Source of the DNA: Bacteroidetes bacterium HLUCCA01
Lineage (GTDB): Bacteria > Bacteroidota > Rhodothermia > Balneolales > HLUCCA01
Assembly (NCBI GenBank): GCA_001314545.1
Contig: LIHN01000005.1
Span: 62,001 to 126,000 of the forward strand
Direction: 5' to 3'
Length of the DNA: 64,000 nt
The first letter of the stretch is position 1. The number at the start of each line of letters is the position of its first letter. Positions 1 to 64,000 of the stretch are shown here, piece after piece. The notes beneath the pieces are model-generated. The model ran no database searches and was not told where the DNA came from. It was given only the letters and a program-made list of their open reading frames with translations. A program made the position numbers and the translations under genes.

Positions 1-155
1 GCAGGGTTTTTCATGGGGTGTAAATTTACTAATCAAACGGTTAATTAACATCAATAGTTTCAATTTCCTTATAAATTCTCAGCCATGTTATTTAATTGTT
101 ATATTGTGCCCTATTGTATCATTTACGGCATAACTTTTGTGTCTTTTGCACTCTT

Positions 156-920
156 ATGAACGACAGTAAACTCCAGCGGCAGCGCTTTGAATTCAAATAT
201 CGTATCACCGAGCAGAAAGCCCTGGCGATGCGTTTTTTTGTGCAGTCTTATCTGGACCTGGACATTTACGGGGCTATGCAACCGGATCTCAGCTATCCGG
301 TTCACAGCATTTACCTTGACAGTCCGTCACTGAAAACCTATAATGACACGCTTAACGGGAACCGAAACCGGTATAAAATGCGTGTTCGTTACTATGAAAA
401 CGGTGCAGATGCGCCGGTCTATCTGGAAGTCAAGCGCCGCGAAGACAAAATCATCACCAAGAAAAGGGCTATAGTACACCGTTGGGCCGCCCAGGAAGTT
501 CTCGATGGCGGCATAGCAGACAGCCGTTACCTTACCGACCCTACCCCCGAACAGCAGGAGGCGCTGGCTTATTTCTGTTCCCTGCGCAACCGGCTCAATG
601 CCCGGGCTAAAACGCATATATCCTACCGTCGTGAGGCCTATGAATCCCGGGGCAGTCATGCCGCACGAATCACCTTCGACCGTCACGTTGTTTCAGGAAT
701 TGTCCCCGACGGACCACTGCGTTTCAACACCGAAATTGAAAACCCTGTTACCGTATTTGGTCCGGAGGTTATTCTCGAGCTCAAGTTTACCAATCGCTTT
801 CCGGAATTTTTCAAAACGGCTGTAGAAGTGTACGGTCTGCGACAAGCCTCGGCTGCCAAATACGTAGATGGCCTCATTGAGCTGCACCGAAACCGAAAAG
901 TACACCTAACCCACTGGTAA
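156..920 (+). CDS. VTC-domain polyphosphate polymerase family protein
   Basis: A 254-residue protein resembling the VTC catalytic domain, which in yeast Vtc4 makes polyphosphate from ATP inside a basic tunnel. The sequence shows the expected strand-rich pattern of charged motifs: FEFKYRI at 11-17, YLEVKRR at 89-95, THISYRR at 153-159, and EVILELKFTNRFP from 204 ending near ASAAKYVDGL at 231-240. The alternating K/R/E pattern is that of the triphosphate-tunnel fold. I start at 156 (MNDSKLQRQ) because the longer reading frame to 96 adds a cysteine-rich, unconserved-looking leader. It is followed after 7 bases by a DUF4956 gene, a pairing known from many bacteria. Bacterial members may act as polyphosphate polymerases or in other triphosphate chemistry; the exact product is inferred. 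Confidence 0.85.
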   Translation: MNDSKLQRQRFEFKYRITEQKALAMRFFVQSYLDLDIYGAMQPDLSYPVHSIYLDSPSLKTYNDTLNGNRNRYKMRVRYYENGADAPVYLEVKRREDKIITKKRAIVHRWAAQEVLDGGIADSRYLTDPTPEQQEALAYFCSLRNRLNARAKTHISYRREAYESRGSHAARITFDRHVVSGIVPDGPLRFNTEIENPVTVFGPEVILELKFTNRFPEFFKTAVEVYGLRQASAAKYVDGLIELHRNRKVHLTHW

Positions 921-927
921 GTCTTTC

Positions 928-1614
928 ATGAATGAATGGCTGCGCTATGGTGACATAGCCCCGATTCCTACCGATCTCAATACCATTTTACTGGGGTTGT
1001 TCCTGGCTTTTCTGAGCGGACAATTCATTGCGTGGATTTATATGTTCACGCACTCCGGCCTGTCGTACTCACGCTCATTCGTAAACTCCCTGATCATTAT
1101 TCCCATCACGGTAACCCTGGTCATGCTGGTGCTGGATAACAACATCGTCACCGCCTTCAGCCTGCTTGCCGTCTTTGCCATTGTTCGTTTCCGGAACATC
1201 CTTCGGGATACGCTTGATACAGTCTACATTCTGGCCCTCATCGTGGTAGGCCTTGCCTTGGGTACACAGAAATTTACCACGGCTATTACCGGGGTGGGGG
1301 TTATGTCTCTGGCGTTTATGTACCTGTGGTTCACCAGTTTCGGCACCCGCCACCGCTTTGATATTATCGTGAATCTGGAATGGACCCGACCGCTGGAGTC
1401 CCTGCCTGATCTTGAAGCGTTGCTTGAGCGCCATGCTTCCTCGGTGGTTCGGGCCTCCCAGCGAACTCAGGAGGGTCGCGACGGAGCATTCATGTCGTAC
1501 CGGTTGCTGTTGCGGAATCCCGAGGGGTCACCGCTGCTGATAACCGAACTCAAACAACTGGAAGGGGTGCAGGGCCTGAGCACCCTGAATGCCGAAGATG
1601 AGTCGGAGGCCTGA
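928..1614 (+). CDS. DUF4956 family integral membrane protein
   Basis: A 228-residue protein with about four hydrophobic segments in its first 140 residues, including a conserved-looking stretch AVFAIVRFRNILRDTLDT between the membrane segments, followed by a soluble C-terminal domain from about residue 145. This architecture and the FAIVRFR-type motif match DUF4956. Members usually sit beside VTC-domain genes, as here, and are thought to form the membrane partner of that enzyme, but no biochemical role is established. It lies 7 bases after the VTC gene and 2 bases before the membrane-fusion gene, so one transcript is likely. Confidence 0.8.
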   Translation: MNEWLRYGDIAPIPTDLNTILLGLFLAFLSGQFIAWIYMFTHSGLSYSRSFVNSLIIIPITVTLVMLVLDNNIVTAFSLLAVFAIVRFRNILRDTLDTVYILALIVVGLALGTQKFTTAITGVGVMSLAFMYLWFTSFGTRHRFDIIVNLEWTRPLESLPDLEALLERHASSVVRASQRTQEGRDGAFMSYRLLLRNPEGSPLLITELKQLEGVQGLSTLNAEDESEA

Positions 1615-1616
1615 GT

Positions 1617-2705
1617 ATGAACAAACCCGTGTACGAACCCGTCAAAACCCCGCTTTCCCGAAAACTGGAATATTTCCGCCTGCGGTACCTGCCCGTAATT
1701 GTCTTTCTGGTGATTTTGGGTATTGTGATTTCCCTGTGGAACATCCGCGTGTACAACCCTACTTTTGTTGGGAAGGTGGAAGGGGATATGGCCTGGCTTG
1801 CTGCACCGGAGACCGGTGTTCTCACCTTGCTGGCTGCCGATCAGTTCGATCGTATGCAGCAGGGCGATACCCTGCTGGTTATACAGATTGCCGATACCAT
1901 GCAGATTCAGACGCAGCTGGAGGTCCTCAGGGCCCAGATTGATTTGCTCCGCTCAGGACAGGATCCGGTGAACAACTGGCAGCGTAACCGTATCAACTAC
2001 GCAGGACTTCAGCTGGATCTCATGCAGGAACGCATCGCGCTGGCTACCCTGGATGTACGTCGTCAGCAACTTGGCAGAACCGTGTCCAGGCAGCAGCAGC
2101 TTGCCGAAAACCAACTGGTAGCTGCCCAGGAACTGGAGCTTGCGGAACTGGAACTGGATCTGGTGGAAACCGAAATGCGGGAGCGGGAGACCTACATACA
2201 GGACATGGAAGCTCTGCTCGCCGAAATCACGGAGCGTGATGCCTCGTACAGCGGTGAACCCGATGACCCGATACGGGCGGCAGTTCGTGTGCATGAGCGG
2301 GAAATTGAAGCCCTGGAACAGATGCTTAAACCCCGCGTGGTGCTAGCTCCCTTCGATGGCCTGGTATCTCAGGTGCTTTATCCGCAGGGTACGATTGTGC
2401 CACAGGGGGAACTCATCCTGCGATTTGAGTCGATTACACCACGCAGAATTGTGGGACACCTCCGTCAGCCTCTGCTGGTCCGTCCCCGGCCGGGCGACCA
2501 GGTCAACATCCGCACCCGCACACCGGACCGCCTCACTGCTGCGACAACTGTAACCCGTGTGGGTGCCCAGTTTGTGTTGATTGAAGAGACGCTGCAGCGA
2601 CCCGGAATTGCGCTGGAGACGGGCTTGCCACTGGAAATCAGCCTTGAAGGACTGGAAGACATGCCGCTGGTTCCCGGGGAAGTGGTTGATGTGATTCTGC
2701 CTTGA
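1617..2705 (+). CDS. HlyD/MFP-type membrane-fusion protein
   Basis: A 362-residue protein with one N-terminal membrane anchor (about residues 24-44), a lipoyl/barrel-sandwich half motif, a long alpha-helical hairpin with heptad-like leucine and glutamine runs (about 90-220), the second lipoyl half (VVLAPFDGLVSQVLYPQGTI near 242-261) and a beta-barrel C-terminus. This is the layout of HlyD/EmrA periplasmic adaptors. Such proteins normally bridge an inner-membrane pump to an outer-membrane channel; no pump or TolC homologue is adjacent. It starts 2 bases after the DUF4956 stop, so it is tied to the VTC/DUF4956 pair. Export of, or sensing linked to, polyphosphate synthesis is only a guess. Confidence 0.8.
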   Translation: MNKPVYEPVKTPLSRKLEYFRLRYLPVIVFLVILGIVISLWNIRVYNPTFVGKVEGDMAWLAAPETGVLTLLAADQFDRMQQGDTLLVIQIADTMQIQTQLEVLRAQIDLLRSGQDPVNNWQRNRINYAGLQLDLMQERIALATLDVRRQQLGRTVSRQQQLAENQLVAAQELELAELELDLVETEMRERETYIQDMEALLAEITERDASYSGEPDDPIRAAVRVHEREIEALEQMLKPRVVLAPFDGLVSQVLYPQGTIVPQGELILRFESITPRRIVGHLRQPLLVRPRPGDQVNIRTRTPDRLTAATTVTRVGAQFVLIEETLQRPGIALETGLPLEISLEGLEDMPLVPGEVVDVILP

Positions 2706-2754
2706 CGGGCAGGCGGGATAAAATAGAACTCTTTGCCTGCAGAACTGCCGTCAA
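2702..2754 (+). terminator. Weak hairpin at the convergent gene end
   Basis: TTGACGG-G-CAG at 2703-2712 can pair with CTGCCGTCAA at 2745-2754 with one bulged base; a competing GCAGGC/GCCTGC pair lies inside. It directly follows the stop of the membrane-fusion gene and faces the end of the ATP-grasp gene. There is no T-run, so a terminator role is weakly supported. Confidence 0.3.
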
Positions 2755-2969
2755 AAGGGGGCATTGTCATAGCGATGCGGCCTTATTATAGCCACTTGTA
2801 AGTTGAGCTGCTGTGAGAAGCGCTGCCTTCAACGGGCTGTTGTCAGAGCCGCAGTCTTCCCACAAGAAGCGCATGTGTGAGCCAGATACCCCGTTCATCA
2901 CGGTAACCGACGTGTTTTAACCGTGTCGTTTCAGCTTTTTGTGCACTATGCTCCGAGGCAAAATACCAT

Positions 2970-4178
2970 TCAGTTCGTCGGCTTTTCACCCATAGGCATG
3001 GATGCGTGGTAATCGCGCCGTACCCGTTCCGCGTACTCATCCAGTAAACCGGTTATCGTTTCCGGATTATCACTGCGCAGTACCAGTCCTACGTGGTGCG
3101 ATTCCTCCATCCTCCAGACAACTTCCGGTGCGTTGAACGGATGCATATCGGGGTTTTCCTGCCGGGCCAGGCTGATAAGAATTCCGGCAAAATCGTTGCG
3201 TACGGCAGGAACACTGTAGTCCTGATCCAGGGCGGCTGCGGTTTCAATACGGGCCCATTCCCACCACAGGTTGACTCCCGAGGCCGCCTCTACCATGGTT
3301 GCCAGGTGCGCTCCGCCTACCCGCGAAGAGGTTTCCAGAAAATAGAACCGACCGTTATCGCTGCTGCGGATAAATTCGGTATGGGAGGCGCTGTATTGCA
3401 TACCGAAAGCGTTCATTACATCGGCTGTGAGGGTCTTCAGCTGATCGAATTCCAGGCTGTCCGGCGATAGTGTTGCCGACCGGAAGATACCGGCGCCGTG
3501 AGCCACCTCGAAGGGAGTGGTCAGGTAGCGGGAGACCCAGCAAAACTGCATATTCCCGCCAAACGACAGGGCATCGGCATGGTAGACATCGCCCGGCATA
3601 AATTGTTCCAGCAAAAACCGATGGCGGTTGTCGCCCAGGTTATTGATATGGTGCCAGAGCTCTTCGGTGGTATGCATTTTGCGGATACCCGCAGCGGAGG
3701 CTTCAGAACGGGGTTTCAGCACCCAGGGGGCGGGAACCAGTTCCGTGAATTCACGGACGTCGTCGTTGTTGAAAAGGGAGGTGAACGGGGGAACGGATAT
3801 GCCGGCATCCTGAGCGCGCAGGCGCATGGCGAGTTTGTCACGGTAATACCGGCCCGTAGTCTGGCCCATCCCGGGGATGCGGAATTCTTCGCGGATGGCG
3901 GTGGCTTTTTCTACGTCAAAATCATCCAGGGCGATGACCGTATCAATGCGTTTCTCGCGAAGCAGCCAGGCAAAACCCTTGATGATGTTGTGAATGTTTT
4001 CCGGCGTATTGGCGTCGTTGTCCATATAAAAGAACTCATCGACAGCCTCCCGGGGCCAGGGCTTATGTTCCAGTTTCCGGTGGGTCAGCAGGTATACGGT
4101 GTGACCCGCTTTCCGGCACGACTTGAGAAATTCTTCACCTTTGAAATAAAACGATATACACAACACATTCAGCATCAC
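2970..4178 (-). CDS. ATP-grasp domain protein
   Basis: A 402-residue protein with an ATP-grasp layout: an N-terminal Rossmann-like preATP-grasp domain (VLCISFYFKGEEFLKSCRKAG), a lysine-bearing ATP-lid segment (PAPWVLKPRSEASAAGIRKM near 147-166), the adenine-contact region RFLLEQFMPGDVYHADAL, and a metal-binding segment with FYFLETSSRVGGAHLATMVE near 283-302. These resemble biotin carboxylase/carbamoyl-phosphate synthase L-chain-like ligases that join a carboxylate to an amine or thiol. The substrate cannot be read from sequence, and no obvious partner gene is adjacent. ATG at 4176-4178 is the first start in frame. Confidence 0.8.
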   Translation of the reverse strand: MMLNVLCISFYFKGEEFLKSCRKAGHTVYLLTHRKLEHKPWPREAVDEFFYMDNDANTPENIHNIIKGFAWLLREKRIDTVIALDDFDVEKATAIREEFRIPGMGQTTGRYYRDKLAMRLRAQDAGISVPPFTSLFNNDDVREFTELVPAPWVLKPRSEASAAGIRKMHTTEELWHHINNLGDNRHRFLLEQFMPGDVYHADALSFGGNMQFCWVSRYLTTPFEVAHGAGIFRSATLSPDSLEFDQLKTLTADVMNAFGMQYSASHTEFIRSSDNGRFYFLETSSRVGGAHLATMVEAASGVNLWWEWARIETAAALDQDYSVPAVRNDFAGILISLARQENPDMHPFNAPEVVWRMEESHHVGLVLRSDNPETITGLLDEYAERVRRDYHASMPMGEKPTN

Positions 4179-4335
4179 GACCGCCTGAGTAGATTGTTAG
4201 ATAAAATGACTGAAGTCCGGTGACTCTAATGACGTAGCGGGGGTTCATTGCTCTGGTGCACCGGTTGCAGGAATAGTAGCATTTACCCCGGCTTGTTGCA
4301 AGTTAAAATGCCCGCCTCATCATATTTATATAGTT

Positions 4336-4445
4336 CGATGGGGATCTGACGGCCAGGGAGGAGGACTTCGTGACCCGCCTCAGCATACGATGGGGACCTG
4401 ACGGCCGGGGAAGAGGACTTCGTGACCCGCCTTATCATACGATGG
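4336..4445. repeat. Two-copy 52-bp intergenic tandem repeat
   Basis: Two copies of a 52-bp unit start with CGATGGGGA at 4336 and 4388, and the same CGATGG word recurs at 4440, where a third copy would begin. The units contain the shared words CTGACGGCC and GAGGACTTCGTGACCCGCCT and differ at a few positions. The array lies between the start of the ATP-grasp gene and the end of pepA, both on the minus strand. Function unknown. Confidence 0.85.
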
Positions 4446-4465
4446 TGATGGTTGCCCCGGCCGGT

Positions 4466-6007
4466 TCAGTTCATGTGTTTCATCACATTTACCAGCAGCA
4501 ACACCCCGTAGCCGGTGGCATTCTTCATCTTGCCGAATTCGGTATCGCCAAAAACGGTACCCGCAACGTCCAGATGCGCCCAGGAAGGATGGTTTTCGGT
4601 AAAAACTTCCAGAAATTTGGCTGCGGCAATGGCTCCTGCAGTGGGTTTGCCGCTGAGATTACGCACATCCGCTACATCGGAGTGCAGCTCCGCGTTGTAA
4701 TCGTCCCAGAGGGGGAGCGACCAGACCCGCTCTCCGGTCTCATCTGCGCTGGTGGTAATGAGGTGCTCCAGTTCCCGGTCATTACAGAACAAGGCTGCTG
4801 CCTGGGAGCCCAGGGCCCGCACGGCTGCTCCGGTCAGGGTGGCCAGGTCAATGATACAGTCGGGGTCCGCGTTGCGCACCATCCAGCTGAGCGCATCGGC
4901 CAGAATCAGGCGACCTTCGGCATCGGTATCGGCAATTTCAACGGTTTTCCCGCTATAGGAATTCAGGATGTCGCCGGGCTTGACCGAGCGGGAATCCACC
5001 AGATTATCGGTCAGCGGGATGACGGTTGTTAACTGGATGGGCAGACCGAGTCGGGCCGCTGCCAGGGTTGCTGCCAGTACGGTAGCCGCGCCGGCCATAT
5101 CGCATTTCATCCAGACCATGGATGCGGTTGGTTTCAGGGAAAGTCCACCGGTATCGTATGTCACTCCTTTGCCAACAAGGCCCAGGTGCGGACAGTCACC
5201 ATCGCTGGTGCCGTTGTAGCGCAGCACCGCAAAGCGTGCGGGATGTTCACTGCCCCGGTTCACCCCCAGAAGCAATTCAAACCCCTCGCGTTGAAGCCGG
5301 ACTTCGTCATAAATTTCACAGTCAATGGGCAATTCAGCCGTCATTTCCACAATCATCTCGGCAAATTGGACCGGATTTTTCCGGTTCGAGGGGATGTTAA
5401 TCAGGTGCATGGCTGTTTTCTGGGCATCAGCCAGCATTTCTCCGTGCCGGGCGGCTTCCAGAAGCTTGTCGGGGGTTAGTGCTGTACTGTCTGCCGGCGA
5501 ATCGGCGTACACAAGTGTAAGGTTTTTCAGCGGGTGAGCACTGCCGGCGGTTTCCCGCTGATCCAGTTGATAGGTTCCGGCAAGGACACCGCTTACACAG
5601 ATTTCGGTAAAGGGGATGAGCCCGTTCAGAGGTACCGGTTTACGCTTTCCGGCAGGAGTTCGGTCGGGAACAGTATTGCTGCTGTGGGGAATCAGACCGT
5701 TGTCCAGAAATAAACCGGTTTCCTGGTCGAGCAGCTTGCGATGTGTCTGAGTGAAACTGCGGAGTGCGCCGTACACCGACCGGGCGTCCGGGTAATCTCC
5801 CAGACCAACCAGAAGCAATTCCCCGGCATCATGCAGGACCCTCCAATAGCTCCCTTTCTCAGCCTGAAATGTCTCGAAGGTACGCATGGTATCGAAACCG
5901 GGAAAGGACTCAAACAGGCTGGCAAGCCGGTTGCGGTCGGTGTAGGTGCCAACAGGCACGATGATTTTTTCCAGGGCGGTGATCGACAGGGACTGAATAG
6001 TCAGCAT
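4466..6007 (-). CDS. pepA: Leucyl aminopeptidase (M17)
   Basis: A 513-residue cytosolic di-zinc aminopeptidase that removes N-terminal residues from peptides. The N-terminal half is variable, as in the family. The C-terminal half has the M17 signatures: LVGKGVTYDTGGLSLKP with the metal-binding lysine and aspartate, the MKCDMAGAA segment, and DTDAEGRLILADAL, equivalent to the NTDAEGRL signature with Asn replaced by Asp. Length fits the family. A pair of inverted-repeat sites lies about 65-100 bp upstream of its start, and a 52-bp tandem repeat lies just downstream. The reading frame starts with ATG at 6005-6007. Confidence 0.93.
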   Translation of the reverse strand: MLTIQSLSITALEKIIVPVGTYTDRNRLASLFESFPGFDTMRTFETFQAEKGSYWRVLHDAGELLLVGLGDYPDARSVYGALRSFTQTHRKLLDQETGLFLDNGLIPHSSNTVPDRTPAGKRKPVPLNGLIPFTEICVSGVLAGTYQLDQRETAGSAHPLKNLTLVYADSPADSTALTPDKLLEAARHGEMLADAQKTAMHLINIPSNRKNPVQFAEMIVEMTAELPIDCEIYDEVRLQREGFELLLGVNRGSEHPARFAVLRYNGTSDGDCPHLGLVGKGVTYDTGGLSLKPTASMVWMKCDMAGAATVLAATLAAARLGLPIQLTTVIPLTDNLVDSRSVKPGDILNSYSGKTVEIADTDAEGRLILADALSWMVRNADPDCIIDLATLTGAAVRALGSQAAALFCNDRELEHLITTSADETGERVWSLPLWDDYNAELHSDVADVRNLSGKPTAGAIAAAKFLEVFTENHPSWAHLDVAGTVFGDTEFGKMKNATGYGVLLLVNVMKHMN

Positions 6008-6070
6008 AAGTTATGTTTTCTGGCAGTTTCAAACTGCGTTGGTGTAAAAGGGCACTATGGGCAGCGCCTG

Positions 6071-6106
6071 TTCACAAAATGTGAACATGAAATCACGAAA
6101 TGTGAA
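6071..6106. promoter_or_regulatory. Tandem 15-bp operator-like sites upstream of pepA
   Basis: TTCACAAAATGTGAA at 6071-6085 is a symmetric TCACA-N3-TGTGA site, and ATCACGAAATGTGAA at 6092-6106 is a near copy. Their centres are 21 bp apart, two turns of the helix, as expected for two dimers bound to the same face. They lie upstream of pepA on the minus strand and downstream of the esterase-gene end. The binding protein is unknown. Confidence 0.5.
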
Positions 6107-6203
6107 CGGTTGCCTGCCCGGCGTGTGAAATTTCGATATAAAAGAGCATCAGCGGCTGGCAGCGCAGATGATGCACATACGATGTCGGTCAGCTAGGTCG
6201 GGC

Positions 6204-7067
6204 TTACAGATCCTGGAAATAAAGCCACGCTATTGCACGCGGGAATTCCTGACCCCAGGCGGCCTCGTTATGCTCTCCCCCCTCCCGAACCGACAGTTCC
6301 ACGGGAAGGTTTCGGCCGTGCGGGTTTTCCTTGACCAGCCCGTAGAGTCTGGTGAGGTGCTCCACCATATCACCTCCTTCGGCCGTGCCACCGTACAGGT
6401 AAATACGTCCGTAGTAGGTCGGGGTGTCGCGGACAAACTCTTCACTGAGTTCGGGGCTGACCCAAAGCGAGGGACTGAATATGAGCAGTTTGCTGTAGAC
6501 CATGGGGAATTGCATGGTGGCGTAGATACTGATCAGCGCACCCATCGAACTGCCCCCGATTCCGGTGTGCTCCCGCTCAGGGAGCGTCCTGAAATGAGCA
6601 TCGACGTAGGGTTTGAGGGTTTCAGCCAGGAATCGAGCGTATTGCTGACCGTCCCCGATTCCCAGTTGCGTCTCACGTGAAGGCGTGAACTCTGCCAGTC
6701 GCTCGGATTCAGCATGATCGATGGAGATAATAATCACATCGCCCATTCCCCGTTCTGCCAGCCAGGCCAGCTTACGGGGGACTTCCCAGCTGCCGAACGG
6801 TGCATGGTCGTCAAAGAGGTTTTGCCCGTCCTGCAGGTACAGAACCGGATAGCGTTTATCCGTGTGGTGATAATTGTGCGGCAGAATGGCGGCGATTCTT
6901 CGGGTCTTGATCAGCTGAGGAATTTCAAAGTGCTCGTCGATGACCTCAATAACCGGCAGCAGTTCCTGTTTGTAGTCCATACCATGTGATATTTGGGCGT
7001 GCGCAGTGCCTGCACAGGCCGTAATGAAAGCAACCAGTATACTGGCTTTGAAGATAAAATCCGACAT
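6204..7067 (-). CDS. Secreted esterase, alpha/beta hydrolase of the esterase D/Fes type
   Basis: A 287-residue protein with a signal peptide (hydrophobic run ending near residue 24 in AGTAHA-QI) and an alpha/beta-hydrolase body. RYPVLYLQDGQNLFDD, DVIIISIDH and the nucleophile elbow GIGGSSMGALISIY (GxSxG with SSMG) are typical of the putative-esterase family that includes enterochelin esterase-like and feruloyl esterase-like enzymes. A histidine in GGEHNEAAWGQEFPRAIAWL near residue 265 is the likely catalytic base. It likely acts in the periplasm or outside the cell on an ester; the substrate is unknown. It is transcribed leftwards, after the deaD end and a strong hairpin. Confidence 0.85.
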   Translation of the reverse strand: MSDFIFKASILVAFITACAGTAHAQISHGMDYKQELLPVIEVIDEHFEIPQLIKTRRIAAILPHNYHHTDKRYPVLYLQDGQNLFDDHAPFGSWEVPRKLAWLAERGMGDVIIISIDHAESERLAEFTPSRETQLGIGDGQQYARFLAETLKPYVDAHFRTLPEREHTGIGGSSMGALISIYATMQFPMVYSKLLIFSPSLWVSPELSEEFVRDTPTYYGRIYLYGGTAEGGDMVEHLTRLYGLVKENPHGRNLPVELSVREGGEHNEAAWGQEFPRAIAWLYFQDL

Positions 7068-7129
7068 CGGAACTCCTTGTGCTGGAATTACCTGTTGGCA
7101 GTGGTTTTCCGGGATACAAATTCCGTATC

Positions 7130-7159
7130 TCCGGACGTATCCGATAAAATACGTCCGGA
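7130..7159. terminator. Perfect 10-bp hairpin between deaD and the esterase gene
   Basis: TCCGGACGTA at 7130-7139 pairs perfectly with TACGTCCGGA at 7150-7159 across a 10-base loop. It lies about 60 bp past the deaD stop and about 60 bp before the esterase start, both on the minus strand. No T-run follows, so it may be a terminator, an mRNA 3'-end stabiliser or an operator. Confidence 0.45.
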
Positions 7160-7219
7160 ACCGGAGTCTGGTACAGTCAAATTACACGTGTTGGTAACGC
7201 AGACCAGAAAGTGCTTCGT

Positions 7220-9049
7220 TTACTTGAAACGAGCTTTGCCGGAGCGCGCAAAGCCGCCCTTGCCCTTGCCTGCACCGCCTTTCCCGAAGGAAGAGCTTCC
7301 TTTACCTTTGCGGTCGTACCCGCCTTCTTTGTCGGGGCCGGACCCGCCACGGCGACCACCGCCGCTGAAATCGCCCCTGCCACGACCACCTTCGCCGCCA
7401 CGGCCGCCATCGCCGCCGCTGAAACCACCTCTGCCACGTCCACCACCATCACCACCGCCGCGGTTCGAGGATGGAGGTGCGATGCTTACTTCCACTTTTT
7501 TACCTTTCACATTGGCACGATGCAGGGCATCAATGACTTTATTGGCCACGCCGCCTTCCACATCCACAAAGGATTCAAACTTGAGAATGTTGATATGTCC
7601 GATTTCGCCGGATGAAATACCGGCCTCACCGGCAATAGCACCAACCAGATCGCCCACCCGAACATTGTCGTTCCGTCCCACGCTGATTTTCAGGGTCACT
7701 TTGCCCGAATCGTTGAAGGTGCCGCCGGATACCGGAGCTTTTTCCTCCTTCGGCTCGGCGCCCACACGCAGTTTCATCAGCGCAGCGGCCACCTCAATCG
7801 GAGAGAAATCCGCCTGCTCTTCCAGGAAGGCTTCAAGCTCTTCAATAAACGGCTTAAGCCCGCCTTTTTGGAGTTCAACGGTGATATCCTTCATCTGATG
7901 AGCCACGCGCGACTTAGTTACTTCCTCCACGCTGGGCATGGGGAGCACCTCAAGTTTCTGCTTGATCTGATTTTCAATGAATTTAAGTGCACGTGTGCGG
8001 TTCGGGGCACTGAACGTAATGGAGGTACCGGTTTTACCGGCCCTTCCCGTACGACCAATACGGTGCACGTAGTATTCCGGATCGGTGGGGAGTTCATAGT
8101 TGAACACCACATCCACATCGTCCACATCAATACCCCGGGCAGCCACATCGGTAGCTACGAGCAGGTCCAGCGAGCCGGACCGGAACGCCCGCATTACTTT
8201 ATCGCGCTGAGGTTGGTTCAGGTCGCCGTTGAGCACATCGCAGGCATACCCGCGCATCTGCAGGTCCTGCATGAGTTGCTCGGTGGCCCGCTTCGTGTTG
8301 CAAAACACCATCCCCAGCTTAAAATTATTCACATCCATCAGCCGGGCAATAGCCTCGGTACGCACCGAGTCGCGGATCTGAACCACGTACTGCTTGATAT
8401 CGGGGGCGGTAATGGCCTTTCGTTCGATGGTTACACTGGCCGGATCCTTCATGAATTCCTGCATCACCTTCCGGATGAATGGCGGGAAGGTGGCCGAAAA
8501 CATGACGGTCTGGATATCGTGATCAACATGCTTGAGCAGGGCTTCCATATCTTCGCGGAAACCCATATTGAGCATTTCATCGGCCTCGTCAAAGACCAGC
8601 ATTTTCAGGTGATCCAGTTTCAGGGTGCCTCGCTGGAGGTGGTCGAGCGTGCGGCCCGGAGTACCGACCAGGATCTGGGCACCGCGTTGAAGGGTGGTTA
8701 TCTGACGGGAAATGGGCTGGCCACCGTACACCGGTACGATGCTCAGTCCCGGGATAAATTGGCCCATTTTCAGCAGTTCACCGGTGACCTGGATGGCCAG
8801 TTCACGGGTAGGACACTGAATAATACCCTGGATTTCGCGCAGGGAGGTGTCAATGGTTTCCAGCAGCGGAATGCCAAAGGCAGCAGTTTTGCCGGTACCG
8901 GTCTGGGCTTGTCCGGCCAGGTCTCTGCCTGCCATAACCACCGGAATACATTCGGCCTGAATTGGGGTTGGGGCTTCGAAGCCCATGGAAGAGAGGGCGT
9001 TGTTCAGCGGTTCACTGAGCCCGAGTTCCGAGAAAGAAGTGATCTTCAT
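7220..9049 (-). CDS. deaD: DEAD-box RNA helicase with DbpA-like domain and RGG tail
   Basis: A 609-residue ATP-dependent RNA helicase, probably assisting ribosome assembly and RNA unfolding in the cold. It has the Q motif, motif I AQTGTGKT, PTRELA, DEAD (VFDEADEML), SAT (MFSATFPP), and motif VI HRIGRTGRAG in the first 360 residues. A DbpA-type RNA-binding domain follows at about 478-555 (TLKISVGRNDNVRVGDLVGA). The last 50 residues are rich in Gly, Arg, Ser and Phe (RGG-like), suiting RNA binding or condensate formation. The start is ATG at 9047-9049, 12 bp from a perfect 14-bp palindrome. The symbol reflects closeness to DeaD/CsdA. Confidence 0.92.
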   Translation of the reverse strand: MKITSFSELGLSEPLNNALSSMGFEAPTPIQAECIPVVMAGRDLAGQAQTGTGKTAAFGIPLLETIDTSLREIQGIIQCPTRELAIQVTGELLKMGQFIPGLSIVPVYGGQPISRQITTLQRGAQILVGTPGRTLDHLQRGTLKLDHLKMLVFDEADEMLNMGFREDMEALLKHVDHDIQTVMFSATFPPFIRKVMQEFMKDPASVTIERKAITAPDIKQYVVQIRDSVRTEAIARLMDVNNFKLGMVFCNTKRATEQLMQDLQMRGYACDVLNGDLNQPQRDKVMRAFRSGSLDLLVATDVAARGIDVDDVDVVFNYELPTDPEYYVHRIGRTGRAGKTGTSITFSAPNRTRALKFIENQIKQKLEVLPMPSVEEVTKSRVAHQMKDITVELQKGGLKPFIEELEAFLEEQADFSPIEVAAALMKLRVGAEPKEEKAPVSGGTFNDSGKVTLKISVGRNDNVRVGDLVGAIAGEAGISSGEIGHINILKFESFVDVEGGVANKVIDALHRANVKGKKVEVSIAPPSSNRGGGDGGGRGRGGFSGGDGGRGGEGGRGRGDFSGGGRRGGSGPDKEGGYDRKGKGSSSFGKGGAGKGKGGFARSGKARFK

Positions 9050-9409
9050 AGATATAATTGTGGCATATATATGCCGTAAGAGAATTTTGGTTAATCGATT
9101 ACTTGCACCGCGTGGACTTTCTGAAGTGCCGTTTCGTATCGTGTCATGAACCGTGAGAGATGATCAGCAAGTAATGCAACCAATTTGCCAGCGGGATAAA
9201 ACGAGAGAGAGGTGCGTTGAATCAGCGCGTAAGATACTAACTTTATTTGACAATTGAGCTATGCCCTGCGGAACACACCGCGCGAAGCCCGTTTATGCTT
9301 CAGCGTAACCCTCCCCCGGGCAGCCGTTGATTCCAACCCGACCGCCGCCGCTGTGAAAATACTCCATTCGGAGCATTGGCATTACCGAATTTGTTCACGT
9401 AATTAGGCT
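9050..9409. other. 360-bp divergent spacer between deaD and the response regulator
   Basis: No gene seen. Next to deaD lies the perfect palindrome GGCATATATATGCC (9062-9075). The region should hold the promoters of both flanking genes; a long 5' leader for deaD is possible, as in cold-induced helicase genes. I see no clear riboswitch. Confidence 0.6.
9062..9075. promoter_or_regulatory. Perfect 14-bp palindrome upstream of deaD
   Basis: GGCATATATATGCC is its own reverse complement and ends 12 bp before the deaD start codon. As DNA it could be an operator; as RNA it would form a 5-bp stem with an ATAT loop where a ribosome-binding site would sit. No purine-rich Shine-Dalgarno sequence is visible there. 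Confidence 0.4.
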
Positions 9410-10081
9410 ATGGATAAAAAAATCACCATCGGAATTGCCGAGGATCAGTCGGCCCTGCGCAGACGCCTCATCGAACATTTTCGTTTCTTTGACGAGGTGG
9501 ATGTAACCATTGCCTGCGAAAGCGGAGACGCCCTGCTGGAACGACTGCCCGCCCTGCCGGAGTCCCGTTTTCCGGTTGTTATCCTCATGGACATCGAGAT
9601 GCCCGGTTCCAACGGTATTGAAACAACGCATCGGGTTAAGGAGCACTATCCGCAGACCGATATTATCATGTTTACGGTCTTTGAGGATGACGACCGGATT
9701 TTCGATGCTATCCAGGCCGGGGCTTCCGGCTATCTGCTCAAGGATGAACCGGTTGACGTGATTGTACAGGCCATGAAAGAGCTCCGTGAGGGCGGGGCGC
9801 CTATGTCAGCCCTTATCGCCCGGAAAATGCTGGGTATTATGCGCAGGGCACAGCTGGAACGGCAGCGACCTGATGACGCGGAACTGCCGTTTAATTTATC
9901 GGCCCGGGAGCTGGAGATTATCCAGCAGATTGTTCAGGGCAAAACGAATGCTGAAATCGGTGAAGCGATGTTTCTGAGTCCGTTTACGGTAAAAACACAT
10001 ATCAAGAATATCTACCGCAAAATGCATGTAGGCTCCCGTGCCGAGGCTGCTTCGCTGGCGTACAAGCGGAATCTGGTTTAG
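9410..10081 (+). CDS. NarL/FixJ-family response regulator
   Basis: A 223-residue two-component response regulator. The receiver domain (1-125) has the acidic pair E11-D12, the phospho-acceptor D61 in VVILMDIEMPGSNG, the conserved Thr in IIMFTVFEDD and Lys in GYLLKDEP. A linker leads to a LuxR-type helix-turn-helix at about 160-215 (LSARELEIIQQIVQGKTNAEIG, then SPFTVKTHIKNIYRKM). It probably binds DNA as a phosphorylated dimer. A TPR-type histidine kinase gene lies about 1 kb away on the other strand and is the nearest candidate partner. ATG 9410 gives the normal family N-terminus. Confidence 0.92.
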   Translation: MDKKITIGIAEDQSALRRRLIEHFRFFDEVDVTIACESGDALLERLPALPESRFPVVILMDIEMPGSNGIETTHRVKEHYPQTDIIMFTVFEDDDRIFDAIQAGASGYLLKDEPVDVIVQAMKELREGGAPMSALIARKMLGIMRRAQLERQRPDDAELPFNLSARELEIIQQIVQGKTNAEIGEAMFLSPFTVKTHIKNIYRKMHVGSRAEAASLAYKRNLV

Positions 10082-10201
10082 TTCGCAGGAACGCCGCCGA
10101 TTGTCAGTAATGAGGTTGATAGAATCCGCCCGATGTGCTTATCCATCGCATTTATGCGCGAGGCGGAATACTGCCGGTTACAACCGATGGTGAACTGATT
10201 T

Positions 10202-10834
10202 TCAGCCCGGAAGCTTCTTGACAAACCAGTTTTCGCGGTGATCAGCTTCAAAGCCCATTTCCGAAAGGTACTGGCGGTGCTCGGACCGGTCGGCGTAGGC
10301 ACGTATCTCCTGAATGCCTTTATCGGTAAACCACGATGCCTTTTTCATGAACAGAAACCGCCCAATCTTGAAATCCCGGTACTGGGGAATGGCATAGTCG
10401 ATGTCAACGGTTAAAACCCCCTCGCCCGAACGGTGCCCCACCAAAAGTCCGGCAGGGACCATATTGCTTAGTACAAATAGCGTAATACTGTCTGCCTCCG
10501 GTGTTTTCTTGAATCCGGACTGGGTTTTACGCATGTCCTTTTCATAGAAAGCAAGAAAGTGCTGCAGGTATTTATCATCTACGGCTACCTCCAGCAGGGA
10601 AAAAAAAGTTTTGCTACGGTACATCTGCACCAGGTAATACAGATTAATCAGCACGATGAAGCCATTCATCCCGGCAACCGGTATAGAGCCGATCAGATAC
10701 CCGTATAGGGAGAACGTGGCCGCTCCGATCATATTTACCAGTCGCAGGGTGAGTACCTTGCTCATCATCAGGGATACAGCCACCAGGACCGAAGCGGTGT
10801 AGCCTATGATTTCATAAAAAAAATTGGTTTCCAT
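10202..10834 (-). CDS. YgjV-like membrane domain fused to an acetyltransferase-like domain
   Basis: A 210-residue protein. Residues 1-75 form about three membrane segments (EIIGYTASVLVAVSLMMSKV, LVNMIGAATFSLYGYLIGSIP, NGFIVLINLYYLVQMYRSK) of the YgjV inner-membrane family type. Residues 80-210 look like a GNAT-type acetyltransferase fold, with strands FVLSNMVPAGLLVG and TVDIDYAIPQYRDFKIGRFLF and the C-terminal YLSEMGFEADH that typically ends such folds. The canonical acetyl-CoA loop Q/RxxGxG/A is degenerate (YRDFKIGRF). Function is unknown. Confidence 0.65.
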   Translation of the reverse strand: METNFFYEIIGYTASVLVAVSLMMSKVLTLRLVNMIGAATFSLYGYLIGSIPVAGMNGFIVLINLYYLVQMYRSKTFFSLLEVAVDDKYLQHFLAFYEKDMRKTQSGFKKTPEADSITLFVLSNMVPAGLLVGHRSGEGVLTVDIDYAIPQYRDFKIGRFLFMKKASWFTDKGIQEIRAYADRSEHRQYLSEMGFEADHRENWFVKKLPG

Positions 10835-11018
10835 AGGTTATAATATCGTTGTGTGGATGTCCATGCCTGCCGGAATCTGCCCCCGGTCAGCGCGGATCTT
10901 CACAGTTGCGCCGCCGGACGGACCGCACCGATGCTTTTTGTCCCGCAGCCGGCGCGGAGCCTCATGCTCCCATGTGCAGCGCTGTGTGCCGCACTGAAGA
11001 ATCGCTTATGCGGAACCA

Positions 11019-13136
11019 TCAGCCCGGTCGACCAATGACAGGCCGTATTGGAAAGGTACAGGTAAAAACGGAACCTTTATCCTTTTCGCTTTCCAGTTGT
11101 ATCTCTCCACCCAGTTTTTTTACCAAAAGTTTAACCACATGCAATCCGAGCCCTGACGATGGTTCATTGTCGGTAGGACGAGCGGAGAGTTTGCTGAACA
11201 TTTCAAAGGCCTGAGCCTTATCAGCCTCACTGAACCCTTGTCCCTGATCACCTACTTCCAGGAACCAATAGCCGGCCTCGCCATACCCTGTACGCACACG
11301 CACACGGCTGTCAGGATAGCTGTATTTGATTGCGTTGGAAACCAGGTTTTCAACGATGCGTGCGTAATACTCCGGGTGGGTTAGGGCCTCCAGCGGCTGC
11401 AGCTCTGTCTGCAGGCTGATTTTTTTCTGTAAAGCAGCCGGAAGGTACGAATCTGTTGCAATCTGCGTGGCTTCTTCGATGTCAACACTCTCCATCTTCC
11501 CGCTGATGTCAACATTCTGAATGCTCTTGATGTCCAGCAAACCGTCAATCATGAGCCGTAGTTTTTCCGAGGAATGTTCGGCAATGGCGTAAATGTCATT
11601 GAAATCCGTATCGGTAGTGGCATGCAGATCCCGGATCATGTCCAGGGAGGAAACCAGGGCAGACAAAGGGTTTCTCAGATCATGGACAATCATATTGACC
11701 AGGTTGTCACGATACTCATTGAATTCCTGCAGGGTGGCGTTTTTCCGGCGTATCGTGGAGTTTTGCCGAATAATCATTAGCAGCAGAAGGGCCACGACCA
11801 CGGCAAAGGCAACAAGTCCAAGCAGGATGTTTTTGCGATTACGTTCCTGCTGTTCTTTCAGTGCCAGCTGCTCGCGCAGCAAATCGTTTTCGGTGTTGAT
11901 CAGGTCCAGGGCAAATTCGGAGCGCACCTGTTCCACGGCCTGCTGATTTTGTGCGGTGTTGAGTGAATCTGAAAGTATACCGAATGCTTTCTGATAATCA
12001 AGCGCGGTGCGAAAATCACCCTTCTGTTCGTAGTATGCTGCCAGATAGCGGTTGCTTCCCACCTGAAGCTCCAGATTCCCAAGTCGTTCCGACCATTCCA
12101 GCGCCCTGTTGGCATAGACCGGAAGTTGCGTGTAGTCTTCGGTTTCCAGATACCATCTGCCCAGTCCATAATTATGAAACATAATACCGGGAGACAGATT
12201 AATTTCCCGGCTCAATCCGAGTCCTTCCTGAAGGTAGGTGAGGGCCTCATCGTAATCTCCTGCATCCATGAGACTGGAGGCCAGATTGTAATAATTGCGG
12301 ATTAAACCAACTGTGTTTCCGCTTTCCTGCTGATAGCGTACAGCCGACCTCAGGCTGTCTATGGCGGCCTGAGCTTGCCCCGTCTGACCGTATACATTGG
12401 CCATGTTGTTAAGGTTTTGGGCCAGACCGGCAGGAATGTTGTTGCGGGTGTTGATTTCATAGGAGCGGGATAGTTCCTCCAGTGCCTCCCGGTACTGGCC
12501 TGCCCGCGTGAGTATCAGTCCCAGGTTATTGTGTATAACGGCGATATTCCGCTGACTGATACCGGCCGCATCGGCCATGCGTAGTGCTTCCTGGTTGATG
12601 GCTACCGCCTCATCAAAACGGTAGCTTTTTTCCATCATGTTGGCCAGCGTTGTCAAGGCCAAAAAATGAGGCTGGTCTCCCGGGTTTTCCCTTCGGTAGC
12701 GCTCGACTATAGGTTCGGTCAGCTGTACGGCCTCTTCCACGCGGGATAATTCCACCATAATAGTGGCCGTTCGCAGGGTGTGGATATCCCGGGTCCGGAC
12801 CTGCACCTCCGGATGGTTGCGTGCAGGGGCATTTTCCATCAGATCCAGGGCTTCAGCGTAGCGACCCGTAGACAGTAATATGAAGGAGCGTTCAATCACG
12901 GCACGCAGCTGCTGGTCGGGATTACCGGCAGCGGATACCGAGTCAAGCAGGGCAACCGAGACGGAGTCGGCCATCCGAAGCCGGCCCTGATTAAGCAAAT
13001 CAGAGAGCAGGTCGACCTGTGACTTCAGGTACAACTCCATCGGCGAGTCTGGCTCAGACGGATCCGGTGCCTGCGAGGGCGCGCCGTTGCAGGAGATTAC
13101 AAGGAAAGCAAGTACAACGGCGATATACTGGATCAT
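11019..13136 (-). CDS. TPR-repeat lipoprotein sensor histidine kinase
   Basis: A 705-residue sensor kinase. I start at 13136 because MIQYIAVVLAFLVISCNG is a typical lipoprotein signal with the lipidated Cys in VISC; the frame extends further upstream without such a signal. The periplasmic part (to about 420) is built of TPR repeats (for example AVIHNNLGLILTRAGQYREALEELS). A membrane segment lies near 440-458 and is followed by a HisKA domain with the phospho-histidine in VHDLRNPLSAL (near 482). The ATPase domain has N-box NLVSNAIKYS, G1 DQGQGFS and G2 SSGLGLHVVKLL. The ligand is unknown. The nearby NarL-type regulator at 9410 is a possible partner. Confidence 0.9.
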   Translation of the reverse strand: MIQYIAVVLAFLVISCNGAPSQAPDPSEPDSPMELYLKSQVDLLSDLLNQGRLRMADSVSVALLDSVSAAGNPDQQLRAVIERSFILLSTGRYAEALDLMENAPARNHPEVQVRTRDIHTLRTATIMVELSRVEEAVQLTEPIVERYRRENPGDQPHFLALTTLANMMEKSYRFDEAVAINQEALRMADAAGISQRNIAVIHNNLGLILTRAGQYREALEELSRSYEINTRNNIPAGLAQNLNNMANVYGQTGQAQAAIDSLRSAVRYQQESGNTVGLIRNYYNLASSLMDAGDYDEALTYLQEGLGLSREINLSPGIMFHNYGLGRWYLETEDYTQLPVYANRALEWSERLGNLELQVGSNRYLAAYYEQKGDFRTALDYQKAFGILSDSLNTAQNQQAVEQVRSEFALDLINTENDLLREQLALKEQQERNRKNILLGLVAFAVVVALLLLMIIRQNSTIRRKNATLQEFNEYRDNLVNMIVHDLRNPLSALVSSLDMIRDLHATTDTDFNDIYAIAEHSSEKLRLMIDGLLDIKSIQNVDISGKMESVDIEEATQIATDSYLPAALQKKISLQTELQPLEALTHPEYYARIVENLVSNAIKYSYPDSRVRVRTGYGEAGYWFLEVGDQGQGFSEADKAQAFEMFSKLSARPTDNEPSSGLGLHVVKLLVKKLGGEIQLESEKDKGSVFTCTFPIRPVIGRPG

Positions 13137-13337
13137 CGGTTGTTTCGGGTTGTGGGTTCCGGCGTTAAGCTGCAGGGCGTTTATGAGTTCAAAAGTGACT
13201 TTATTAAAAAAAGTTAATAAATAAGATACGTGAACCAAACCTTAATTACGCGTTTTTTTAACGAAAAACGGGAGTTTTTGAAATTTATTTAGATTCTTTA
13301 TGAATAAACAAAATCCGGGGCGCCACAGTATTCTAAT

Positions 13338-13364
13338 TCTAATATATGTATTAGATTATATTTG
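13338..13364 (+). promoter_or_regulatory. Palindromic operator overlapping a TAnnTTTG promoter, upstream of rrf2
   Basis: TCTAATATATGTATTAGA (13338-13355) is an inverted repeat with 16 of 18 bases in symmetry. It abuts TATATTTG (13357-13364), which matches the -7 element TAnnTTTG known from Bacteroidota. The site is about 60-90 bp before the Rrf2 gene, the expected place for autoregulation by an Rrf2 dimer. The -33 TTG is not obvious. Confidence 0.5.
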
Positions 13365-13424
13365 TGGAAAATGTGGTCTCAGAATGAATGCAACCACAAT
13401 TAACAGCCGCGTCAATTCTCCCTC

Positions 13425-13883
13425 ATGCAACTTCTGTCAACAGGCTCACAATACGTGCTGACTGCGTTAATCCTGATTGGTCGCCGACCGGAAGGAGAGA
13501 CCATATCGGCCACCGAACTGGCTGCCATGCTGAACAGCCCGACGGCATATTTATCGCAAATGCTGGCCAAATTGCAGGAGCCGGGCATCATCGGGTCGCG
13601 CCGGGGGGCCAACGGCGGGGTCTACATCGCCAAACCGCTCAAAAATATCCGCCTCATTGATATAATTATCACATTGGAGGGGGATGCGTTTTTCAGGCGA
13701 TGCTTTCTGGGAATAGACGGTTGCGGCCATATTGAACCCTGTCCTTTTCACGACCAGTGGACCAGCCATCGTTCAGAAATTGGCAAGTGGTTGTCATCAA
13801 CGACGCTTTACGACCTGTGCAATGACGTTAACGACAACTGGATCACGGAGCGACTTCGATTTAACCGGGCCGAAGTGCCCTGA
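13425..13883 (+). CDS. Rrf2-family transcriptional regulator, probable Fe-S sensor
   Basis: A 152-residue winged-helix regulator of the Rrf2 family (IscR, NsrR, RsrR relatives). The DNA-binding part reads SATELAAMLNSPTAYLSQMLAKLQEPGIIGSRRGANGGVYIAKP. Three cysteines follow in the order and spacing typical of cluster-binding members (C-x7-C-x6-C in FRRCFLGIDGCGHIEPCPFH), so a labile Fe-S cluster sensing oxygen, NO or redox state is likely. It directly precedes the cbb3 oxidase assembly and structural genes and probably controls them. An inverted repeat upstream is a candidate own operator. Confidence 0.9.
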   Translation: MQLLSTGSQYVLTALILIGRRPEGETISATELAAMLNSPTAYLSQMLAKLQEPGIIGSRRGANGGVYIAKPLKNIRLIDIIITLEGDAFFRRCFLGIDGCGHIEPCPFHDQWTSHRSEIGKWLSSTTLYDLCNDVNDNWITERLRFNRAEVP

Positions 13884-13937
13884 AAATGCGGCACCGTGTG
13901 TGACGGTGTCAGATCAGTACGTATTTAGTGGATAGTG

Positions 13938-16388
13938 ATGGCTATTATGCCGGAAACCGTAATACAACAGGATATTAAATGCACGCACTGCGGCGAGCCG
14001 TGTGACGATGAAATCATCCGTCAGGGTGACAACGTCTTCTGCTGCACCGGGTGTCAGACGGTCTACGGACTGCTCAACGAGAGCGGACTGGGCGCCTATT
14101 ATGGTCTGGATGCAGAAAATCCGGGCATATCCATGCGCAAAGTAGCCGAAGACAGTCGTTTTGAATACCTCGACGATCCCACCGTGCTGCATAAGGTGCT
14201 CGACTTCTCCGATGGCAAGGAAGCCCGCGTGACCCTGAAGACCCCCCAAATTCATTGTGCATCCTGTATCTGGCTGCTGGAAAATCTGCATCGACTCAAC
14301 CCGGCTGTTACGTTTGCCGAGGTCTACTTCGATCGCCGTGAGGTTGCCATCCGCTTTGATCCGGTCGCGCTTCCGCTGAGTAAACTGGCCGCGCTGCTCA
14401 GCTCTATTGGGTATACCCCTGATTTCAGCATGGATAAGCTGGATGGCCCGAAGGAGACATCGCCCAACAAGCCGCTGTATCTGAAGATCGGAGTGGCGGG
14501 TTTTGCCTTTGGCAACATCATGCTGTTCTCACTGCCTGAATACCTGGCCGGCACGCAGGGGGTTGATGCCCAGTTCCGTACCCTTTTCGGGGCACTGAAC
14601 ATCATTCTGGCCCTTCCCGTGTTCCTGTACAGCAGCCTGGATTTCTTCAAACCGGCCTGGCTGTCGGTGCGTCAGCGGCAATGGAGCATGGATATTGCCA
14701 TTTCACTGGGTATTATGGCCATGTTTTTCCGGAGTCTGTACGAGATTTCAACGGGTATCAGTTCCGGTTATATGGATTCCTTCACCATGCTGGTGTTCCT
14801 CCTGCTGGTGGGCAGACTCTTTCAGAAAAAAACCTATGACAGCCTTTCCTTTGAGCGCGACTACCGTTCCTATTTCCCGTTGTCGGTCATCCGTCTGCGC
14901 GAGGACGGCTCGGAGGAGAGCATCGCGGCTACCCAAATTGCTGAGAATGACCGCGTGGTCATCCGGAATGGAGAGTTGCTGCCGGCCGATGCCATCCTGC
15001 TTGACGACCATGCCGCTATGGATTTCAGCTTCGTTACCGGTGAAAATGAACCGATAGACTTGAAAAAAGGGGATCTGGTGTATGCCGGTGGTCGGAATAC
15101 CGGAACCAGCGCCCGGTTCAAGGTTGCCAAACCGGTTTCCGGCAGTTACCTGACCCGTCTGTGGAATAACGAAGCCTTCCGTAAGCCCCGTGAAGAGACG
15201 CTCAAGTCGCTGTCGAACCGGTTCAGTCGCTATTTTTCACCGGCAGTATTGCTTATTGCCGGATTGTCAGCGTTGTACTGGATGCCGATCAGTCCGTCTA
15301 CGGCAGTCAATGCCTTTACCGCGGTCCTGATTGTTGCCTGTCCCTGTGCGCTGGCACTGTCTGCACCGTTTACCCTGGGCTGGGCCACCAATTTGCTGGG
15401 TCGCGCAAAGCTGTATCTGAAAAACGGAGAGGTTATTGAGCATCTTTCCGGCATCGATACCATTGTATTTGATAAAACCGGCACACTCACCGAGCGTGAA
15501 AAGGGCGAGGTTCAATTTGTTGGCCGGGATTTATCCGATGAGGAGCTTCGAAGCGTTGTACTCCTGCTTCATGAGAACACGCATCCCCTCGGCCGACAGG
15601 TCTTTCGCCATGTACACAAAACGGGGGCTCCGTTGCCGGATGGCCAGCTTGCTGCATACCAGGAGATTACGGGTAAAGGCGTTGGTGCAAATGTAAATGG
15701 GGCTGCTTATCGGATGGGTTCGGCGGCGTGGGTAGGTGCTGATGCGGCCGATGATTCCACTCAGACGGCGCGACAGGGCGATTCCCGCGTTTACCTGAAA
15801 ATCGACGATGAGATTGCCGGTTATTTCAGGGTTCGTACCCGTTACCGTCAGGGCCTGGGTGAGCTGCTGGGTACACTGGGTCAACAGGCGAAGCTGATGC
15901 TGCTTTCCGGTGATAACGACCGTGAGAAGCCTCAGTTACTTCCGTATTTCACCGAAGAAAACCTGCGCTTCCGGCAGTCGCCCGAAGATAAACTCCTTGC
16001 CGTACAGCAGCTGCGCGATATGGGTCGGCATGTGCTCATGATTGGCGACGGCCTGAATGATGCCGGCGCGCTGCGAAGCAGTACCATCGGGGTATCCATC
16101 GCTGAAGATACCAGCTCCTTTACCCCCGCCAGCGATGTGATTATGGCCGCGTCTTCTTTTTCAAAGCTCGACCGGGTGCTGGAATTTGCCCGTCGCAGTA
16201 AACGCACGATTTATATCAGCTTCGCCATCTCCGTGGTCTATAATATCATCGGACTTGGTTTTGCGGTGACGGGTACCTTGTCGCCGCTGGTTTGTGCAAT
16301 TATCATGCCCATCAGCTCGGTTTCCGTCATTGCCTGGACCACCCTGGCAACGCATTGGGCAGCCTACCGGACCGGAGTGAGCGCATGA
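13938..16388 (+). CDS. ccoI: cbb3 oxidase maturation copper P-type ATPase
   Basis: An 816-residue P1B-type ATPase that delivers copper for cbb3 oxidase assembly. The N-terminus has a CxxC-type zinc-ribbon-like segment (CTHCGEPC, then CCTGC), as in CcoI/FixI proteins, then a metal-binding domain with HCASC near residue 110. The core has eight membrane segments, the CPC copper site (VACPCALALSAPF), the phosphorylation motif DKTGT and the hinge GDGLNDAGAL. ATG 13938 follows an in-frame GTG at 13935, so either could start. Its stop overlaps the ccoS start by 4 bases (ATGA). Confidence 0.93.
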   Translation: MAIMPETVIQQDIKCTHCGEPCDDEIIRQGDNVFCCTGCQTVYGLLNESGLGAYYGLDAENPGISMRKVAEDSRFEYLDDPTVLHKVLDFSDGKEARVTLKTPQIHCASCIWLLENLHRLNPAVTFAEVYFDRREVAIRFDPVALPLSKLAALLSSIGYTPDFSMDKLDGPKETSPNKPLYLKIGVAGFAFGNIMLFSLPEYLAGTQGVDAQFRTLFGALNIILALPVFLYSSLDFFKPAWLSVRQRQWSMDIAISLGIMAMFFRSLYEISTGISSGYMDSFTMLVFLLLVGRLFQKKTYDSLSFERDYRSYFPLSVIRLREDGSEESIAATQIAENDRVVIRNGELLPADAILLDDHAAMDFSFVTGENEPIDLKKGDLVYAGGRNTGTSARFKVAKPVSGSYLTRLWNNEAFRKPREETLKSLSNRFSRYFSPAVLLIAGLSALYWMPISPSTAVNAFTAVLIVACPCALALSAPFTLGWATNLLGRAKLYLKNGEVIEHLSGIDTIVFDKTGTLTEREKGEVQFVGRDLSDEELRSVVLLLHENTHPLGRQVFRHVHKTGAPLPDGQLAAYQEITGKGVGANVNGAAYRMGSAAWVGADAADDSTQTARQGDSRVYLKIDDEIAGYFRVRTRYRQGLGELLGTLGQQAKLMLLSGDNDREKPQLLPYFTEENLRFRQSPEDKLLAVQQLRDMGRHVLMIGDGLNDAGALRSSTIGVSIAEDTSSFTPASDVIMAASSFSKLDRVLEFARRSKRTIYISFAISVVYNIIGLGFAVTGTLSPLVCAIIMPISSVSVIAWTTLATHWAAYRTGVSA

Positions 16389-16594
16389 GTGTGATGTACC
16401 TGCTTATTCTGTTGAGTCTGATTCTGGCAAGTGGATTTGTGATTGCCTTTGTATGGGCAATCCGAAGCGGACAATATGACGATAAATACACCCCGTCTGT
16501 CCGTGTTTTATTTGATGACCATCCCACTGAGGAACCTGAGGAAGGTGACGGGGATGGGTCGGATGAGAAAGTGATGGAAGAAAAGAACCAATAA
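16385..16594 (+). CDS. ccoS: cbb3 oxidase assembly protein CcoS
   Basis: A 69-residue protein with one N-terminal membrane helix (MYLLILLSLILASGFVIAFVWAI) followed by RSGQYDDKYTPSVRVLFDD, the conserved GQYDD pattern of CcoS, and an acidic tail. CcoS is needed to insert cofactors into cbb3 oxidase. Start 16385 is chosen because it gives the family N-terminus and an ATGA overlap with ccoI; a longer frame runs back into ccoI and is not real. Confidence 0.92.
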   Translation: MSVMYLLILLSLILASGFVIAFVWAIRSGQYDDKYTPSVRVLFDDHPTEEPEEGDGDGSDEKVMEEKNQ

Positions 16595-16622
16595 CTAACA
16601 CGTAAAAAAACAAACAACACCT

Positions 16623-18782
16623 ATGGCAACTGAAACCTTCTACTACGACAATAAAATCGTGCGCAATTTCGCCATTGCCACGGTTATATGGGGTATTGTA
16701 GGAATGCTGGTAGGCATTATCATAGCGTTGAAGCTGATTTTCCCGGAATTTCTGGGAGGAATCGCTGAACTGTCCTATGGTCGTCTGCGGCCGCTGCATA
16801 CCAATGCCGTAATTTTCGCCTTTGCCGGTAACGCCATTTTCCTGGGCGTGTACTACTCCCTTCAACGACTTTGTAAGGCGCGGATGTGGAGCGATACGTT
16901 CAGTAAGATCAACTTCTGGGGATGGCAGGCTATCATTGTCTCAGCTGCACTCACGCTGCCTTTCGGCATAACCCAGAGCAAGGAATATGCTGAGCTGGAA
17001 TGGCCTATTGCCATTGCCATCGCCGTAGTCTGGGTGGTCTTTGGCGTCAATATGATCATGACCATTTACAAGCGACGGGTCAAGCACATGTATGTGGCTA
17101 TATGGTTCTACATCGCCACGTTCGTTACCGTAGCCGTGCTGCATATTTTCAACAACCTGGTACTTCCGTACTCCTTCCTGGGCAGCTACTCGGTATACGC
17201 CGGGGTACAGGATGCGCTGGTACAGTGGTGGTACGGTCACAATGCGGTGGCTTTCTTCCTGACCACGCCGTTTCTGGGGATTATGTATTATTTCATCCCG
17301 AAAGCCGCTAACCGACCGATTTACTCCTACCGGCTGTCGATTGTCCACTTCTGGGCACTGATTTTTATCTACATCTGGGCCGGTCCGCACCACCTGCTGT
17401 ACACCGCTCTGCCGGGCTGGGCACAGTCATTGGGTGTGGTCTTCTCTGTGATGCTGATTGCCCCTAGCTGGGGTGGTATGATCAACGGATTGTTTACCCT
17501 GCGCGGAGCGTGGGACCGTGTTCGAAAAGACCCGGTACTCAAGTTTATGGTCGTTGGGGTTACAGCCTACGGTATGGCCACGTTCGAAGGCCCGATGATG
17601 TCGTTCAAGAACGTGAATGCCATTACCCACTACACCGATTATGTCATTGCGCACGTGCATACGGCAGCGTTGTTGTGGAACGGCGGACTCACCTTTGCGA
17701 TGCTCTATTTTATAGTGCCCCGCATTTTCAACACGGAAATTCACAGCCTTAAACTGGCCAACTTCCATTTCTGGGCTGCCACGCTGGGAACGGTACTGTA
17801 TGTTATCCCCATCTACTGGGGCGGTATTACCCAATCGCTGATGTGGAAAGAATTCACCGATGAAGGTACCCTGATGTACCCGAACTTTATGGAAACGGTA
17901 ACCCACCTGATTCCAATGTATGCGGCCCGTGCCATTGGCGGAACCCTGTACTTTGTTGGGGTCCTGGCGGGCATGTTCAACCTGTTCAGCACCATGAAAA
18001 AAGGCACCCTTACAGCCGATGAGAAGGCCGAGGCCAATCGTGCTGAGTTTGCCAGTGACACTTCCAAGGGCAGCAGTTTCCACCGCTGGCTGGAATCCAA
18101 GCCAACGCAGTTCACCACCCTGGTGGTCATCGCTATTCTGGTCGGCGGACTGGTGGAATTTATTCCTACCCAACTGGTTAAATCCAACGTGCCCACCATT
18201 GAAAGCGTACGACCTTACACCCCGCTGGAGCTGGTTGGTCGTGATATTTACATTGCCGAGGGTTGCGTGGGCTGTCACTCCCAGATGATCCGGCCTTTCC
18301 GCAGTGAAACCGAACGCTATGGCGATTACTCCAAGGCCGGCGAATTTGTATATGATCGTCCGTTCCTGTGGGGATCCAAGCGTACCGGTCCCGACCTGCA
18401 CCGGGTGGGCGGTAAATATCCGGACAGCTGGCACTATATGCACTTTATGGATTCCAGGTCTACATCGCCCGGCAGTATCATGCCGGCTTACCCCTGGTTC
18501 CAGACCCGTAAAATTGACCTCGAGCTGGTTCCTGCCAAAATCCGGACCCTTCAGCGACTTGGGGTTCCGTACCGCGACGGCTATGACGAGGTAGCTGTTG
18601 ACGAGCTCCGTGAGCAGGCCATGGGTATTGCACAAGGATTGCAGGACAGTGGTTTCGATGCCGACTGGGACAGCCATATGGTAGCCGTGATTGCCTACCT
18701 GCAACGACTGGGAACCGATATCAAAGCCCAGCCGCAGGCCGGTACCAATACCACCACCGCGCAACCCGCAGCATCACGCTAA
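16623..18782 (+). CDS. ccoNO: Fused cbb3 cytochrome oxidase subunits I and II (CcoNO)
   Basis: A 719-residue fusion of the catalytic subunit CcoN (about 1-480) and mono-haem cytochrome c subunit CcoO (about 500-719). The CcoN part has about 12 membrane segments, with haem/copper histidines in LHTNAVIFAF, WWYGHNAVAF, AGPHHLLYT and IAHVHTAALLWNGG. The CcoO part has the membrane anchor FTTLVVIAILVGGLVEFIP, the haem site GCVGCHSQ near 547-554 and distal Met in GSIMPAYPWF. The enzyme reduces oxygen at the inner membrane with high affinity and pumps protons. Separate ccoN and ccoO genes are usual in proteobacteria; the fusion is known in some Bacteroidota. Confidence 0.95.
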   Translation: MATETFYYDNKIVRNFAIATVIWGIVGMLVGIIIALKLIFPEFLGGIAELSYGRLRPLHTNAVIFAFAGNAIFLGVYYSLQRLCKARMWSDTFSKINFWGWQAIIVSAALTLPFGITQSKEYAELEWPIAIAIAVVWVVFGVNMIMTIYKRRVKHMYVAIWFYIATFVTVAVLHIFNNLVLPYSFLGSYSVYAGVQDALVQWWYGHNAVAFFLTTPFLGIMYYFIPKAANRPIYSYRLSIVHFWALIFIYIWAGPHHLLYTALPGWAQSLGVVFSVMLIAPSWGGMINGLFTLRGAWDRVRKDPVLKFMVVGVTAYGMATFEGPMMSFKNVNAITHYTDYVIAHVHTAALLWNGGLTFAMLYFIVPRIFNTEIHSLKLANFHFWAATLGTVLYVIPIYWGGITQSLMWKEFTDEGTLMYPNFMETVTHLIPMYAARAIGGTLYFVGVLAGMFNLFSTMKKGTLTADEKAEANRAEFASDTSKGSSFHRWLESKPTQFTTLVVIAILVGGLVEFIPTQLVKSNVPTIESVRPYTPLELVGRDIYIAEGCVGCHSQMIRPFRSETERYGDYSKAGEFVYDRPFLWGSKRTGPDLHRVGGKYPDSWHYMHFMDSRSTSPGSIMPAYPWFQTRKIDLELVPAKIRTLQRLGVPYRDGYDEVAVDELREQAMGIAQGLQDSGFDADWDSHMVAVIAYLQRLGTDIKAQPQAGTNTTTAQPAASR

Positions 18783-18794
18783 AAGGAGTCAACT

Positions 18795-19004
18795 ATGCGA
18801 CGTGACGTAATTGAAACCATTCAGGGGGTTGAAATCTTCCCCCTGATTTCCCTGGTCATCTTTGTAGGCTTCTTCATTGGCATGATTTATTACCTGGTCA
18901 GGCTGAAACGCAGTGATATAGACCGCTGGTCGGCCATGCCGCTGGAAGAAGACGAATCACACAATCAACTTTTTAACCATGACACCAAATCCAAGGGGGA
19001 TTAA
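18795..19004 (+). CDS. ccoQ: CcoQ-like small cbb3 oxidase subunit
   Basis: A 69-residue protein with one membrane helix (IFPLISLVIFVGFFIGMIYYLVRLK) followed by a short polar tail. Position between ccoNO and ccoP, size and topology match CcoQ, which stabilises the complex; sequence conservation in this family is low, so the call rests on context. AAGGAG sits 8 bases before the start. The stop is 2 bases before ccoP. Confidence 0.75.
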   Translation: MRRDVIETIQGVEIFPLISLVIFVGFFIGMIYYLVRLKRSDIDRWSAMPLEEDESHNQLFNHDTKSKGD

Positions 19005-19006
19005 CG

Positions 19007-19639
19007 ATGTCGGACAAAAAAATTCATGATGACAACAAGCCCAACGTCATTCTGGATGACGAACGGGATCTGCTGCTCGACCACGAGTATGATGGAATCC
19101 AGGAGCTGGATAATGCCATGCCGCCCTGGTGGTTGTATGGTTTTTACTTTACCATTGCCCTCAGCGTTGTGTACCTGTTGTATTACGATGTGCTGGGTAT
19201 TGGTCCGAACCAGATTGAGGAATATGAGCAGGAAATGGTGGCTGCTGCCGAACGTTTCGGAGGCAACGAAGAACCCGAAAGCACGGTCAACTATGCCGAT
19301 CTGGAAGTACTTATGGATGCCGAAAGTCTGACGGCTGGTCGACAGATTTACGAGAGTCCCCGTAATCTGTGTACAACCTGCCACGGCCAGAATGCCCAGG
19401 GTCTTGTGGGTCCGAACCTGACGAACAATCTTTGGAAGCACGGATGCGATCTGGAATCGATTATGATCAGCATCAAGAGCGGATTCCCCCAGCGGGGAAT
19501 GCCCGCCTATGGCAGCGGACAACGCCTGGATGATGTTCAGCTCCACCAGCTGGCCAGCTATATCATATCCCTTCGGGGCAGCAATCCGGACGGCGCGCGC
19601 CCACCGGATATGTCGCGCTCCGTTGAGTGTGAAATCTGA
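19007..19639 (+). CDS. ccoP: cbb3 oxidase subunit III, single-haem CcoP
   Basis: A 210-residue cbb3 subunit that passes electrons to CcoO. It has the CcoP N-terminal pattern (DGIQELDNAMPPWWLYGFYFT), one membrane helix to about residue 65, and one cytochrome c domain with CTTCHGQ near 122-128 and distal Met in RGMPAYGSG. Proteobacterial CcoP carries two c-haems and about 300 residues; here only one CxxCH is present, so electron entry must use a shorter chain. Three strong hairpins follow its stop. Confidence 0.92.
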   Translation: MSDKKIHDDNKPNVILDDERDLLLDHEYDGIQELDNAMPPWWLYGFYFTIALSVVYLLYYDVLGIGPNQIEEYEQEMVAAAERFGGNEEPESTVNYADLEVLMDAESLTAGRQIYESPRNLCTTCHGQNAQGLVGPNLTNNLWKHGCDLESIMISIKSGFPQRGMPAYGSGQRLDDVQLHQLASYIISLRGSNPDGARPPDMSRSVECEI

Positions 19640-19646
19640 TTGATAA

Positions 19647-19738
19647 CTGCCGGTTCCCAATAACCGAACCGGCAGCTGACAGGAGCCCTGCTCCTGATGT
19701 GAATTTTCCGGAGGGACCAAACCGTTGGTCGCCTCCGG
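19647..19738 (+). terminator. Cluster of three hairpins between ccoP and ccoG
   Basis: CTGCCGGTT/AACCGGCAG (19647-19675), CAGGAGC/GCTCCTG (19680-19696) and CCGGAGG...CCTCCGG with an inner ACCAA/TTGGT pair (19708-19738) are stacked in 92 bases. None has a long T-run. They may end or stabilise the oxidase transcript and lower expression of ccoGH. Confidence 0.5.
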
Positions 19739-19838
19739 AGCTTTCATCTTGTAGTACCGACTCCAGCCAAGCCGAGAAGAACCCCCGCATTAGTACTATT
19801 TTCATACCTCTTCATCTGCACGATACGGAGTATTTTTT

Positions 19839-21323
19839 ATGAGCAGAGACCGAAATACCATTAATCCTCTCACCGAGGAAGAAAGCTACCGCGACTTCGT
19901 CAATACCATTACCGAAGACGGAAAACGAAACTGGATTTATCCCAAAAAGCCCTCCGGCCGATTCTACCGCTACCGAACGGTACTAAGCTGGTTCCTGCTG
20001 GGTTTTCTGTTTGCCGGCCCGTTTATAACCATCAACGGCAATCCGTTGATCCTCATGAATATCCTGGAGCGAAAGTTCGTCCTGTTCGGACTCGTTTTCT
20101 GGCCGCAGGATTTCTACCTCTTCTTCCTGGCCATGCTGACCATCGTCATCTTTGTGGTGTTGTTCACCGCCATCTGGGGGAGGCTGTTCTGTGGATGGGT
20201 ATGTCCGCAGACGATCTTCATGGAAATGCTCTTCCGCAAGATAGAATACTGGATTGAGGGCGACTTCCAGCAGCAGCGAAAGCTTGATCAAAAACCCCTC
20301 GACCGTGAAAAAATCCTGAAAAAGGGATCTAAGCACATTCTGTTTTTCGGTCTGTCCTTTCTGATTGCCAACACCTTTCTGGCCTATATCATCGGCATCG
20401 AAGAGCTGCAGGCCATTGTAACGGCTCCACCCACGGAACACCTTACGGGGTTCATCGCCATCATGATCTTTACCACCGTTTTTTACGGGGTATTTGCCCG
20501 CTTCCGCGAGCAGGTATGTCTGGTTGCCTGTCCCTACGGCCGGTTTCAGTCGGTGCTGGTAGATAACGACTCCCTGGCGGTAACGTACGATTTCGCCCGC
20601 GGTGAAGGTCGTGCCAAGGTTAAGGATCGGGTAAAAGAGGGCGATGTCGTCACGAATACCCCCAAAAACGCGGATGCTGGTGTAAGCAGCTATGGCGACT
20701 GCATCGACTGTGAGTTATGTGTCAAGGTTTGTCCCACCGGAATTGATATCCGTAACGGAATTCAGCTGGAGTGTATTAACTGTACGGCCTGCATGGATGC
20801 CTGTGACGATGTCATGCGTCGCATAGGCAAGCCCGAGAAGCTGATCACGCATACCTCGTACAACGCCGTTGTGGAGGGTGCCAAGGCTCGTTTCTTCACC
20901 CCACGAATTGTGGCCTATTTGTCGGTTTTCGTGCTGATGTTCTCAGTATTCACCTATCTGCTGGTGACCCGACCGGAAGTAAATACGGTAATTCTGCGAG
21001 AACCCGGTATGCTGTTCAATGAGCTGCCCGGCAACCGCTATTCCAATTTTTACAATGCCCGGTTCTTCAACAAAACCTTCAACGAAATGAATGTAGAACT
21101 GCGGCTTCTGCAGCCAGCCACCGGAGAAATTCGGTTCCTGGGAGAAATGGAGCCTATAGCCGGACAGAATCAGGTAGAACGAAGGCTGATGGTATTTCTG
21201 CCGGGTGATGTTCTGGCCGGGAGCCAGACCCAGGTTGAGTTCGGTATTTATCGCGACGGAGAACTCATACAAACGGTAAAAAGCCAGTTTATTGGTCCTG
21301 ACCCTAACCGAAGAACGAATTGA
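19839..21323 (+). CDS. ccoG: cbb3 oxidase accessory ferredoxin CcoG
   Basis: A 494-residue membrane iron-sulfur protein of the CcoG/FixG/RdxA family, reported to reduce copper(II) for cbb3 assembly. It has several membrane segments, CGWVCPQ near residue 127, a second cysteine pair CLVACPYGR, and a ferredoxin domain with CIDCELCVKVCPTG and CINCTACMDACDD (about 287-330), enough for two 4Fe-4S clusters. A C-terminal immunoglobulin-like domain follows a last membrane segment. It comes after the hairpin cluster and before ccoH. Confidence 0.94.
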   Translation: MSRDRNTINPLTEEESYRDFVNTITEDGKRNWIYPKKPSGRFYRYRTVLSWFLLGFLFAGPFITINGNPLILMNILERKFVLFGLVFWPQDFYLFFLAMLTIVIFVVLFTAIWGRLFCGWVCPQTIFMEMLFRKIEYWIEGDFQQQRKLDQKPLDREKILKKGSKHILFFGLSFLIANTFLAYIIGIEELQAIVTAPPTEHLTGFIAIMIFTTVFYGVFARFREQVCLVACPYGRFQSVLVDNDSLAVTYDFARGEGRAKVKDRVKEGDVVTNTPKNADAGVSSYGDCIDCELCVKVCPTGIDIRNGIQLECINCTACMDACDDVMRRIGKPEKLITHTSYNAVVEGAKARFFTPRIVAYLSVFVLMFSVFTYLLVTRPEVNTVILREPGMLFNELPGNRYSNFYNARFFNKTFNEMNVELRLLQPATGEIRFLGEMEPIAGQNQVERRLMVFLPGDVLAGSQTQVEFGIYRDGELIQTVKSQFIGPDPNRRTN

Positions 21324-21492
21324 CCTGCCCGCCTGCGCTTCCGGGTGCGGGGTGACTGATGTGGCTGCATCGCACCGGCCTTACGGACTTCCCTTGCAGG
21401 CTTCCGGCGGAAAGCAGGGGTACTTCCGGATTGCCACGGGTGAATCGAATAGCCGCAAATGTAAATTTCAAATCACGTAACTGAACATACAA

Positions 21493-21954
21493 ATGAATCT
21501 GACTAAAAAAGAAGGTTGGCAGTGGCCTGTTGGCATCATCGTTGCTTATCTGCTGTTTATGGGAGCCACGCTTGGTTTCGTATTCTTTACCTTTGGTGTT
21601 GAATGGGATCTGGTTACGGATAACTATTACCAGAAAACCCTGACGCATCAGGATCAGATGCAGGCCGAGAGCAACGCATTGTCCCTGCAGGAGCCCTTAC
21701 GATGGGAGCTGCGTGAGGGTCGTTTAACCTTGTTCTATCCAACTGAACTATCGGGTGGCGGCATCGCCGGTGAAATCACCATGTATCGTCCATCGGATGC
21801 TTCACTGGATTTCAGTCTGCCCGTGCAGGCCGGATCAGACGGTGTACAGCAGGTTTCGGTAGCTGATATGAAACCCGGTAACTGGACGATGGAAATCAAC
21901 TGGAACAGCCAGGGGATACCCTACTACACCAGGGCAAGTCTCTACATTCAGTAG
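21493..21954 (+). CDS. ccoH: FixH/CcoH family protein
   Basis: A 153-residue protein with one N-terminal membrane helix (WPVGIIVAYLLFMGATLGFVFFTF), the conserved DLVTDNYYQKTLTHQDQM segment of FixH, and a beta-rich periplasmic domain ending in an NWTMEINWNSQGIPYYTRASLYI segment split over the last 30 residues. CcoH/FixH is required for stable cbb3 assembly. It sits 169 bases after ccoG, a spacer in which I see no gene. Confidence 0.9.
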   Translation: MNLTKKEGWQWPVGIIVAYLLFMGATLGFVFFTFGVEWDLVTDNYYQKTLTHQDQMQAESNALSLQEPLRWELREGRLTLFYPTELSGGGIAGEITMYRPSDASLDFSLPVQAGSDGVQQVSVADMKPGNWTMEINWNSQGIPYYTRASLYIQ

Positions 21955-22081
21955 CCAACGTTTTCCGGCGTGTTTGATCACCCAAAGGATACCAATGCAA
22001 GTTTCTACATACGGCAGGGGTAACGGGATGACACATACACGCACCAAATTTAAACCTCAGATTCAATAACAGGGTAACGGA

Positions 22082-22795
22082 ATGGGCGGAACCGAATTAT
22101 TATGGACCGGATTTATGCTCGGGCTGGTAGGCAGTGCACATTGTGCCGGCATGTGCGGACCCATAGCTATTGCCCTGCCCGGGGCGGAGCAACGTGGAAT
22201 AAGCCTGGTAACGGGTCGACTGCTGTACAACGGAGGTCGGGTAATGACCTATATGGCGATGGGCGCTGTGCTGGGGTTCTTCGGTATGGGAATGAGTCTG
22301 GCCGGTTATCAGCAGTTTCTTTCGGTAGCTACCGGCGTGCTGATACTGGCCTTCGCCCTGCTTCCCGGCCGCTATTTCAACAAGATAATGCATGCCAGTC
22401 CGGCCATGTTTCAGCGGACTTTCGGCACGTTGTTTGGCAAACTCATGAAAAACGGCTCCCATGGCTCCCTGCTGGGAATCGGTCTGCTGAACGGTCTGCT
22501 TCCGTGCGGTTTTGTCTACATGGGACTGATCGGCGCGCTGGGGATGGGTTCTGTTGCCGGCAGCGCCGCCTATATGGGCCTATTCGGACTGGGTACGGTT
22601 CCTGTAATGCTGGGGATGTCGTTGATTACGGGACTTTTCGGCCCGGGCTTCCGGACCAAAATGCAAAAGGCATTACCCTACGCGGCGGCGGCAGTCGGGA
22701 TTCTGCTCATATTGCGCGGTCTCTCCCTGGGAATTCCGTTTATAAGCCCGGTATTGGGCGGAGGGATGGAGATGGGGGCTGAAGCCTGCCACTGA
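22082..22795 (+). CDS. TauE/SafE-like membrane protein of the cbb3 cluster
   Basis: A 237-residue membrane protein with six or so hydrophobic segments. The first segment holds SAHCAGMCGPIAIALPG, the conserved HC-x-GMCG motif of the sulfite exporter TauE/SafE-like proteins found at the end of cbb3 clusters, and LNGLLPCGFVYMGL carries a second conserved cysteine. Cysteines and methionines in the membrane suggest copper or thiol handling during oxidase assembly, although transport of a sulfur compound is not excluded. It ends 2 bases before the convergent DUF4834 gene. Confidence 0.85.
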   Translation: MGGTELLWTGFMLGLVGSAHCAGMCGPIAIALPGAEQRGISLVTGRLLYNGGRVMTYMAMGAVLGFFGMGMSLAGYQQFLSVATGVLILAFALLPGRYFNKIMHASPAMFQRTFGTLFGKLMKNGSHGSLLGIGLLNGLLPCGFVYMGLIGALGMGSVAGSAAYMGLFGLGTVPVMLGMSLITGLFGPGFRTKMQKALPYAAAAVGILLILRGLSLGIPFISPVLGGGMEMGAEACH

Positions 22796-22797
22796 TA

Positions 22798-23085
22798 TCA
22801 CTCGATTTCTTTGAACTCGGCATCCTGTATATCCCGGACCCGCTGCTTTTCTTCCATCCTGGGCTGGGTTTTGGGTCGGCCGCCAACCATGGGTTCATCG
22901 TCACCGGCGGGTGCCGATGCATTCCTGTATCCCTGAAACGGTCCTCCGGCACCACCTGCATTACCCCGGACTCCACCCGTTCCAAAGTTGACGTAAAAGG
23001 AACGACGCGGCTTCGGACCTGCAATCAGCCGCCGAAGAATCCGGTAAAAGAGATAGAAAAAAATGAAATAAAGTATAAAACGCAT
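22798..23085 (-). CDS. Small DUF4834-like membrane protein
   Basis: A 95-residue protein starting with a membrane helix (MRFILYFIFFYLFYRILRRL) followed by a basic, glycine-rich and then charged tail. Size and N-terminal pattern suggest DUF4834, a small family of Bacteroidota with unknown function. It is leftward and converges tail to tail with the cbb3 cluster. The tail ends in RVRDIQDAEFKEIE, which resembles the conserved end of this family. Confidence 0.65.
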   Translation of the reverse strand: MRFILYFIFFYLFYRILRRLIAGPKPRRSFYVNFGTGGVRGNAGGAGGPFQGYRNASAPAGDDEPMVGGRPKTQPRMEEKQRVRDIQDAEFKEIE

Positions 23086-23223
23086 AAACGCAGATTTTTC
23101 GGGTCTTGGTGAACCCGGATGTCGGTGGAAACTACCGGACCCGATCAGAGCACCTGTTCGGAGATGATCACGTGTCAGTATTTAACGGATTTCATACTGA
23201 TAACGTGCCTGAAAGATACAGAT

Positions 23224-23859
23224 TTACGGAGTGATATAGGTTTTCTGACTGCGTAAAGGCAAACGGAAGACCTGCTCTTCGATATAGCTGAGATGATCCT
23301 CGTTATTGACAAAGTCGATTTCAGAGGCATTGATGACCAGTAAGGGCGAGCGGTCATAGTGGTGGAAAAAGTGGTTGTAGGCTTCATTGAGCTCTTCCAG
23401 GTACTCCGGAGCAATGTCCTTTTCATAACTGCGACCTCGTTTTGCGATGTTCTGAAGCAAGCGGTCTACCGAGCACTGAATAAAAATAACCAGGTCGGGT
23501 TTGGCCGCTATAGTGCTCATAATGCCGTAAATCCGGTCGTATAATGCCAGTTCATCATCGCTTAGATTCAGGCGGGCAAAAATGCGATCCTTGTCAAAAA
23601 GATAATCGGATATCAGGAAATCACTGAAAAGGTCGCGCGAGGTCATGCTTTTCTGCTGATGGAAGCGGCTGGCCAGAAAGGCGAGCTGGGTCTGAAACGC
23701 ATACCGTGCCCGGTCTTCGTAAAATTTGGGCAGGAAAGGGTTGTCCTCGAATTCCTCAAGGACCAGGCGGGCGTTGTGCCGTTGGGAAAGCAGTCTGGAA
23801 AGGGAGGTTTTCCCGGCACCGATGACGCCTTCTATTGCTATAAAATCGTAGGTATTCAC
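23224..23859 (-). CDS. Deoxynucleoside kinase (dAdo/dGuo kinase type)
   Basis: A 211-residue kinase that phosphorylates deoxynucleosides for salvage. It has the P-loop IEGVIGAGKTS (9-19), the substrate-binding acid pair in LVLEEFEDNPFLPKFY, the conserved DRARYAFQTQLAFLASRF segment and an LID-like basic run QNIAKRGRSYEKD. Length fits bacterial dAK/dGK. It is part of a leftward run with folK and dnaA, 10 bases after folK's start region, suggesting co-transcription. Confidence 0.9.
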   Translation of the reverse strand: MNTYDFIAIEGVIGAGKTSLSRLLSQRHNARLVLEEFEDNPFLPKFYEDRARYAFQTQLAFLASRFHQQKSMTSRDLFSDFLISDYLFDKDRIFARLNLSDDELALYDRIYGIMSTIAAKPDLVIFIQCSVDRLLQNIAKRGRSYEKDIAPEYLEELNEAYNHFFHHYDRSPLLVINASEIDFVNNEDHLSYIEEQVFRLPLRSQKTYITP

Positions 23860-23869
23860 GATGGCTAAT

Positions 23870-24352
23870 CTACCACTTTATCCTGCTTTTGGAAAGCTGC
23901 AGCGGTGCGGCGTTGCGAATCAACGTATCGATGTGGTCTCCGTTTTCCGGGTCGGTCCAGCCCGGGGCAACTTCCCGGAGCGGACACAGCACAAAAAGGC
24001 GTTCACGGTACCGCGGATGGGGTATTTCCAGGTCGGCATCCAGATAAACCCGGCCATGATAGCCGATGATATCCAGATCGATGATGCGGTCTGACCATCG
24101 GGCGGCCGATAAATTGCGCCCTGCCTGCTCTTCGTACTCTTTGACAGACCGGAGTAAGGCTGAAGGTTCCAGCGGACTTTCAAGGGCCGCTACGGCATTC
24201 AGAAAGGTATTGCTCGACGGTCCTACCGGTGCGGTTTCCCAGATGGACGAGAATTTGGGTTCACCGGCCGAAACAGTCCTCAAAAAAGAAGCCGCTTCCC
24301 GGAGGTTGGCGGCTTTATCGTCAAGACTGGTACCTAATGCGATGAAGATCAT
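23870..24352 (-). CDS. folK: HPPK, hydroxymethyl-dihydropterin pyrophosphokinase
   Basis: A 160-residue folate-pathway enzyme that transfers pyrophosphate from ATP to 6-hydroxymethyl-7,8-dihydropterin. It shows the family landmarks: ALGTSLDDKAANLREA at the N-terminus, SSIWETAPVGPSSNTFLNAVA, and the signature RWSDRIIDLDIIGYHG with the metal-binding aspartates, then LEIPHPRYRERLFVLCPL. Its start overlaps the dnaA stop by 4 bases. Confidence 0.94.
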   Translation of the reverse strand: MIFIALGTSLDDKAANLREAASFLRTVSAGEPKFSSIWETAPVGPSSNTFLNAVAALESPLEPSALLRSVKEYEEQAGRNLSAARWSDRIIDLDIIGYHGRVYLDADLEIPHPRYRERLFVLCPLREVAPGWTDPENGDHIDTLIRNAAPLQLSKSRIKW

Positions 24353-25791
24353 ATACTGGCCAGTTCAATGGAGTGCTGGATGTCTTTGATAATACGCTGA
24401 TGCTTGGGATTCTTGATGCGCTCTTCCACAGTGGTAATGGCATGAATTACGGTGGAATGGTCGCGGCCTCCGAACTGCAGTCCGATGGTTTTCAGGCTGC
24501 TTTTGGTCATCTGTTTGGCCAGATACATGGCAATCTGCCGGGCTTCAACCACTTCCTGCTTGCGGGTTTTTTCGCGGACCTTATTGGGGTCAATGCCAAA
24601 GTAATTGCACACCTGGGATTGAATCAACTCGATGGAGATATGCTTCTTGGTCTCTTTGACCATGTCTTTGAGTACCTGCTTGGCCATAGCCAGGTCGATA
24701 TGGTCGATTTTCTGCAGCGAAGAGGTAGCCAGCAGTTTGATGACAGCCCCTTCCATATCCCGCACGCTCGACTTAAAATTATGGGCGATGAATTCGAAGA
24801 TATCCGGATCAAACTCTATGCCGTTGTCGCGGGCCTTGTATTCCAGAATAGCGTAGCGGGTTTCGAAATCGGGCAGCTGCACATCGGCACTCAGTCCCCA
24901 GTTGAAACGGGATATGAGACGTTCTTCAATGTCCGGCACATCCTTGGGCGCGCGGTCGGAACTCAGAATAATCTGTTTGCCGTCCTGGTGCAGCGCATTG
25001 AAAATATGGAAAAACTCCTCCTGCGTCTTTTCCTTCCCGCTGAAAAATTGGATGTCATCTACAATCAGGACATCAATATTCCGGTAGAACATGGTGAATT
25101 CGCTGGCGCGATTGTTCCGGATGGCCTGAACAAATTCATTGGTGAAGCTTTCAGACGATATGTACAGGACATTTTTGTCATCCCCGTAGTCCTGCTTGAT
25201 TTTATTGCCGATACTCTGAATCAGGTGGGTCTTGCCCAGACCTACCCCGCCGTACACGAAAAACGGATTGAACGAATTGTTGCCCAGATTTTCAGCTATA
25301 GCCATGGCACCAGAACGCGCCAGCCGGTTACAGTCGCCCTCAATGTAGCGTTCAAAGACATAGTTCGGGTTCAGATTGGATTCAACCTTGGTTTTTTTCA
25401 GACCGGGTATGACGAAGGGATTTTGTATCACATTGGGAGCATAAGACGGATATCCCTGCATTTCCTGAGGCTTGACGGGGGGAACCGGACGCTGCGGCAT
25501 TCGAACGGAACGATGATGCTGCTGGTCGTCAGATTTCTCCATGACAATGGAATATTCGAGCTTACCCTGCGGACCCAGTACATCGTTGATCGTTGCACGG
25601 AGCAGCCCGTAGTAGTGCTCTTCAAGCCACTCATACCAGAACTGTGAGGGTACCTGAATGGTTAAGGTTTCTTCTTCCAGTTTTACCGGCTTTACCGGTT
25701 CGAACCACGACTTAAATTTTTGGTAGTTAATCTTATCGTGAATGATATCCAGGCATTCACTCCAGGCCTTAGCGGCATTCTCAGTAGACAA
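24349..25791 (-). CDS. dnaA: Replication initiator DnaA
   Basis: A 480-residue AAA+ initiator that binds DnaA boxes and opens the origin. Domain I (1-85) starts with the WSECLDIIHDKINYQKFKSW pattern; a linker rich in Pro and Gln follows. The AAA+ domain has NPFFVYGGVGLGKTHL near 175-190, Walker B VDDIQFFSGKEKTQEEFFH, and arginine-finger region ERLISRFNWGL. The C-terminal DNA-binding helix has the signature QFGGRDHSTVIHAI. Three perfect DnaA boxes lie just upstream, so the gene is probably autoregulated. Confidence 0.97.
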   Translation of the reverse strand: MSTENAAKAWSECLDIIHDKINYQKFKSWFEPVKPVKLEEETLTIQVPSQFWYEWLEEHYYGLLRATINDVLGPQGKLEYSIVMEKSDDQQHHRSVRMPQRPVPPVKPQEMQGYPSYAPNVIQNPFVIPGLKKTKVESNLNPNYVFERYIEGDCNRLARSGAMAIAENLGNNSFNPFFVYGGVGLGKTHLIQSIGNKIKQDYGDDKNVLYISSESFTNEFVQAIRNNRASEFTMFYRNIDVLIVDDIQFFSGKEKTQEEFFHIFNALHQDGKQIILSSDRAPKDVPDIEERLISRFNWGLSADVQLPDFETRYAILEYKARDNGIEFDPDIFEFIAHNFKSSVRDMEGAVIKLLATSSLQKIDHIDLAMAKQVLKDMVKETKKHISIELIQSQVCNYFGIDPNKVREKTRKQEVVEARQIAMYLAKQMTKSSLKTIGLQFGGRDHSTVIHAITTVEERIKNPKHQRIIKDIQHSIELASI

Positions 25792-26175
25792 CGTGCGTTA
25801 CCTCCTCGCTATCAACATTTTAAATAGTTTACCAGCGGACTGTCAACCCTTTCAGACCGCGCAACTTACGCGGTTATCCACAATAACAAACGGGACAGAT
25901 GCTAAATTGTGAACTGAAAATGCCAAATTCCTGCTTCTCCTGCAAATGCCAATCAGCGAGTTAGGCACAAGTTATCCACATCGGAATAAATCTGTTAACC
26001 CGCTGTTTACCAACGGATTGTATGATTTATTTAAAAATCTGTCACAACCTCTTGACAGCGCTTAACATTGCGGTAACACGGTTTTTTACATACCCGAAGG
26101 CCCACCTAAAAACTTTCAAAAAGTTTTCAACAAGTTATCCACAATAAATATTGCGATTGCTATTGACTTTTTGGT
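25792..26175. other. oriC: Candidate chromosomal origin (oriC)
   Basis: The 384-bp spacer upstream of dnaA carries three exact TTATCCACA DnaA boxes, at 25874-25882, 25972-25980 and 26135-26143, all on the plus strand. AT-rich stretches lie between and beside them (26012-26040 and 26141-26170). No gene is visible. Position beside dnaA, box consensus and AT content are the usual marks of oriC; the unwinding site cannot be placed from sequence alone. Confidence 0.8.
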
Positions 26176-27039
26176 TTAGACCTGAAAGTGGATTTCGGCG
26201 AAGCGTCTCCGCTTGGAAACATCATTAAAGATGGTAGTCTGAACGTGTTTTTGGGTGAAGAAAGCGTCTTCTTCCAGGTGGTGTTCCAGATGCAGTTCCA
26301 CATACAAACTGCCTTCCGGCTGCAGTGTTTTTTCGGCGTACGAGCCGATGCTTTGGTAGACTTCCTGCCGGTTGACGCAGAACAGCGCGAGCTTCGGTTC
26401 GTGGTCGCGCACCTGCGGTTCCAGGCTGCTGCTCTCATCGTGGTGGATGTACGGGGGATTGGACACGATGAGGTCCCATGGACCGACCGGCATGGATGCG
26501 GAGTTCAGCAGGTCGGCCTGATGAAAGGTAACCGTTACGGCGTTGGTTTGTGCGTTTGTCCGGGCTATGGTCAGTGCCTCGTCACTCAGATCCAGCGCGT
26601 GAATCTCCCATGATGGTCGCTCCATGGCCAGGGCCACAGCTATACAACCCGAACCGGTGCCGATATCCAGAACCCGTCTGGGGGTATCATCCCATTTTGT
26701 AAGGATCAGCTCCACGAGTTCCTCGGTTTCCGGACGGGGAATGAGTACTCCGGGGGCTACACGGATTTCAGCGTTGTAAAACGAGGTGCTGCCGGTAATG
26801 TACTGCAGGGGCACATGCCGGGCGCGTTGCCTGACATAGTCGCGTACTATGGCCAATTCAGCCGCAGCCAACGGCCGGTCGTGTTGCACATACAGATTCA
26901 GACGGCGGGTTTGCAGGGCATCGGCCAGCAGCCACTCAATACTCAGCCTGGGCGAGGGTATGCCCCGTTGGGTAAACCACGCTGTGCCCCATTCCAGCAT
27001 GCGCAAAACCGTCCAGACATCCGTCTGTGAAGAAGTCAT
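26176..27039 (-). CDS. prmC: Release factor glutamine methyltransferase
   Basis: A 287-residue methyltransferase that modifies the GGQ glutamine of peptide release factors. The N-terminal helical domain (1-85) has the SPRLSIEWLLADAL pattern and the YITGSTSFYNAEIRVAPGVLIPRPETEEL stretch is the family hallmark. The SAM site is VLDIGTGSGCIAVALAM and the catalytic motif is NPPY in DLIVSNPPYIHHD. Length fits. It ends beside the candidate oriC and starts 10 bases after the stop of the hypothetical gene at 27050. Confidence 0.95.
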   Translation of the reverse strand: MTSSQTDVWTVLRMLEWGTAWFTQRGIPSPRLSIEWLLADALQTRRLNLYVQHDRPLAAAELAIVRDYVRQRARHVPLQYITGSTSFYNAEIRVAPGVLIPRPETEELVELILTKWDDTPRRVLDIGTGSGCIAVALAMERPSWEIHALDLSDEALTIARTNAQTNAVTVTFHQADLLNSASMPVGPWDLIVSNPPYIHHDESSSLEPQVRDHEPKLALFCVNRQEVYQSIGSYAEKTLQPEGSLYVELHLEHHLEEDAFFTQKHVQTTIFNDVSKRRRFAEIHFQV

Positions 27040-27049
27040 GGGTTGTCAA

Positions 27050-27430
27050 TCAGGAATTTGCGCCGGCCTTGTCTGATACTTCCTGAATGGTCAGTCCGAA
27101 TCGTTTGCCGTAGTCCAGAATCAGATCGGTGACGGCCTCGTTCAGCGGGGTCTCGCCCTCCGGATTACTGCCACGGAAGCCCATTCTCCCACCGGTACTG
27201 ACGATGTCGGCGCGCACAGAGCTGCCATTGTAGTGCAGCACCAGGGTTACGGATATGCTGGAGTTCATCAATTTATGGTGCTCCTCGAAGACCATGACAA
27301 ACACGCTATGGCCGCCCTGTACGTCCACATGGTAGTGGTACTGGGGCGATGAGGCCTCCAGAATAGTTTTGCTCATTCTCTCCAGGGTGTCCGCGGGACC
27401 GAAAACCATCAATTTTTGCGTTGTACTCAT
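27050..27430 (-). CDS. Conserved-looking hypothetical protein
   Basis: A 126-residue soluble protein that I do not recognise. It has no signal or membrane segment. Strand-like stretches (VDVQGGHSVFVMVFEEHH, ISVTLVLHYNGSSVRADIV) are followed by a C-terminal helix (TPLNEAVTDLILDYGKRFGL). The pattern suggests a small alpha/beta domain. It probably shares a transcript with prmC, 10 bases downstream. Two overlapping palindromes lie just upstream of its start. Confidence 0.7.
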   Translation of the reverse strand: MSTTQKLMVFGPADTLERMSKTILEASSPQYHYHVDVQGGHSVFVMVFEEHHKLMNSSISVTLVLHYNGSSVRADIVSTGGRMGFRGSNPEGETPLNEAVTDLILDYGKRFGLTIQEVSDKAGANS

Positions 27431-27464
27431 ACCTTTTGAAGGTTAATCTGCGTTAATAGTCTGT

Positions 27465-27489
27465 ATTCTGGCTCAGAATATACGTATAT
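27465..27489. promoter_or_regulatory. Overlapping palindromes in a divergent promoter region
   Basis: ATTCTG-GCT-CAGAAT (27465-27479) and ATATACGTATAT (27478-27489) are both perfect inverted repeats. They lie between the leftward gene starting at 27430 and the rightward gene starting at 27565. The spot and symmetry suit a regulator of one or both genes; the protein is unknown. Confidence 0.4.
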
Positions 27490-27564
27490 ACTGACTGTTT
27501 TTTAAAGCGTTGTTTATACACAAAAACTAGGCAGTGATCCGGTTTTTCGTGTATAGCGTTCGCA

Positions 27565-28518
27565 TTGAACATTTATTCCGGTTACACGGGCGTAAGTTTG
27601 CTATTTTACACCACACTAAACGACCATACACAGCGTATCGTGCATACCCATCATCATAACACAGCAACACCCCTGAAACGAAGTCTGCTTTTTACCCTGA
27701 TTTTTGGTTGGGTCCTGGCTGCTGCTGCCTCATTGTCTGCGCAGCCCGGAATAGAACCGCCACTGCGGGGAGTGGATTCGTACCGTACACCGCTTGACGA
27801 CGGACTGCGGAATGCCGCGGCCTTCAATCTGGCTATCAACAACTTTGGGTTTGGCATAGCCGGGGAGTACCGAAGGGTGGTGGGGCCGCTGTCTGAGGTC
27901 GTTGTGGAGCTGCAGTTAACCGCCCTGCGTGATGTGACGGAGCAGAATTACCAGTTTTTCGGTCAGCAGATAATTCCGAACAAACGCAACCGCATCCTGT
28001 CATTTCCCCTCACGGCCGGATTCAAGCACCGTATTTTCCCGCAGCCGGTTTCGGATAATTTCAGGCTTTTTGTGAGCGGACAAGCCGGTCCTACAGCCGC
28101 TTTTGTGTATCCTTATTATGACGCAGAGCGAATTCGCTATGTTATGGAAGACGATCTTAACTCCGGTGCCGACCTTGAGGATATCATGCAGATAGGTCTG
28201 GTAGAGGCTAACATCGGACAATTTGTGAACGATGTGTTTCAGGGCTGGGGCGATGGGGAATGGCTGTTCGGAACGGCCGGTCAGTTTGCCCTGGGGATCG
28301 ATTTCGGGGAGCAGTTCAACTCCGTGACGACCCTTAAAATTGGTTTTACCTTCAGCTATTTTGCCGGAGGGGTTCAGGTAATGGATCCGCTTAACGCCCT
28401 GGGGGTCATCCCGACACCACAGTATGAAAGCGATGTATATGTGCTCAGGGAGGGCACTCCGAAGCAGAAATTCTTCGGTTCTCCGTTCATTACCCTTTCT
28501 TTCGGCAGTATGTGGTAG
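27565..28518 (+). CDS. Putative exported outer-membrane protein
   Basis: A 317-residue protein with a signal-like segment at about 38-58 (SLLFTLIFGWVLAAAASLSA) preceded by an unusually long His/Thr-rich leader; the true start may be a non-ATG codon downstream. The mature part has alternating aromatic/polar strands (FNLAINNFGFGIAGEYRRV, ATLKIGFTFSYFAGG-like segments) and ends in SPFITLSFGSMW, with a final aromatic residue as in many outer-membrane barrels. I do not recognise a family. It converges with an alpha/beta-hydrolase gene across a repeat array. Confidence 0.65.
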   Translation: MNIYSGYTGVSLLFYTTLNDHTQRIVHTHHHNTATPLKRSLLFTLIFGWVLAAAASLSAQPGIEPPLRGVDSYRTPLDDGLRNAAAFNLAINNFGFGIAGEYRRVVGPLSEVVVELQLTALRDVTEQNYQFFGQQIIPNKRNRILSFPLTAGFKHRIFPQPVSDNFRLFVSGQAGPTAAFVYPYYDAERIRYVMEDDLNSGADLEDIMQIGLVEANIGQFVNDVFQGWGDGEWLFGTAGQFALGIDFGEQFNSVTTLKIGFTFSYFAGGVQVMDPLNALGVIPTPQYESDVYVLREGTPKQKFFGSPFITLSFGSMW

Positions 28519-28519
28519 C

Positions 28520-28705
28520 CTGCGGCGACGGTCCGCCTGCTACCAGCCCAGAATCTGCTCCGGTATGCAGCGACACTCCGCCTGCTACCAGCCCGGAATC
28601 TGCTCCGGTATGCAGCGACACTCCGCCTGCTACCAGCCCGGAATCTGCTCCAGTATGCGGCGACACTCCGCCTGCTACCAGCCCAGAATCTGCTCTAGTA
28701 TACGG
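28520..28705. repeat. 45-bp tandem repeat containing copies of the hydrolase gene's last codons
   Basis: The word CTACCAGCCC recurs at 28540, 28585, 28630 and 28675, exactly 45 bp apart. The last copy is the real end of the minus-strand hydrolase gene (ILEQILGW plus stop). The other copies, read on the same strand, spell near-identical ends (ILEQIPGW, IPEQIPGW, IPEQILGW) each with a TAG stop. The array fills the whole space between two convergent genes. Confidence 0.9.
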
Positions 28706-29478
28706 AAGTAGGCTTCCGGTTCCCGCAGCATGGGTACATGTCCGCCGCCTGTTATCGTGTAGGTCGCGGCGTTGTTGAAATAAGCGGCAATTCTGGGAGC
28801 GTAGGAAGCCGGTACCATCGGGTCATCACTACCCATGATCAGGGAAGTCTGCCCCGGATACAGCTTGAGCAGGGGAAGCAGTCCTGCCGCCCGTGGACTG
28901 ATACCCGGATAACTCAACGAGAGCTTTTCGAAGACTTTGCCCATCAGCAGCAGCTTTTCTTCGCGGATATCCGGTGCCAGCCGAAGCAAGCCCCGTTTCA
29001 TGAGCTGTTCCCTGCGCAGGAAAAACAGGAATGGCTGTCTCCTGAAAACCGAGAAAAGCCAGTCTTCTTTGGGCTGAAATCCGCCCGGTGCGGTCATAAT
29101 CAGCTTCGGGAAGAGATCGGGATCATGAACCGCGGCCGCAATGAGTATCCGGCAGCCAAATGAATGTGCCATAACCGGTACATGCTGAACACCCATCGCG
29201 CGGAATGTAGCGGTCAGGGCTTCGGTGTAGTGCATAAGGTCAAGGTCGGGCTGGGTAAGCGGATCTTCACCGTTGTGGTAGGGAAGTCCGACGGAAAGCA
29301 GGGATTTGCCCTTGCCGGTAACCATCGGTGCAATACGATGCCAGGTTCGGGGAGATGCGGCAAATCCGTGGATACCTACCAGGTCGGGACGGCCGCTTCC
29401 CCATTGCATCCAACGGGTCCGGAAGCCGCCGATATTCCATTCCCCGTGCAGGGGCTCATCAGCTTTGGAGGAGCTCAT
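28675..29478 (-). CDS. Alpha/beta hydrolase
   Basis: A 267-residue hydrolase. It has the oxyanion-side motif GIHGFAASPRTWHRI (HG-type), the nucleophile elbow VMAHSFGCRILIAA with Ser in AHSFG (Ala in place of the usual first Gly), a cap region of about 60 residues, the acid in LIMGSDDPMVPASY and the catalytic His in ITGGGHVPMLREPEAY. Substrate unknown; esterase or haloalkane-type chemistry are both possible. Its start overlaps the HAD gene's end by 20 bases, so they are co-transcribed. Its last 8 codons are part of a 45-bp repeat array. Confidence 0.88.
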   Translation of the reverse strand: MSSSKADEPLHGEWNIGGFRTRWMQWGSGRPDLVGIHGFAASPRTWHRIAPMVTGKGKSLLSVGLPYHNGEDPLTQPDLDLMHYTEALTATFRAMGVQHVPVMAHSFGCRILIAAAVHDPDLFPKLIMTAPGGFQPKEDWLFSVFRRQPFLFFLRREQLMKRGLLRLAPDIREEKLLLMGKVFEKLSLSYPGISPRAAGLLPLLKLYPGQTSLIMGSDDPMVPASYAPRIAAYFNNAATYTITGGGHVPMLREPEAYFRILEQILGW

Positions 29479-30139
29479 TCAGCCAGTTGTGTGGGTTCTG
29501 CATAGATGTGATCACGTAATCCGGATTGCTTTCCCTGAGCTGGTCGGCACTGTAGGGACCGGTGGTAACCGCTACACTCCTTGCCTGGTAATGCTGCGCG
29601 CACAATACATCGTTGGGCGTATCTCCAATGATGATGATGTCTTTTTGCGTAAAGGTACGGTTGTAGGAAAATTCAGCCTTTTTATGGGCGATGGCGGGCA
29701 GGGCGTTGCGGTCAGTATGATCACAGCCGAATGCCCCGAAACGAAAATGGGCATCCAGACCCGCCAGACGGAGCTTGATAAATGCGGCCTGTTCGAAGTT
29801 GCCCGTGAGCAGTCCGTACGGGATATGCTGCTCGTTACACCATTGAATGGTTTCCTCAACGCCATCGTGTACCTCAACCCAGGAGGGATGCAGGTGTTCG
29901 TTGAGTTCAGCCAGGTAGGCCTGCCGGACTTCTTCAAAGCGGGCTGGATTGGCCGCGGCAGAGCCCATCAGATCCGAAAAGATAGCACGGTCGGTTCGGC
30001 CTGCAAAGGGAATCCGGTGGTGCTCCACGTCAATCAGTTCAAGTCGTTCCAGCAGACCGTGGATGAGGGTACGCATTCGCAGGTGGTCTACGGAAAGCAG
30101 GGTTCCGTCGATGTCAAATAGTATGAGTTTGTCTTGCAT
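29459..30139 (-). CDS. HAD-family phosphatase
   Basis: A 226-residue hydrolase of the HAD superfamily, subfamily IA. Motif I is LILFDIDGTLLS (nucleophile Asp9-like and acid Asp11-like), motif II the Thr in YGLLTGNFE, motif III the Lys in the AFIKLRL segment, and motif IV IIIGDTPNDVLCA. A helical cap occupies about 15-90. It probably removes phosphate from a small metabolite such as phosphoglycolate; the substrate is not known. It is the first gene of a pair with the alpha/beta hydrolase. Confidence 0.9.
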   Translation of the reverse strand: MQDKLILFDIDGTLLSVDHLRMRTLIHGLLERLELIDVEHHRIPFAGRTDRAIFSDLMGSAAANPARFEEVRQAYLAELNEHLHPSWVEVHDGVEETIQWCNEQHIPYGLLTGNFEQAAFIKLRLAGLDAHFRFGAFGCDHTDRNALPAIAHKKAEFSYNRTFTQKDIIIIGDTPNDVLCAQHYQARSVAVTTGPYSADQLRESNPDYVITSMQNPHNWLNELLQS

Positions 30140-30557
30140 CTCCTAAGATACAAACCTGCAGGACGGCGGAAGGTTAAATTGCGTATAAAAAAGAAACCAT
30201 CGATTCACACTTGTCTTTAAAAAATCGGCAGGATTTCGACAAGATTTTCAGGTAAACCGATGGTAGTGCGTCAGGGGTAGCGCCTCTCTCGTGGCGTGTC
30301 TATGTATGTTTGAGTACACAAAACCTACTTATTTGCACGGAGCTGAACCCGCTGATTGTATGAACGGTATTGTAGAAATGATGAACGGTCACAGAAACCG
30401 GGATTACCGCATCGGGACCGGCTACACATTTTCAGCGGGCGGAGGCAATTTTATGCATCGGCCGGGGGCGGATGGAGGGGTGGATCGACAGAAGGCACCT
30501 TGGGAAGGGTTGGTGTAATCGGCAAAGGGCGTCGGGCGCGGACGGACGGGGGGGCGG
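30140..30557. other. 418-bp spacer with a nested inverted repeat
   Basis: No convincing gene. ACCATCG (30196-30202) pairs with CGATGGT (30258-30264), and inside it TTGTC (30211-30215) pairs with GACAA (30238-30242). This could fold as a leader in the transcript of the HAD/hydrolase pair. A 75-codon frame at 30291 has no supporting features. The rest is unremarkable. Confidence 0.5.
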
Positions 30558-33500
30558 CTACCGCATCGGGATCAGAATCTGTGCTTTAACTCCAGCAATG
30601 TGCCCATCCCCGCGGGTCATGTTCTGAATCTGTACATCCCAGTCCATGCCGTTTTCCTGAGCCATGATTTCAAGACGTTGTCTGACCAGGGTAGTTCCCA
30701 GCGAGAGCCGGTCGGTTTCGGCGGTAGGACGACCCGGATGTCGGATTCCGGCACCGTTATCCGTTACCGTGACCAGAAGCTGTCCGGATGCGGACCGTTC
30801 CACGCGTATGCCGATTTCACCGGCTGTTTTGATGTGAGCAATACCGTGTATAATTGCATTTTCAACAAAAGGCTGAAGAATCATGGACGGAATACGGGTG
30901 GTAATGGTATCGATGTCATCGGTAACCTGTGCTGAAAATGCGATGGGATTGGCAAGTCGCGTTGATTCAATCCGGGTGTACAGCTCCAGGCGTTCCAGCT
31001 CTTCCTTCAGGGTGGCAGATCGCTGATAGGCCGATTCCAGTTGTTTACGGATCAGCTTGGAAAACGAAAGCAGCAAGCCGGAGGCCTTTTCCTTGTCGTC
31101 AAGCATAATCTGGTAGTGGATGTTGTTGAGGATGTTGAACACGAAGTGCGGACTCATCATAGCCTGGAGGGCCTGCTGTTCCAGCTCGTTAACCGTTCTT
31201 TTGAAATCGTGTTTTTGTTTTTCCTGCAGCTGTACCTGGTGTATGCGATAGCGGAACAGCAGAAAAACGCTGCCTCCCACAACCAGCAGGCTTGCAAGCC
31301 AGACCAGCGGCTGCATCCACAGGGGACGGCGGATGGAAAATGCCACCGAGGCCCGCTGTGTGTATACGGTACCATCCGGGGTAAAAGCTTCCACTTCAAA
31401 GCGATACGATCCGGGCGGCACACTGCGGTAGGTCACATTCGAAGCGGTTGACAGGGTCCAGTCGACCCCGCTTTGCTGACCGGTCTCAACAAGGCGGTAG
31501 CGATACCGCAGGCGGTCGGCATTGCGGAAAAGGATGCCCGTGTAGTCAAAGGTCCACTGGTTCTGACGAAACCGCACCGTGTGCTGGTCATCGGGTTCAA
31601 CAGATTCTCCGTTGACCAGCACCTCTTCAATGAGCAGGGGGATCTGCATTCTGCTGGCGCCGGGTTCGGTGCGTTGAAGGGCTACCAGCAGGTTATTGCC
31701 GGCCAGGATGACGTCATCTGCGCGTGGCAGGATGCGACCAATCTGAGCCCCGAACAACTCTCCGCTGTAGTACTGCACACCGGTGGGAAGCATTTCCAGC
31801 TGGCGTTCCAGCTGCAGCTGCTCAATCAGCGGGATGAGGGTGAGTCCGGCACTGCTGGCAATCCACAGCTGTCCGTTTTCAAAAATCATGGTACGCACCA
31901 GGTTATCCGGCAGTCCGTTGTCTGCATTGAGCCGGAGTATTTCACCGGTGACCGGCTGGTAAAAGATGACCCCGGACCCGTGGGTTGCGATGGCGGCCCA
32001 CCCGTTGAACAGATACTCTATACAGGTAATTTGCTCGTTTTCAAACGCTTCCGGAACCATAAGTTCCGTTCCGCTTTGATCGAACAGATGAAGCCCGTGT
32101 ATGGTCCCCGTCCACAGAATTCCCTGCGGACCGGTTTCCAGCGCGGTAATGCGCTTTCCCAATATGCTCGTCTTGTTCTGCAAATCGGTGGTCTCCATCC
32201 GATACAATCCTGCCACAGTGCCCAGAAAAAGGTTCTCTCCGATTTCAAGGATGGTTTTCCCGGGCAGACTCTCCCGGTATAGCTGCCGCATCCTGCCGTT
32301 TTTATCCAGATTTGCAATGATCAGCGCACCTGCCGTGACGATGGCAAGCCTTCCGTCACGAAGCTCTTTCAGATCTTCAATACTGGAGCCGGTCAATACC
32401 GTGCCTGCGTCGTCAAGGGTGAGCGGGCTGCCCTGCTGCAGGGCAATCAGGTTGCCGTTGGAGGTTCCGAAAAGCAGGGTCCTGTCGCGCAGCTTAAGTG
32501 TAGACCGGATAGAGACATCATGCAGGTGCATTGTGGCAGCGATGTTCTCAATACCACTGTAGCTGCGGTCAACCCGGTAAACGCCGTTGTCCAGCGTTGC
32601 AATCCATAGCGATTCCTGATTGTCAAATGCCAGGGATGTAATTCGTTGTCCTGGTAGCAGTTGTGATATTTTCCGGCGCGTTTCACCGCCTTCATACTGG
32701 TAAAAATACACCCCATCGCCATAGGTTCCCACGGCCAAATAGACCGATTCCCGTCCTTTGATTACACTGGTCACGTTGTGGGAAAGTCCGAGTTGTTCAC
32801 GCGACAGGTAGTATCGGGCAGCCTCGTCCCTTCCTGTAGATACGATTCCATGGGATGCCGGTATGAGAAACGTTCCGTCTGCGGTATGCTGACGTTGGAT
32901 GTACCGGTGCGGCAGGTCGTTGTAAACTACCCATTGTCCGGCTTGCTGGTCAAAGCGATAGGTTTTCAGACTGCTACCCAGAAACAGGGTGCCCTGATGG
33001 TCCATCCAGCCCTGGCGCGCGGTTTCCTGCAGCCCGGTGGAGGGGAACCGTTCTACCCGGTCGTCCTTGTCTACGGTGTAGATGCTTCGCTCCAGTCCGA
33101 ACAGCCAGATTGTACCCCGGGGATCTTCAAATACGGAAACGTGCATGTTGTCAAACTGCATTTCGGCCAGCCAGGGGGTATTTCCGGGGTTGTGGAATGC
33201 GCGGTTGTGGTAAAACGAGGGTATTCCGTTGAAACTCAGGAACCAGAGTCTGCCGCGGGAATCTTCGTAAATCTGGAAGATTTCATTGCCACCCAGGCCG
33301 TCTGCGGTGGTGTAGTGCCGGAATCGGCTGCCGTCAAAGCGGGAGACCCCCGAGTCGGTTCCCAGCCAGATATACCCGTCACTGTCCTGCATGACATGAT
33401 GCACCACATTGGTTTGCAGTCCGTTGGTGCTGTTGAAATTCGGGTAGCTGAAATCCATCACGTGGCCTGCACTGCGCCCGTGCAGTACCAGCACCAGCAG

Positions 33501-33590
33501 CAGGATGCCTGTTACCGCGCGTAAACTGCTTGCTACTCCCGGAAGGGACGGCAACCGGGGAGGGGTGCATCGACTATTTTGGCGGCTCAT
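30558..33590 (-). CDS. Propeller-type LytS-family sensor histidine kinase
   Basis: A 1010-residue sensor. After a signal/anchor near the N-terminus comes a large periplasmic domain of two-component propeller repeats (for example DSDGYIWLGTDSGVSRFDG, and WIATLDNGVYRVDRS), then a Y_Y_Y-type Ig domain (about 680-750), a membrane helix (about 758-776), and a His_kinase domain with phospho-His in MSPHFVFNILNNIHYQ (near 814). The ATPase part has FVENAIIHGI and VTDNGAGIRHPG. Such sensors often respond to polysaccharide or nutrient ligands. I start at 33590 (MSRQNSRC); an upstream ATG at 33650 lies deep in the regulator gene. It overlaps that gene by 17 bases. Confidence 0.9.
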   Translation of the reverse strand: MSRQNSRCTPPRLPSLPGVASSLRAVTGILLLVLVLHGRSAGHVMDFSYPNFNSTNGLQTNVVHHVMQDSDGYIWLGTDSGVSRFDGSRFRHYTTADGLGGNEIFQIYEDSRGRLWFLSFNGIPSFYHNRAFHNPGNTPWLAEMQFDNMHVSVFEDPRGTIWLFGLERSIYTVDKDDRVERFPSTGLQETARQGWMDHQGTLFLGSSLKTYRFDQQAGQWVVYNDLPHRYIQRQHTADGTFLIPASHGIVSTGRDEAARYYLSREQLGLSHNVTSVIKGRESVYLAVGTYGDGVYFYQYEGGETRRKISQLLPGQRITSLAFDNQESLWIATLDNGVYRVDRSYSGIENIAATMHLHDVSIRSTLKLRDRTLLFGTSNGNLIALQQGSPLTLDDAGTVLTGSSIEDLKELRDGRLAIVTAGALIIANLDKNGRMRQLYRESLPGKTILEIGENLFLGTVAGLYRMETTDLQNKTSILGKRITALETGPQGILWTGTIHGLHLFDQSGTELMVPEAFENEQITCIEYLFNGWAAIATHGSGVIFYQPVTGEILRLNADNGLPDNLVRTMIFENGQLWIASSAGLTLIPLIEQLQLERQLEMLPTGVQYYSGELFGAQIGRILPRADDVILAGNNLLVALQRTEPGASRMQIPLLIEEVLVNGESVEPDDQHTVRFRQNQWTFDYTGILFRNADRLRYRYRLVETGQQSGVDWTLSTASNVTYRSVPPGSYRFEVEAFTPDGTVYTQRASVAFSIRRPLWMQPLVWLASLLVVGGSVFLLFRYRIHQVQLQEKQKHDFKRTVNELEQQALQAMMSPHFVFNILNNIHYQIMLDDKEKASGLLLSFSKLIRKQLESAYQRSATLKEELERLELYTRIESTRLANPIAFSAQVTDDIDTITTRIPSMILQPFVENAIIHGIAHIKTAGEIGIRVERSASGQLLVTVTDNGAGIRHPGRPTAETDRLSLGTTLVRQRLEIMAQENGMDWDVQIQNMTRGDGHIAGVKAQILIPMR

Positions 33591-34392
33591 TGCGTTGACC
33601 GGTAAGTTGAAAAACCCGCTCCATAAACTCCATCTGCTTGCGGCGTGCAACGGGGATCTGCCTGCCGGATGTGGTTGTGCACTGGTTGCCCTCCGACTGG
33701 GAAAAACTGCTCAGGTGGTTGAGGTTGAGCAGGTAGCTTTTGTGACAACGAAAAAACACGGCGGGCGAGAGAAGTTGTTCGAAGTCGCCCAGGGAGCGGG
33801 TAGTCAGTTGCTTGGTGCCATCGGTAAGGTAGATGGTGGTATAGTTCCCGTCGGCTTCCACACATTCAATCTCATCGGCTACCAGTACCCGGAATCCACC
33901 GGTTGAAGGGATGTATACTTTTTCAAGGGCGGTTTCCCGGGTTTTCAACCGACGGATTTCATCCAGCAGCAGCGCCACATTACCGGCGGTTTCCGGTCCG
34001 TTACCGGTTTCGGGGTTCTCGCCGCGTTCAATTTGTCGGAGCAGCCGGATTTCAGTTTCCTGAAGTTCTGTGGTATCAACGGGTTTGAGCAGGAAGTCGA
34101 AGGCATGATTTTTGAGTGCCCGGATGGCATAATGCTCATGGGCGGTAACGAAAACCACGTTAAAATCGGGCTTCGGGAAGGCCTCCAGCAGTGCGAAACC
34201 GTCTTTCCCGGGCATTTCTACATCCAGGAAGACCACATTGGGCTGATGTGCCCGGATTTGGGTGACAGCCTCATCCACTGATGCGGCCATACCGGCAACC
34301 TCGGTATGTTCACAGTAGGAGTCCAGCAAAATGCGCATCAGATCGCGGTTGGCGAACTCATCATCTACCAGTAAGGCTTTGATTTTTTTCAT
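33574..34392 (-). CDS. LytTR-family response regulator
   Basis: A 272-residue response regulator paired with the downstream LytS-type kinase. The receiver has the acid pair D10-D11-E12, phospho-acceptor D57 in VVFLDVEMPGKDGF, and conserved Thr/Lys in FVTAHEHYA and FLLKPVD. A LytTR DNA-binding domain follows (about 165-265: VADEIECVEADGNYTTIYL, RCHKSYLLNLNHL). I start at 34392 (MKKIKALLVDDE), the normal receiver N-terminus; the frame runs 53 codons further upstream without conservation. Confidence 0.92.
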   Translation of the reverse strand: MKKIKALLVDDEFANRDLMRILLDSYCEHTEVAGMAASVDEAVTQIRAHQPNVVFLDVEMPGKDGFALLEAFPKPDFNVVFVTAHEHYAIRALKNHAFDFLLKPVDTTELQETEIRLLRQIERGENPETGNGPETAGNVALLLDEIRRLKTRETALEKVYIPSTGGFRVLVADEIECVEADGNYTTIYLTDGTKQLTTRSLGDFEQLLSPAVFFRCHKSYLLNLNHLSSFSQSEGNQCTTTSGRQIPVARRKQMEFMERVFQLTGQRNEPPK

Positions 34393-34520
34393 GGGCTGGC
34401 GCGCAGATAGTGTGTAAAACCGTTGGACCACCGGCATGTGGAATCCCGTTTCAATATGGCAAAAAAAATCGACTTTTGTGTGCCGCGAAGTATATGAAAC
34501 CCCTTCCATTTGTTTTCGAT

Positions 34521-34538
34521 TACGGCCTTTTTGCCGTA
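34521..34538. promoter_or_regulatory. Small hairpin upstream of enolase
   Basis: TACGGC (34521-34526) pairs with GCCGTA (34533-34538) across CTTTTT. It lies about 45 bp before the enolase start in a divergent spacer with the regulator gene. It may be in the leader of eno; no role is established. Confidence 0.25.
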
Positions 34539-34571
34539 CCTTATCAGCCATACACCTAACTAAAATTATAG

Positions 34572-35861
<1,290 letters not shown>

Positions 35862-36020
35862 CGGGGCTTCGTCCGGCCGGGACAACCGACAGGCCATGGC
35901 ATCCGAACGGATTGCCCGTCGCGGATTGCTGCAGCCGGTTTCTCAGGTGCCGCTTCCGGCGATATCCTGTAACGGCAGCAAGCCCGGTTGATATCGGCCT
36001 GAGAAAGCGATACTTTCGCA

Positions 36021-36055
36021 GGGAGGTCCGCACAGTGCGGGCCTCCCCTATTTTT
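36021..36055 (+). terminator. Rho-independent terminator after eno
   Basis: GGGAGG-T-CCGCAC followed by GTGCGG-G-CCTCCC forms a long G+C-rich stem (36021-36047) and is followed by CTATTTTT. This is a classic intrinsic terminator between eno and the RRM gene. Confidence 0.85.
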
Positions 36056-36074
36056 GCAAACTAACATCCCATAC

Positions 36075-36359
36075 ATGAATATCTATGTAGGAAATCTGGC
36101 CTGGAAAGCCAAGAAGCAGGATTTGTCTGAGTTATTTCAGCATTTTGGCGAAGTAACCCGGGCATTTATTGTTCGTGATAAACGTACACGACGATCCAAA
36201 GGCTTCGGATTTGTGGAGATGGAAGATGAAGAAGCGGCCCGTGCCGCCATCGAAGCCCTTAATAACACCGTGTTTATGGAGCGGGCCATTGTAGTAAATG
36301 AAGCACATCCCCGCAAAGACGATGACGATGAGGACACGGATGAGTTTGATGAAGAATGA
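36075..36359 (+). CDS. RRM-type RNA-binding protein
   Basis: A 94-residue single RNA-recognition-motif protein. RNP2 is NIYVGNLAW at the N-terminus and RNP1 is KGFGFVEM near 42-49, with a basic KRTRRSKG just before. The tail after residue 78 is acidic (DDDDEDTDEFDEE). Such small RRM proteins are common in Bacteroidota and cyanobacteria and bind mRNA. Start 36075 gives the RNP2 strand directly. Its stop overlaps the recF start (ATGA). Confidence 0.93.
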   Translation: MNIYVGNLAWKAKKQDLSELFQHFGEVTRAFIVRDKRTRRSKGFGFVEMEDEEAARAAIEALNNTVFMERAIVVNEAHPRKDDDDEDTDEFDEE

Positions 36360-37675
36360 ATGTAAGCGGGCTGGTTCTTACCTGTTTCCGTAACCACAAG
36401 GAAACGGCCGTTACCTGGGCCCCCCGCCTGAATGTCATTACCGGTCCGAACGGGGCCGGTAAAACCAATCTCATAGACGCCATTCACTACCTGTGCATGA
36501 GTCGGAGTTTTGTGGCCACCTCCGACCAGTACGTGGTCACCTCCGGGGAGAAGTCGTTCACGGTGGAGGCCCGCTTTTCCGGTGCAATCCGAAGTAAACC
36601 CTTCGATGTGCGGTGCACGTATTCACGAGGTGAAGGCAAGCGGATTTATGTAAACGACAGTCCGCTCGACAAGCTGTCGGACCTGATCGGCAGGGTGCCG
36701 GTGGTGGTGCTGAGTCCGGACGACAAAAAACTTACCCGGGAAGGTCCGGCCGAACGGCGTTCTTTTCTGGATGGATTCATCGCCCAGCTCTCATCGGCCT
36801 ATCTGCGCGATCTGATTGATTACCGACGGGTTCTCAAGCAACGCAACGCACTGCTGGCTGACTACCGGATGAGCCGGGATGTGATGCAGGCGATGATTGA
36901 ACCCTGGGATTTACAGCTGGCCACGCTGGGCAGCAGAATTGTGCATACCCGCGCACAGACGCTGCTGCGTTTTACCACCTACCTGGAAAAGGGGTACGAA
37001 ACCATTGCAGGTATCGGGCATAAACCCACGTTTGCCTATAAAACGTTTATTAATACCGTTTATTCGGATATGCAAATAAACGATTATAGTCAGGAAGGGG
37101 GTGCGGATCCGGATTCTTCTGCGCCGCTCTCTGATTTCACCATTGCCGGAGGGCCGGACTCTGCGACTGCAGATACCCGGGCCGGCAACACGGAGGGAGT
37201 GGCGGCGGGTGAGGATGGTGTCTCCGGCGGCAAGCAAGCAGTATGGACTCCGGAAGAAATTCAGCAATCGTATGCCGAACTGCTTCAATCCGGTTTCGAC
37301 AAAGACCGTGAGCGCCAACAAACTACCATCGGTCCGCACCGTGACGATATCGTCTTTTATCTGAACGACCTCGAACTACGGAAATTCGGGTCCCAGGGCC
37401 AGCACCGTCTCTTCGCGCTGGCGCTGAAACTGGCACAACGTGACTACTACACTGATGAGCTGGGCGATATGCCCATTTTTCTGCTGGATGATGTGTTCGG
37501 CGACCTTGATCCGTCCAAAACCCAGGTGCTGGTGCATATGTTGCTTGAACAATCCGGTCAAGTATTCATCACCGCGGCCAACCGGAATCTGTTTACGTCG
37601 ATGTTTACCCCGCAAAAGGGGATGGATGCCCTGTATCGCGTAGCTGACGGGCAGGTTACACCCCTCAGCGAATAA
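36356..37675 (+). CDS. recF: Recombination protein RecF, with an internal insertion
   Basis: A 439-residue SMC-like ATPase that loads RecA at gaps with RecO and RecR. It has Walker A GPNGAGKT (30-37), the DxxDKKLTREGPAERRSFLD region, the SGFDKDRERQQTTIGPHRDD segment (312-331), the ABC signature region SQGQHR (346-351), and Walker B FLLDDVFGDLD (375-385). RecF is usually about 360-370 residues. Residues about 242-297 are an extra low-complexity stretch rich in Gly, Asp, Ala and Ser between the lever-arm and the conserved C-terminal block. It overlaps a convergent phosphatase gene by 11 bases. Confidence 0.95.
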   Translation: MNVSGLVLTCFRNHKETAVTWAPRLNVITGPNGAGKTNLIDAIHYLCMSRSFVATSDQYVVTSGEKSFTVEARFSGAIRSKPFDVRCTYSRGEGKRIYVNDSPLDKLSDLIGRVPVVVLSPDDKKLTREGPAERRSFLDGFIAQLSSAYLRDLIDYRRVLKQRNALLADYRMSRDVMQAMIEPWDLQLATLGSRIVHTRAQTLLRFTTYLEKGYETIAGIGHKPTFAYKTFINTVYSDMQINDYSQEGGADPDSSAPLSDFTIAGGPDSATADTRAGNTEGVAAGEDGVSGGKQAVWTPEEIQQSYAELLQSGFDKDRERQQTTIGPHRDDIVFYLNDLELRKFGSQGQHRLFALALKLAQRDYYTDELGDMPIFLLDDVFGDLDPSKTQVLVHMLLEQSGQVFITAANRNLFTSMFTPQKGMDALYRVADGQVTPLSE

Positions 37676-38180
37676 CATCCGTTTTGAGGGTATCAAGCAG
37701 TGCCCGGCAACTCCGGTAGACGATGTCGAATACATTTTTGAACCCGTCCATGCCGCCATAATACGGATCGGGTACCGCTCCGTCTCCGGGATCCGTATCG
37801 AAGTCGCGCAGCAGCACAATCTTCTCCTCGTGTTCATCCTTCACGGCCATTGCCTGCAGATCCGCTGCATTGCTGTGGTCCATCGCCACGGTGAGATCGA
37901 AGTACTCCAGGTCGGAGGCAAGGGCCTGACGGGCTCTGGACAACAATCTGATGCCATGCTGGTTGGCTATATCCTGACTCTTGGAATTTGCGGGGTTGCC
38001 CACGTGCCACGACCCGGTGCCGGCAGAGTCTATTTCGAAGTACTCCTCGAGTCCGTCTTCCATCACCAGATGCTGAAAAACACCCTCGGCCGTAGGGCTC
38101 CTGCAGATATTTCCGAGGCACACAAAATTAATTCGATACGGCTTTTCTTTGGTGATTGCGCGTCTGGGGAAGCTATGCAT
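37665..38180 (-). CDS. Low-molecular-weight protein-tyrosine phosphatase
   Basis: A 171-residue phosphatase. The P-loop is VCLGNICRSPTAEG (C-x4/5-R-S/T form, here CLGNICRS) and the general acid region is AVPDPYYGGMDGFKN near 131-145. These are the two catalytic regions of LMW-PTPs, which may dephosphorylate proteins or act in arsenate reduction; the substrate is unknown. It converges with recF, overlapping 11 bases. Confidence 0.92.
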   Translation of the reverse strand: MHSFPRRAITKEKPYRINFVCLGNICRSPTAEGVFQHLVMEDGLEEYFEIDSAGTGSWHVGNPANSKSQDIANQHGIRLLSRARQALASDLEYFDLTVAMDHSNAADLQAMAVKDEHEEKIVLLRDFDTDPGDGAVPDPYYGGMDGFKNVFDIVYRSCRALLDTLKTDVIR

Positions 38181-38683
38181 GATGGTATCGGGTTGTTTAA
38201 GCGGATGGATTAACGCACAAGTATAACCATAACCTCAGCCGCACACAAAACACAGTCGGCCGGGGATTGTCGTACCAGTTACAGGCTGTGTATACGCCAC
38301 GGTTTTGAGCGCAGTGAACGCGTACTTCCTTGCTTTAAACGGATTCGGGGGCGGATTCAATCAGCTTCAGGCCTCCGAAAAATCCTTCGACGCACTACCC
38401 GGCTCCTCAAAGCATCACTGCAGTATCCTTTAAAGCCGCACTACCCAATCCCCAAAGCCGCGCTGCAGCATCTTTAGTAGCCGTGTTACCGACTCCCCAA
38501 AGCCGCGCTTCAGCATCCTTTAAAGCCGCACTACCCGACTCCCCAAAGCCTCGCTGCAGCATCCTTATAAGGCCGCGCTACCGAATCCCTCAAAAAAGCA
38601 GAAAAAGCTGTATAATCCGTATACATACCAGGCTATTTTGATGAGGCGTAGCGACACCATTACATGAATTCAACGAACTGATT
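38181..38683. other. 503-bp divergent spacer with a tandem repeat
   Basis: No gene. It contains the 45-46-bp repeat array at 38404-38594. The remaining stretches next to the two gene starts should hold their promoters, but I cannot assign them with confidence. Confidence 0.6.
38404..38594. repeat. 45-46-bp intergenic tandem repeat, four copies
   Basis: Units starting TCCTCAAAG (38404), CCCCAAAGCC (38450, 38495, 38541) follow each other at 45-46 bp. Shared words are GCAGCATC, TTAAAGCCGCACTACCC and CCCCAAAGCC. Copies differ by several bases. A partial further start CCCTCAAA lies near 38587. The array sits in a divergent spacer, not at a gene end. Confidence 0.85.
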
Positions 38684-40858
38684 ATGAGTAAGCACGAGTG
38701 GGAAAAAGCAGCGAAGAAAGCCCTGAAGGGCAACGATATTTCGTCACTGGAGCGAGAAGTGGATGGCATCCGTATCAAGCCCTTATACACCTCCGATGAC
38801 CTCCCTGAAGGGGTCCGGCGGCAGGCTGATTCGCCCGATGCTGCCGAAAAAGACGAAAACTGGCCGGGAATCTACCCCTACACCCGGGGTCCTTACCCCA
38901 CTATGTACACCCAGCGAGCCTGGACCATTCGGCAGTATGCCGGTTTTTCTACTGCAGAGGAAAGCAACGCCTTTTACCGCAAAGCATTGCAGGCCGGGCA
39001 AAAAGGTCTGAGTGTTGCCTTTGATCTGGCCACACACCGGGGTTACGACTCCGATCATCCCCGGGTTACCGGTGACGTGGGAAAAGCCGGTGTTGCCATC
39101 GATTCCGTTGAAGACATGAAAATTCTTTTCAACGATATTCCGTTAAACGAAATGTCGGTGTCGATGACCATGAACGGTGCCGTATTGCCGGTAATGGCCT
39201 GTTACATTGTAGCTGCAGAGGAGCAGGGGGTATCGCCGGACCAGCTCAGCGGCACCATTCAGAACGACATCCTCAAAGAGTTCATGGTCCGTAATACCTA
39301 CATTTATCCGCCGGCCCCGTCCATGCGCATCGTTTCAGACATCATCGACTATACCAGTCGTGAAATGCCCCGGTTCAACTCCATATCCATTAGCGGGTAT
39401 CACATGCAGGAAGCCGGGGCGGGTGCACCGCTTGAACTGGCCTTCACGCTGGCCGACGGACTTGAATACGTCCGGGCTGCGGTCCGGCGGGGCCTGGATG
39501 TAGATGCCTTCGCGCCGCGACTATCCTTTTTCTTCGGCATCGGGATGAATTTCCTAACCGAGATTGCCAAGCTGCGTGCAGCCCGTAAGCTCTGGGCTGA
39601 GCTCATCCGCGCGGAATTTAAACCCAAAAGTGAGAAGTCGCTCATGCTCCGCACCCACTGCCAGACCAGCGGATGGAGCCTTACCGCGCAGGATCCGCTC
39701 AACAACGTTGTCCGTACCACGGTAGAAGCCATGGCGGCCGTCCTGGGCGGAACCCAAAGTCTGCACACGAACTCCTACGATGAAGCCGTTTCCCTGCCTA
39801 CGGATACGGCGGCGCGGATTGCCCGCAATACCCAGCTTATCCTGCAGGAAGAGACCGATATTACCTACACGGCCGATCCGCTGGGCGGCTCTTATGCTAT
39901 CGAGGCGCTCACCGCGGAACTTGTTGAACGGGCCAGAACCATCATTGATGAAGTGGAATCTCTGGGGGGGATGACCAAGGCGCTGGAGTCGGGTATGCCG
40001 AAACTGCGCATCGAAGAAGCGGCGGCCCAAAAACAGGCCGGCATCGACAGCGGGAGCATCACCATCGTAGGGGTGAACAGGTATCAGGTCCATGATGAGC
40101 CGGCCATCGATGTTCTGGATATCGACAATACCAGGGTGCGCGAATCGCAGGTTCGTCGACTGGAGGCCGTCAGAGCCGCCCGGGATGAGGACGCGGTCCG
40201 GCGCTCGCTTCAGGCGCTGACCGAGGCGGCCGGCGAGGCGGATACAACGCCGGAACGCAATCTGCTGCACCTGGCCGTGCAGGCTGCACGGGTGCGCGCA
40301 ACGGTGGGTGAAATCAGCGATGCCCTGGAGGCCGTCTGGGGTCGACATCGTGCATCCAGTCAGACCGTAAGCGGGGTTTATGAGCGGATGTACGTCAAAA
40401 AAGATGAATATGCTCAGATAAAGGCCAGGGTCGAGGAGTTTGCCACAGCACGGGGTCGCCGTCCGCGTATGCTGGTGGTCAAAATGGGGCAGGACGGGCA
40501 CGATCGGGGCGCCAGGGTGGTGGCCACGGCATTTGCAGATATGGGTTTCGATGTGGACCTTGGTCCGCTTTTTTCAACTCCGGCCGAGGCTGCCAAGCAG
40601 GCCGTTGAGAACGATGTGCACCTGGTTGGGGTGTCGAGTCTGGCCGCAGGGCATAAAACCCTGATACCGGAACTGATTCAGGAGCTGCGGGCCCAGGGTG
40701 CCGATGATATTCTGGTGGTAGCCGGAGGGGTTATCCCTGAGCAGGACTATCCTTTTTTGAAGGATGCGGGCGTTGCTGAAATCTTCGGTCCCGGAACGAA
40801 CATTCCGGCGGCGGCACTTCGCGTGCTGGAGGATGTGCGTAACCGGTTTTCCTCGTAA
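38684..40858 (+). CDS. Methylmalonyl-CoA mutase, single-chain catalytic subunit
   Basis: A 724-residue B12-dependent mutase that interconverts methylmalonyl-CoA and succinyl-CoA. The TIM-barrel N-terminus has the substrate-binding segments [18 protein letters not shown] and [38 protein letters not shown] is the family signature. The C-terminal B12 domain (about 585-720) has [14 protein letters not shown], with the cobalt-ligand His, and GGVIPEQDY. No small subunit gene is adjacent, as fits the homodimeric or MutB-like type. Its GTPase chaperone MeaB lies at 48189. Confidence 0.96.
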
Positions 40859-41052
40859 GGCCGGCCGGGTCTGAGCAATCCCGGTTGAATCGCCGGCTTG
40901 GGTGTTGGCCGTGTTGCCGCGGCCGTCGCCACCATCTCCGCTGCCGATAGTACGGCCTGCCGCTGCCTAACCGTAACCGGACTGCCGTCGCCACCGTCTC
41001 CGCCTCCCTCGCAACCCGAAAAATGTGTGAAAAAAACAGGTGACTTTTTCCG

Positions 41053-41083
41053 ATTTAGACCTTAACTTGGAACAAGTCTAAAT
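41053..41083. promoter_or_regulatory. Perfect inverted repeat ATTTAGAC-N15-GTCTAAAT
   Basis: ATTTAGAC (41053-41060) and GTCTAAAT (41076-41083) are perfect complements with centres 23 bp apart. The loop holds TAACTTGG (41063-41070), one mismatch from the -7 element TAnnTTTG, so the arms could be two half-sites flanking a promoter. It lies 84 bp before the receptor start. A metal- or redox-responsive repressor is plausible but not proven. Confidence 0.45.
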
Positions 41084-41087
41084 AAAA

Positions 41088-41117
41088 AGAAGAGCCCGTC
41101 AGCCGTCTTGCTCTTCT
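41088..41117 (+). promoter_or_regulatory. Leader hairpin before the receptor gene
   Basis: AGAAGAGC (41088-41095) pairs with GCTCTTCT (41110-41117) across a 14-base loop, with no following T-run. It lies in the probable 5' leader of the TonB-receptor gene and may affect translation or mRNA decay. Confidence 0.35.
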
Positions 41118-41166
41118 CACATCCACGACGTAAACCGTCTGCAAGCCTGCCACCCACACAGGATTC

Positions 41167-43965
41167 ATGTCGAATAGTCTGCGATTTACCTTACTATTGC
41201 TGTCTATGTTTGTTGTACTGCCTGCGATGCTCCACGCCCAGGCAGATGCCCACAATGAACTGCTGTATGACGCCGATCAGCCCGGGGTTTTCACCCTGAC
41301 CGGCTTTGTGCGCACCCCTGACGGACAGCCCCTGTCGTACGCTACGGTCCGCACCCAGAACGACCGCTTCACCATCACCGACGAAGACGGCTACTACGAA
41401 ATCCGCCTCCCGCTCAACCAGGTACGTACCATGATCTGGATTGAAGTGCGCTTCGTGGGCATGCAGACCTACCGCGAAGACCTCCTCCTGGAAATCGGGG
41501 CCACATCCTTCCGCAGAGACGTCATACTGCGCAACTCCGATTTATTCCTGCGGGAAGTCACCGTCACCGCGCGGCAATCGGAAGACAACGTCTCCAACTC
41601 CACCTACGTCATCGACCGCATCGCCGTTGAGCAGGCTCAGGCCTACACCCTGGGCGACCTCCTCCAGCTGATTCCGGGCCAGTCGGTGAGCAATCCCCTG
41701 CTGCAGGGAGCCCAATCTATCAATTTCCGGGCGGCATTCCCGGCCAGCGGCTCCACCCAGTTCACCAACAACAATGCCTTCGGCATCGGTATCTTCGTGA
41801 ATGACGCCAACCTGAACAACAACGCCAACATGCAGGGGTATAACCCCGTGACCAACAACGCATTCCGTTCGTTCGGCTCTACCCGCATCAGTACCAACAG
41901 CTTCCAGACCGGCGATGCACCCGGCGGCGGATTCGACCTTCGTGAGCTGCCCGTGGGCGATATTGAGCGGGTGGAGGTAGTGCAGGGTATTGCCTCTGCC
42001 CGGTATGGCGATATCCTGGAGGGAGGGATTTTCATCGAAACCGTTGCCGGCAGGTCGCCCGTCAACCTGAATGTACGGCGCGCAGCAGGCAATACAAATT
42101 TCGGCATCAACAGGGGATTTCAGCTGCATCCCCGCCATGCGGTGAATCTGAGCTTCGATTACCTGTACAGCAACGCCGACCCGCGCGACCGGGTGAAGTC
42201 GTACAATCGCGTGACCGGTTCCCTTCTATGGACATCCTTCTACGGGGCGGAACGGCAGATCCGAAACACCCTTTCGGTCTCCTACCGCACCAACCTGGAC
42301 GATTTCCGCATTGATCCGGACTTCGGCACCGAACAACGGGTTTATTATCAGAACACCGGTCTCTCCGTCTCCAACCGCATCACGGTACAGTCAGCCAGCC
42401 TGCTGTTCAACAACATAACCCTGTCGGTTTCCGGCAACGTTGGCAGAAGTACATCCCTGCTCAATCAGTTTGTGAATCCCGGGGTGCTGCCCGTCACCGG
42501 TGTAACCGAGGAGGGGGTATCGGAAGGGTCCTACCACCCATCCAGCTACCGGACCGAGCGACAGATTCTGGGCGAGCCGGTTTCCATGAACGGTCGCATT
42601 CAATTTAACCGCGCTTTTGTAACCGGCGGATGGAAACACGCGGTTTCCTACGGCGTGAACGGCAGTTTCGATGCCAACTACGGCGACGGGCGGGTCTTTG
42701 ATCCCTACCGACCCATTCGTTTTGGCGGGGCTACCCTCTCAGAGCGACCGGTTTCCTACCGTGAACTCAGTCCGGAGTCGTTGCAGGGCGGTGCCTACCT
42801 GGAAAACACGGTATCCGGCAAAATCGCCGGTCGCGACCTGGTGACCTCCCTCGGCGTACGCGGGGATCTGCAAAACGGATACGCCAACCTGTCGCCCCGC
42901 TTCAATACCCGCTTTCACCTCAGCGAAGCCTTCTCCCTGACCGGCGGATACGGTATTCAGGTCAAAGCCCCGGGACTCATCCACCTGTTTCCCGGTCCCG
43001 ACTACGAGGACTACACCCTGCTCAACAGCTATAACGGCAATGTCAGCGAAAGCATCTACCTGACCTACACACGGATTTCAACCAACGTGGCTGATGAGCT
43101 CAAACCCATGAAATCCTATCGTATGGAAGCCGGTTTTCAGTGGATTTTGCCACAGATGCGACTGAATGCCACGTTTTACAGGAATATTTCGGACGATGGG
43201 ATCACGGTGCTGCAGGAACCGGCCTTCCTGGATCTGCCCGTCTACCAGATTGTCGACCGTCCGCCGGGCCAGACGCCCGTAATCGAAAATACCGGGGAGG
43301 TTAACCGGGTTATTTACTCCCAGGGTCGGGTGGCCAACATGCTCTACTCGCGCAACTGGGGGGTAGAGCTGACCCTGAGCACCCCTCGTATTGAAGCGAT
43401 ACAGACCTCGTTCAATCTGAGTGCGTCTTTTTCCAACAGCTATTATTTCAACCGGGGGGGTAATTTCAACTTTGCCGGTCGCGACCCCCAGCCCAACGAG
43501 GAAATCTGGTTCGGTATCTATCCGCCCAACAAGAGCAGAAGCGGCCGGGCCAATGCCATGCTCACCTCCATGCACCACATCTCCGATCTCGGACTGCTGA
43601 TTACCCTGCGCTCGGAGGCGTTCTTGTACAACTACAGCGAGTCGCTGGCCAACTCCAACCGCGCCATCGCCTACGTGAACAACCAGCTCGAAATTGTCCC
43701 CATCAGTGAAGACGAAATCAATGACCCCCGCTTCGACGTGCTTGACCGTAACGCGGTGGAGGGCACCTTCCGGCGGGAGCCCCGATTCGTCTATTTCAAC
43801 TTTCACGCCAACGTGAGTAAAAACATCAGCCACACGGTCCGACTCTCCTTCTTTGCCAACAACTTCCTGAACCTGCGTCCGGAAGTCATCAATGCAGAGG
43901 GGGATGTCATCCGGGTGCTGAACCAGGAGCCCTACTTCGGTATGGAACTCCGCCTCACCATCTAA
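41167..43965 (+). CDS. TonB-dependent receptor with carboxypeptidase-regulatory-like domain
   Basis: A 932-residue outer-membrane receptor. A signal peptide (about 1-28, ending MLHA-QA) is followed by a CarboxypepD_reg-like domain (LTGFVRTPDGQPLSYATVRTQ), a plug domain (NVSNSTYVIDRIAVEQAQ, VEVVQGIASARYGDILEGGI with the conserved YGD pattern), and a 22-strand-type barrel ending in EPYFGMELRLTI. No TonB box is certain. Such receptors import large or scarce ligands using energy from TonB. It heads a four-gene run with DUF4876, DUF6850 and a di-haem peroxidase. Confidence 0.92.
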   Translation: MSNSLRFTLLLLSMFVVLPAMLHAQADAHNELLYDADQPGVFTLTGFVRTPDGQPLSYATVRTQNDRFTITDEDGYYEIRLPLNQVRTMIWIEVRFVGMQTYREDLLLEIGATSFRRDVILRNSDLFLREVTVTARQSEDNVSNSTYVIDRIAVEQAQAYTLGDLLQLIPGQSVSNPLLQGAQSINFRAAFPASGSTQFTNNNAFGIGIFVNDANLNNNANMQGYNPVTNNAFRSFGSTRISTNSFQTGDAPGGGFDLRELPVGDIERVEVVQGIASARYGDILEGGIFIETVAGRSPVNLNVRRAAGNTNFGINRGFQLHPRHAVNLSFDYLYSNADPRDRVKSYNRVTGSLLWTSFYGAERQIRNTLSVSYRTNLDDFRIDPDFGTEQRVYYQNTGLSVSNRITVQSASLLFNNITLSVSGNVGRSTSLLNQFVNPGVLPVTGVTEEGVSEGSYHPSSYRTERQILGEPVSMNGRIQFNRAFVTGGWKHAVSYGVNGSFDANYGDGRVFDPYRPIRFGGATLSERPVSYRELSPESLQGGAYLENTVSGKIAGRDLVTSLGVRGDLQNGYANLSPRFNTRFHLSEAFSLTGGYGIQVKAPGLIHLFPGPDYEDYTLLNSYNGNVSESIYLTYTRISTNVADELKPMKSYRMEAGFQWILPQMRLNATFYRNISDDGITVLQEPAFLDLPVYQIVDRPPGQTPVIENTGEVNRVIYSQGRVANMLYSRNWGVELTLSTPRIEAIQTSFNLSASFSNSYYFNRGGNFNFAGRDPQPNEEIWFGIYPPNKSRSGRANAMLTSMHHISDLGLLITLRSEAFLYNYSESLANSNRAIAYVNNQLEIVPISEDEINDPRFDVLDRNAVEGTFRREPRFVYFNFHANVSKNISHTVRLSFFANNFLNLRPEVINAEGDVIRVLNQEPYFGMELRLTI

Positions 43966-43990
43966 CCACACACCACACACCACAGGAATC

Positions 43991-45412
43991 ATGATCAATA
44001 GAATACTAGCCGTTATTATCAGTTTCGGGTTTCTTGCCGTAGCCTGCGACAATCCCTCCGGGGTTGATCCGGTAGACCTTACCCTCTCGGTTACCTTCGA
44101 TGAGAGCTACGGGAATCTGCCGGCTGCCGATGTACAGGTCACCATGACCAATGTTACCTCCCAGCAGGCCTTCAATGGCAGCACCGACACCGAAGGACAG
44201 GTGCTTTTTGAAGACCTTCCTTCCGGAAACTATGACATTCAGGCCCTGCTGACCCTTGACGCGGGCACCGTGCAATCCATCACTGGGGTATTACCCTCAA
44301 CCGATGAGATTACCTTCAACGCCTCGGTAGCCAACGTGCTGATTAATCCAGGCACCCAGGTCCCGGCCATCGAACTGGTTTCCGGTCGACTCGGGGACCT
44401 GGTTTTCAAGCAAATCTACTTCGCCGGATCGGACCGGGTGGAGGGAGCCCTTTTCCGCGACCAGTTTCTGGAAATCTACAACAACTCCAATGAGACCATT
44501 TATGTAGACGGCCTGTATATCATGGGGGTATTCGGCAACGCCAGCACGAGTCGTACTGAATATGTCACGGAAACCGGCCAGTTCGACTGGAACCAGTCGA
44601 TCGGCATGCCCACCGATATTGACGCCAACGCCGACTACCTGCACGCCAAATGGATCTATCAGATTCCCGGAACCGGTGAGGAGTATCCGCTTGAGCCCGG
44701 AGAAAGTATCGTAGTAGCCCAGACAGCGCTCAACCATCAGGCGCCGTACACCGATAACGGCGGAAATACGGTAACGGTTGGCGATCCTTCACTGACCGTA
44801 GACCTGAGCGATGCCGATTTTGAAGGGTATGTAGGCGACCAGTTCCCGACACCGCTGGCCTCCGATGTGGATAATCCATCGGTTCCCAACCTGCGACCCA
44901 TCTATATTTTCGGTCGTGACATGATCCTGGACAACCTGGGTAGGGATGGTTTTGTACTGTTCCGTTCCGACGAGGTAGACGGTGCCGACCTGCCGGCGTA
45001 TCCCTCGCCCATTTCCCGTGAAATCCGTGATAACACCCGAATGTATCCGCAGATCCCCATTGAGTGGGTAATTGATGCGGTTGAAACCCAGCCTTCTCCG
45101 GCCAATCAGATTCCGCGGAAGCTGCAGAACGTGCTGGATGCCGGATATACCTATGTTCCGGGCGGCGGCTATTCTTCCAACTCTGTCATCCGTCTGGAAG
45201 CCCAGCGCTTTGGCGACCGTGTGGTACTCAAAGACACCAACAACTCCACCGAAGATTTCACCTTCCTGGAGCGTGCCGCACCCCGGGTGGATGCGCCGCA
45301 ATCGCCCAACACTACGGCACGGTATCTGTTCCGTACCAACCGGGTAGTGCTGGAAGATCCGTTTCTGGATAACCTGGAATCGCAGTGGGCCCGAAGTACC
45401 GGCCGACGTTAA
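43991..45412 (+). CDS. DUF4876-type surface lipoprotein
   Basis: A 473-residue protein with a lipoprotein signal; the lipidation Cys follows FLAVA (AVAC near 16-19). An N-terminal carboxypeptidase-regulatory-like Ig repeat (PAADVQVTMTNVTSQQAFNG, DTEGQVLFEDLPSGNYDI) precedes a domain with QFLEIYNNSNETIYVDGLYI, which resembles lamin-tail-like folds and matches the DUF4876 pattern. The role is unknown, but members partner TonB receptors and may present ligand at the surface. Gap to the receptor is 25 bases; its stop overlaps the DUF6850 start by one base. Confidence 0.82.
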   Translation: MINRILAVIISFGFLAVACDNPSGVDPVDLTLSVTFDESYGNLPAADVQVTMTNVTSQQAFNGSTDTEGQVLFEDLPSGNYDIQALLTLDAGTVQSITGVLPSTDEITFNASVANVLINPGTQVPAIELVSGRLGDLVFKQIYFAGSDRVEGALFRDQFLEIYNNSNETIYVDGLYIMGVFGNASTSRTEYVTETGQFDWNQSIGMPTDIDANADYLHAKWIYQIPGTGEEYPLEPGESIVVAQTALNHQAPYTDNGGNTVTVGDPSLTVDLSDADFEGYVGDQFPTPLASDVDNPSVPNLRPIYIFGRDMILDNLGRDGFVLFRSDEVDGADLPAYPSPISREIRDNTRMYPQIPIEWVIDAVETQPSPANQIPRKLQNVLDAGYTYVPGGGYSSNSVIRLEAQRFGDRVVLKDTNNSTEDFTFLERAAPRVDAPQSPNTTARYLFRTNRVVLEDPFLDNLESQWARSTGRR

Positions 45413-46941
45413 TGCCCTTGCTTTTCAACATACTATTCCTCGGAATTACCCTGTCCCTCGTCTTCACGTTTGAAGCCGGGGGACAGTTTCTTTCAGGCCA
45501 TGACGGGCTGATGCGTACGGCTGAATCGGTGCATAATACCTCGGTCTCCCGGTTGCCGGTGCGGGTATTGTTGCTGGACGGGCGGCTGGGCCGCAGCAGC
45601 ATCGGATCGCACTATGAAAACGGTGATCTGCGCAGCCTGCAGGACCCGTCACGTGCATTGCACACCAAACTGGAGTCGTACGGACTCACCCAATTCCGCA
45701 AGCTTCGTCTGGAGGGGACCTTCCGGTTTGTTCAGGAGCAGGAAGACCAGATTGGCTGGCGACTCAGTCGCGATGCGCTCAATCAGCCCTATTATTATGC
45801 CAATATTCGTCCCGGCGACTGGGACAACGACCGCTATGCGGTGCATGTTAACGGGGGAAGCCGGCTGTGGGAAGATCGCCTGCTGCTGGCCTTCGGGATA
45901 GACTACAACGTAGAGCGCCTCGCCCGCTACAACGATCCCCGGCCCTTGATTAATTACCATAATTTGTTTCTGAAGGTTCAGGCCGGGCTGCAGCTCGGAA
46001 ATCATGTACTTGCCCTTTATGCCGGTTCCGGTGACGCTAAAGAAACCGGCATTGTGCGCAACTACAATCGCTCCAACGACAGCTTTGGCAGGACGGAGTA
46101 CAACCTGATCACCGTCACAGGTATGGGCAGCTACAGTCTGCTGCGCCGAAGTCAGTACGAACGTCCGCTCACCCTTCAGCAGGCGGGTCTGACCTGGATT
46201 CGTGCCGGTGAACGCTCAACGCTGAGTACGGAAGTGGTGTATTCCCGCAGGGAGTCATCCTTTTCCCGCCGGGGCAGCTCGGGCAGCGGTGCCATCTTTG
46301 AGCCGATGGGCACCTATATTGAAAACGAAATCCGGTCGGATATCTTTGCTTCCCGCACCGTGGGCGATGTGATCCTGCAGCTGGTTTCCGAAACGGTATT
46401 TACCGACGGATACGATGAAAACACCCAGTTTCTGGGCGCCAATTATTTCAACAGGGGATTCCGTCAGGAACTGCATCTGCTTATGCACAACGCCGACGAA
46501 ACGCTTTCCCTTCAGCTGAGCGGCCATGGCACCGACCGTTCCATCAACGACCGTAACGCATCCCATGCTATGGGCTGGACGCGGGCGGGCGGTTCCGCCG
46601 ATGTACAGCTTACACGCAGTTTCTCCGCCTGGCGGATGGCCCTCATTCCGGGTGCCGGCTATACGGCCGCACTGCAACATAATTTGACCATTCCGGAGTC
46701 GCGACAGAATCTGTATTCTGAGTATATTGCCTATCCGATGTATGCGTTGAACACCAGCGATGTACTCTTCCTTCGGGGGGGACTTCAGGTGCAGCGCTAC
46801 ATGGCCGATTTCTCAGCGGCATTGCTCCTGCAATTTGAACACCAGCGTATAACCCGCGAAGGTCCGGTACATCCGGACGCGGCATTCCACCCCGGTACCA
46901 TCCGGAACGGAGTAACGGTAACGCTTCAATTTTTTCATTGA
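45412..46941 (+). CDS. DUF6850-type outer-membrane beta-barrel protein
   Basis: A 509-residue protein with a signal-like start (MPLLFNILFLGITLSLVFTF) and many amphipathic strands, for example LRLEGTFRFVQEQED and LINYHNLFLKVQAGLQLG. It ends in NGVTVTLQFFH with aromatic residues typical of barrels. The RLARYNDPRPLINYHN region and gene context fit DUF6850. Start 45412 shares one base with the previous stop (TAATG), which shows translational coupling. Possibly the export or pore partner of the lipoprotein; function unknown. Confidence 0.75.
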   Translation: MPLLFNILFLGITLSLVFTFEAGGQFLSGHDGLMRTAESVHNTSVSRLPVRVLLLDGRLGRSSIGSHYENGDLRSLQDPSRALHTKLESYGLTQFRKLRLEGTFRFVQEQEDQIGWRLSRDALNQPYYYANIRPGDWDNDRYAVHVNGGSRLWEDRLLLAFGIDYNVERLARYNDPRPLINYHNLFLKVQAGLQLGNHVLALYAGSGDAKETGIVRNYNRSNDSFGRTEYNLITVTGMGSYSLLRRSQYERPLTLQQAGLTWIRAGERSTLSTEVVYSRRESSFSRRGSSGSGAIFEPMGTYIENEIRSDIFASRTVGDVILQLVSETVFTDGYDENTQFLGANYFNRGFRQELHLLMHNADETLSLQLSGHGTDRSINDRNASHAMGWTRAGGSADVQLTRSFSAWRMALIPGAGYTAALQHNLTIPESRQNLYSEYIAYPMYALNTSDVLFLRGGLQVQRYMADFSAALLLQFEHQRITREGPVHPDAAFHPGTIRNGVTVTLQFFH

Positions 46942-48101
46942 TGTCCAAAACGGTTTTTCTTTCCGGCATCCTATCCTCTTTGCTGGCATTCATCGCTTTT
47001 TTTGCCGCTTCAGCTCCTGCAGGCTATCAGCCGGAGGACTACAGTTACGATGAGCTCCGCAACATATACACGCAGGATTCCTCGCTGTGGCCCGCTCCTC
47101 ATGTGGATGAGGGCATTGACTGGAAAGAGCTGCAGGCGATGCCGGAGAATCCGTTCCGCAACCAGGATAGTCTGGAAGCCCGAACTGAGCTGGGTAAAAT
47201 ACTGTTTTTTGATCCGCGCCTTTCCGCCTCCAACCAGATCAGTTGCTCATCGTGCCATGAGCCGGAACGCAACTGGCAGGATGGCCGGATGGCAGCGCTG
47301 GGGCACAACCATCGGGTCGGGAAGCGTAACACGCCGTCGGTGCTCAATACCTGGGGTGTTGAACCCGTATTCTGGGACGGTCGTGCGGCCACCCTCGAAG
47401 AACTTTCCCTGCACCCCATTGCCGATCCCCTGGAAATGAACATGGATCTGGAGTTTCTCCCGGACAAGCTCCGGGAAATCGAGGGGTATCCGGAGCTGTT
47501 CGAGGCTGCCTACAACGACGATCAGGTTACCCTCGAGCGAATCGCCTCCGCATTGGCGCAGTTTCAGCGGACCGTAGTGAGCAGGTCCTCCGACTTCGAC
47601 CGCTTTATGCGCGGAAACCCCACGGCCATGTCGGATGAGGCCCTGCACGGCATGCATCTGTTCCGTACCAAGGCCCGGTGTATCAATTGCCATCACGGGG
47701 CTTTTTTCAGTGACGGTGAGTTTCATAACCTGGGACTGCACTTTTATGGTCGGGATCGCGAAGATCTGGGACGCTACGATGTAACCGGCGATCCGGCCGA
47801 CATGGGTCGGTTTCGCACGCCGTTGCTGCGCGATGTGGCCTTCACGGCCCCGTACACCCATAACGGACTGGTACCCAGTCTGGAGGGCATGGTCAGTATG
47901 TACGATGCCGGCATGGCCCGGCCCCGTCCGCGCCCGGGACTGGAAGACGATCCCCATTTTCCGGTGACTTCCGAAATCCTGGTCCCCCTCGAGCTTACCG
48001 ATGAAGAGAAAGAAGCGATAGTATCCTTTCTGCATGCCATTTCTGAACGACCGTTCCGGCTGCGACGTCCGGAGCTTCCGGGGCGGGATCAATTCAACTG
48101 A
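46941..48101 (+). CDS. Di-haem cytochrome c peroxidase, MauG-like
   Basis: A 386-residue periplasmic protein with a signal peptide (MSKTVFLSGILSSLLAFIAF) and two c-haem motifs, CSSCH (near 101-105) and CINCH (near 248-252), in the order of bacterial cytochrome c peroxidases. RNTPSVLNTWGVEPVFWDGRAATLEEL and GRFRTPLLRDVAFTAPYTHNG are family signatures. It may remove peroxide or, as in MauG, oxidise another molecule. It starts one base into the previous stop (TGATG), so it belongs to the receptor operon. Confidence 0.93.
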   Translation: MSKTVFLSGILSSLLAFIAFFAASAPAGYQPEDYSYDELRNIYTQDSSLWPAPHVDEGIDWKELQAMPENPFRNQDSLEARTELGKILFFDPRLSASNQISCSSCHEPERNWQDGRMAALGHNHRVGKRNTPSVLNTWGVEPVFWDGRAATLEELSLHPIADPLEMNMDLEFLPDKLREIEGYPELFEAAYNDDQVTLERIASALAQFQRTVVSRSSDFDRFMRGNPTAMSDEALHGMHLFRTKARCINCHHGAFFSDGEFHNLGLHFYGRDREDLGRYDVTGDPADMGRFRTPLLRDVAFTAPYTHNGLVPSLEGMVSMYDAGMARPRPRPGLEDDPHFPVTSEILVPLELTDEEKEAIVSFLHAISERPFRLRRPELPGRDQFN

Positions 48102-48188
48102 GGGTTCGGTCTGGTTTGCGATGGGAGGGCATTTCTGCCTACCTTTAGCGCGTACCCAACTCCATGTTTATCCACCAATACTACAACC

Positions 48189-49160
48189 ATGGCTGTATCC
48201 ATACAGGAATTGACCTCCGGTAACCGTCGCGCCCTGAGTAAAGCCATCACCCTCATCGAGAGCACCCGCGGTGAAGACCGCCAGCCGGCCCAGCACCTGC
48301 TGCAGGCTGCCATGCCTCATACCGGAAAATCCTGGCGCATTGGGGTCAGCGGGGTTCCGGGGGTAGGGAAGAGCACCTTCATTGAATCGCTGGGCATGCT
48401 CCTGATAGCCCGGGGACATAAGGTTGCGGTGCTGGCCGTTGATCCCAGTTCGCCGTTTTCGGGGGGCAGTATTCTGGGCGACAAAACCCGTATGGAAAAG
48501 CTCGTAGCTCAGCCGGATGCCTTCATCCGCCCGTCGCCCACCGCCGGAAGTCTGGGCGGCGTCACCCAGCGCACCCGCGAATCCATTCTGCTGTGCGAAG
48601 CCGCCGGATTTGATGTCATTCTGGTGGAGACGGTAGGGGTAGGGCAGAGCGAGTACGATGTGGCCTCCATGACCGATCTTTTTCTGCTGCTCATGCTTCC
48701 CGGCGCCGGCGATGCCCTGCAGGGTATCAAGCGCGGTATTCTGGAGCTGGCTGACGTGCTGGTGGTCAACAAATGTGATGGCGACAACCGCGATCGCGCC
48801 GAGGCCGCCCGCAGCGAGATTCGCCAGGGACTTCATTATCTGCGCCCACAGGACGACAAAGCCCCGGCCGATGTGCTGTTGTGCAGTTCGCTCACCAACG
48901 AAGGGGTGGAGGCTGTCTGGGATGAGGTAAGCACGCGACTGGAAGCCCTGGCCCAAAGCAAGCGACTGGAGTCGAACAGGCGCAAACAGAACCTGAACTG
49001 GGTCAAAAGCCTCATCGAGCAGCAGGTACTGCACCGTTTCTGGAACGACGGCAATGTGCAGGCCGACTACATGAAAATGATATCGGAGTTGCGTTCCGGT
49101 GCCGTTACCCCCATCCAGGCCGTAGAACAGCTGCTGGAAAACGTACACCTGGTGCGCTGA
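48189..49160 (+). CDS. meaB: Methylmalonyl-CoA mutase-associated GTPase MeaB
   Basis: A 323-residue G3E-type GTPase that protects and reloads methylmalonyl-CoA mutase with B12. It has Walker A GVPGVGKS (55-62), the switch region DPSSPFSGGSILGDKTRM, a second signature SLGGVTQRTRESILLCEAAG, and GTP-specificity NKCD in VVNKCDGD, plus an AQPDAFIRPSPTAGSLGG stretch. Length is normal. It should serve the mutase at 38684. The two genes are not adjacent, unlike in many genomes. Confidence 0.95.
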   Translation: MAVSIQELTSGNRRALSKAITLIESTRGEDRQPAQHLLQAAMPHTGKSWRIGVSGVPGVGKSTFIESLGMLLIARGHKVAVLAVDPSSPFSGGSILGDKTRMEKLVAQPDAFIRPSPTAGSLGGVTQRTRESILLCEAAGFDVILVETVGVGQSEYDVASMTDLFLLLMLPGAGDALQGIKRGILELADVLVVNKCDGDNRDRAEAARSEIRQGLHYLRPQDDKAPADVLLCSSLTNEGVEAVWDEVSTRLEALAQSKRLESNRRKQNLNWVKSLIEQQVLHRFWNDGNVQADYMKMISELRSGAVTPIQAVEQLLENVHLVR

Positions 49161-49271
49161 TCCGGGCAGCATCCGCCCTGTTCCGCAGCCCTCCCCCGGG
49201 GCAACCCGCGCCCCGGGCAGCCGCAATTACCCGCCGAAACCCACGCTTGTGTAAAAAGTTTCCTATTCCTC

Positions 49272-49302
49272 TTGCTAACCGACGGAATAGTTTATATGTT
49301 TA
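49272..49302 (+). promoter_or_regulatory. Candidate promoter of the YceI gene
   Basis: TTG (49272-49274) and TATGTTTA (49295-49302), one mismatch from TAnnTTTG, are separated by 20 bp, as in Bacteroidota -33/-7 promoters. AT-rich GTTTAAACAA-type words follow. The gene starts at 49348. Confidence 0.4.
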
Positions 49303-49347
49303 AACAATAAACAGTTAAACAACTAAAATCAAAAACAGTACAAACAC

Positions 49348-49875
49348 ATGGCTACCTGGACACTCGACAAAGACCATTCTGAAATTCGTTTCAAAGCGAA
49401 ACACCTCATGATTACCACCGTTACCGGACAATTCAGGGAGTACGATGCTACCGTTGACGCGGCCGATGAAAACTTCGCTGAGGCCCTGATCAGCTTTGCA
49501 GCCAAAACGGCTTCGGTTGATACCGGCAACACCCAGCGCGACGACCACCTGCGCAGTGACGACTTCTTCAACGCGGACCAATTCCCTGAACTAACGTTCA
49601 AAGCCAACGGTATGCAGAAAAAATCCGACTCCGAGTACGTACTCAACGGCGATATGACCATCCGTGACGTAACCAAGCCGGTATCCCTGAACGTTGAATT
49701 CGCCGGAACGGCCAAAGATCCCTGGGGTCAGACCAAAGCCGGATTCACCTTCGAAGGCAAGCTGAATCGCAAGGATTTCGGACTGAAATTCCACGTGGTC
49801 AACGAAGCCGGTAACCTGCTGGTCAGTGATGAAATCAAGCTGATGGGTGAAATTCAGCTGCTCAAAGGCGAATAA
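49348..49875 (+). CDS. YceI family protein
   Basis: A 175-residue lipocalin-like protein of the YceI family, which binds isoprenoid-like lipids. It starts WTLDKDHSEIRFKAKHLMITTVTG and has the conserved DDHLRSDDFFNADQFPELTF and MTIRDVTKPVSLNVEF. No signal peptide is visible, so a cytosolic form is likely. Two stacked terminators follow. Confidence 0.93.
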   Translation: MATWTLDKDHSEIRFKAKHLMITTVTGQFREYDATVDAADENFAEALISFAAKTASVDTGNTQRDDHLRSDDFFNADQFPELTFKANGMQKKSDSEYVLNGDMTIRDVTKPVSLNVEFAGTAKDPWGQTKAGFTFEGKLNRKDFGLKFHVVNEAGNLLVSDEIKLMGEIQLLKGE

Positions 49876-49887
49876 AATCTCACCGAA

Positions 49888-49925
49888 GAATACCATCGGT
49901 TCGCCCGGCGGGTATTCCTTTTTTG
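49888..49925 (+). terminator. Rho-independent terminator after the YceI gene
   Basis: GAATACC (49888-49894) pairs with GGTATTC (49911-49917) with an inner G+C part, followed by a T-run (CCTTTTTTG). A textbook terminator 13 bp after the stop. Confidence 0.85.
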
Positions 49926-49927
49926 TT

Positions 49928-49974
49928 AAAGCCGGTATTGACGCGCCACTACGCGTTGGTACCGGCTTTTTTTA
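49928..49974 (+). terminator. Second terminator with a long stem
   Basis: AAAGCCGGTA (49928-49937) pairs with TACCGGCTTT (49960-49969), with an inner ACGCG/CGCGT pair, and a T-run follows to 49973. As it is symmetric and starts with an A-run it may work in both directions. Confidence 0.8.
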
Positions 49975-50112
49975 TAGCGCCGAACCCTGTGCCGGGGGTG
50001 CACGTGGGCAGATGTGTGGCATCGGCGTTAAGGCAGCAGCAAAGGCACAAAATCAGGATACACGGACCGTCTCTTGCCGGAGTCGCTCCCGGGCTTGCAG
50101 TCGCCTGCCGCT

Positions 50113-51294
50113 TTATTTCATAAGCAGTTTGGCGATGGTCTGCAGCTGCATGAAGGTCGTGCCTTCGTAAATCTTGCCGATTTTCGCATCGCGGTAGAAC
50201 TTCTCCACCGGATACTCCTTCACATAGCCATACCCGCCGAAAATCTCCACGGCCGAGGAAGCCACGCGCTCGGCTACTTCAGAGGAATAAAATTTGGCCA
50301 TGGCGGCTTCTTTCAGAAACGGTTGTCCCGACTCCTTCAGCCGGGCCGCCTGATACACCAGGAGTCGGGCCAGCTCAATATCGGTGGCCAGTCGGGCCAG
50401 TTCAAACTGCATCCCCTGAAACGAGCTGATGGACTTGCCGAACTGCTTCCGCTCCTGCGCATACCCCAGGGCTGCGTCAAACGCCCCCCTCGCAATACCA
50501 ACCATCTGAGCGCCAATGCCGATGCGACCTTCGTTCAGGGTCTCGATGGCAATTTTATAGCCTTTGCCCACCTCGCCCAGAACATTCCCGACCGGCACCT
50601 CGCAGTCCTCGAAAATCAGCTCGGTGGTGGAACTGGCCCGGATACCGAGTTTGTCTTCCTTCTTTCCGATGGTGAATCCGGGCATGCCGGGCTCTACAAT
50701 AAACGCGGTGATACCTTTGTAGCCGTCTTCGGGATTCACAGTGGCGAAGACGATGAAAATGCCGGCTTCTTTTCCGTTGGTAATCCACAGTTTGTGCCCG
50801 TTGAGCACCCAGCGGTCGCCTTTTTTTTCGGCGCGCAGTTTCAGGGCGAAGGCATCGCTGCCCGAGCCGGCCTCCGACAAGGCGTAAGCGCCCACGGTAT
50901 CGGCCGCCAGGCGGGGCAGACAGCGTTTTTTAAGGTCGTCACTGCCCCAGTGATTGAAAGCGTTGATGACCAGGGTGTTGTGTACGTCCACAAACACGCC
51001 CACGGCAGGATCCACGCGGGAAATCTCTTCAATGGCCAGAATCGACATGAAAAATGATCCGCCGGCTCCATCGTATTCCTCCGGAATTTCAATACCCATA
51101 AGCCCCTGCTCGAAGCATCCGCGGATGATGTCAGGTCGCAGCAGGGCCTGCTGGTCCATATCGTGCACGTGCGGGGCGATGGCTTCACGGGCGAAATCAG
51201 CGGCGGCATCGCGCAGCATCTGCTCGTCTTCGGTGAGGGTGGTCAGGGGGGCAGGGCGGAAGTGTAAGTCGGACATACTATTGAATTTAGGCAT
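50113..51294 (-). CDS. Acyl-CoA dehydrogenase
   Basis: A 393-residue FAD enzyme of beta-oxidation or branched-chain acyl-CoA breakdown. It has the GIEIPEEYDGAGGSFFMS segment, FAD contacts in YALSEAGSGSDAF and WITNGKEAG, and the family signatures FGKSISSFQGMQFELARLA and QIFGGYGYVKEYPVEKFYRDAKI-type end segments. The catalytic Glu lies in IYEGTTFMQLQTIAK, as in short-chain dehydrogenases. ATG 51294 or 51276 (MSDLHFRPAP) may start it. Substrate chain length cannot be told. It is leftward and unlinked to other fatty-acid genes. Confidence 0.92.
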   Translation of the reverse strand: MPKFNSMSDLHFRPAPLTTLTEDEQMLRDAAADFAREAIAPHVHDMDQQALLRPDIIRGCFEQGLMGIEIPEEYDGAGGSFFMSILAIEEISRVDPAVGVFVDVHNTLVINAFNHWGSDDLKKRCLPRLAADTVGAYALSEAGSGSDAFALKLRAEKKGDRWVLNGHKLWITNGKEAGIFIVFATVNPEDGYKGITAFIVEPGMPGFTIGKKEDKLGIRASSTTELIFEDCEVPVGNVLGEVGKGYKIAIETLNEGRIGIGAQMVGIARGAFDAALGYAQERKQFGKSISSFQGMQFELARLATDIELARLLVYQAARLKESGQPFLKEAAMAKFYSSEVAERVASSAVEIFGGYGYVKEYPVEKFYRDAKIGKIYEGTTFMQLQTIAKLLMK

Positions 51295-51513
51295 GATGAT
51301 ACCGGCCGAAGCACGGATTCCGGGTTGATTTAACAGTCCAAATATAGAAAAAAGGCGTCATTCACTCCGGCGAAAAGCGCTTTTCATGGGCGGAATTTTA
51401 CCTGCCTTTGCCGGAAAAGGAATTGTTTTTCTGTTCAACGGATGCCCCGACCGCTCGTCTAATCTTTTAAATCGCGCGAATCAACACAATTAACGATTCA
51501 AAATCACACTCCT

Positions 51514-51996
51514 ATGAAAACGCTTAAAGCTCTCTCCCTAACCCTCATTACCTTACTTGCCCTGGGAATCTTCACCGCTGAAGCCCAGCGTGGCATGCAA
51601 CGCGGATCCGCAGACGGAGGGATTCTCTCCGCCGAAATGAGTGAGGCCCTCCAGCTCACCGATCAGCAAAAACTACAGATTCTGGAACTTCGTCAGACCC
51701 AGCAGGCGCGCATGCAGTCGCTGCGTGAGAACTTCCGTCAGGGCGATATGACCCCGAATCAGATGCGTGCACAGCGCGATGAACTGCGTAACGGCAACGA
51801 TCCGGCCCTGCAGGAAATCCTCACCGAGGAGCAGTTTGCCAAACTCGTTGAACTGCGTGCTGAACGACGTGCCATCAACCAGGCCAACCGACCGGGTCGT
51901 GGTGGCGCCGACGGATACCAGCGCGGTAACCGTGGCAACCGCGGAGCCGGCATGCAGCAGGGTACCCCCCGTGGCAACCGTTCACCCCGACCATAA
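51514..51996 (+). CDS. Spy/CpxP-like periplasmic protein with RG-rich tail
   Basis: A 160-residue exported protein with a signal peptide (1-24, ending TAEAQ). Residues 36-125 are helical with LQLTDQQKLQILELRQTQQ, resembling the LTxxQ motif of Spy/CpxP chaperones that shield periplasmic proteins, and a second ILTEEQFAKL. The tail (130-160) is rich in Gly, Arg and Asn. It precedes an ECF sigma gene; stress induction is a reasonable guess. A strong terminator follows. Confidence 0.8.
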   Translation: MKTLKALSLTLITLLALGIFTAEAQRGMQRGSADGGILSAEMSEALQLTDQQKLQILELRQTQQARMQSLRENFRQGDMTPNQMRAQRDELRNGNDPALQEILTEEQFAKLVELRAERRAINQANRPGRGGADGYQRGNRGNRGAGMQQGTPRGNRSPRP

Positions 51997-52017
51997 CCCT
52001 GCCTTGCATCAGATTGG

Positions 52018-52057
52018 GCTGTCGCTGCGGGTGAATCTGCCCGCAAGCGACAGCTTT
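52018..52057 (+). terminator. Strong hairpin terminator after the Spy-like gene
   Basis: GCTGTCGCT-GCGGG (52018-52031) pairs with CCCGC-A-AGCGACAGC (52040-52054), then TTT. A 14-bp stem, long enough to end the transcript before the sigma gene. Confidence 0.75.
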
Positions 52058-52262
52058 CCTAAGCCGGTAGTACGCGTGCATCCCTGTAAAACGGTCTGAC
52101 CGACGCAGGCCGCACTAACCCGAGCCCGGTTCTGAACCCCGTCACTGTCTGCTTTGTTACATGAATGCTGCTGCCAACATACCTGAAAATGCCTTACCTT
52201 GGATTCTCTGGGGCCGTGCAATCACGCCGACCCCGTCCAACACCGCGACTCCGGCAGCCGAT

Positions 52263-52820
52263 ATGACAGCATCGCAATCCTACACCCCCGGCGATATCGA
52301 GCGGGAGCTGGAGACCCACTACGCACGGGTCTACCGCTTCGTGGCAGGAATGACCTGGGGCAGCGGACTGGATGCCGAAGATCTCACCCAGGATGTCTTC
52401 CTGAAAGCCTACCGCAACGCATCGGGTTTTCAGCGCGACAGCGCCCTGTCAACCTGGCTCTACCGCATCGCACGGAATACGGTCACCGACGCCCTGCGAA
52501 AACGAACGGTACGACGGGCTTTCAGCGCTTTCTGGCCCATGGATCAGGACCAGCAGCAGGTCGATATGCCGCATCCGGATTCTGAGGATGCCGACATGGA
52601 TGCCCGCGAGATGCAGACCATGGTGCGTGAGGCCATTGCCGCCCTGCCCGAACCCTACCGAAGTATTGTGCTGTGGCGGGAAATTGAAGAGCTCCCCTAC
52701 CGGGAAATCTCCGAAATAACCGGAGAGTCCGAGGGGACCCTGAAAAGCAGGCTGTTTTACGCCAAAAAGAAACTTCGCGATGCCCTCATCGCCAAAGGAA
52801 TCGATTATGAAACCCAATAA
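52263..52820 (+). CDS. ECF-type RNA polymerase sigma factor
   Basis: A 185-residue sigma factor with region 2 (LDAEDLTQDVFLKAYRNASGF, STWLYRIARNTVTDALRKR) and region 4 (IAALPEPYRSIVLWREIEELPYREISEI, ESEGTLKSRLFYAKKKLRDAL). A frame to 52161 would add 34 residues of Pro/Thr-rich sequence unlike the family, so I start at 52263 (MTASQSYTP). The next gene overlaps its end by 14 bases and encodes a membrane protein that may be the anti-sigma factor. Confidence 0.92.
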   Translation: MTASQSYTPGDIERELETHYARVYRFVAGMTWGSGLDAEDLTQDVFLKAYRNASGFQRDSALSTWLYRIARNTVTDALRKRTVRRAFSAFWPMDQDQQQVDMPHPDSEDADMDAREMQTMVREAIAALPEPYRSIVLWREIEELPYREISEITGESEGTLKSRLFYAKKKLRDALIAKGIDYETQ

Positions 52821-53157
52821 ACCCCTCAAAATAGACCAGCTGCGCTCGGCCTACGGGTCGCTGGAGCCGGATGGATGGGCCGTTACCCGCATGAAGGCGC
52901 GCCTCGCCCGTGAAAAATATGATCCCGAGGACGCCCTCTTTCAGCAGATTTTCGGTGTATTCCGACGGTATGTGCTGGCCAGTATGCTCGTTCTTCTGGC
53001 CTTGTCAGCAACCCTCGACCGGCTGCCGGCTACAGACAGCGCCAGCCAGGAACCCTCCCTGGCAGATGTTGAGATGTGGATTCTGGGCGAAAATCCGGAG
53101 ACGATCGAACCGCTGACCGGCGAAATTCCGGAATACGTCTTTTTAATGGACTATTAA
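52807..53157 (+). CDS. Putative anti-sigma or membrane partner of the ECF sigma
   Basis: A 116-residue protein with a soluble N-terminus (about 1-50) and one membrane helix (YVLASMLVLLALSATLDRL), then an acidic periplasmic tail. It overlaps the sigma gene's end by 14 bases and starts MKPNKPLKIDQLRSAYGSL. Position and topology match an anti-sigma factor, but the zinc-finger anti-sigma motif (HxxxCxxC) is absent. Called from context. Confidence 0.6.
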   Translation: MKPNKPLKIDQLRSAYGSLEPDGWAVTRMKARLAREKYDPEDALFQQIFGVFRRYVLASMLVLLALSATLDRLPATDSASQEPSLADVEMWILGENPETIEPLTGEIPEYVFLMDY

Positions 53158-53263
53158 GTACATCGTATCAGTCTTCCGGCGATGCAGCCCGTGTAAACCG
53201 ACTGCAGGTACCAAACCCCCTTAAACGGCGTAACATCACTGTCTTTTTATAAACCTACCAGCC

Positions 53264-53758
53264 ATGATCAAGCACACATCCACCATTATCATCCTCTTCG
53301 CACTGACCTTTGCGGCAGGACTGGGATCCGGGTATTTTTTGCGCGGTGCGCTCGGTGCAGGCGATTCTCTGACCACCGGCTATCATGATACCCGTGGTGG
53401 CGCACACTATGAATCCGGCCAGGGCAACCGACAGCGACAGGGGGAATGGCAGGACCGCGACCGGCAGGGTATGCAGCAGGGGCAGCGCCAGGAACGTGAC
53501 CGTCAGGCTGATTATGAGCGGTTTCGTACACGTCTGATTGCCGAGCTGGAGCTGGCTCCGGAGCAGATCGATCCATTCTTCGAGGTCATGACCCAAAGTA
53601 GGCGTGCCCTGCGCGACATTCGTGAGGATAACCAGGAAGCCCTGCGCCGTGAAATGCGTGAGCAGGCCGAAATCATGCATGAGCAGGTCGATACCATCCT
53701 GAACGATGAACAGTTTGAGCGCTGGATGGAAATGAGCCGTCGTTTGCGCCGCGATTAA
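53264..53758 (+). CDS. Membrane-anchored Spy-like stress protein
   Basis: A 164-residue protein with an N-terminal membrane segment (IIILFALTFAAGLGSGYFLRG), a Gln/Arg/Gly-rich linker (60-85) and a helical domain (ELELAPEQIDPFFEVMTQSRRALRDIRE and DTILNDEQFERWMEMSRRLRRD) as in the heavy-metal resistance/LTxxQ sensors. It follows the sigma and membrane gene on the same strand and may sense envelope stress. Confidence 0.75.
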   Translation: MIKHTSTIIILFALTFAAGLGSGYFLRGALGAGDSLTTGYHDTRGGAHYESGQGNRQRQGEWQDRDRQGMQQGQRQERDRQADYERFRTRLIAELELAPEQIDPFFEVMTQSRRALRDIREDNQEALRREMREQAEIMHEQVDTILNDEQFERWMEMSRRLRRD

Positions 53759-53770
53759 ACCGCCGGCAAC

Positions 53771-55030
53771 TCAGACGGTCGTCTCTTTCCGATTCGTGAT
53801 ATCGATGGCAGAAGCCACAATAGCCTGGGGATTACCATCGTCATCATAGCTGTCGGCCTTGGCATAATCCATAATTTTGCGCACACTGCCGTCTTTGGTT
53901 ACAATGCGGTAGGTAATGGTGGAGGAGAGTCCGTCAAAGGCCTTGAGCACGTGCTCGGCAACCATACCCCGGTCGTCAGGATGAACCAGATCGCGCCAGC
54001 CTTCCGGATGCAGGCATTCTTCAACGCTGAACCCGGTTACCTTGCGGAAGCCGTCGGATAACCATTTGAAGCGGAATTTGTTTTCATGATCCAGAATCAG
54101 CCCGTAGTTGAAATCCACCTTCCGCTCAAACATACGGGTATAATCGGTGGTTCGTTTTTTCAGCGTGTTCAGGATACGCTTGCGCAGGGTGAGATTACGC
54201 ACATCGCAGCGGACAAAAAGTCCGGTACTCAGGTCCATTTTCTTGGTCTGGATTTCTACCTGCACGGGCAGACCGTTTTTATGCTTGAGCATCATGCGGT
54301 AAGTTCTGCCCTGAGAGAACTCTTCCTTCCAGAGCCGGTCGAACTGCACCTTGAGCGACTTGCCGAATTTCAGGGGCATTAAATCCCAGATGTACACATC
54401 GCTGAGCTCTTCCTTATGGTAGCCGATCATTTCCCGGAAGGCTTTGTTGGCTCCGACCACCGCACCGTTTTCAGCCAGATCTACGATGGTCCGCTTGGAA
54501 TCCTCGTAGAGTTCTTCAGTATCGGCATTGGTGTTCAGTACGCTGAGTTCGGCGCGCTTCCGCTCGGTGATATCATGCTGGTAGGAAACCCAGTGGGTGA
54601 TGTTGCCGTGCTCATCCAGAAGGGGATGGATGTCCCACTGGTTTACAAATTCGCTGCCATCTTTGCGGTAGTTGATGGTCTGACCGAAAAACGCGCGACC
54701 ATTCAGCAGGGAGTACTTCAGCTTGTCCAGCACGGTGCGGTCGGTTTTGGGTCCCTGAAGAATGCGCGGTGTCTGACCGACCGCTTCCTCGCGGGTGTAA
54801 CCGCTCATTTTGGTGAAACCATCGTTCACATAGACTATTTTCGGACCGGGCTGCTCCAGACTCATCTCGGTAATCAGGATGGAGTCGTAGTCGTTGCGGA
54901 TGGCGGCCTCCAGCAGTCTGAGGTTTTCAGCCTTGCGCGAAAGCTCTGAAAAAGCTTCCTGAAGGCGTTTCAGGCTGGCTTCGTCTTTGGCACACTCGGA
55001 GAGCAGTTGTTGGATGTCGGTTTCAGGCAT
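53771..55030 (-). CDS. Three-PAS-domain protein with no output domain
   Basis: A 419-residue protein starting with a coiled-coil-like stretch (1-40) then three PAS/PAC domains: about 45-155 (YVNDGFTKMSGYTREEAVGQTP, ending WVSYQHDITERKRAE), 165-285, and 295-419 (GFSVEECLHPEGWRDLVHPDDR). The first resembles LOV domains but GQTPRILQG (85-93) lacks the flavin-binding Cys of the GxNCRFLQ motif. No kinase, GGDEF or helix-turn-helix domain is present, so it may act by binding another protein. It ends 12 bases after the Spy-like gene, on the other strand. Confidence 0.85.
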   Translation of the reverse strand: MPETDIQQLLSECAKDEASLKRLQEAFSELSRKAENLRLLEAAIRNDYDSILITEMSLEQPGPKIVYVNDGFTKMSGYTREEAVGQTPRILQGPKTDRTVLDKLKYSLLNGRAFFGQTINYRKDGSEFVNQWDIHPLLDEHGNITHWVSYQHDITERKRAELSVLNTNADTEELYEDSKRTIVDLAENGAVVGANKAFREMIGYHKEELSDVYIWDLMPLKFGKSLKVQFDRLWKEEFSQGRTYRMMLKHKNGLPVQVEIQTKKMDLSTGLFVRCDVRNLTLRKRILNTLKKRTTDYTRMFERKVDFNYGLILDHENKFRFKWLSDGFRKVTGFSVEECLHPEGWRDLVHPDDRGMVAEHVLKAFDGLSSTITYRIVTKDGSVRKIMDYAKADSYDDDGNPQAIVASAIDITNRKETTV

Positions 55031-55367
55031 AGCTATTGTTCAAATATAAATTCGGCGTGAATGGGATGACTCATCTGCAGAAACACAACACCCGCAGTTT
55101 TCATTCATTTCCGATGTCGTTTTGCGAAATGAAAATGCCAAAGTACGCCAATATGACAGATTTTGCAACGACGGGAAAATTATGGCGGGGAAGTCCTCCG
55201 GAATTTGAATTATTGGTAACTTTGTGGTGTTGTCAGGTGCATGAAATTATAGTTCCACATCCGCGCCCGCCGTCACGTCCCGGCCCTGCCTGAAGCGGTA
55301 TATAAACAGGCTTGTTATCCACGATCAGGTACACGAATTCACACCCGAACTTTCAGCTTAGCCATTC
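55031..55367. other. 337-bp divergent spacer before gcvP
   Basis: No gene. TAACTTTG (55217-55224) matches the -7 element TAnnTTTG, without a clear -33 TTG, and could be the gcvP promoter. A TTATCCACG word (55313) is one base from a DnaA box. I see no glycine riboswitch. Confidence 0.5.
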
Positions 55368-58274
55368 ATGAATATTGATCTCGATTCACGCGATGTATTT
55401 GCCCGTCGCCATAACGGTCCTACTGAACAGGAACAATCCGAAATGCTGCAGGCCGTGGGCGCCGAATCCCTCGAACAGCTTATCCGTGAAACCATCCCTG
55501 CCGGAATCCGGCTCGCAAAGCCGCTGAACCTGCCCGAACCGCTCGACGAGCACCGCTTTTTGCGTGAATTCCGCGCGGTGGCACGGCAAAACAAACTATT
55601 CCGTTCGTTTATCGGGATGGGGTACTACGACACGGTGACGCCGGGGGTGATCCTCCGCAATATTATGGAGAATCCGGGCTGGTACACCGCCTACACGCCG
55701 TATCAGGCCGAAATCGCCCAGGGTCGGCTGGAGATGCTGATCAACTTCCAGACCATGGTGATGGACCTGACCGGCATGGACCTGGCCAATGCCTCGCTGC
55801 TGGATGAGGGTACGGCCGCCGCCGAGGCCATGACCATGCTTCATGCCGTGAAAAAAGGTCCGAAGCGCAGTGCAAACCGGTATTTTGTTTCCGATACCGT
55901 GCATCCGCAGACCCTGGAGGTGCTCAAAACCCGTGCCCTGCCCGTGGGTATTGAGCTGGTTATGGGTTCGGTTGACGAGCTGGACGTCACCGATGCCGCG
56001 CTGTTCGGTGTGATGCTGCAAAATCCGGACACCTTCGGGAATGTGCGCGACCTTTCGGCAGTGATTGCCGCAGCCCATGAGCATCAGGTGCTGGTGAGCG
56101 TGGCAACCGACCTGCTGGCCTGCACCGTCATCAAATCGCCCGGCGCGATGGGAGCCGACGTGGTGGTAGGCTCTTCCCAGCGTTTCGGGGTACCCATGGG
56201 CTTCGGCGGACCGCATGCGGCGTTTTTTGCCACCCGCGAGGAATTCAAACGCAACATCCCGGGTCGCATTATCGGTGTTTCCGTTGACGATACCGGCGCG
56301 CCCGCCTACCGCATGGCCCTGCAAACCCGTGAGCAGCATATCCGTCGGGAAAAGGCTACCTCGAACATCTGTACGGCCCAGGTATTGCTGGCCGTCATGG
56401 CCGGAGCCTACGCCGTATATCATGGTCCGCAGGGACTCCGCCGCATCGGCGAGCGGGTGTACGGTCTGACCTCCGTGCTGGCCTATGAATTGAGTAAACT
56501 CGGCGTTCAGATTCAGAATCCGCTCTGGTTTGACACCCTTCACCTTAGTTTCAACGACCCCTCGCTGGCAGATCGCATCCGCCGGGAAGCGTTGGATGCT
56601 GAAATGAACTTCCGCTACATCAGCGAAACGGAAATCGGGATTTCCATCGATGAGACCAAGTACGTGAGCGATGTAGCCGATGTGGTTGCGGTATTTGCCC
56701 GGGCTATGGACCAGCCTGTGGACTCCGGCAAGGCCGGGGAGCTGCGCGGCATTCAGGTCCGGCTGGCCTATCCCGATGCGCTCCTGCGGGAGGTCGACTA
56801 CCTCACCCATCCCAGTTTTAACCGTTACCACAGCGAGCATGAAATGCTGCGCTACCTCAAACGCCTGGAAAACAAAGACCTTTCCCTGGTGCACTCCATG
56901 ATTTCGCTGGGATCCTGCACCATGAAACTCAACGCCACCGCCGAGATGATGCCGGTCACCTGGCCGGAATTCGGTTCCATTCATCCCTTTGCCCCGTCCG
57001 ACCAGACCCGTGGTTACGCCCGCATGAACGCCGACTTGTCGGCCTGGTTGTGTGAGATAACCGGTTTTGCCGCCGTATCGCTGCAACCCAACTCGGGCGC
57101 CCAGGGCGAGTATGCCGGTCTGATGACCATCCGAAATTATCACCTCTCCCGCGGCGACGCCCACCGCAACGTGGCCATTATTCCGTCCTCAGCCCATGGC
57201 ACGAATCCCGCCAGTGCCGTCATGGCCGGCATGGAGGTCATTGTCACAAAATGTGATGAACGTGGAAATATTGATCTGGGCGATCTGACGGAGAAAGCGG
57301 AGAAATACAGCGACCGGCTGGCGGCGCTCATGGTCACCTACCCGTCGACCCACGGGGTTTTCGAGGAAGATATCCGTGAAATCTGTGCCCTCATCCACCA
57401 GCACGGCGGACAAGTTTACATGGACGGCGCCAATATGAATGCGCAGGTCGGACTGACCTCCCCGGCGGCCATCGGTGCCGATGTGTGTCACCTGAATCTG
57501 CACAAAACGTTCTGTATCCCGCACGGCGGCGGCGGTCCCGGTATGGGTCCGATCGGCGTTGCAGCGCATCTTGCGCCCTTCCTGCCCGGTCACCGCCTGG
57601 TAGACAACGGCGCTTCCCCGGAAATGACCGCGGTGTCGGCCGCGCCCTTTGGCAGTGCCAGTATTTTGCCCATATCCTACGCCTACATCCGTCTGATGGG
57701 GGGCGAGGGACTTACGAGGGCCACGCAGGTGGCGATTTTGAATGCCAATTACATCAAAGCCCGGCTCGCCGGACATTACGAGGTGCTCTACACCGGGAAA
57801 AATGGTCGCTGTGCCCACGAAATGATCATCGATCTGCGTCCTTTCAAGGCATCTGCGGGCATCGAGGTCACCGATATCGCCAAGCGACTCATGGATTACG
57901 GCTATCATGCGCCCACGGTGTCGTTTCCGGTAGCCGGAACCATGATGATTGAACCGACCGAAAGTGAAACCAAATCCGAGCTGGACCGCTTCTGTGAGGC
58001 CATGATTGCCATTCGCGCCGAGATTCAGGAGATTGCCGACGGGGTAGCTGATCGTGAGGTTAATGTGCTGACCCGCTCACCGCACACCGCCCGGGCGGTC
58101 ATGGCGGAGACCTGGGACCGGCCCTACACCCGCGAGAAAGCAGCCTTCCCGCTGGAATGGGTGCGCGAGGCTAAGTTCTGGCCGGCAACGGGTCGCATCG
58201 ACAGCGCCTACGGCGACCGAAACCTGATGTGTGCCTGTATCCCGATTGCGGAGTACGCGGATACGGCGGAGTAA
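55368..58274 (+). CDS. gcvP: Glycine dehydrogenase (decarboxylating), P-protein
   Basis: A 968-residue PLP enzyme that decarboxylates glycine and passes the aminomethyl group to the H-protein. It is the full-length single-chain form, with N-terminal half ([37 protein letters not shown]) and C-terminal half with the PLP Lys in [17 protein letters not shown] (near 713). Other landmarks are [16 protein letters not shown] and [13 protein letters not shown]. The T- and H-protein genes are not in the window. Confidence 0.98.
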
Positions 58275-58413
58275 TGCCGTTGTGTTTCATGGCGTATTGA
58301 CCTTGCAGTATGGCCGGGTTCCACATGGGCATCACGTGCTGGTGCTTGTAAGCCGACGTGTTCGGTCGGGCCTGTTTGGCGGTTAAACTGGCTGCATCAA
58401 CCTGGAAATCCCC

Positions 58414-59106
58414 ATGAAATCCTATGACGATATCCTGATCCATCATGCGAAAAACCCCGTTCATGCGGTGGAGAAGGGTTTTCGTGCACCGTGGGAGGGT
58501 CAAACGCAGGATGTTCAGGGCAGCGCTGACGACCTTAGCATAGCCCATGAACCCGTTGATGTATGGGCAGGTACGCCTGGTTCGCAACCACCGGCCGACC
58601 AGAAAACCGGCCAAATTGAGCATCGTAATCGCAGCTGCGGGGATGTGGTCCGACTCTGGTGGCGAAGTGAAAACGGGGTCATCACCCACATTTTTCATAA
58701 TGCATCGGGGTGCATGCTGTGCAAAGCCTCGGCCTCGGTGCTTTGCGAGGTGGTGCAAGGGGTGGAGGCGGCCCGTATTCCCGAGCTGGTTCGTTCGGTA
58801 GAGCGGCTTACGGACAGGGAAGAGGAGCTTACGGAGGAGGCCATCCCGGGATTTCCGGAATCGGCCAATCGGGATGCCGGGTCCTTTCAGGACGCAACCG
58901 ACGAGCAAGCCCGGACCCAGCCGAACCCGACCAACGAAGCGGGCGGCCGGGAGCAAAACCCGGCCGGAACGTCGCCGGCAGCAAGGCAGGCAACCAGGGC
59001 GCAATCCATGCAGGCGCTTTCTCAGGTGAGGGAATTTCCAACAAGACGTAAATGCATTACCCTGGCCTGGGAGGCGCTGGAAGCCTCCATATCGGACGAG
59101 CGATAA
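58414..59106 (+). CDS. SufU-like iron-sulfur scaffold with two insertions
   Basis: A 230-residue relative of SufU/NifU N-terminal scaffold proteins, usually about 145 residues. The start YDDILIHHAKNP is typical. Metal ligands are conserved: RSCGDVV (Cys75, Asp77), ASGCMLCKASAS (Cys100), and RRKCITLAWEAL (Cys214). Two extra segments are seen: about 25-65, and about 136-198, the latter rich in Gln, Ala, Pro and Glu. They lie between conserved blocks, so the fold should be kept. Role is Fe-S assembly or sulfur transfer. No sufS is adjacent. Confidence 0.82.
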   Translation: MKSYDDILIHHAKNPVHAVEKGFRAPWEGQTQDVQGSADDLSIAHEPVDVWAGTPGSQPPADQKTGQIEHRNRSCGDVVRLWWRSENGVITHIFHNASGCMLCKASASVLCEVVQGVEAARIPELVRSVERLTDREEELTEEAIPGFPESANRDAGSFQDATDEQARTQPNPTNEAGGREQNPAGTSPAARQATRAQSMQALSQVREFPTRRKCITLAWEALEASISDER

Positions 59107-59124
59107 ATTGTGTATCTTCCAGGT

Positions 59125-59640
59125 ATGACACTCGATGAAGCACCAAAAAACGAACTTTTAGACCGATTCAGGCAGTATTTCGAAACCTGTGAACCGGTCG
59201 TTTTTTCGTATGCTTTCGGCTCATTTATTAATTCCGCCCAATTCCGCGATATCGACATCGGTGTTTATCTCGTTGAGCCAGTAAAGCTTCAGGTCATCGG
59301 TCGACTGCAATACGAGCTGCAGGATTTGGTCGATACATTTCTGATGAACAACAACTATGTTTCTGAATACATCGTTGATCCGATGGATCCGTTTTCAGGT
59401 GTCCCTGTAGATGTCGTTGTAATGAATGACCTGCCGGATGTAAACCCGGAACTCAGCCAGGATATACTCAATGACAGTATCTGCTTGAAACAAGCCGTGG
59501 ATGAAGACCTCCAGCTGACGTACAGACTTCGTTCATTGCATCAATTTGAAGATACACGCTATCTCAGAGCGTTATCGGAGGGTGCATTGCGTAAACGCTT
59601 GAAAGAAAAACGATTCGGAGACCGAAACTATGAAAGCTAA
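59125..59640 (+). CDS. mntA: MntA-like nucleotidyltransferase antitoxin
   Basis: A 171-residue MNT-domain protein. YAFGSFINSAQFRDIDIGVYL carries the GS-x8-DxD active site, and PVDVVVMNDL has a third acidic residue. MntA antitoxins can block HepT toxins by adding AMP to a tyrosine. ATG 59125 is preferred over a GTG at 59110. It overlaps the HepT gene by 11 bases. The region looks more A+T-rich than its neighbours, which suggests transfer. Confidence 0.9.
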   Translation: MTLDEAPKNELLDRFRQYFETCEPVVFSYAFGSFINSAQFRDIDIGVYLVEPVKLQVIGRLQYELQDLVDTFLMNNNYVSEYIVDPMDPFSGVPVDVVVMNDLPDVNPELSQDILNDSICLKQAVDEDLQLTYRLRSLHQFEDTRYLRALSEGALRKRLKEKRFGDRNYES

Positions 59641-60034
59641 TCGCCTGGAACAGCTGGAGGAGAACATCGCTTCTCTGGTAAGGTTCAAAGAGGAGAACAG
59701 TGCGACGTCGGTCTTGCGTAACCGTACGCTGGAATGGTCACTCCGCTATGGTTTATTTGAGACGATTCAGCTCACCATCGACATAGCATGCCATGTTGCC
59801 GCACAGCATAATTTCGGCAGTTCAAAGACGTACCGCGAATGTATTGAAGCACTTTGCAGATTTGATGTGCTGGATGCTGCGTTATGCGAACAACTTAAGC
59901 TGATTGTTGGTCTCCGGAATATACTGGTCCATGATTATGTGAAAGTTGATGTTGAACAGCTCTACAGCCATCTCAATAATCTGGATGATTTCAGGAAGTT
60001 TGCCCGGCAGATAGCGGAGTTTACCCTACGCTGA
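59630..60034 (+). CDS. hepT: HepT-like HEPN-domain toxin
   Basis: A 134-residue HEPN (DUF86) protein with four helices and the RNase motif R-x4-H-x-Y as RNILVHDY near 110-117. HepT cleaves RNA when not held in check by MntA, the gene overlapping its start by 11 bases. The Tyr of the motif is the AMP target in known pairs. It ends about 50 bp before the copied tail of the sigma gene. Confidence 0.92.
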   Translation: MKANRLEQLEENIASLVRFKEENSATSVLRNRTLEWSLRYGLFETIQLTIDIACHVAAQHNFGSSKTYRECIEALCRFDVLDAALCEQLKLIVGLRNILVHDYVKVDVEQLYSHLNNLDDFRKFARQIAEFTLR

Positions 60035-60083
60035 CCGGTAGTCAGATAAGGCAAGTAACTGACATAGGCGCTAACAAACCTCC

Positions 60084-60110
60084 CTTAACCCAGATGGGTG
60101 CGGAGCCGAC
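60084..60110 (-). repeat. Second copy of the sigma gene's 3' end
   Basis: Read on the minus strand this stretch encodes RLRTHLG and a TAA stop, the same end as the sigma gene (RLRTHLG, TAG stop at 60145-60147), 60 bp away. Differences within these codons are synonymous (for example CTG/CTC, CAC/CAT, GGG/GGT). Confidence 0.8.
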
Positions 60111-60144
60111 ATCACAACCAGATGAACGGTAGCAAAAGCAATCC

Positions 60145-61023
60145 CTACCCCAGGTGGGTGCGCAGCCGACCGCTGTTGCTCTTGGTGCGCAGTTTGCGGA
60201 TTGCCTTCTCTTTAATCTGACGAACCCGCTCCCGGGTCAGATCCAGCTGCTCACCAATGTCTTCCAGGGTGAGCGCCTGTCCGGTTCCGATGCCATAATA
60301 GCTGATCAGTACCTGGGCTTCCCTCGGGGTCAGTTTGGCCAGCATGCTCTTGATGTCATCCTGCTGCGACTGTATCATCAGGTCGGCATCCGGTCGACCT
60401 TCTTCCTCGTCGGAGATGGTATCCATCAGGGTGAGGTCGCCATCGTAACCCACCGGTGCATCCATCGACAGGTGGTAGGAAGACCGTTTTTGCGTCTCCT
60501 GAATGCTGTTGGCGGAGGATTCCAGGTATTCGGAGAGCTCGGCGGCCGTGGGTGGTCGCTCCAGCTGCTGCTCCAGATTGCCCTGCACCTTCTTGATTTT
60601 GTTGATTTCGCCGATGACGTTCAGCGGCAGGCGTACGATGCGGCCTTTCAGGGCGAGGGCCTGCAGAATCGACTGGCGAATCCACCATACGGCATAGGAG
60701 ATGAATTTGAAACCACGGGTAGGGTCGAACCGCTCGGCGGCCTTGATCAGACCGATGTTACCCTCGGCTACGAGGTCGTCAAGACTCAGTCCATTCCCCT
60801 GAAATTTCTTGGCTGTGGAAACTACAAAACGTAAATTGGCCTCTACCAGGTGATTTCGTGCACTCTGGTCGCCGGCAATAATGGCTTCAGCCAGACGTAC
60901 CTCTTCCTCAACACTGATTTGGGGGTAATTGGCAATATCCGCAAAATACTGGTCGATTGTTCGGGAATCGGTACGGAATGTGCTTGAGGTCTCTTTGGGT
61001 TTAGCTGCCTTTTTTTTGCTCAT
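60145..61023 (-). CDS. Primary-type RNA polymerase sigma factor
   Basis: A 292-residue sigma-70 factor of the short Bacteroidota housekeeping type, lacking region 1.1. Region 1.2/2 reads QYFADIANYPQISVEEEVRLAEAI and NLRFVVSTAKKFQGNGLSLDDLVAEGN, then FKFISYAVWWIRQSILQALA; region 3 is ALKGRIVRLPLNVIGEINKI; region 4 has LTPREAQVLISYYGIG and LDLTRERVRQIKEKAIRKL. ATG 61023 is preferred over the GTG at 61029. Function is transcription of most genes. Its last codons are duplicated downstream. Confidence 0.95.
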   Translation of the reverse strand: MSKKKAAKPKETSSTFRTDSRTIDQYFADIANYPQISVEEEVRLAEAIIAGDQSARNHLVEANLRFVVSTAKKFQGNGLSLDDLVAEGNIGLIKAAERFDPTRGFKFISYAVWWIRQSILQALALKGRIVRLPLNVIGEINKIKKVQGNLEQQLERPPTAAELSEYLESSANSIQETQKRSSYHLSMDAPVGYDGDLTLMDTISDEEEGRPDADLMIQSQQDDIKSMLAKLTPREAQVLISYYGIGTGQALTLEDIGEQLDLTRERVRQIKEKAIRKLRTKSNSGRLRTHLG

Positions 61024-61413
61024 AGTCACGCTGTAGTGATGGGCTTACTTTTAGGGCATGCGGACCGCGCCCGGCATGCAATGAATGGTTAAACGTAAAA
61101 AACGTATGAAGCCGATAATATTAATAAAAAATTTGCTTAAAATCAATTCTTTATTTGCAAATACCGTCTGAATTGGTTTACCGAAAGTGCCATGCCAGTG
61201 TGCAGAGCCTTTTTGGGTAATCGAATTTTGTGAAAGTCCCCCCTGAGAACGCTCCCGGCCGATACAGCAACGCGGACATCCGTTCAGATTCTGTATCGTA
61301 TGGAGTCTGTTACCATGGGCTGCCACCTCGAAATCGGTTGTTTCAAACGATTATCGGCTCATGCCGGTTTTATCTGAAACTACCTGTCACGTATTCAGAA
61401 TGACATCAAGTCC
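61024..61413. other. 390-bp divergent spacer between the sigma and cyanophycinase genes
   Basis: No gene or riboswitch seen. It holds two GCATGC palindromes near 61060-61080 just upstream of the sigma gene and an A+T-rich part at 61090-61160. Promoters for both genes should be here but I could not place them. Confidence 0.5.
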
Positions 61414-62457
61414 ATGAAAATCGTTCATTATTTAATTTTTATAGCTGTTTTTTTACCGGTTGGATCAGGCTGTGCCCAGTCGACGGTTTCGGCTCCGGAA
61501 CCCCCTGTTGAAACGAGCTCTTCGCTGGGCCGCTCGGGCACTGCCGATGATATACTAACGCAGCCGGAACCGCTAATATTTCTTGGCGGAGGCAGTACCG
61601 ATGTGGATGTGGCCATGACCCGGTTTGCCGCCGCTGCACGGGGCGGAAATATATCGGTCATCCGTGCCTCAGGAAGCACCGGCTACAACGAGTATCTGCT
61701 GGAATTGGCCGATGCGGCCTCGGTGGAGACCTTCCGTATCGATTCCCGTGACCGGGCCAACCATGAACCGGACAACACCGTCCTGGCCGCATCCGAGGCG
61801 TTGTTCGTGGCCGGCGGCGACCAGTGGAATTACACCCTTTTCTGGGGTAATACCCTGCTTTCCGCCACGGTCCGAACCCTCTACACCGACCGGCGTGTGC
61901 CCTTCGGCGGCACCAGTGCCGGCGCCATGATCTGGGGCGGACGATACTTCGAGGCATCCGGTCGGTCGGTCACCAGCCAGGAAGCCCTCACTGATCCCAT
62001 GGCCCGCGACATCGCCCTCCGCCCGGCCCTTTTCGGCACACCTGAAGTCCTTGCCGACCGCATCATCGACACCCATTTCACCCAGCGGAATCGTGAAGGT
62101 CGACTCATGACCTTCCTGGCACGGGCCTGGCAGCCGGATTCCGGCTACTTCCCCAAAGGCATCGCCATCGATGAGCGCACAGCCATGATTATCGACGAGG
62201 ACGGAATCGGGACGGTCTACGGTGCCGGGTTTGTGTGGATGTATCTTCCCTATTGGGACAAGGGCGGCCCGGAAGTACTGCGCGAGGGGAGTCCGCTGAG
62301 TTGGAATCAGGGTGGTGCAGCGGTGCTGGTCTGGAAACTGGGTCCCGGCGACCGGTACGATTTTGCCGCAGACCGCTCTCTGGATCGACCGTCAACCTAC
62401 CATGCCAGTGTTGAAAACGGGGTGTTTTCCATTCAGGCCGTAACCCTGCCGGAGTAG
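61414..62457 (+). CDS. Exported cyanophycinase-like S51 peptidase
   Basis: A 347-residue S51-family protein with a signal peptide (IVHYLIFIAVFLPVGSGC; the Cys may be lipidated but GSGC is not a perfect lipobox). Family landmarks are FLGGGSTDVDVAMTRF, FVAGGDQWNY, and the nucleophile region FGGTSAGAMIWGG with Ser in TSAGA. IIDTHFTQRNREGRL matches the end of the cyanophycinase catalytic part. It would split cyanophycin or related beta-Asp-Arg dipeptide polymers outside the cell. No cyanophycin synthetase is in the window. Confidence 0.9.
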   Translation: MKIVHYLIFIAVFLPVGSGCAQSTVSAPEPPVETSSSLGRSGTADDILTQPEPLIFLGGGSTDVDVAMTRFAAAARGGNISVIRASGSTGYNEYLLELADAASVETFRIDSRDRANHEPDNTVLAASEALFVAGGDQWNYTLFWGNTLLSATVRTLYTDRRVPFGGTSAGAMIWGGRYFEASGRSVTSQEALTDPMARDIALRPALFGTPEVLADRIIDTHFTQRNREGRLMTFLARAWQPDSGYFPKGIAIDERTAMIIDEDGIGTVYGAGFVWMYLPYWDKGGPEVLREGSPLSWNQGGAAVLVWKLGPGDRYDFAADRSLDRPSTYHASVENGVFSIQAVTLPE

Positions 62458-62536
62458 ATCCTGCCAGGAGCGCCGGTTGCGCCGGTGAGCGCGCGCGCCC
62501 GGGGAATTGGCAAACATCCCACATAAACGCGCCTAT

Positions 62537-62712
62537 CGGTTAACGAGCAGTTGGCAGCAAAAAGCGCCGGCCGGTTAACGAGCAGCTGGCAGCAAAATGC
62601 GCAAGCGCGGGCCGGTTAACGAGCAGGTGGCAGCAAAAAAACGCAAGCGCCTATCGGTTAACGAGCAGGTGGCAGCAAAAAGCGCGGGCCGGTTAACAAC
62701 GGAGCAGTTGCC
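62537..62712. repeat. Intergenic tandem repeat at the transporter gene's 3' end
   Basis: CGGTTAAC recurs at 62537, 62572, 62613, 62655 and 62690, giving periods of 35, 41, 42 and 35 bp. Each full unit has GAGCAG-TGGCAGCAAAA; the last copy is altered and runs into the transporter's stop codon (62713-62715). The array lies between two convergent genes. Confidence 0.88.
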
Positions 62713-64000
62713 TTAGCTGTAGCCAATCCACACCGCAACAACCATCGCCACGGCCGCCAGGGCCAGCAGCTTGAGCATGAGGGGCGCGATGAAACGAAAC
62801 CACCGCGCGTAGGGGATGCCCGCCAGTCCCAGAATACCCATCAGCACCGGATTCGTGGGCACAATCATATTCATCAAGCCATCGCCAAACTGAAACGCCA
62901 GCACCGAAATCTGCCGCGAAACCCCCACCAGGTCGCCGATTGGCGCCATGAGCGGCATCGCAACGAAGGCCTGACCGCTTCCCGAGGGGATGAAAAAATT
63001 CAGTCCGCTCTGAATAATCAGCATGCCCACGGCCGCCAGCTCGGCGCCCAGCAGGGCCAGGGGCGAGGCCAGGGCATTGACCACCGTATGCAGCACCACA
63101 CCGTCTTCCAGCAGCAGGGCAATGGACCGGGCGAAACCAATGAGCAGGGCCGTAGAGGTCAGCTCGGCGGCGCCTTTCGCAAAAATCGTTGCCGTATTGT
63201 TGATGCCCTGTCGGGCGATGAGACCGGTGACAATGGCCAGTATCAGGAACAACGCCCCGAGTTCGACCAGAAACCAGCCCTGCCAGGCGATGCCGCCAAT
63301 AAGTACGAGTAAGGCCAGGACCGTCACACCAAGCACCCATCTGCGGGTGGTATTCATCGCCGGATAGGCATGCTCCGCGTGCGACTCGCCGGAGACCACG
63401 CCCGCCATAAGACTGGCCGACGGGTCGCGCTGGATGCGCTTGACATACCCCCACACATGATGAAATCCCACGGCCAGGAAGGGCACCACCAGCGCCAGCC
63501 GGTATTCAAAACCCGACAAGGGCGAAAGACCCGCTACATTCTGGGCTACCACCAGGGTGAAGGGATTCATAAAGGCCACCCCGTAACCTATGCCATACCC
63601 CACCACCAGGGTGCCGATAGCCGCAATCGCATCCAGCCGCATCGCCACGCATAAACTGACCAGAATGATGGCAAAAGGGATGTATTCTTCGGCTACGCCG
63701 ATGGTTGCCGAGGCCATGGCAAAGGTGAACATCATGCTGAGCAGCAGCCATTTCGGGCGGTCGCCGAAGCGCTCGAGGAGTCCGCCGAGGAAGGCGTCGA
63801 TGGCGCCGGTTTCACGGATAACGCGGATGGATCCGCCGATGAGCAGCACGAAGAAGATGATGCCCTGGGCGTCGGCCAGGGCCCGGGGCACTACGGTGAA
63901 CAGCGACAGGGGCGACAGATATTCCTTAGTTGCCGTTTCGGTGTAGGTGCCGGGTACTACAACGGTCTGACCCTGATCGTTGGGGGCCATTTCAAAGGTG
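62713..64000 (-). CDS. YfcC-type membrane transporter, N-terminus beyond the window
   Basis: At least 428 residues of a transporter with ten or more membrane segments. The frame stays open to the window edge, and VVVPGTYTETATKEYLSPLSLF is an internal stretch normally near residue 50, so the first part is missing. MSATIGVAEEYIPFAIILVSL-like and GYGIGYGVAFMNPFTLVVAQNVAGL segments, and FIPSGSGQAFVAMPLMAPIGDLVGVSRQ, match YfcC/DcuC-like carriers. Probable substrates are arginine/ornithine or short organic acids. The neighbouring cyanophycinase-like gene makes an amino-acid role attractive but unproven. Confidence 0.85.
   Translation of the reverse strand, partial: TFEMAPNDQGQTVVVPGTYTETATKEYLSPLSLFTVVPRALADAQGIIFFVLLIGGSIRVIRETGAIDAFLGGLLERFGDRPKWLLLSMMFTFAMASATIGVAEEYIPFAIILVSLCVAMRLDAIAAIGTLVVGYGIGYGVAFMNPFTLVVAQNVAGLSPLSGFEYRLALVVPFLAVGFHHVWGYVKRIQRDPSASLMAGVVSGESHAEHAYPAMNTTRRWVLGVTVLALLVLIGGIAWQGWFLVELGALFLILAIVTGLIARQGINNTATIFAKGAAELTSTALLIGFARSIALLLEDGVVLHTVVNALASPLALLGAELAAVGMLIIQSGLNFFIPSGSGQAFVAMPLMAPIGDLVGVSRQISVLAFQFGDGLMNMIVPTNPVLMGILGLAGIPYARWFRFIAPLMLKLLALAAVAMVVAVWIGYS

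Follow-up and report, generated by a model that had tools for sequence, protein, structure and literature searches.

Gene content of the locus

Four genes on the + strand at 41167-48101 of the window, which is the whole 64 kb stretch of DNA analysed, encode a TonB-dependent receptor, a DUF4876 lipoprotein, a DUF6850 barrel and a MauG-type di-haem protein. The initial annotation had placed these four genes at 41053-48101, and the open reading frames agree, with Pfam families all above cut-off. The part of that span from 41053 to the receptor start is an upstream region that holds no gene; a regulatory box lies inside it.

The receptor gene (41167-43965) encodes 932 aa with Plug (PF07715, 3.1e-9, 37.7 bits against a cut-off of 23.9) and barrel domains (PF00593, 6.6e-10, 39.8 against 27 bits). 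Its N-terminal carboxypeptidase-regulatory-like domain (PF13620) also passes the cut-off (35.2 against 32.3 bits). No solved relative of the receptor was found by sequence search at E<=0.001. The lipoprotein gene (43991-45412) follows after a 25-bp spacer and encodes 473 aa of the DUF4876 family (PF16215, 3.9e-30, 105.7 bits against a cut-off of 27.9), with a lipobox Cys19 that is invariant in 45 aligned sequences; the protein is presumed to be a surface ligand catcher. A carboxypeptidase-regulatory-like domain had been proposed for both proteins, which is borne out in part: it holds for the receptor, and in the lipoprotein the domain stays under the cut-off (23.0 bits), with several Ig/prealbumin-like models competing.

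The DUF6850 outer-membrane beta-barrel (45412-46941, 509 aa) matched its family at 5.6e-54 (PF21012, 184.4 bits against a cut-off of 27) and was modelled with a barrel fold. The MauG/MbnH-type di-haem c enzyme (46941-48101, 386 aa) contains an N-terminal signal segment and matched PF03150 (CCP_MauG) at 4.7e-51. The junctions of the last three genes are TAATG (45410-45414) and TGATG (46939-46943), each with one base in common, and the gap and the stop/start overlaps at 45412 and 46941, as first described, were read directly in the sequence. No inner-membrane transporter was found within the four-gene cassette. Upstream, at 41064-41084 on the + strand and 103 bp before the receptor start, we predicted a Fur-like (iron-type) palindromic operator, AACTTGGAACAAGTCTAAATA.

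Through structure modelling, the DUF4876 lipoprotein (pLDDT 87) gave 4q1z as top fold match (E 6.5e-23), which is the solved BT_1938 of B. thetaiotaomicron from a DUF4876 operon induced by iron limitation (BT1933-39). The DUF6850 model (pLDDT 91.8) comprises about 18 strands and matched generic outer-membrane barrels only, with TM-score <=0.45 by query length. The distances of DUF6850 follow those of the receptor closely (r 0.96) and are consistent with a barrel that may be a physical partner of the receptor.

Conservation of the gene order

We searched 84,980 species genomes with nine MauG proteins and analysed the best 80 loci, further relatives being present. The order receptor-DUF4876-DUF6850-MauG was exact in 67 of these 80, distributed in Cyclobacteriaceae, Chitinophagaceae, Sphingobacteriaceae, Flavobacteriaceae, Weeksellaceae and Hymenobacteraceae and in the window's own Balneolales kin. 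Three more loci were partial matches, with truncated contigs or an unrecognised receptor. The other ten comprised one at a contig edge (L124), one with the core genes after MauG, not before it (L103), and eight placed elsewhere, some of which, on inspection, stood near SusC/SusD genes or another TonB receptor. The initial annotation had called for a search across many Bacteroidota genomes and had made its reading depend on conservation outside close relatives; the order spans several Bacteroidota families besides Balneolales.

DUF6850 was present in 48 of 393 sampled genomes of the phylum, and about 40 of its neighbourhoods were taken and their genes labelled with local HMMs. Receptor, DUF4876 and DUF6850 form a constant core, in this order in nearly all DUF6850 loci of the sample. 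The fourth position is held by MauG in nine of the sampled loci and otherwise by Ycf48/HEAT proteins with T9SS tails, ABC genes, CobW and others. Many MauG-less loci from several families of the phylum (L067 to L078) carry a protein of ~740 aa as fourth gene; L067 was tested, and its fourth gene encodes a Ycf48-like BNR protein that ends in a T9SS tail, with the gene of a HEAT-repeat protein after it.

In the receptor tree, built by a quick method with midpoint root, all MauG+ operons fall in one supported part together with seven MauG- ones, and the remaining 25 MauG- operons make up the other part. The window's receptor falls among the MauG+ receptors. Distance correlations between MauG and the other three proteins were r 0.66-0.75, and those of the three among themselves 0.84-0.96.

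The cassette sits between mutB (38684-40858) and meaB (48189-49160) and so breaks up the usual vicinity of these two genes. In one congener (G363) mutB stands directly beside meaB and the entire cassette is absent; in another (G396) the cassette is present at the same place. A partnership of the cassette with mutB/meaB was rejected, because the former congener keeps the two genes without it. The gene order is far beyond chance, and the cassette is one unit.

Two other arrangements were observed. Three Myroides loci (L116, L129, L131) contain the DUF4876-DUF6850-MauG set twice, in tandem. In two Sphingobacterium MAGs (L125, L138) a MauG relative appears to share an operon with SusC, SusD, a Peptidase_Mx1 metallopeptidase and a clostripain-family peptidase, the families being tested in L138 and the layout being the same in L125; these operons suggest that MauG-type enzymes also serve other outer-membrane importers.

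Upstream palindrome and probable iron regulation

The palindromes TTAGA-N5-TCTAA and TATTT-N11-AAATA were prominent in the upstream regions of MauG+ operons and served as seeds for a palindromic model, which converged to the 21-bp TATTTAGAaTaAtTCTAAATA. Sites above the 99% shuffle level were found in 54 of 75 MauG+ operons against 3 of 32 MauG- operons, a contrast that is partly built in as the model was trained on the MauG+ set. When the window and its closest kin were left out of the training set, the site at 41064-41084 scored 15.2 bits, the best in the whole window, and 4 of 500 shuffled windows attained this score. The congener that shares the cassette (G396, locus L237) kept the box at the matching place (13.3 bits) despite a diverged spacer. 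The second-best iron-type box of the window (13286-13306, 14.7 bits) is flanked by the gene of an Rrf2-type regulator (13425-13883) and by a histidine-kinase-like gene. A simple 14-base pattern for the window box was uninformative; sigma-70-like promoters and terminators were no more frequent than in shuffles and are uninformative for this phylum.

Searching eight genomes for the exact pattern of the box proved too stringent, and three mismatches were then allowed. This gave 26 sites in Chryseobacterium G095 against 8 for the reversed pattern, and 10 in the window's own genome against 3. The genes behind these sites included HmuY, receptors, aconitase and ResB in Chryseobacterium G095 and HemA in F. 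tructae. Those of the window's own genome included a TonB receptor, SufB, an iron-type binding protein, an FbpC-like ATPase, a ZIP transporter and Rrf2. Unrelated, non-iron genes stand behind some of the sites. The strongest scored box of the own genome (G000:C5:24342-24362, 26.1 bits) is located between an MFS transporter and a Pfam-less protein, not an obvious iron pair. An operator common to known iron genes, as looked for in a Fur-type regulon, is predicted here by a sequence model. We take the palindrome as an iron box of Fur type, a predicted operator, and at sequence level the iron link of the locus is well supported.

Homologous operons were reported to respond to iron limitation: PG1019-22 of P. 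gingivalis went up 20.8-214.5-fold, and BT3631-33 and BT1933-39 of B. thetaiotaomicron 112-128-fold and 3.5-7.4-fold (PMC10434189). PG1019-22, BT1933-39 and BT3625-33, all induced by iron limitation, hold DUF4876 and a TonB receptor, with no MauG gene listed (PMC10434189). One P. gingivalis DUF4876 gene declines in haemin excess (PMC10470040). The ligand, first described as a metal chelate, haem-like or a peptide, can be narrowed: iron or an iron complex is most likely, because the palindrome is common to iron genes and homologous operons are induced by iron starvation.

The genome has another receptor-DUF4876-DUF6850 set, on contig C7 (L003, G000:C7:1048000-1064000, at 2911-11836), which lacks MauG. 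Its neighbours encode a CobW-type GTPase, an FAD protein and DUF3526 ABC-2 proteins, and its region contains several perfect TGCAACNNNGTTGCA palindromes, TGCAAC-N3-GTTGCA, which are unlike the iron-type box. Judged by gene content and box, this paralogue looks like a zinc-type sister system.

The di-haem enzyme

The fourth protein contains two CXXCH motifs and an inter-haem Trp145, each conserved in 84 of 84 sequences. Tyr321, likewise conserved in 84 of 84, aligned with Tyr294 of MauG (3l4m-type chains) and with a Tyr of MbnH. Bacterial di-haem peroxidases (CcpA) carry the axial Met of the high-potential haem at this site, where the enzyme has Tyr321 instead; a Met325 near Tyr321 is also nearly invariant, and the ligand assignment rests on alignment. 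The enzyme combines the MauG features of a Tyr294-type axial Tyr, an inter-haem Trp and two CXXCH, and 6e1c is the best solved relative of its C-terminal part. It scored 224.4 bits with the MauG model (TIGR03791, cut-off 443.85) and 196.9 bits with the MbnH model (TIGR04039, 4.6e-58, cut-off 362.85), and falls outside both families as defined by these cut-offs. Pfam and TIGRFAM profiles revealed no mau substrate genes among the four proteins.

MauG and MbnH act on a partner protein, one of whose side chains they oxidise. The enzyme carries by alignment the haem ligand Tyr of the MauG/MbnH type, unlike classical cytochrome c peroxidase, and therefore oxidation of a protein or of cargo appears more likely than simple peroxide defence. 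The initial annotation had described a MauG-like peroxidase that oxidises the ligand or protects it from peroxide; the di-haem, MauG-like character was upheld, and the ligand of a classical peroxidase was not found, with Tyr321 in its place.

We looked in the partner proteins for candidate target residues. Were DUF4876 the substrate, one would most simply expect a Trp, His, Met or Cys particular to MauG+ operons; none was found in it, nor any conserved Trp. Elsewhere the MauG-specific candidates were weak, namely Tyr151 and Tyr354 of DUF6850 and Tyr693 and Tyr836 of the receptor. A haem-copper oxidase was present in all nine MauG+ genomes tested and missing from three of five MauG- iron-type genomes; the association (Fisher p 0.027) is thin support, since the three oxidase-less genomes are of one family.

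Proposed function and alternative explanations

On balance, and with moderate confidence, we consider the cassette an iron-starvation importer of iron or an iron complex, with a MauG/MbnH-like enzyme that would oxidise either the cargo or a partner protein. A Fur-like repressor that responds to iron would bind the palindrome at 41064-41084 and release the operon when iron is scarce. The DUF4876 lipoprotein at the surface may then capture the iron ligand, the TonB receptor would import it, and the DUF6850 barrel would act as the regular outer-membrane partner of the receptor. In the periplasm the di-haem enzyme, with its MauG-type Tyr/His haem, would most likely use H2O2 or O2 to oxidise either a partner protein, at one of its side chains, or the imported ligand, so that iron comes free. 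The gene anatomy, order conservation, box and haem ligand position behind this proposal come from sequence, and the induction by iron starvation is published for homologues; the surface location, the ligand, the identity of the regulator and the substrate of the enzyme are what we infer. The earlier model of capture, import and oxidation survives as a conserved uptake module with surface-type lipoprotein, TonB receptor and periplasmic di-haem enzyme, with simple peroxide defence now the less likely role.

The oxidation step is the weakest of the mechanism, because DUF4876 lacks a MauG+-specific substrate residue and the Tyr candidates in DUF6850 and the receptor are weak. We also counted against the proposal that the published induction comes from operons without a listed MauG, that the box also occurs before non-iron genes, that the cassette has no inner-membrane transporter, that DUF4876 has no MauG+-specific Trp, His, Met or Cys, and that the co-variation of MauG with the other three proteins (r 0.66-0.75) is lower than theirs among themselves (0.84-0.96). 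A more specific form, a metal importer whose MauG-type enzyme creates an oxidised residue, needed for iron binding or release, in the receptor, the DUF6850 barrel, the lipoprotein or the cargo, is tentative only, with less than an even chance in our view.

The same iron importer could instead use the di-haem protein as a redox or peroxide helper like EfeB of EfeUOB, which would shift the redox state of iron or remove H2O2 and modify no protein. Haem peroxidases such as EfeB are known in iron-uptake operons, no clear MauG-specific substrate residue was found in the partner proteins, and among the tested genomes MauG occurred only where a haem-copper oxidase is present. However, the enzyme has Tyr as haem ligand, like MauG/MbnH, and not Met, like bacterial di-haem peroxidases, and EfeB is of a different family, the DyP type; we regard such a helper as rather unlikely.

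Uptake of copper or another metal, like MbnT-MbnP-MbnH or MopE-SACCP, with the MauG-like enzyme making a copper-binding kynurenine in a surface protein, appears improbable: none of the four proteins matched the MbnP family (TIGR04052), DUF4876 is without a conserved Trp, and the box is common to iron genes. What speaks for copper is the match of the enzyme with MbnH, in both profile and solved structure, the pairing of a surface protein with a di-haem enzyme in the copper-repressed MopE/CorA systems (PMC3621798), and the zinc-like paralogues, which suggest that the receptor family serves more than one metal. A chance or read-through arrangement of the four genes, with the MauG protein serving ordinary peroxide defence, could draw on the many unrelated genes that fill the fourth slot in MauG-less loci, so that the slot is replaceable. 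Yet the order kept over many families in the best relatives, the one-base gene overlaps and the empty site in the congener without all four genes already refute a chance neighbourhood, and we give this explanation hardly any credence.

Significance

How Bacteroidota capture iron is poorly understood, and no activity has been assigned to DUF4876 or DUF6850. Both are linked here to a single family of receptors, which within the same genome seems to serve iron (Fur-like box) or zinc (other boxes, CobW), and its aerobic branch appears to have a dedicated MauG-type enzyme. The literature that was searched gave nothing relevant on DUF6850, or on MauG with TonB and iron in Bacteroidetes, and we found no published description of a lipoprotein catcher, gated channel and second barrel combined with a MauG-kind enzyme; the MauG step is the novel part. 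If the enzyme modifies a partner protein, protein-derived cofactor chemistry would reach beyond copper and amine oxidation into iron import, as an iron counterpart of the MbnH/MbnP copper chemistry, widespread in aerobic Bacteroidota. The compact four-gene operon is testable in culturable Pedobacter or Chryseobacterium strains.

Comparison with known systems

The iron-starvation operons PG1019-22, BT1933-39 and BT3625-33 (PMC10434189) share the receptor and the DUF4876 lipoprotein with the window. They differ in that no MauG is listed for them, whereas the window has the exact receptor-DUF4876-DUF6850-MauG order.

The methanobactin system MbnT/MbnP/MbnH, MopE-SACCP and CorA-CorB likewise place a MauG-like di-haem enzyme beside a TonB receptor or a surface protein and are tied to metal starvation, and MbnH has the Tyr at the haem ligand position in common with the window enzyme. 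Unlike MbnT/MbnP/MbnH, the window is without an MbnP match, the partners are DUF4876 and DUF6850, and the control box is of the iron type. MauG of methylamine dehydrogenase (TTQ biosynthesis) belongs to the same di-haem family and shares the inter-haem Trp and the Tyr294-type axial position, but no methylamine dehydrogenase genes were seen at the window locus and the TIGR03791 score is far under the cut-off.

EfeUOB is an iron-starvation operon that includes the periplasmic haem peroxidase EfeB, of DyP type, and is not known to include an outer-membrane receptor. A periplasmic haem enzyme in an iron operon is the likeness with the window, which contains neither EfeU nor EfeO. In the BtuB-BtuG and SusC-SusD pairs a surface lipoprotein, presumably a lid or catcher, is encoded together with a TonB receptor too; the lipoprotein there is of another family, and the unit in the window adds a barrel and a di-haem enzyme.
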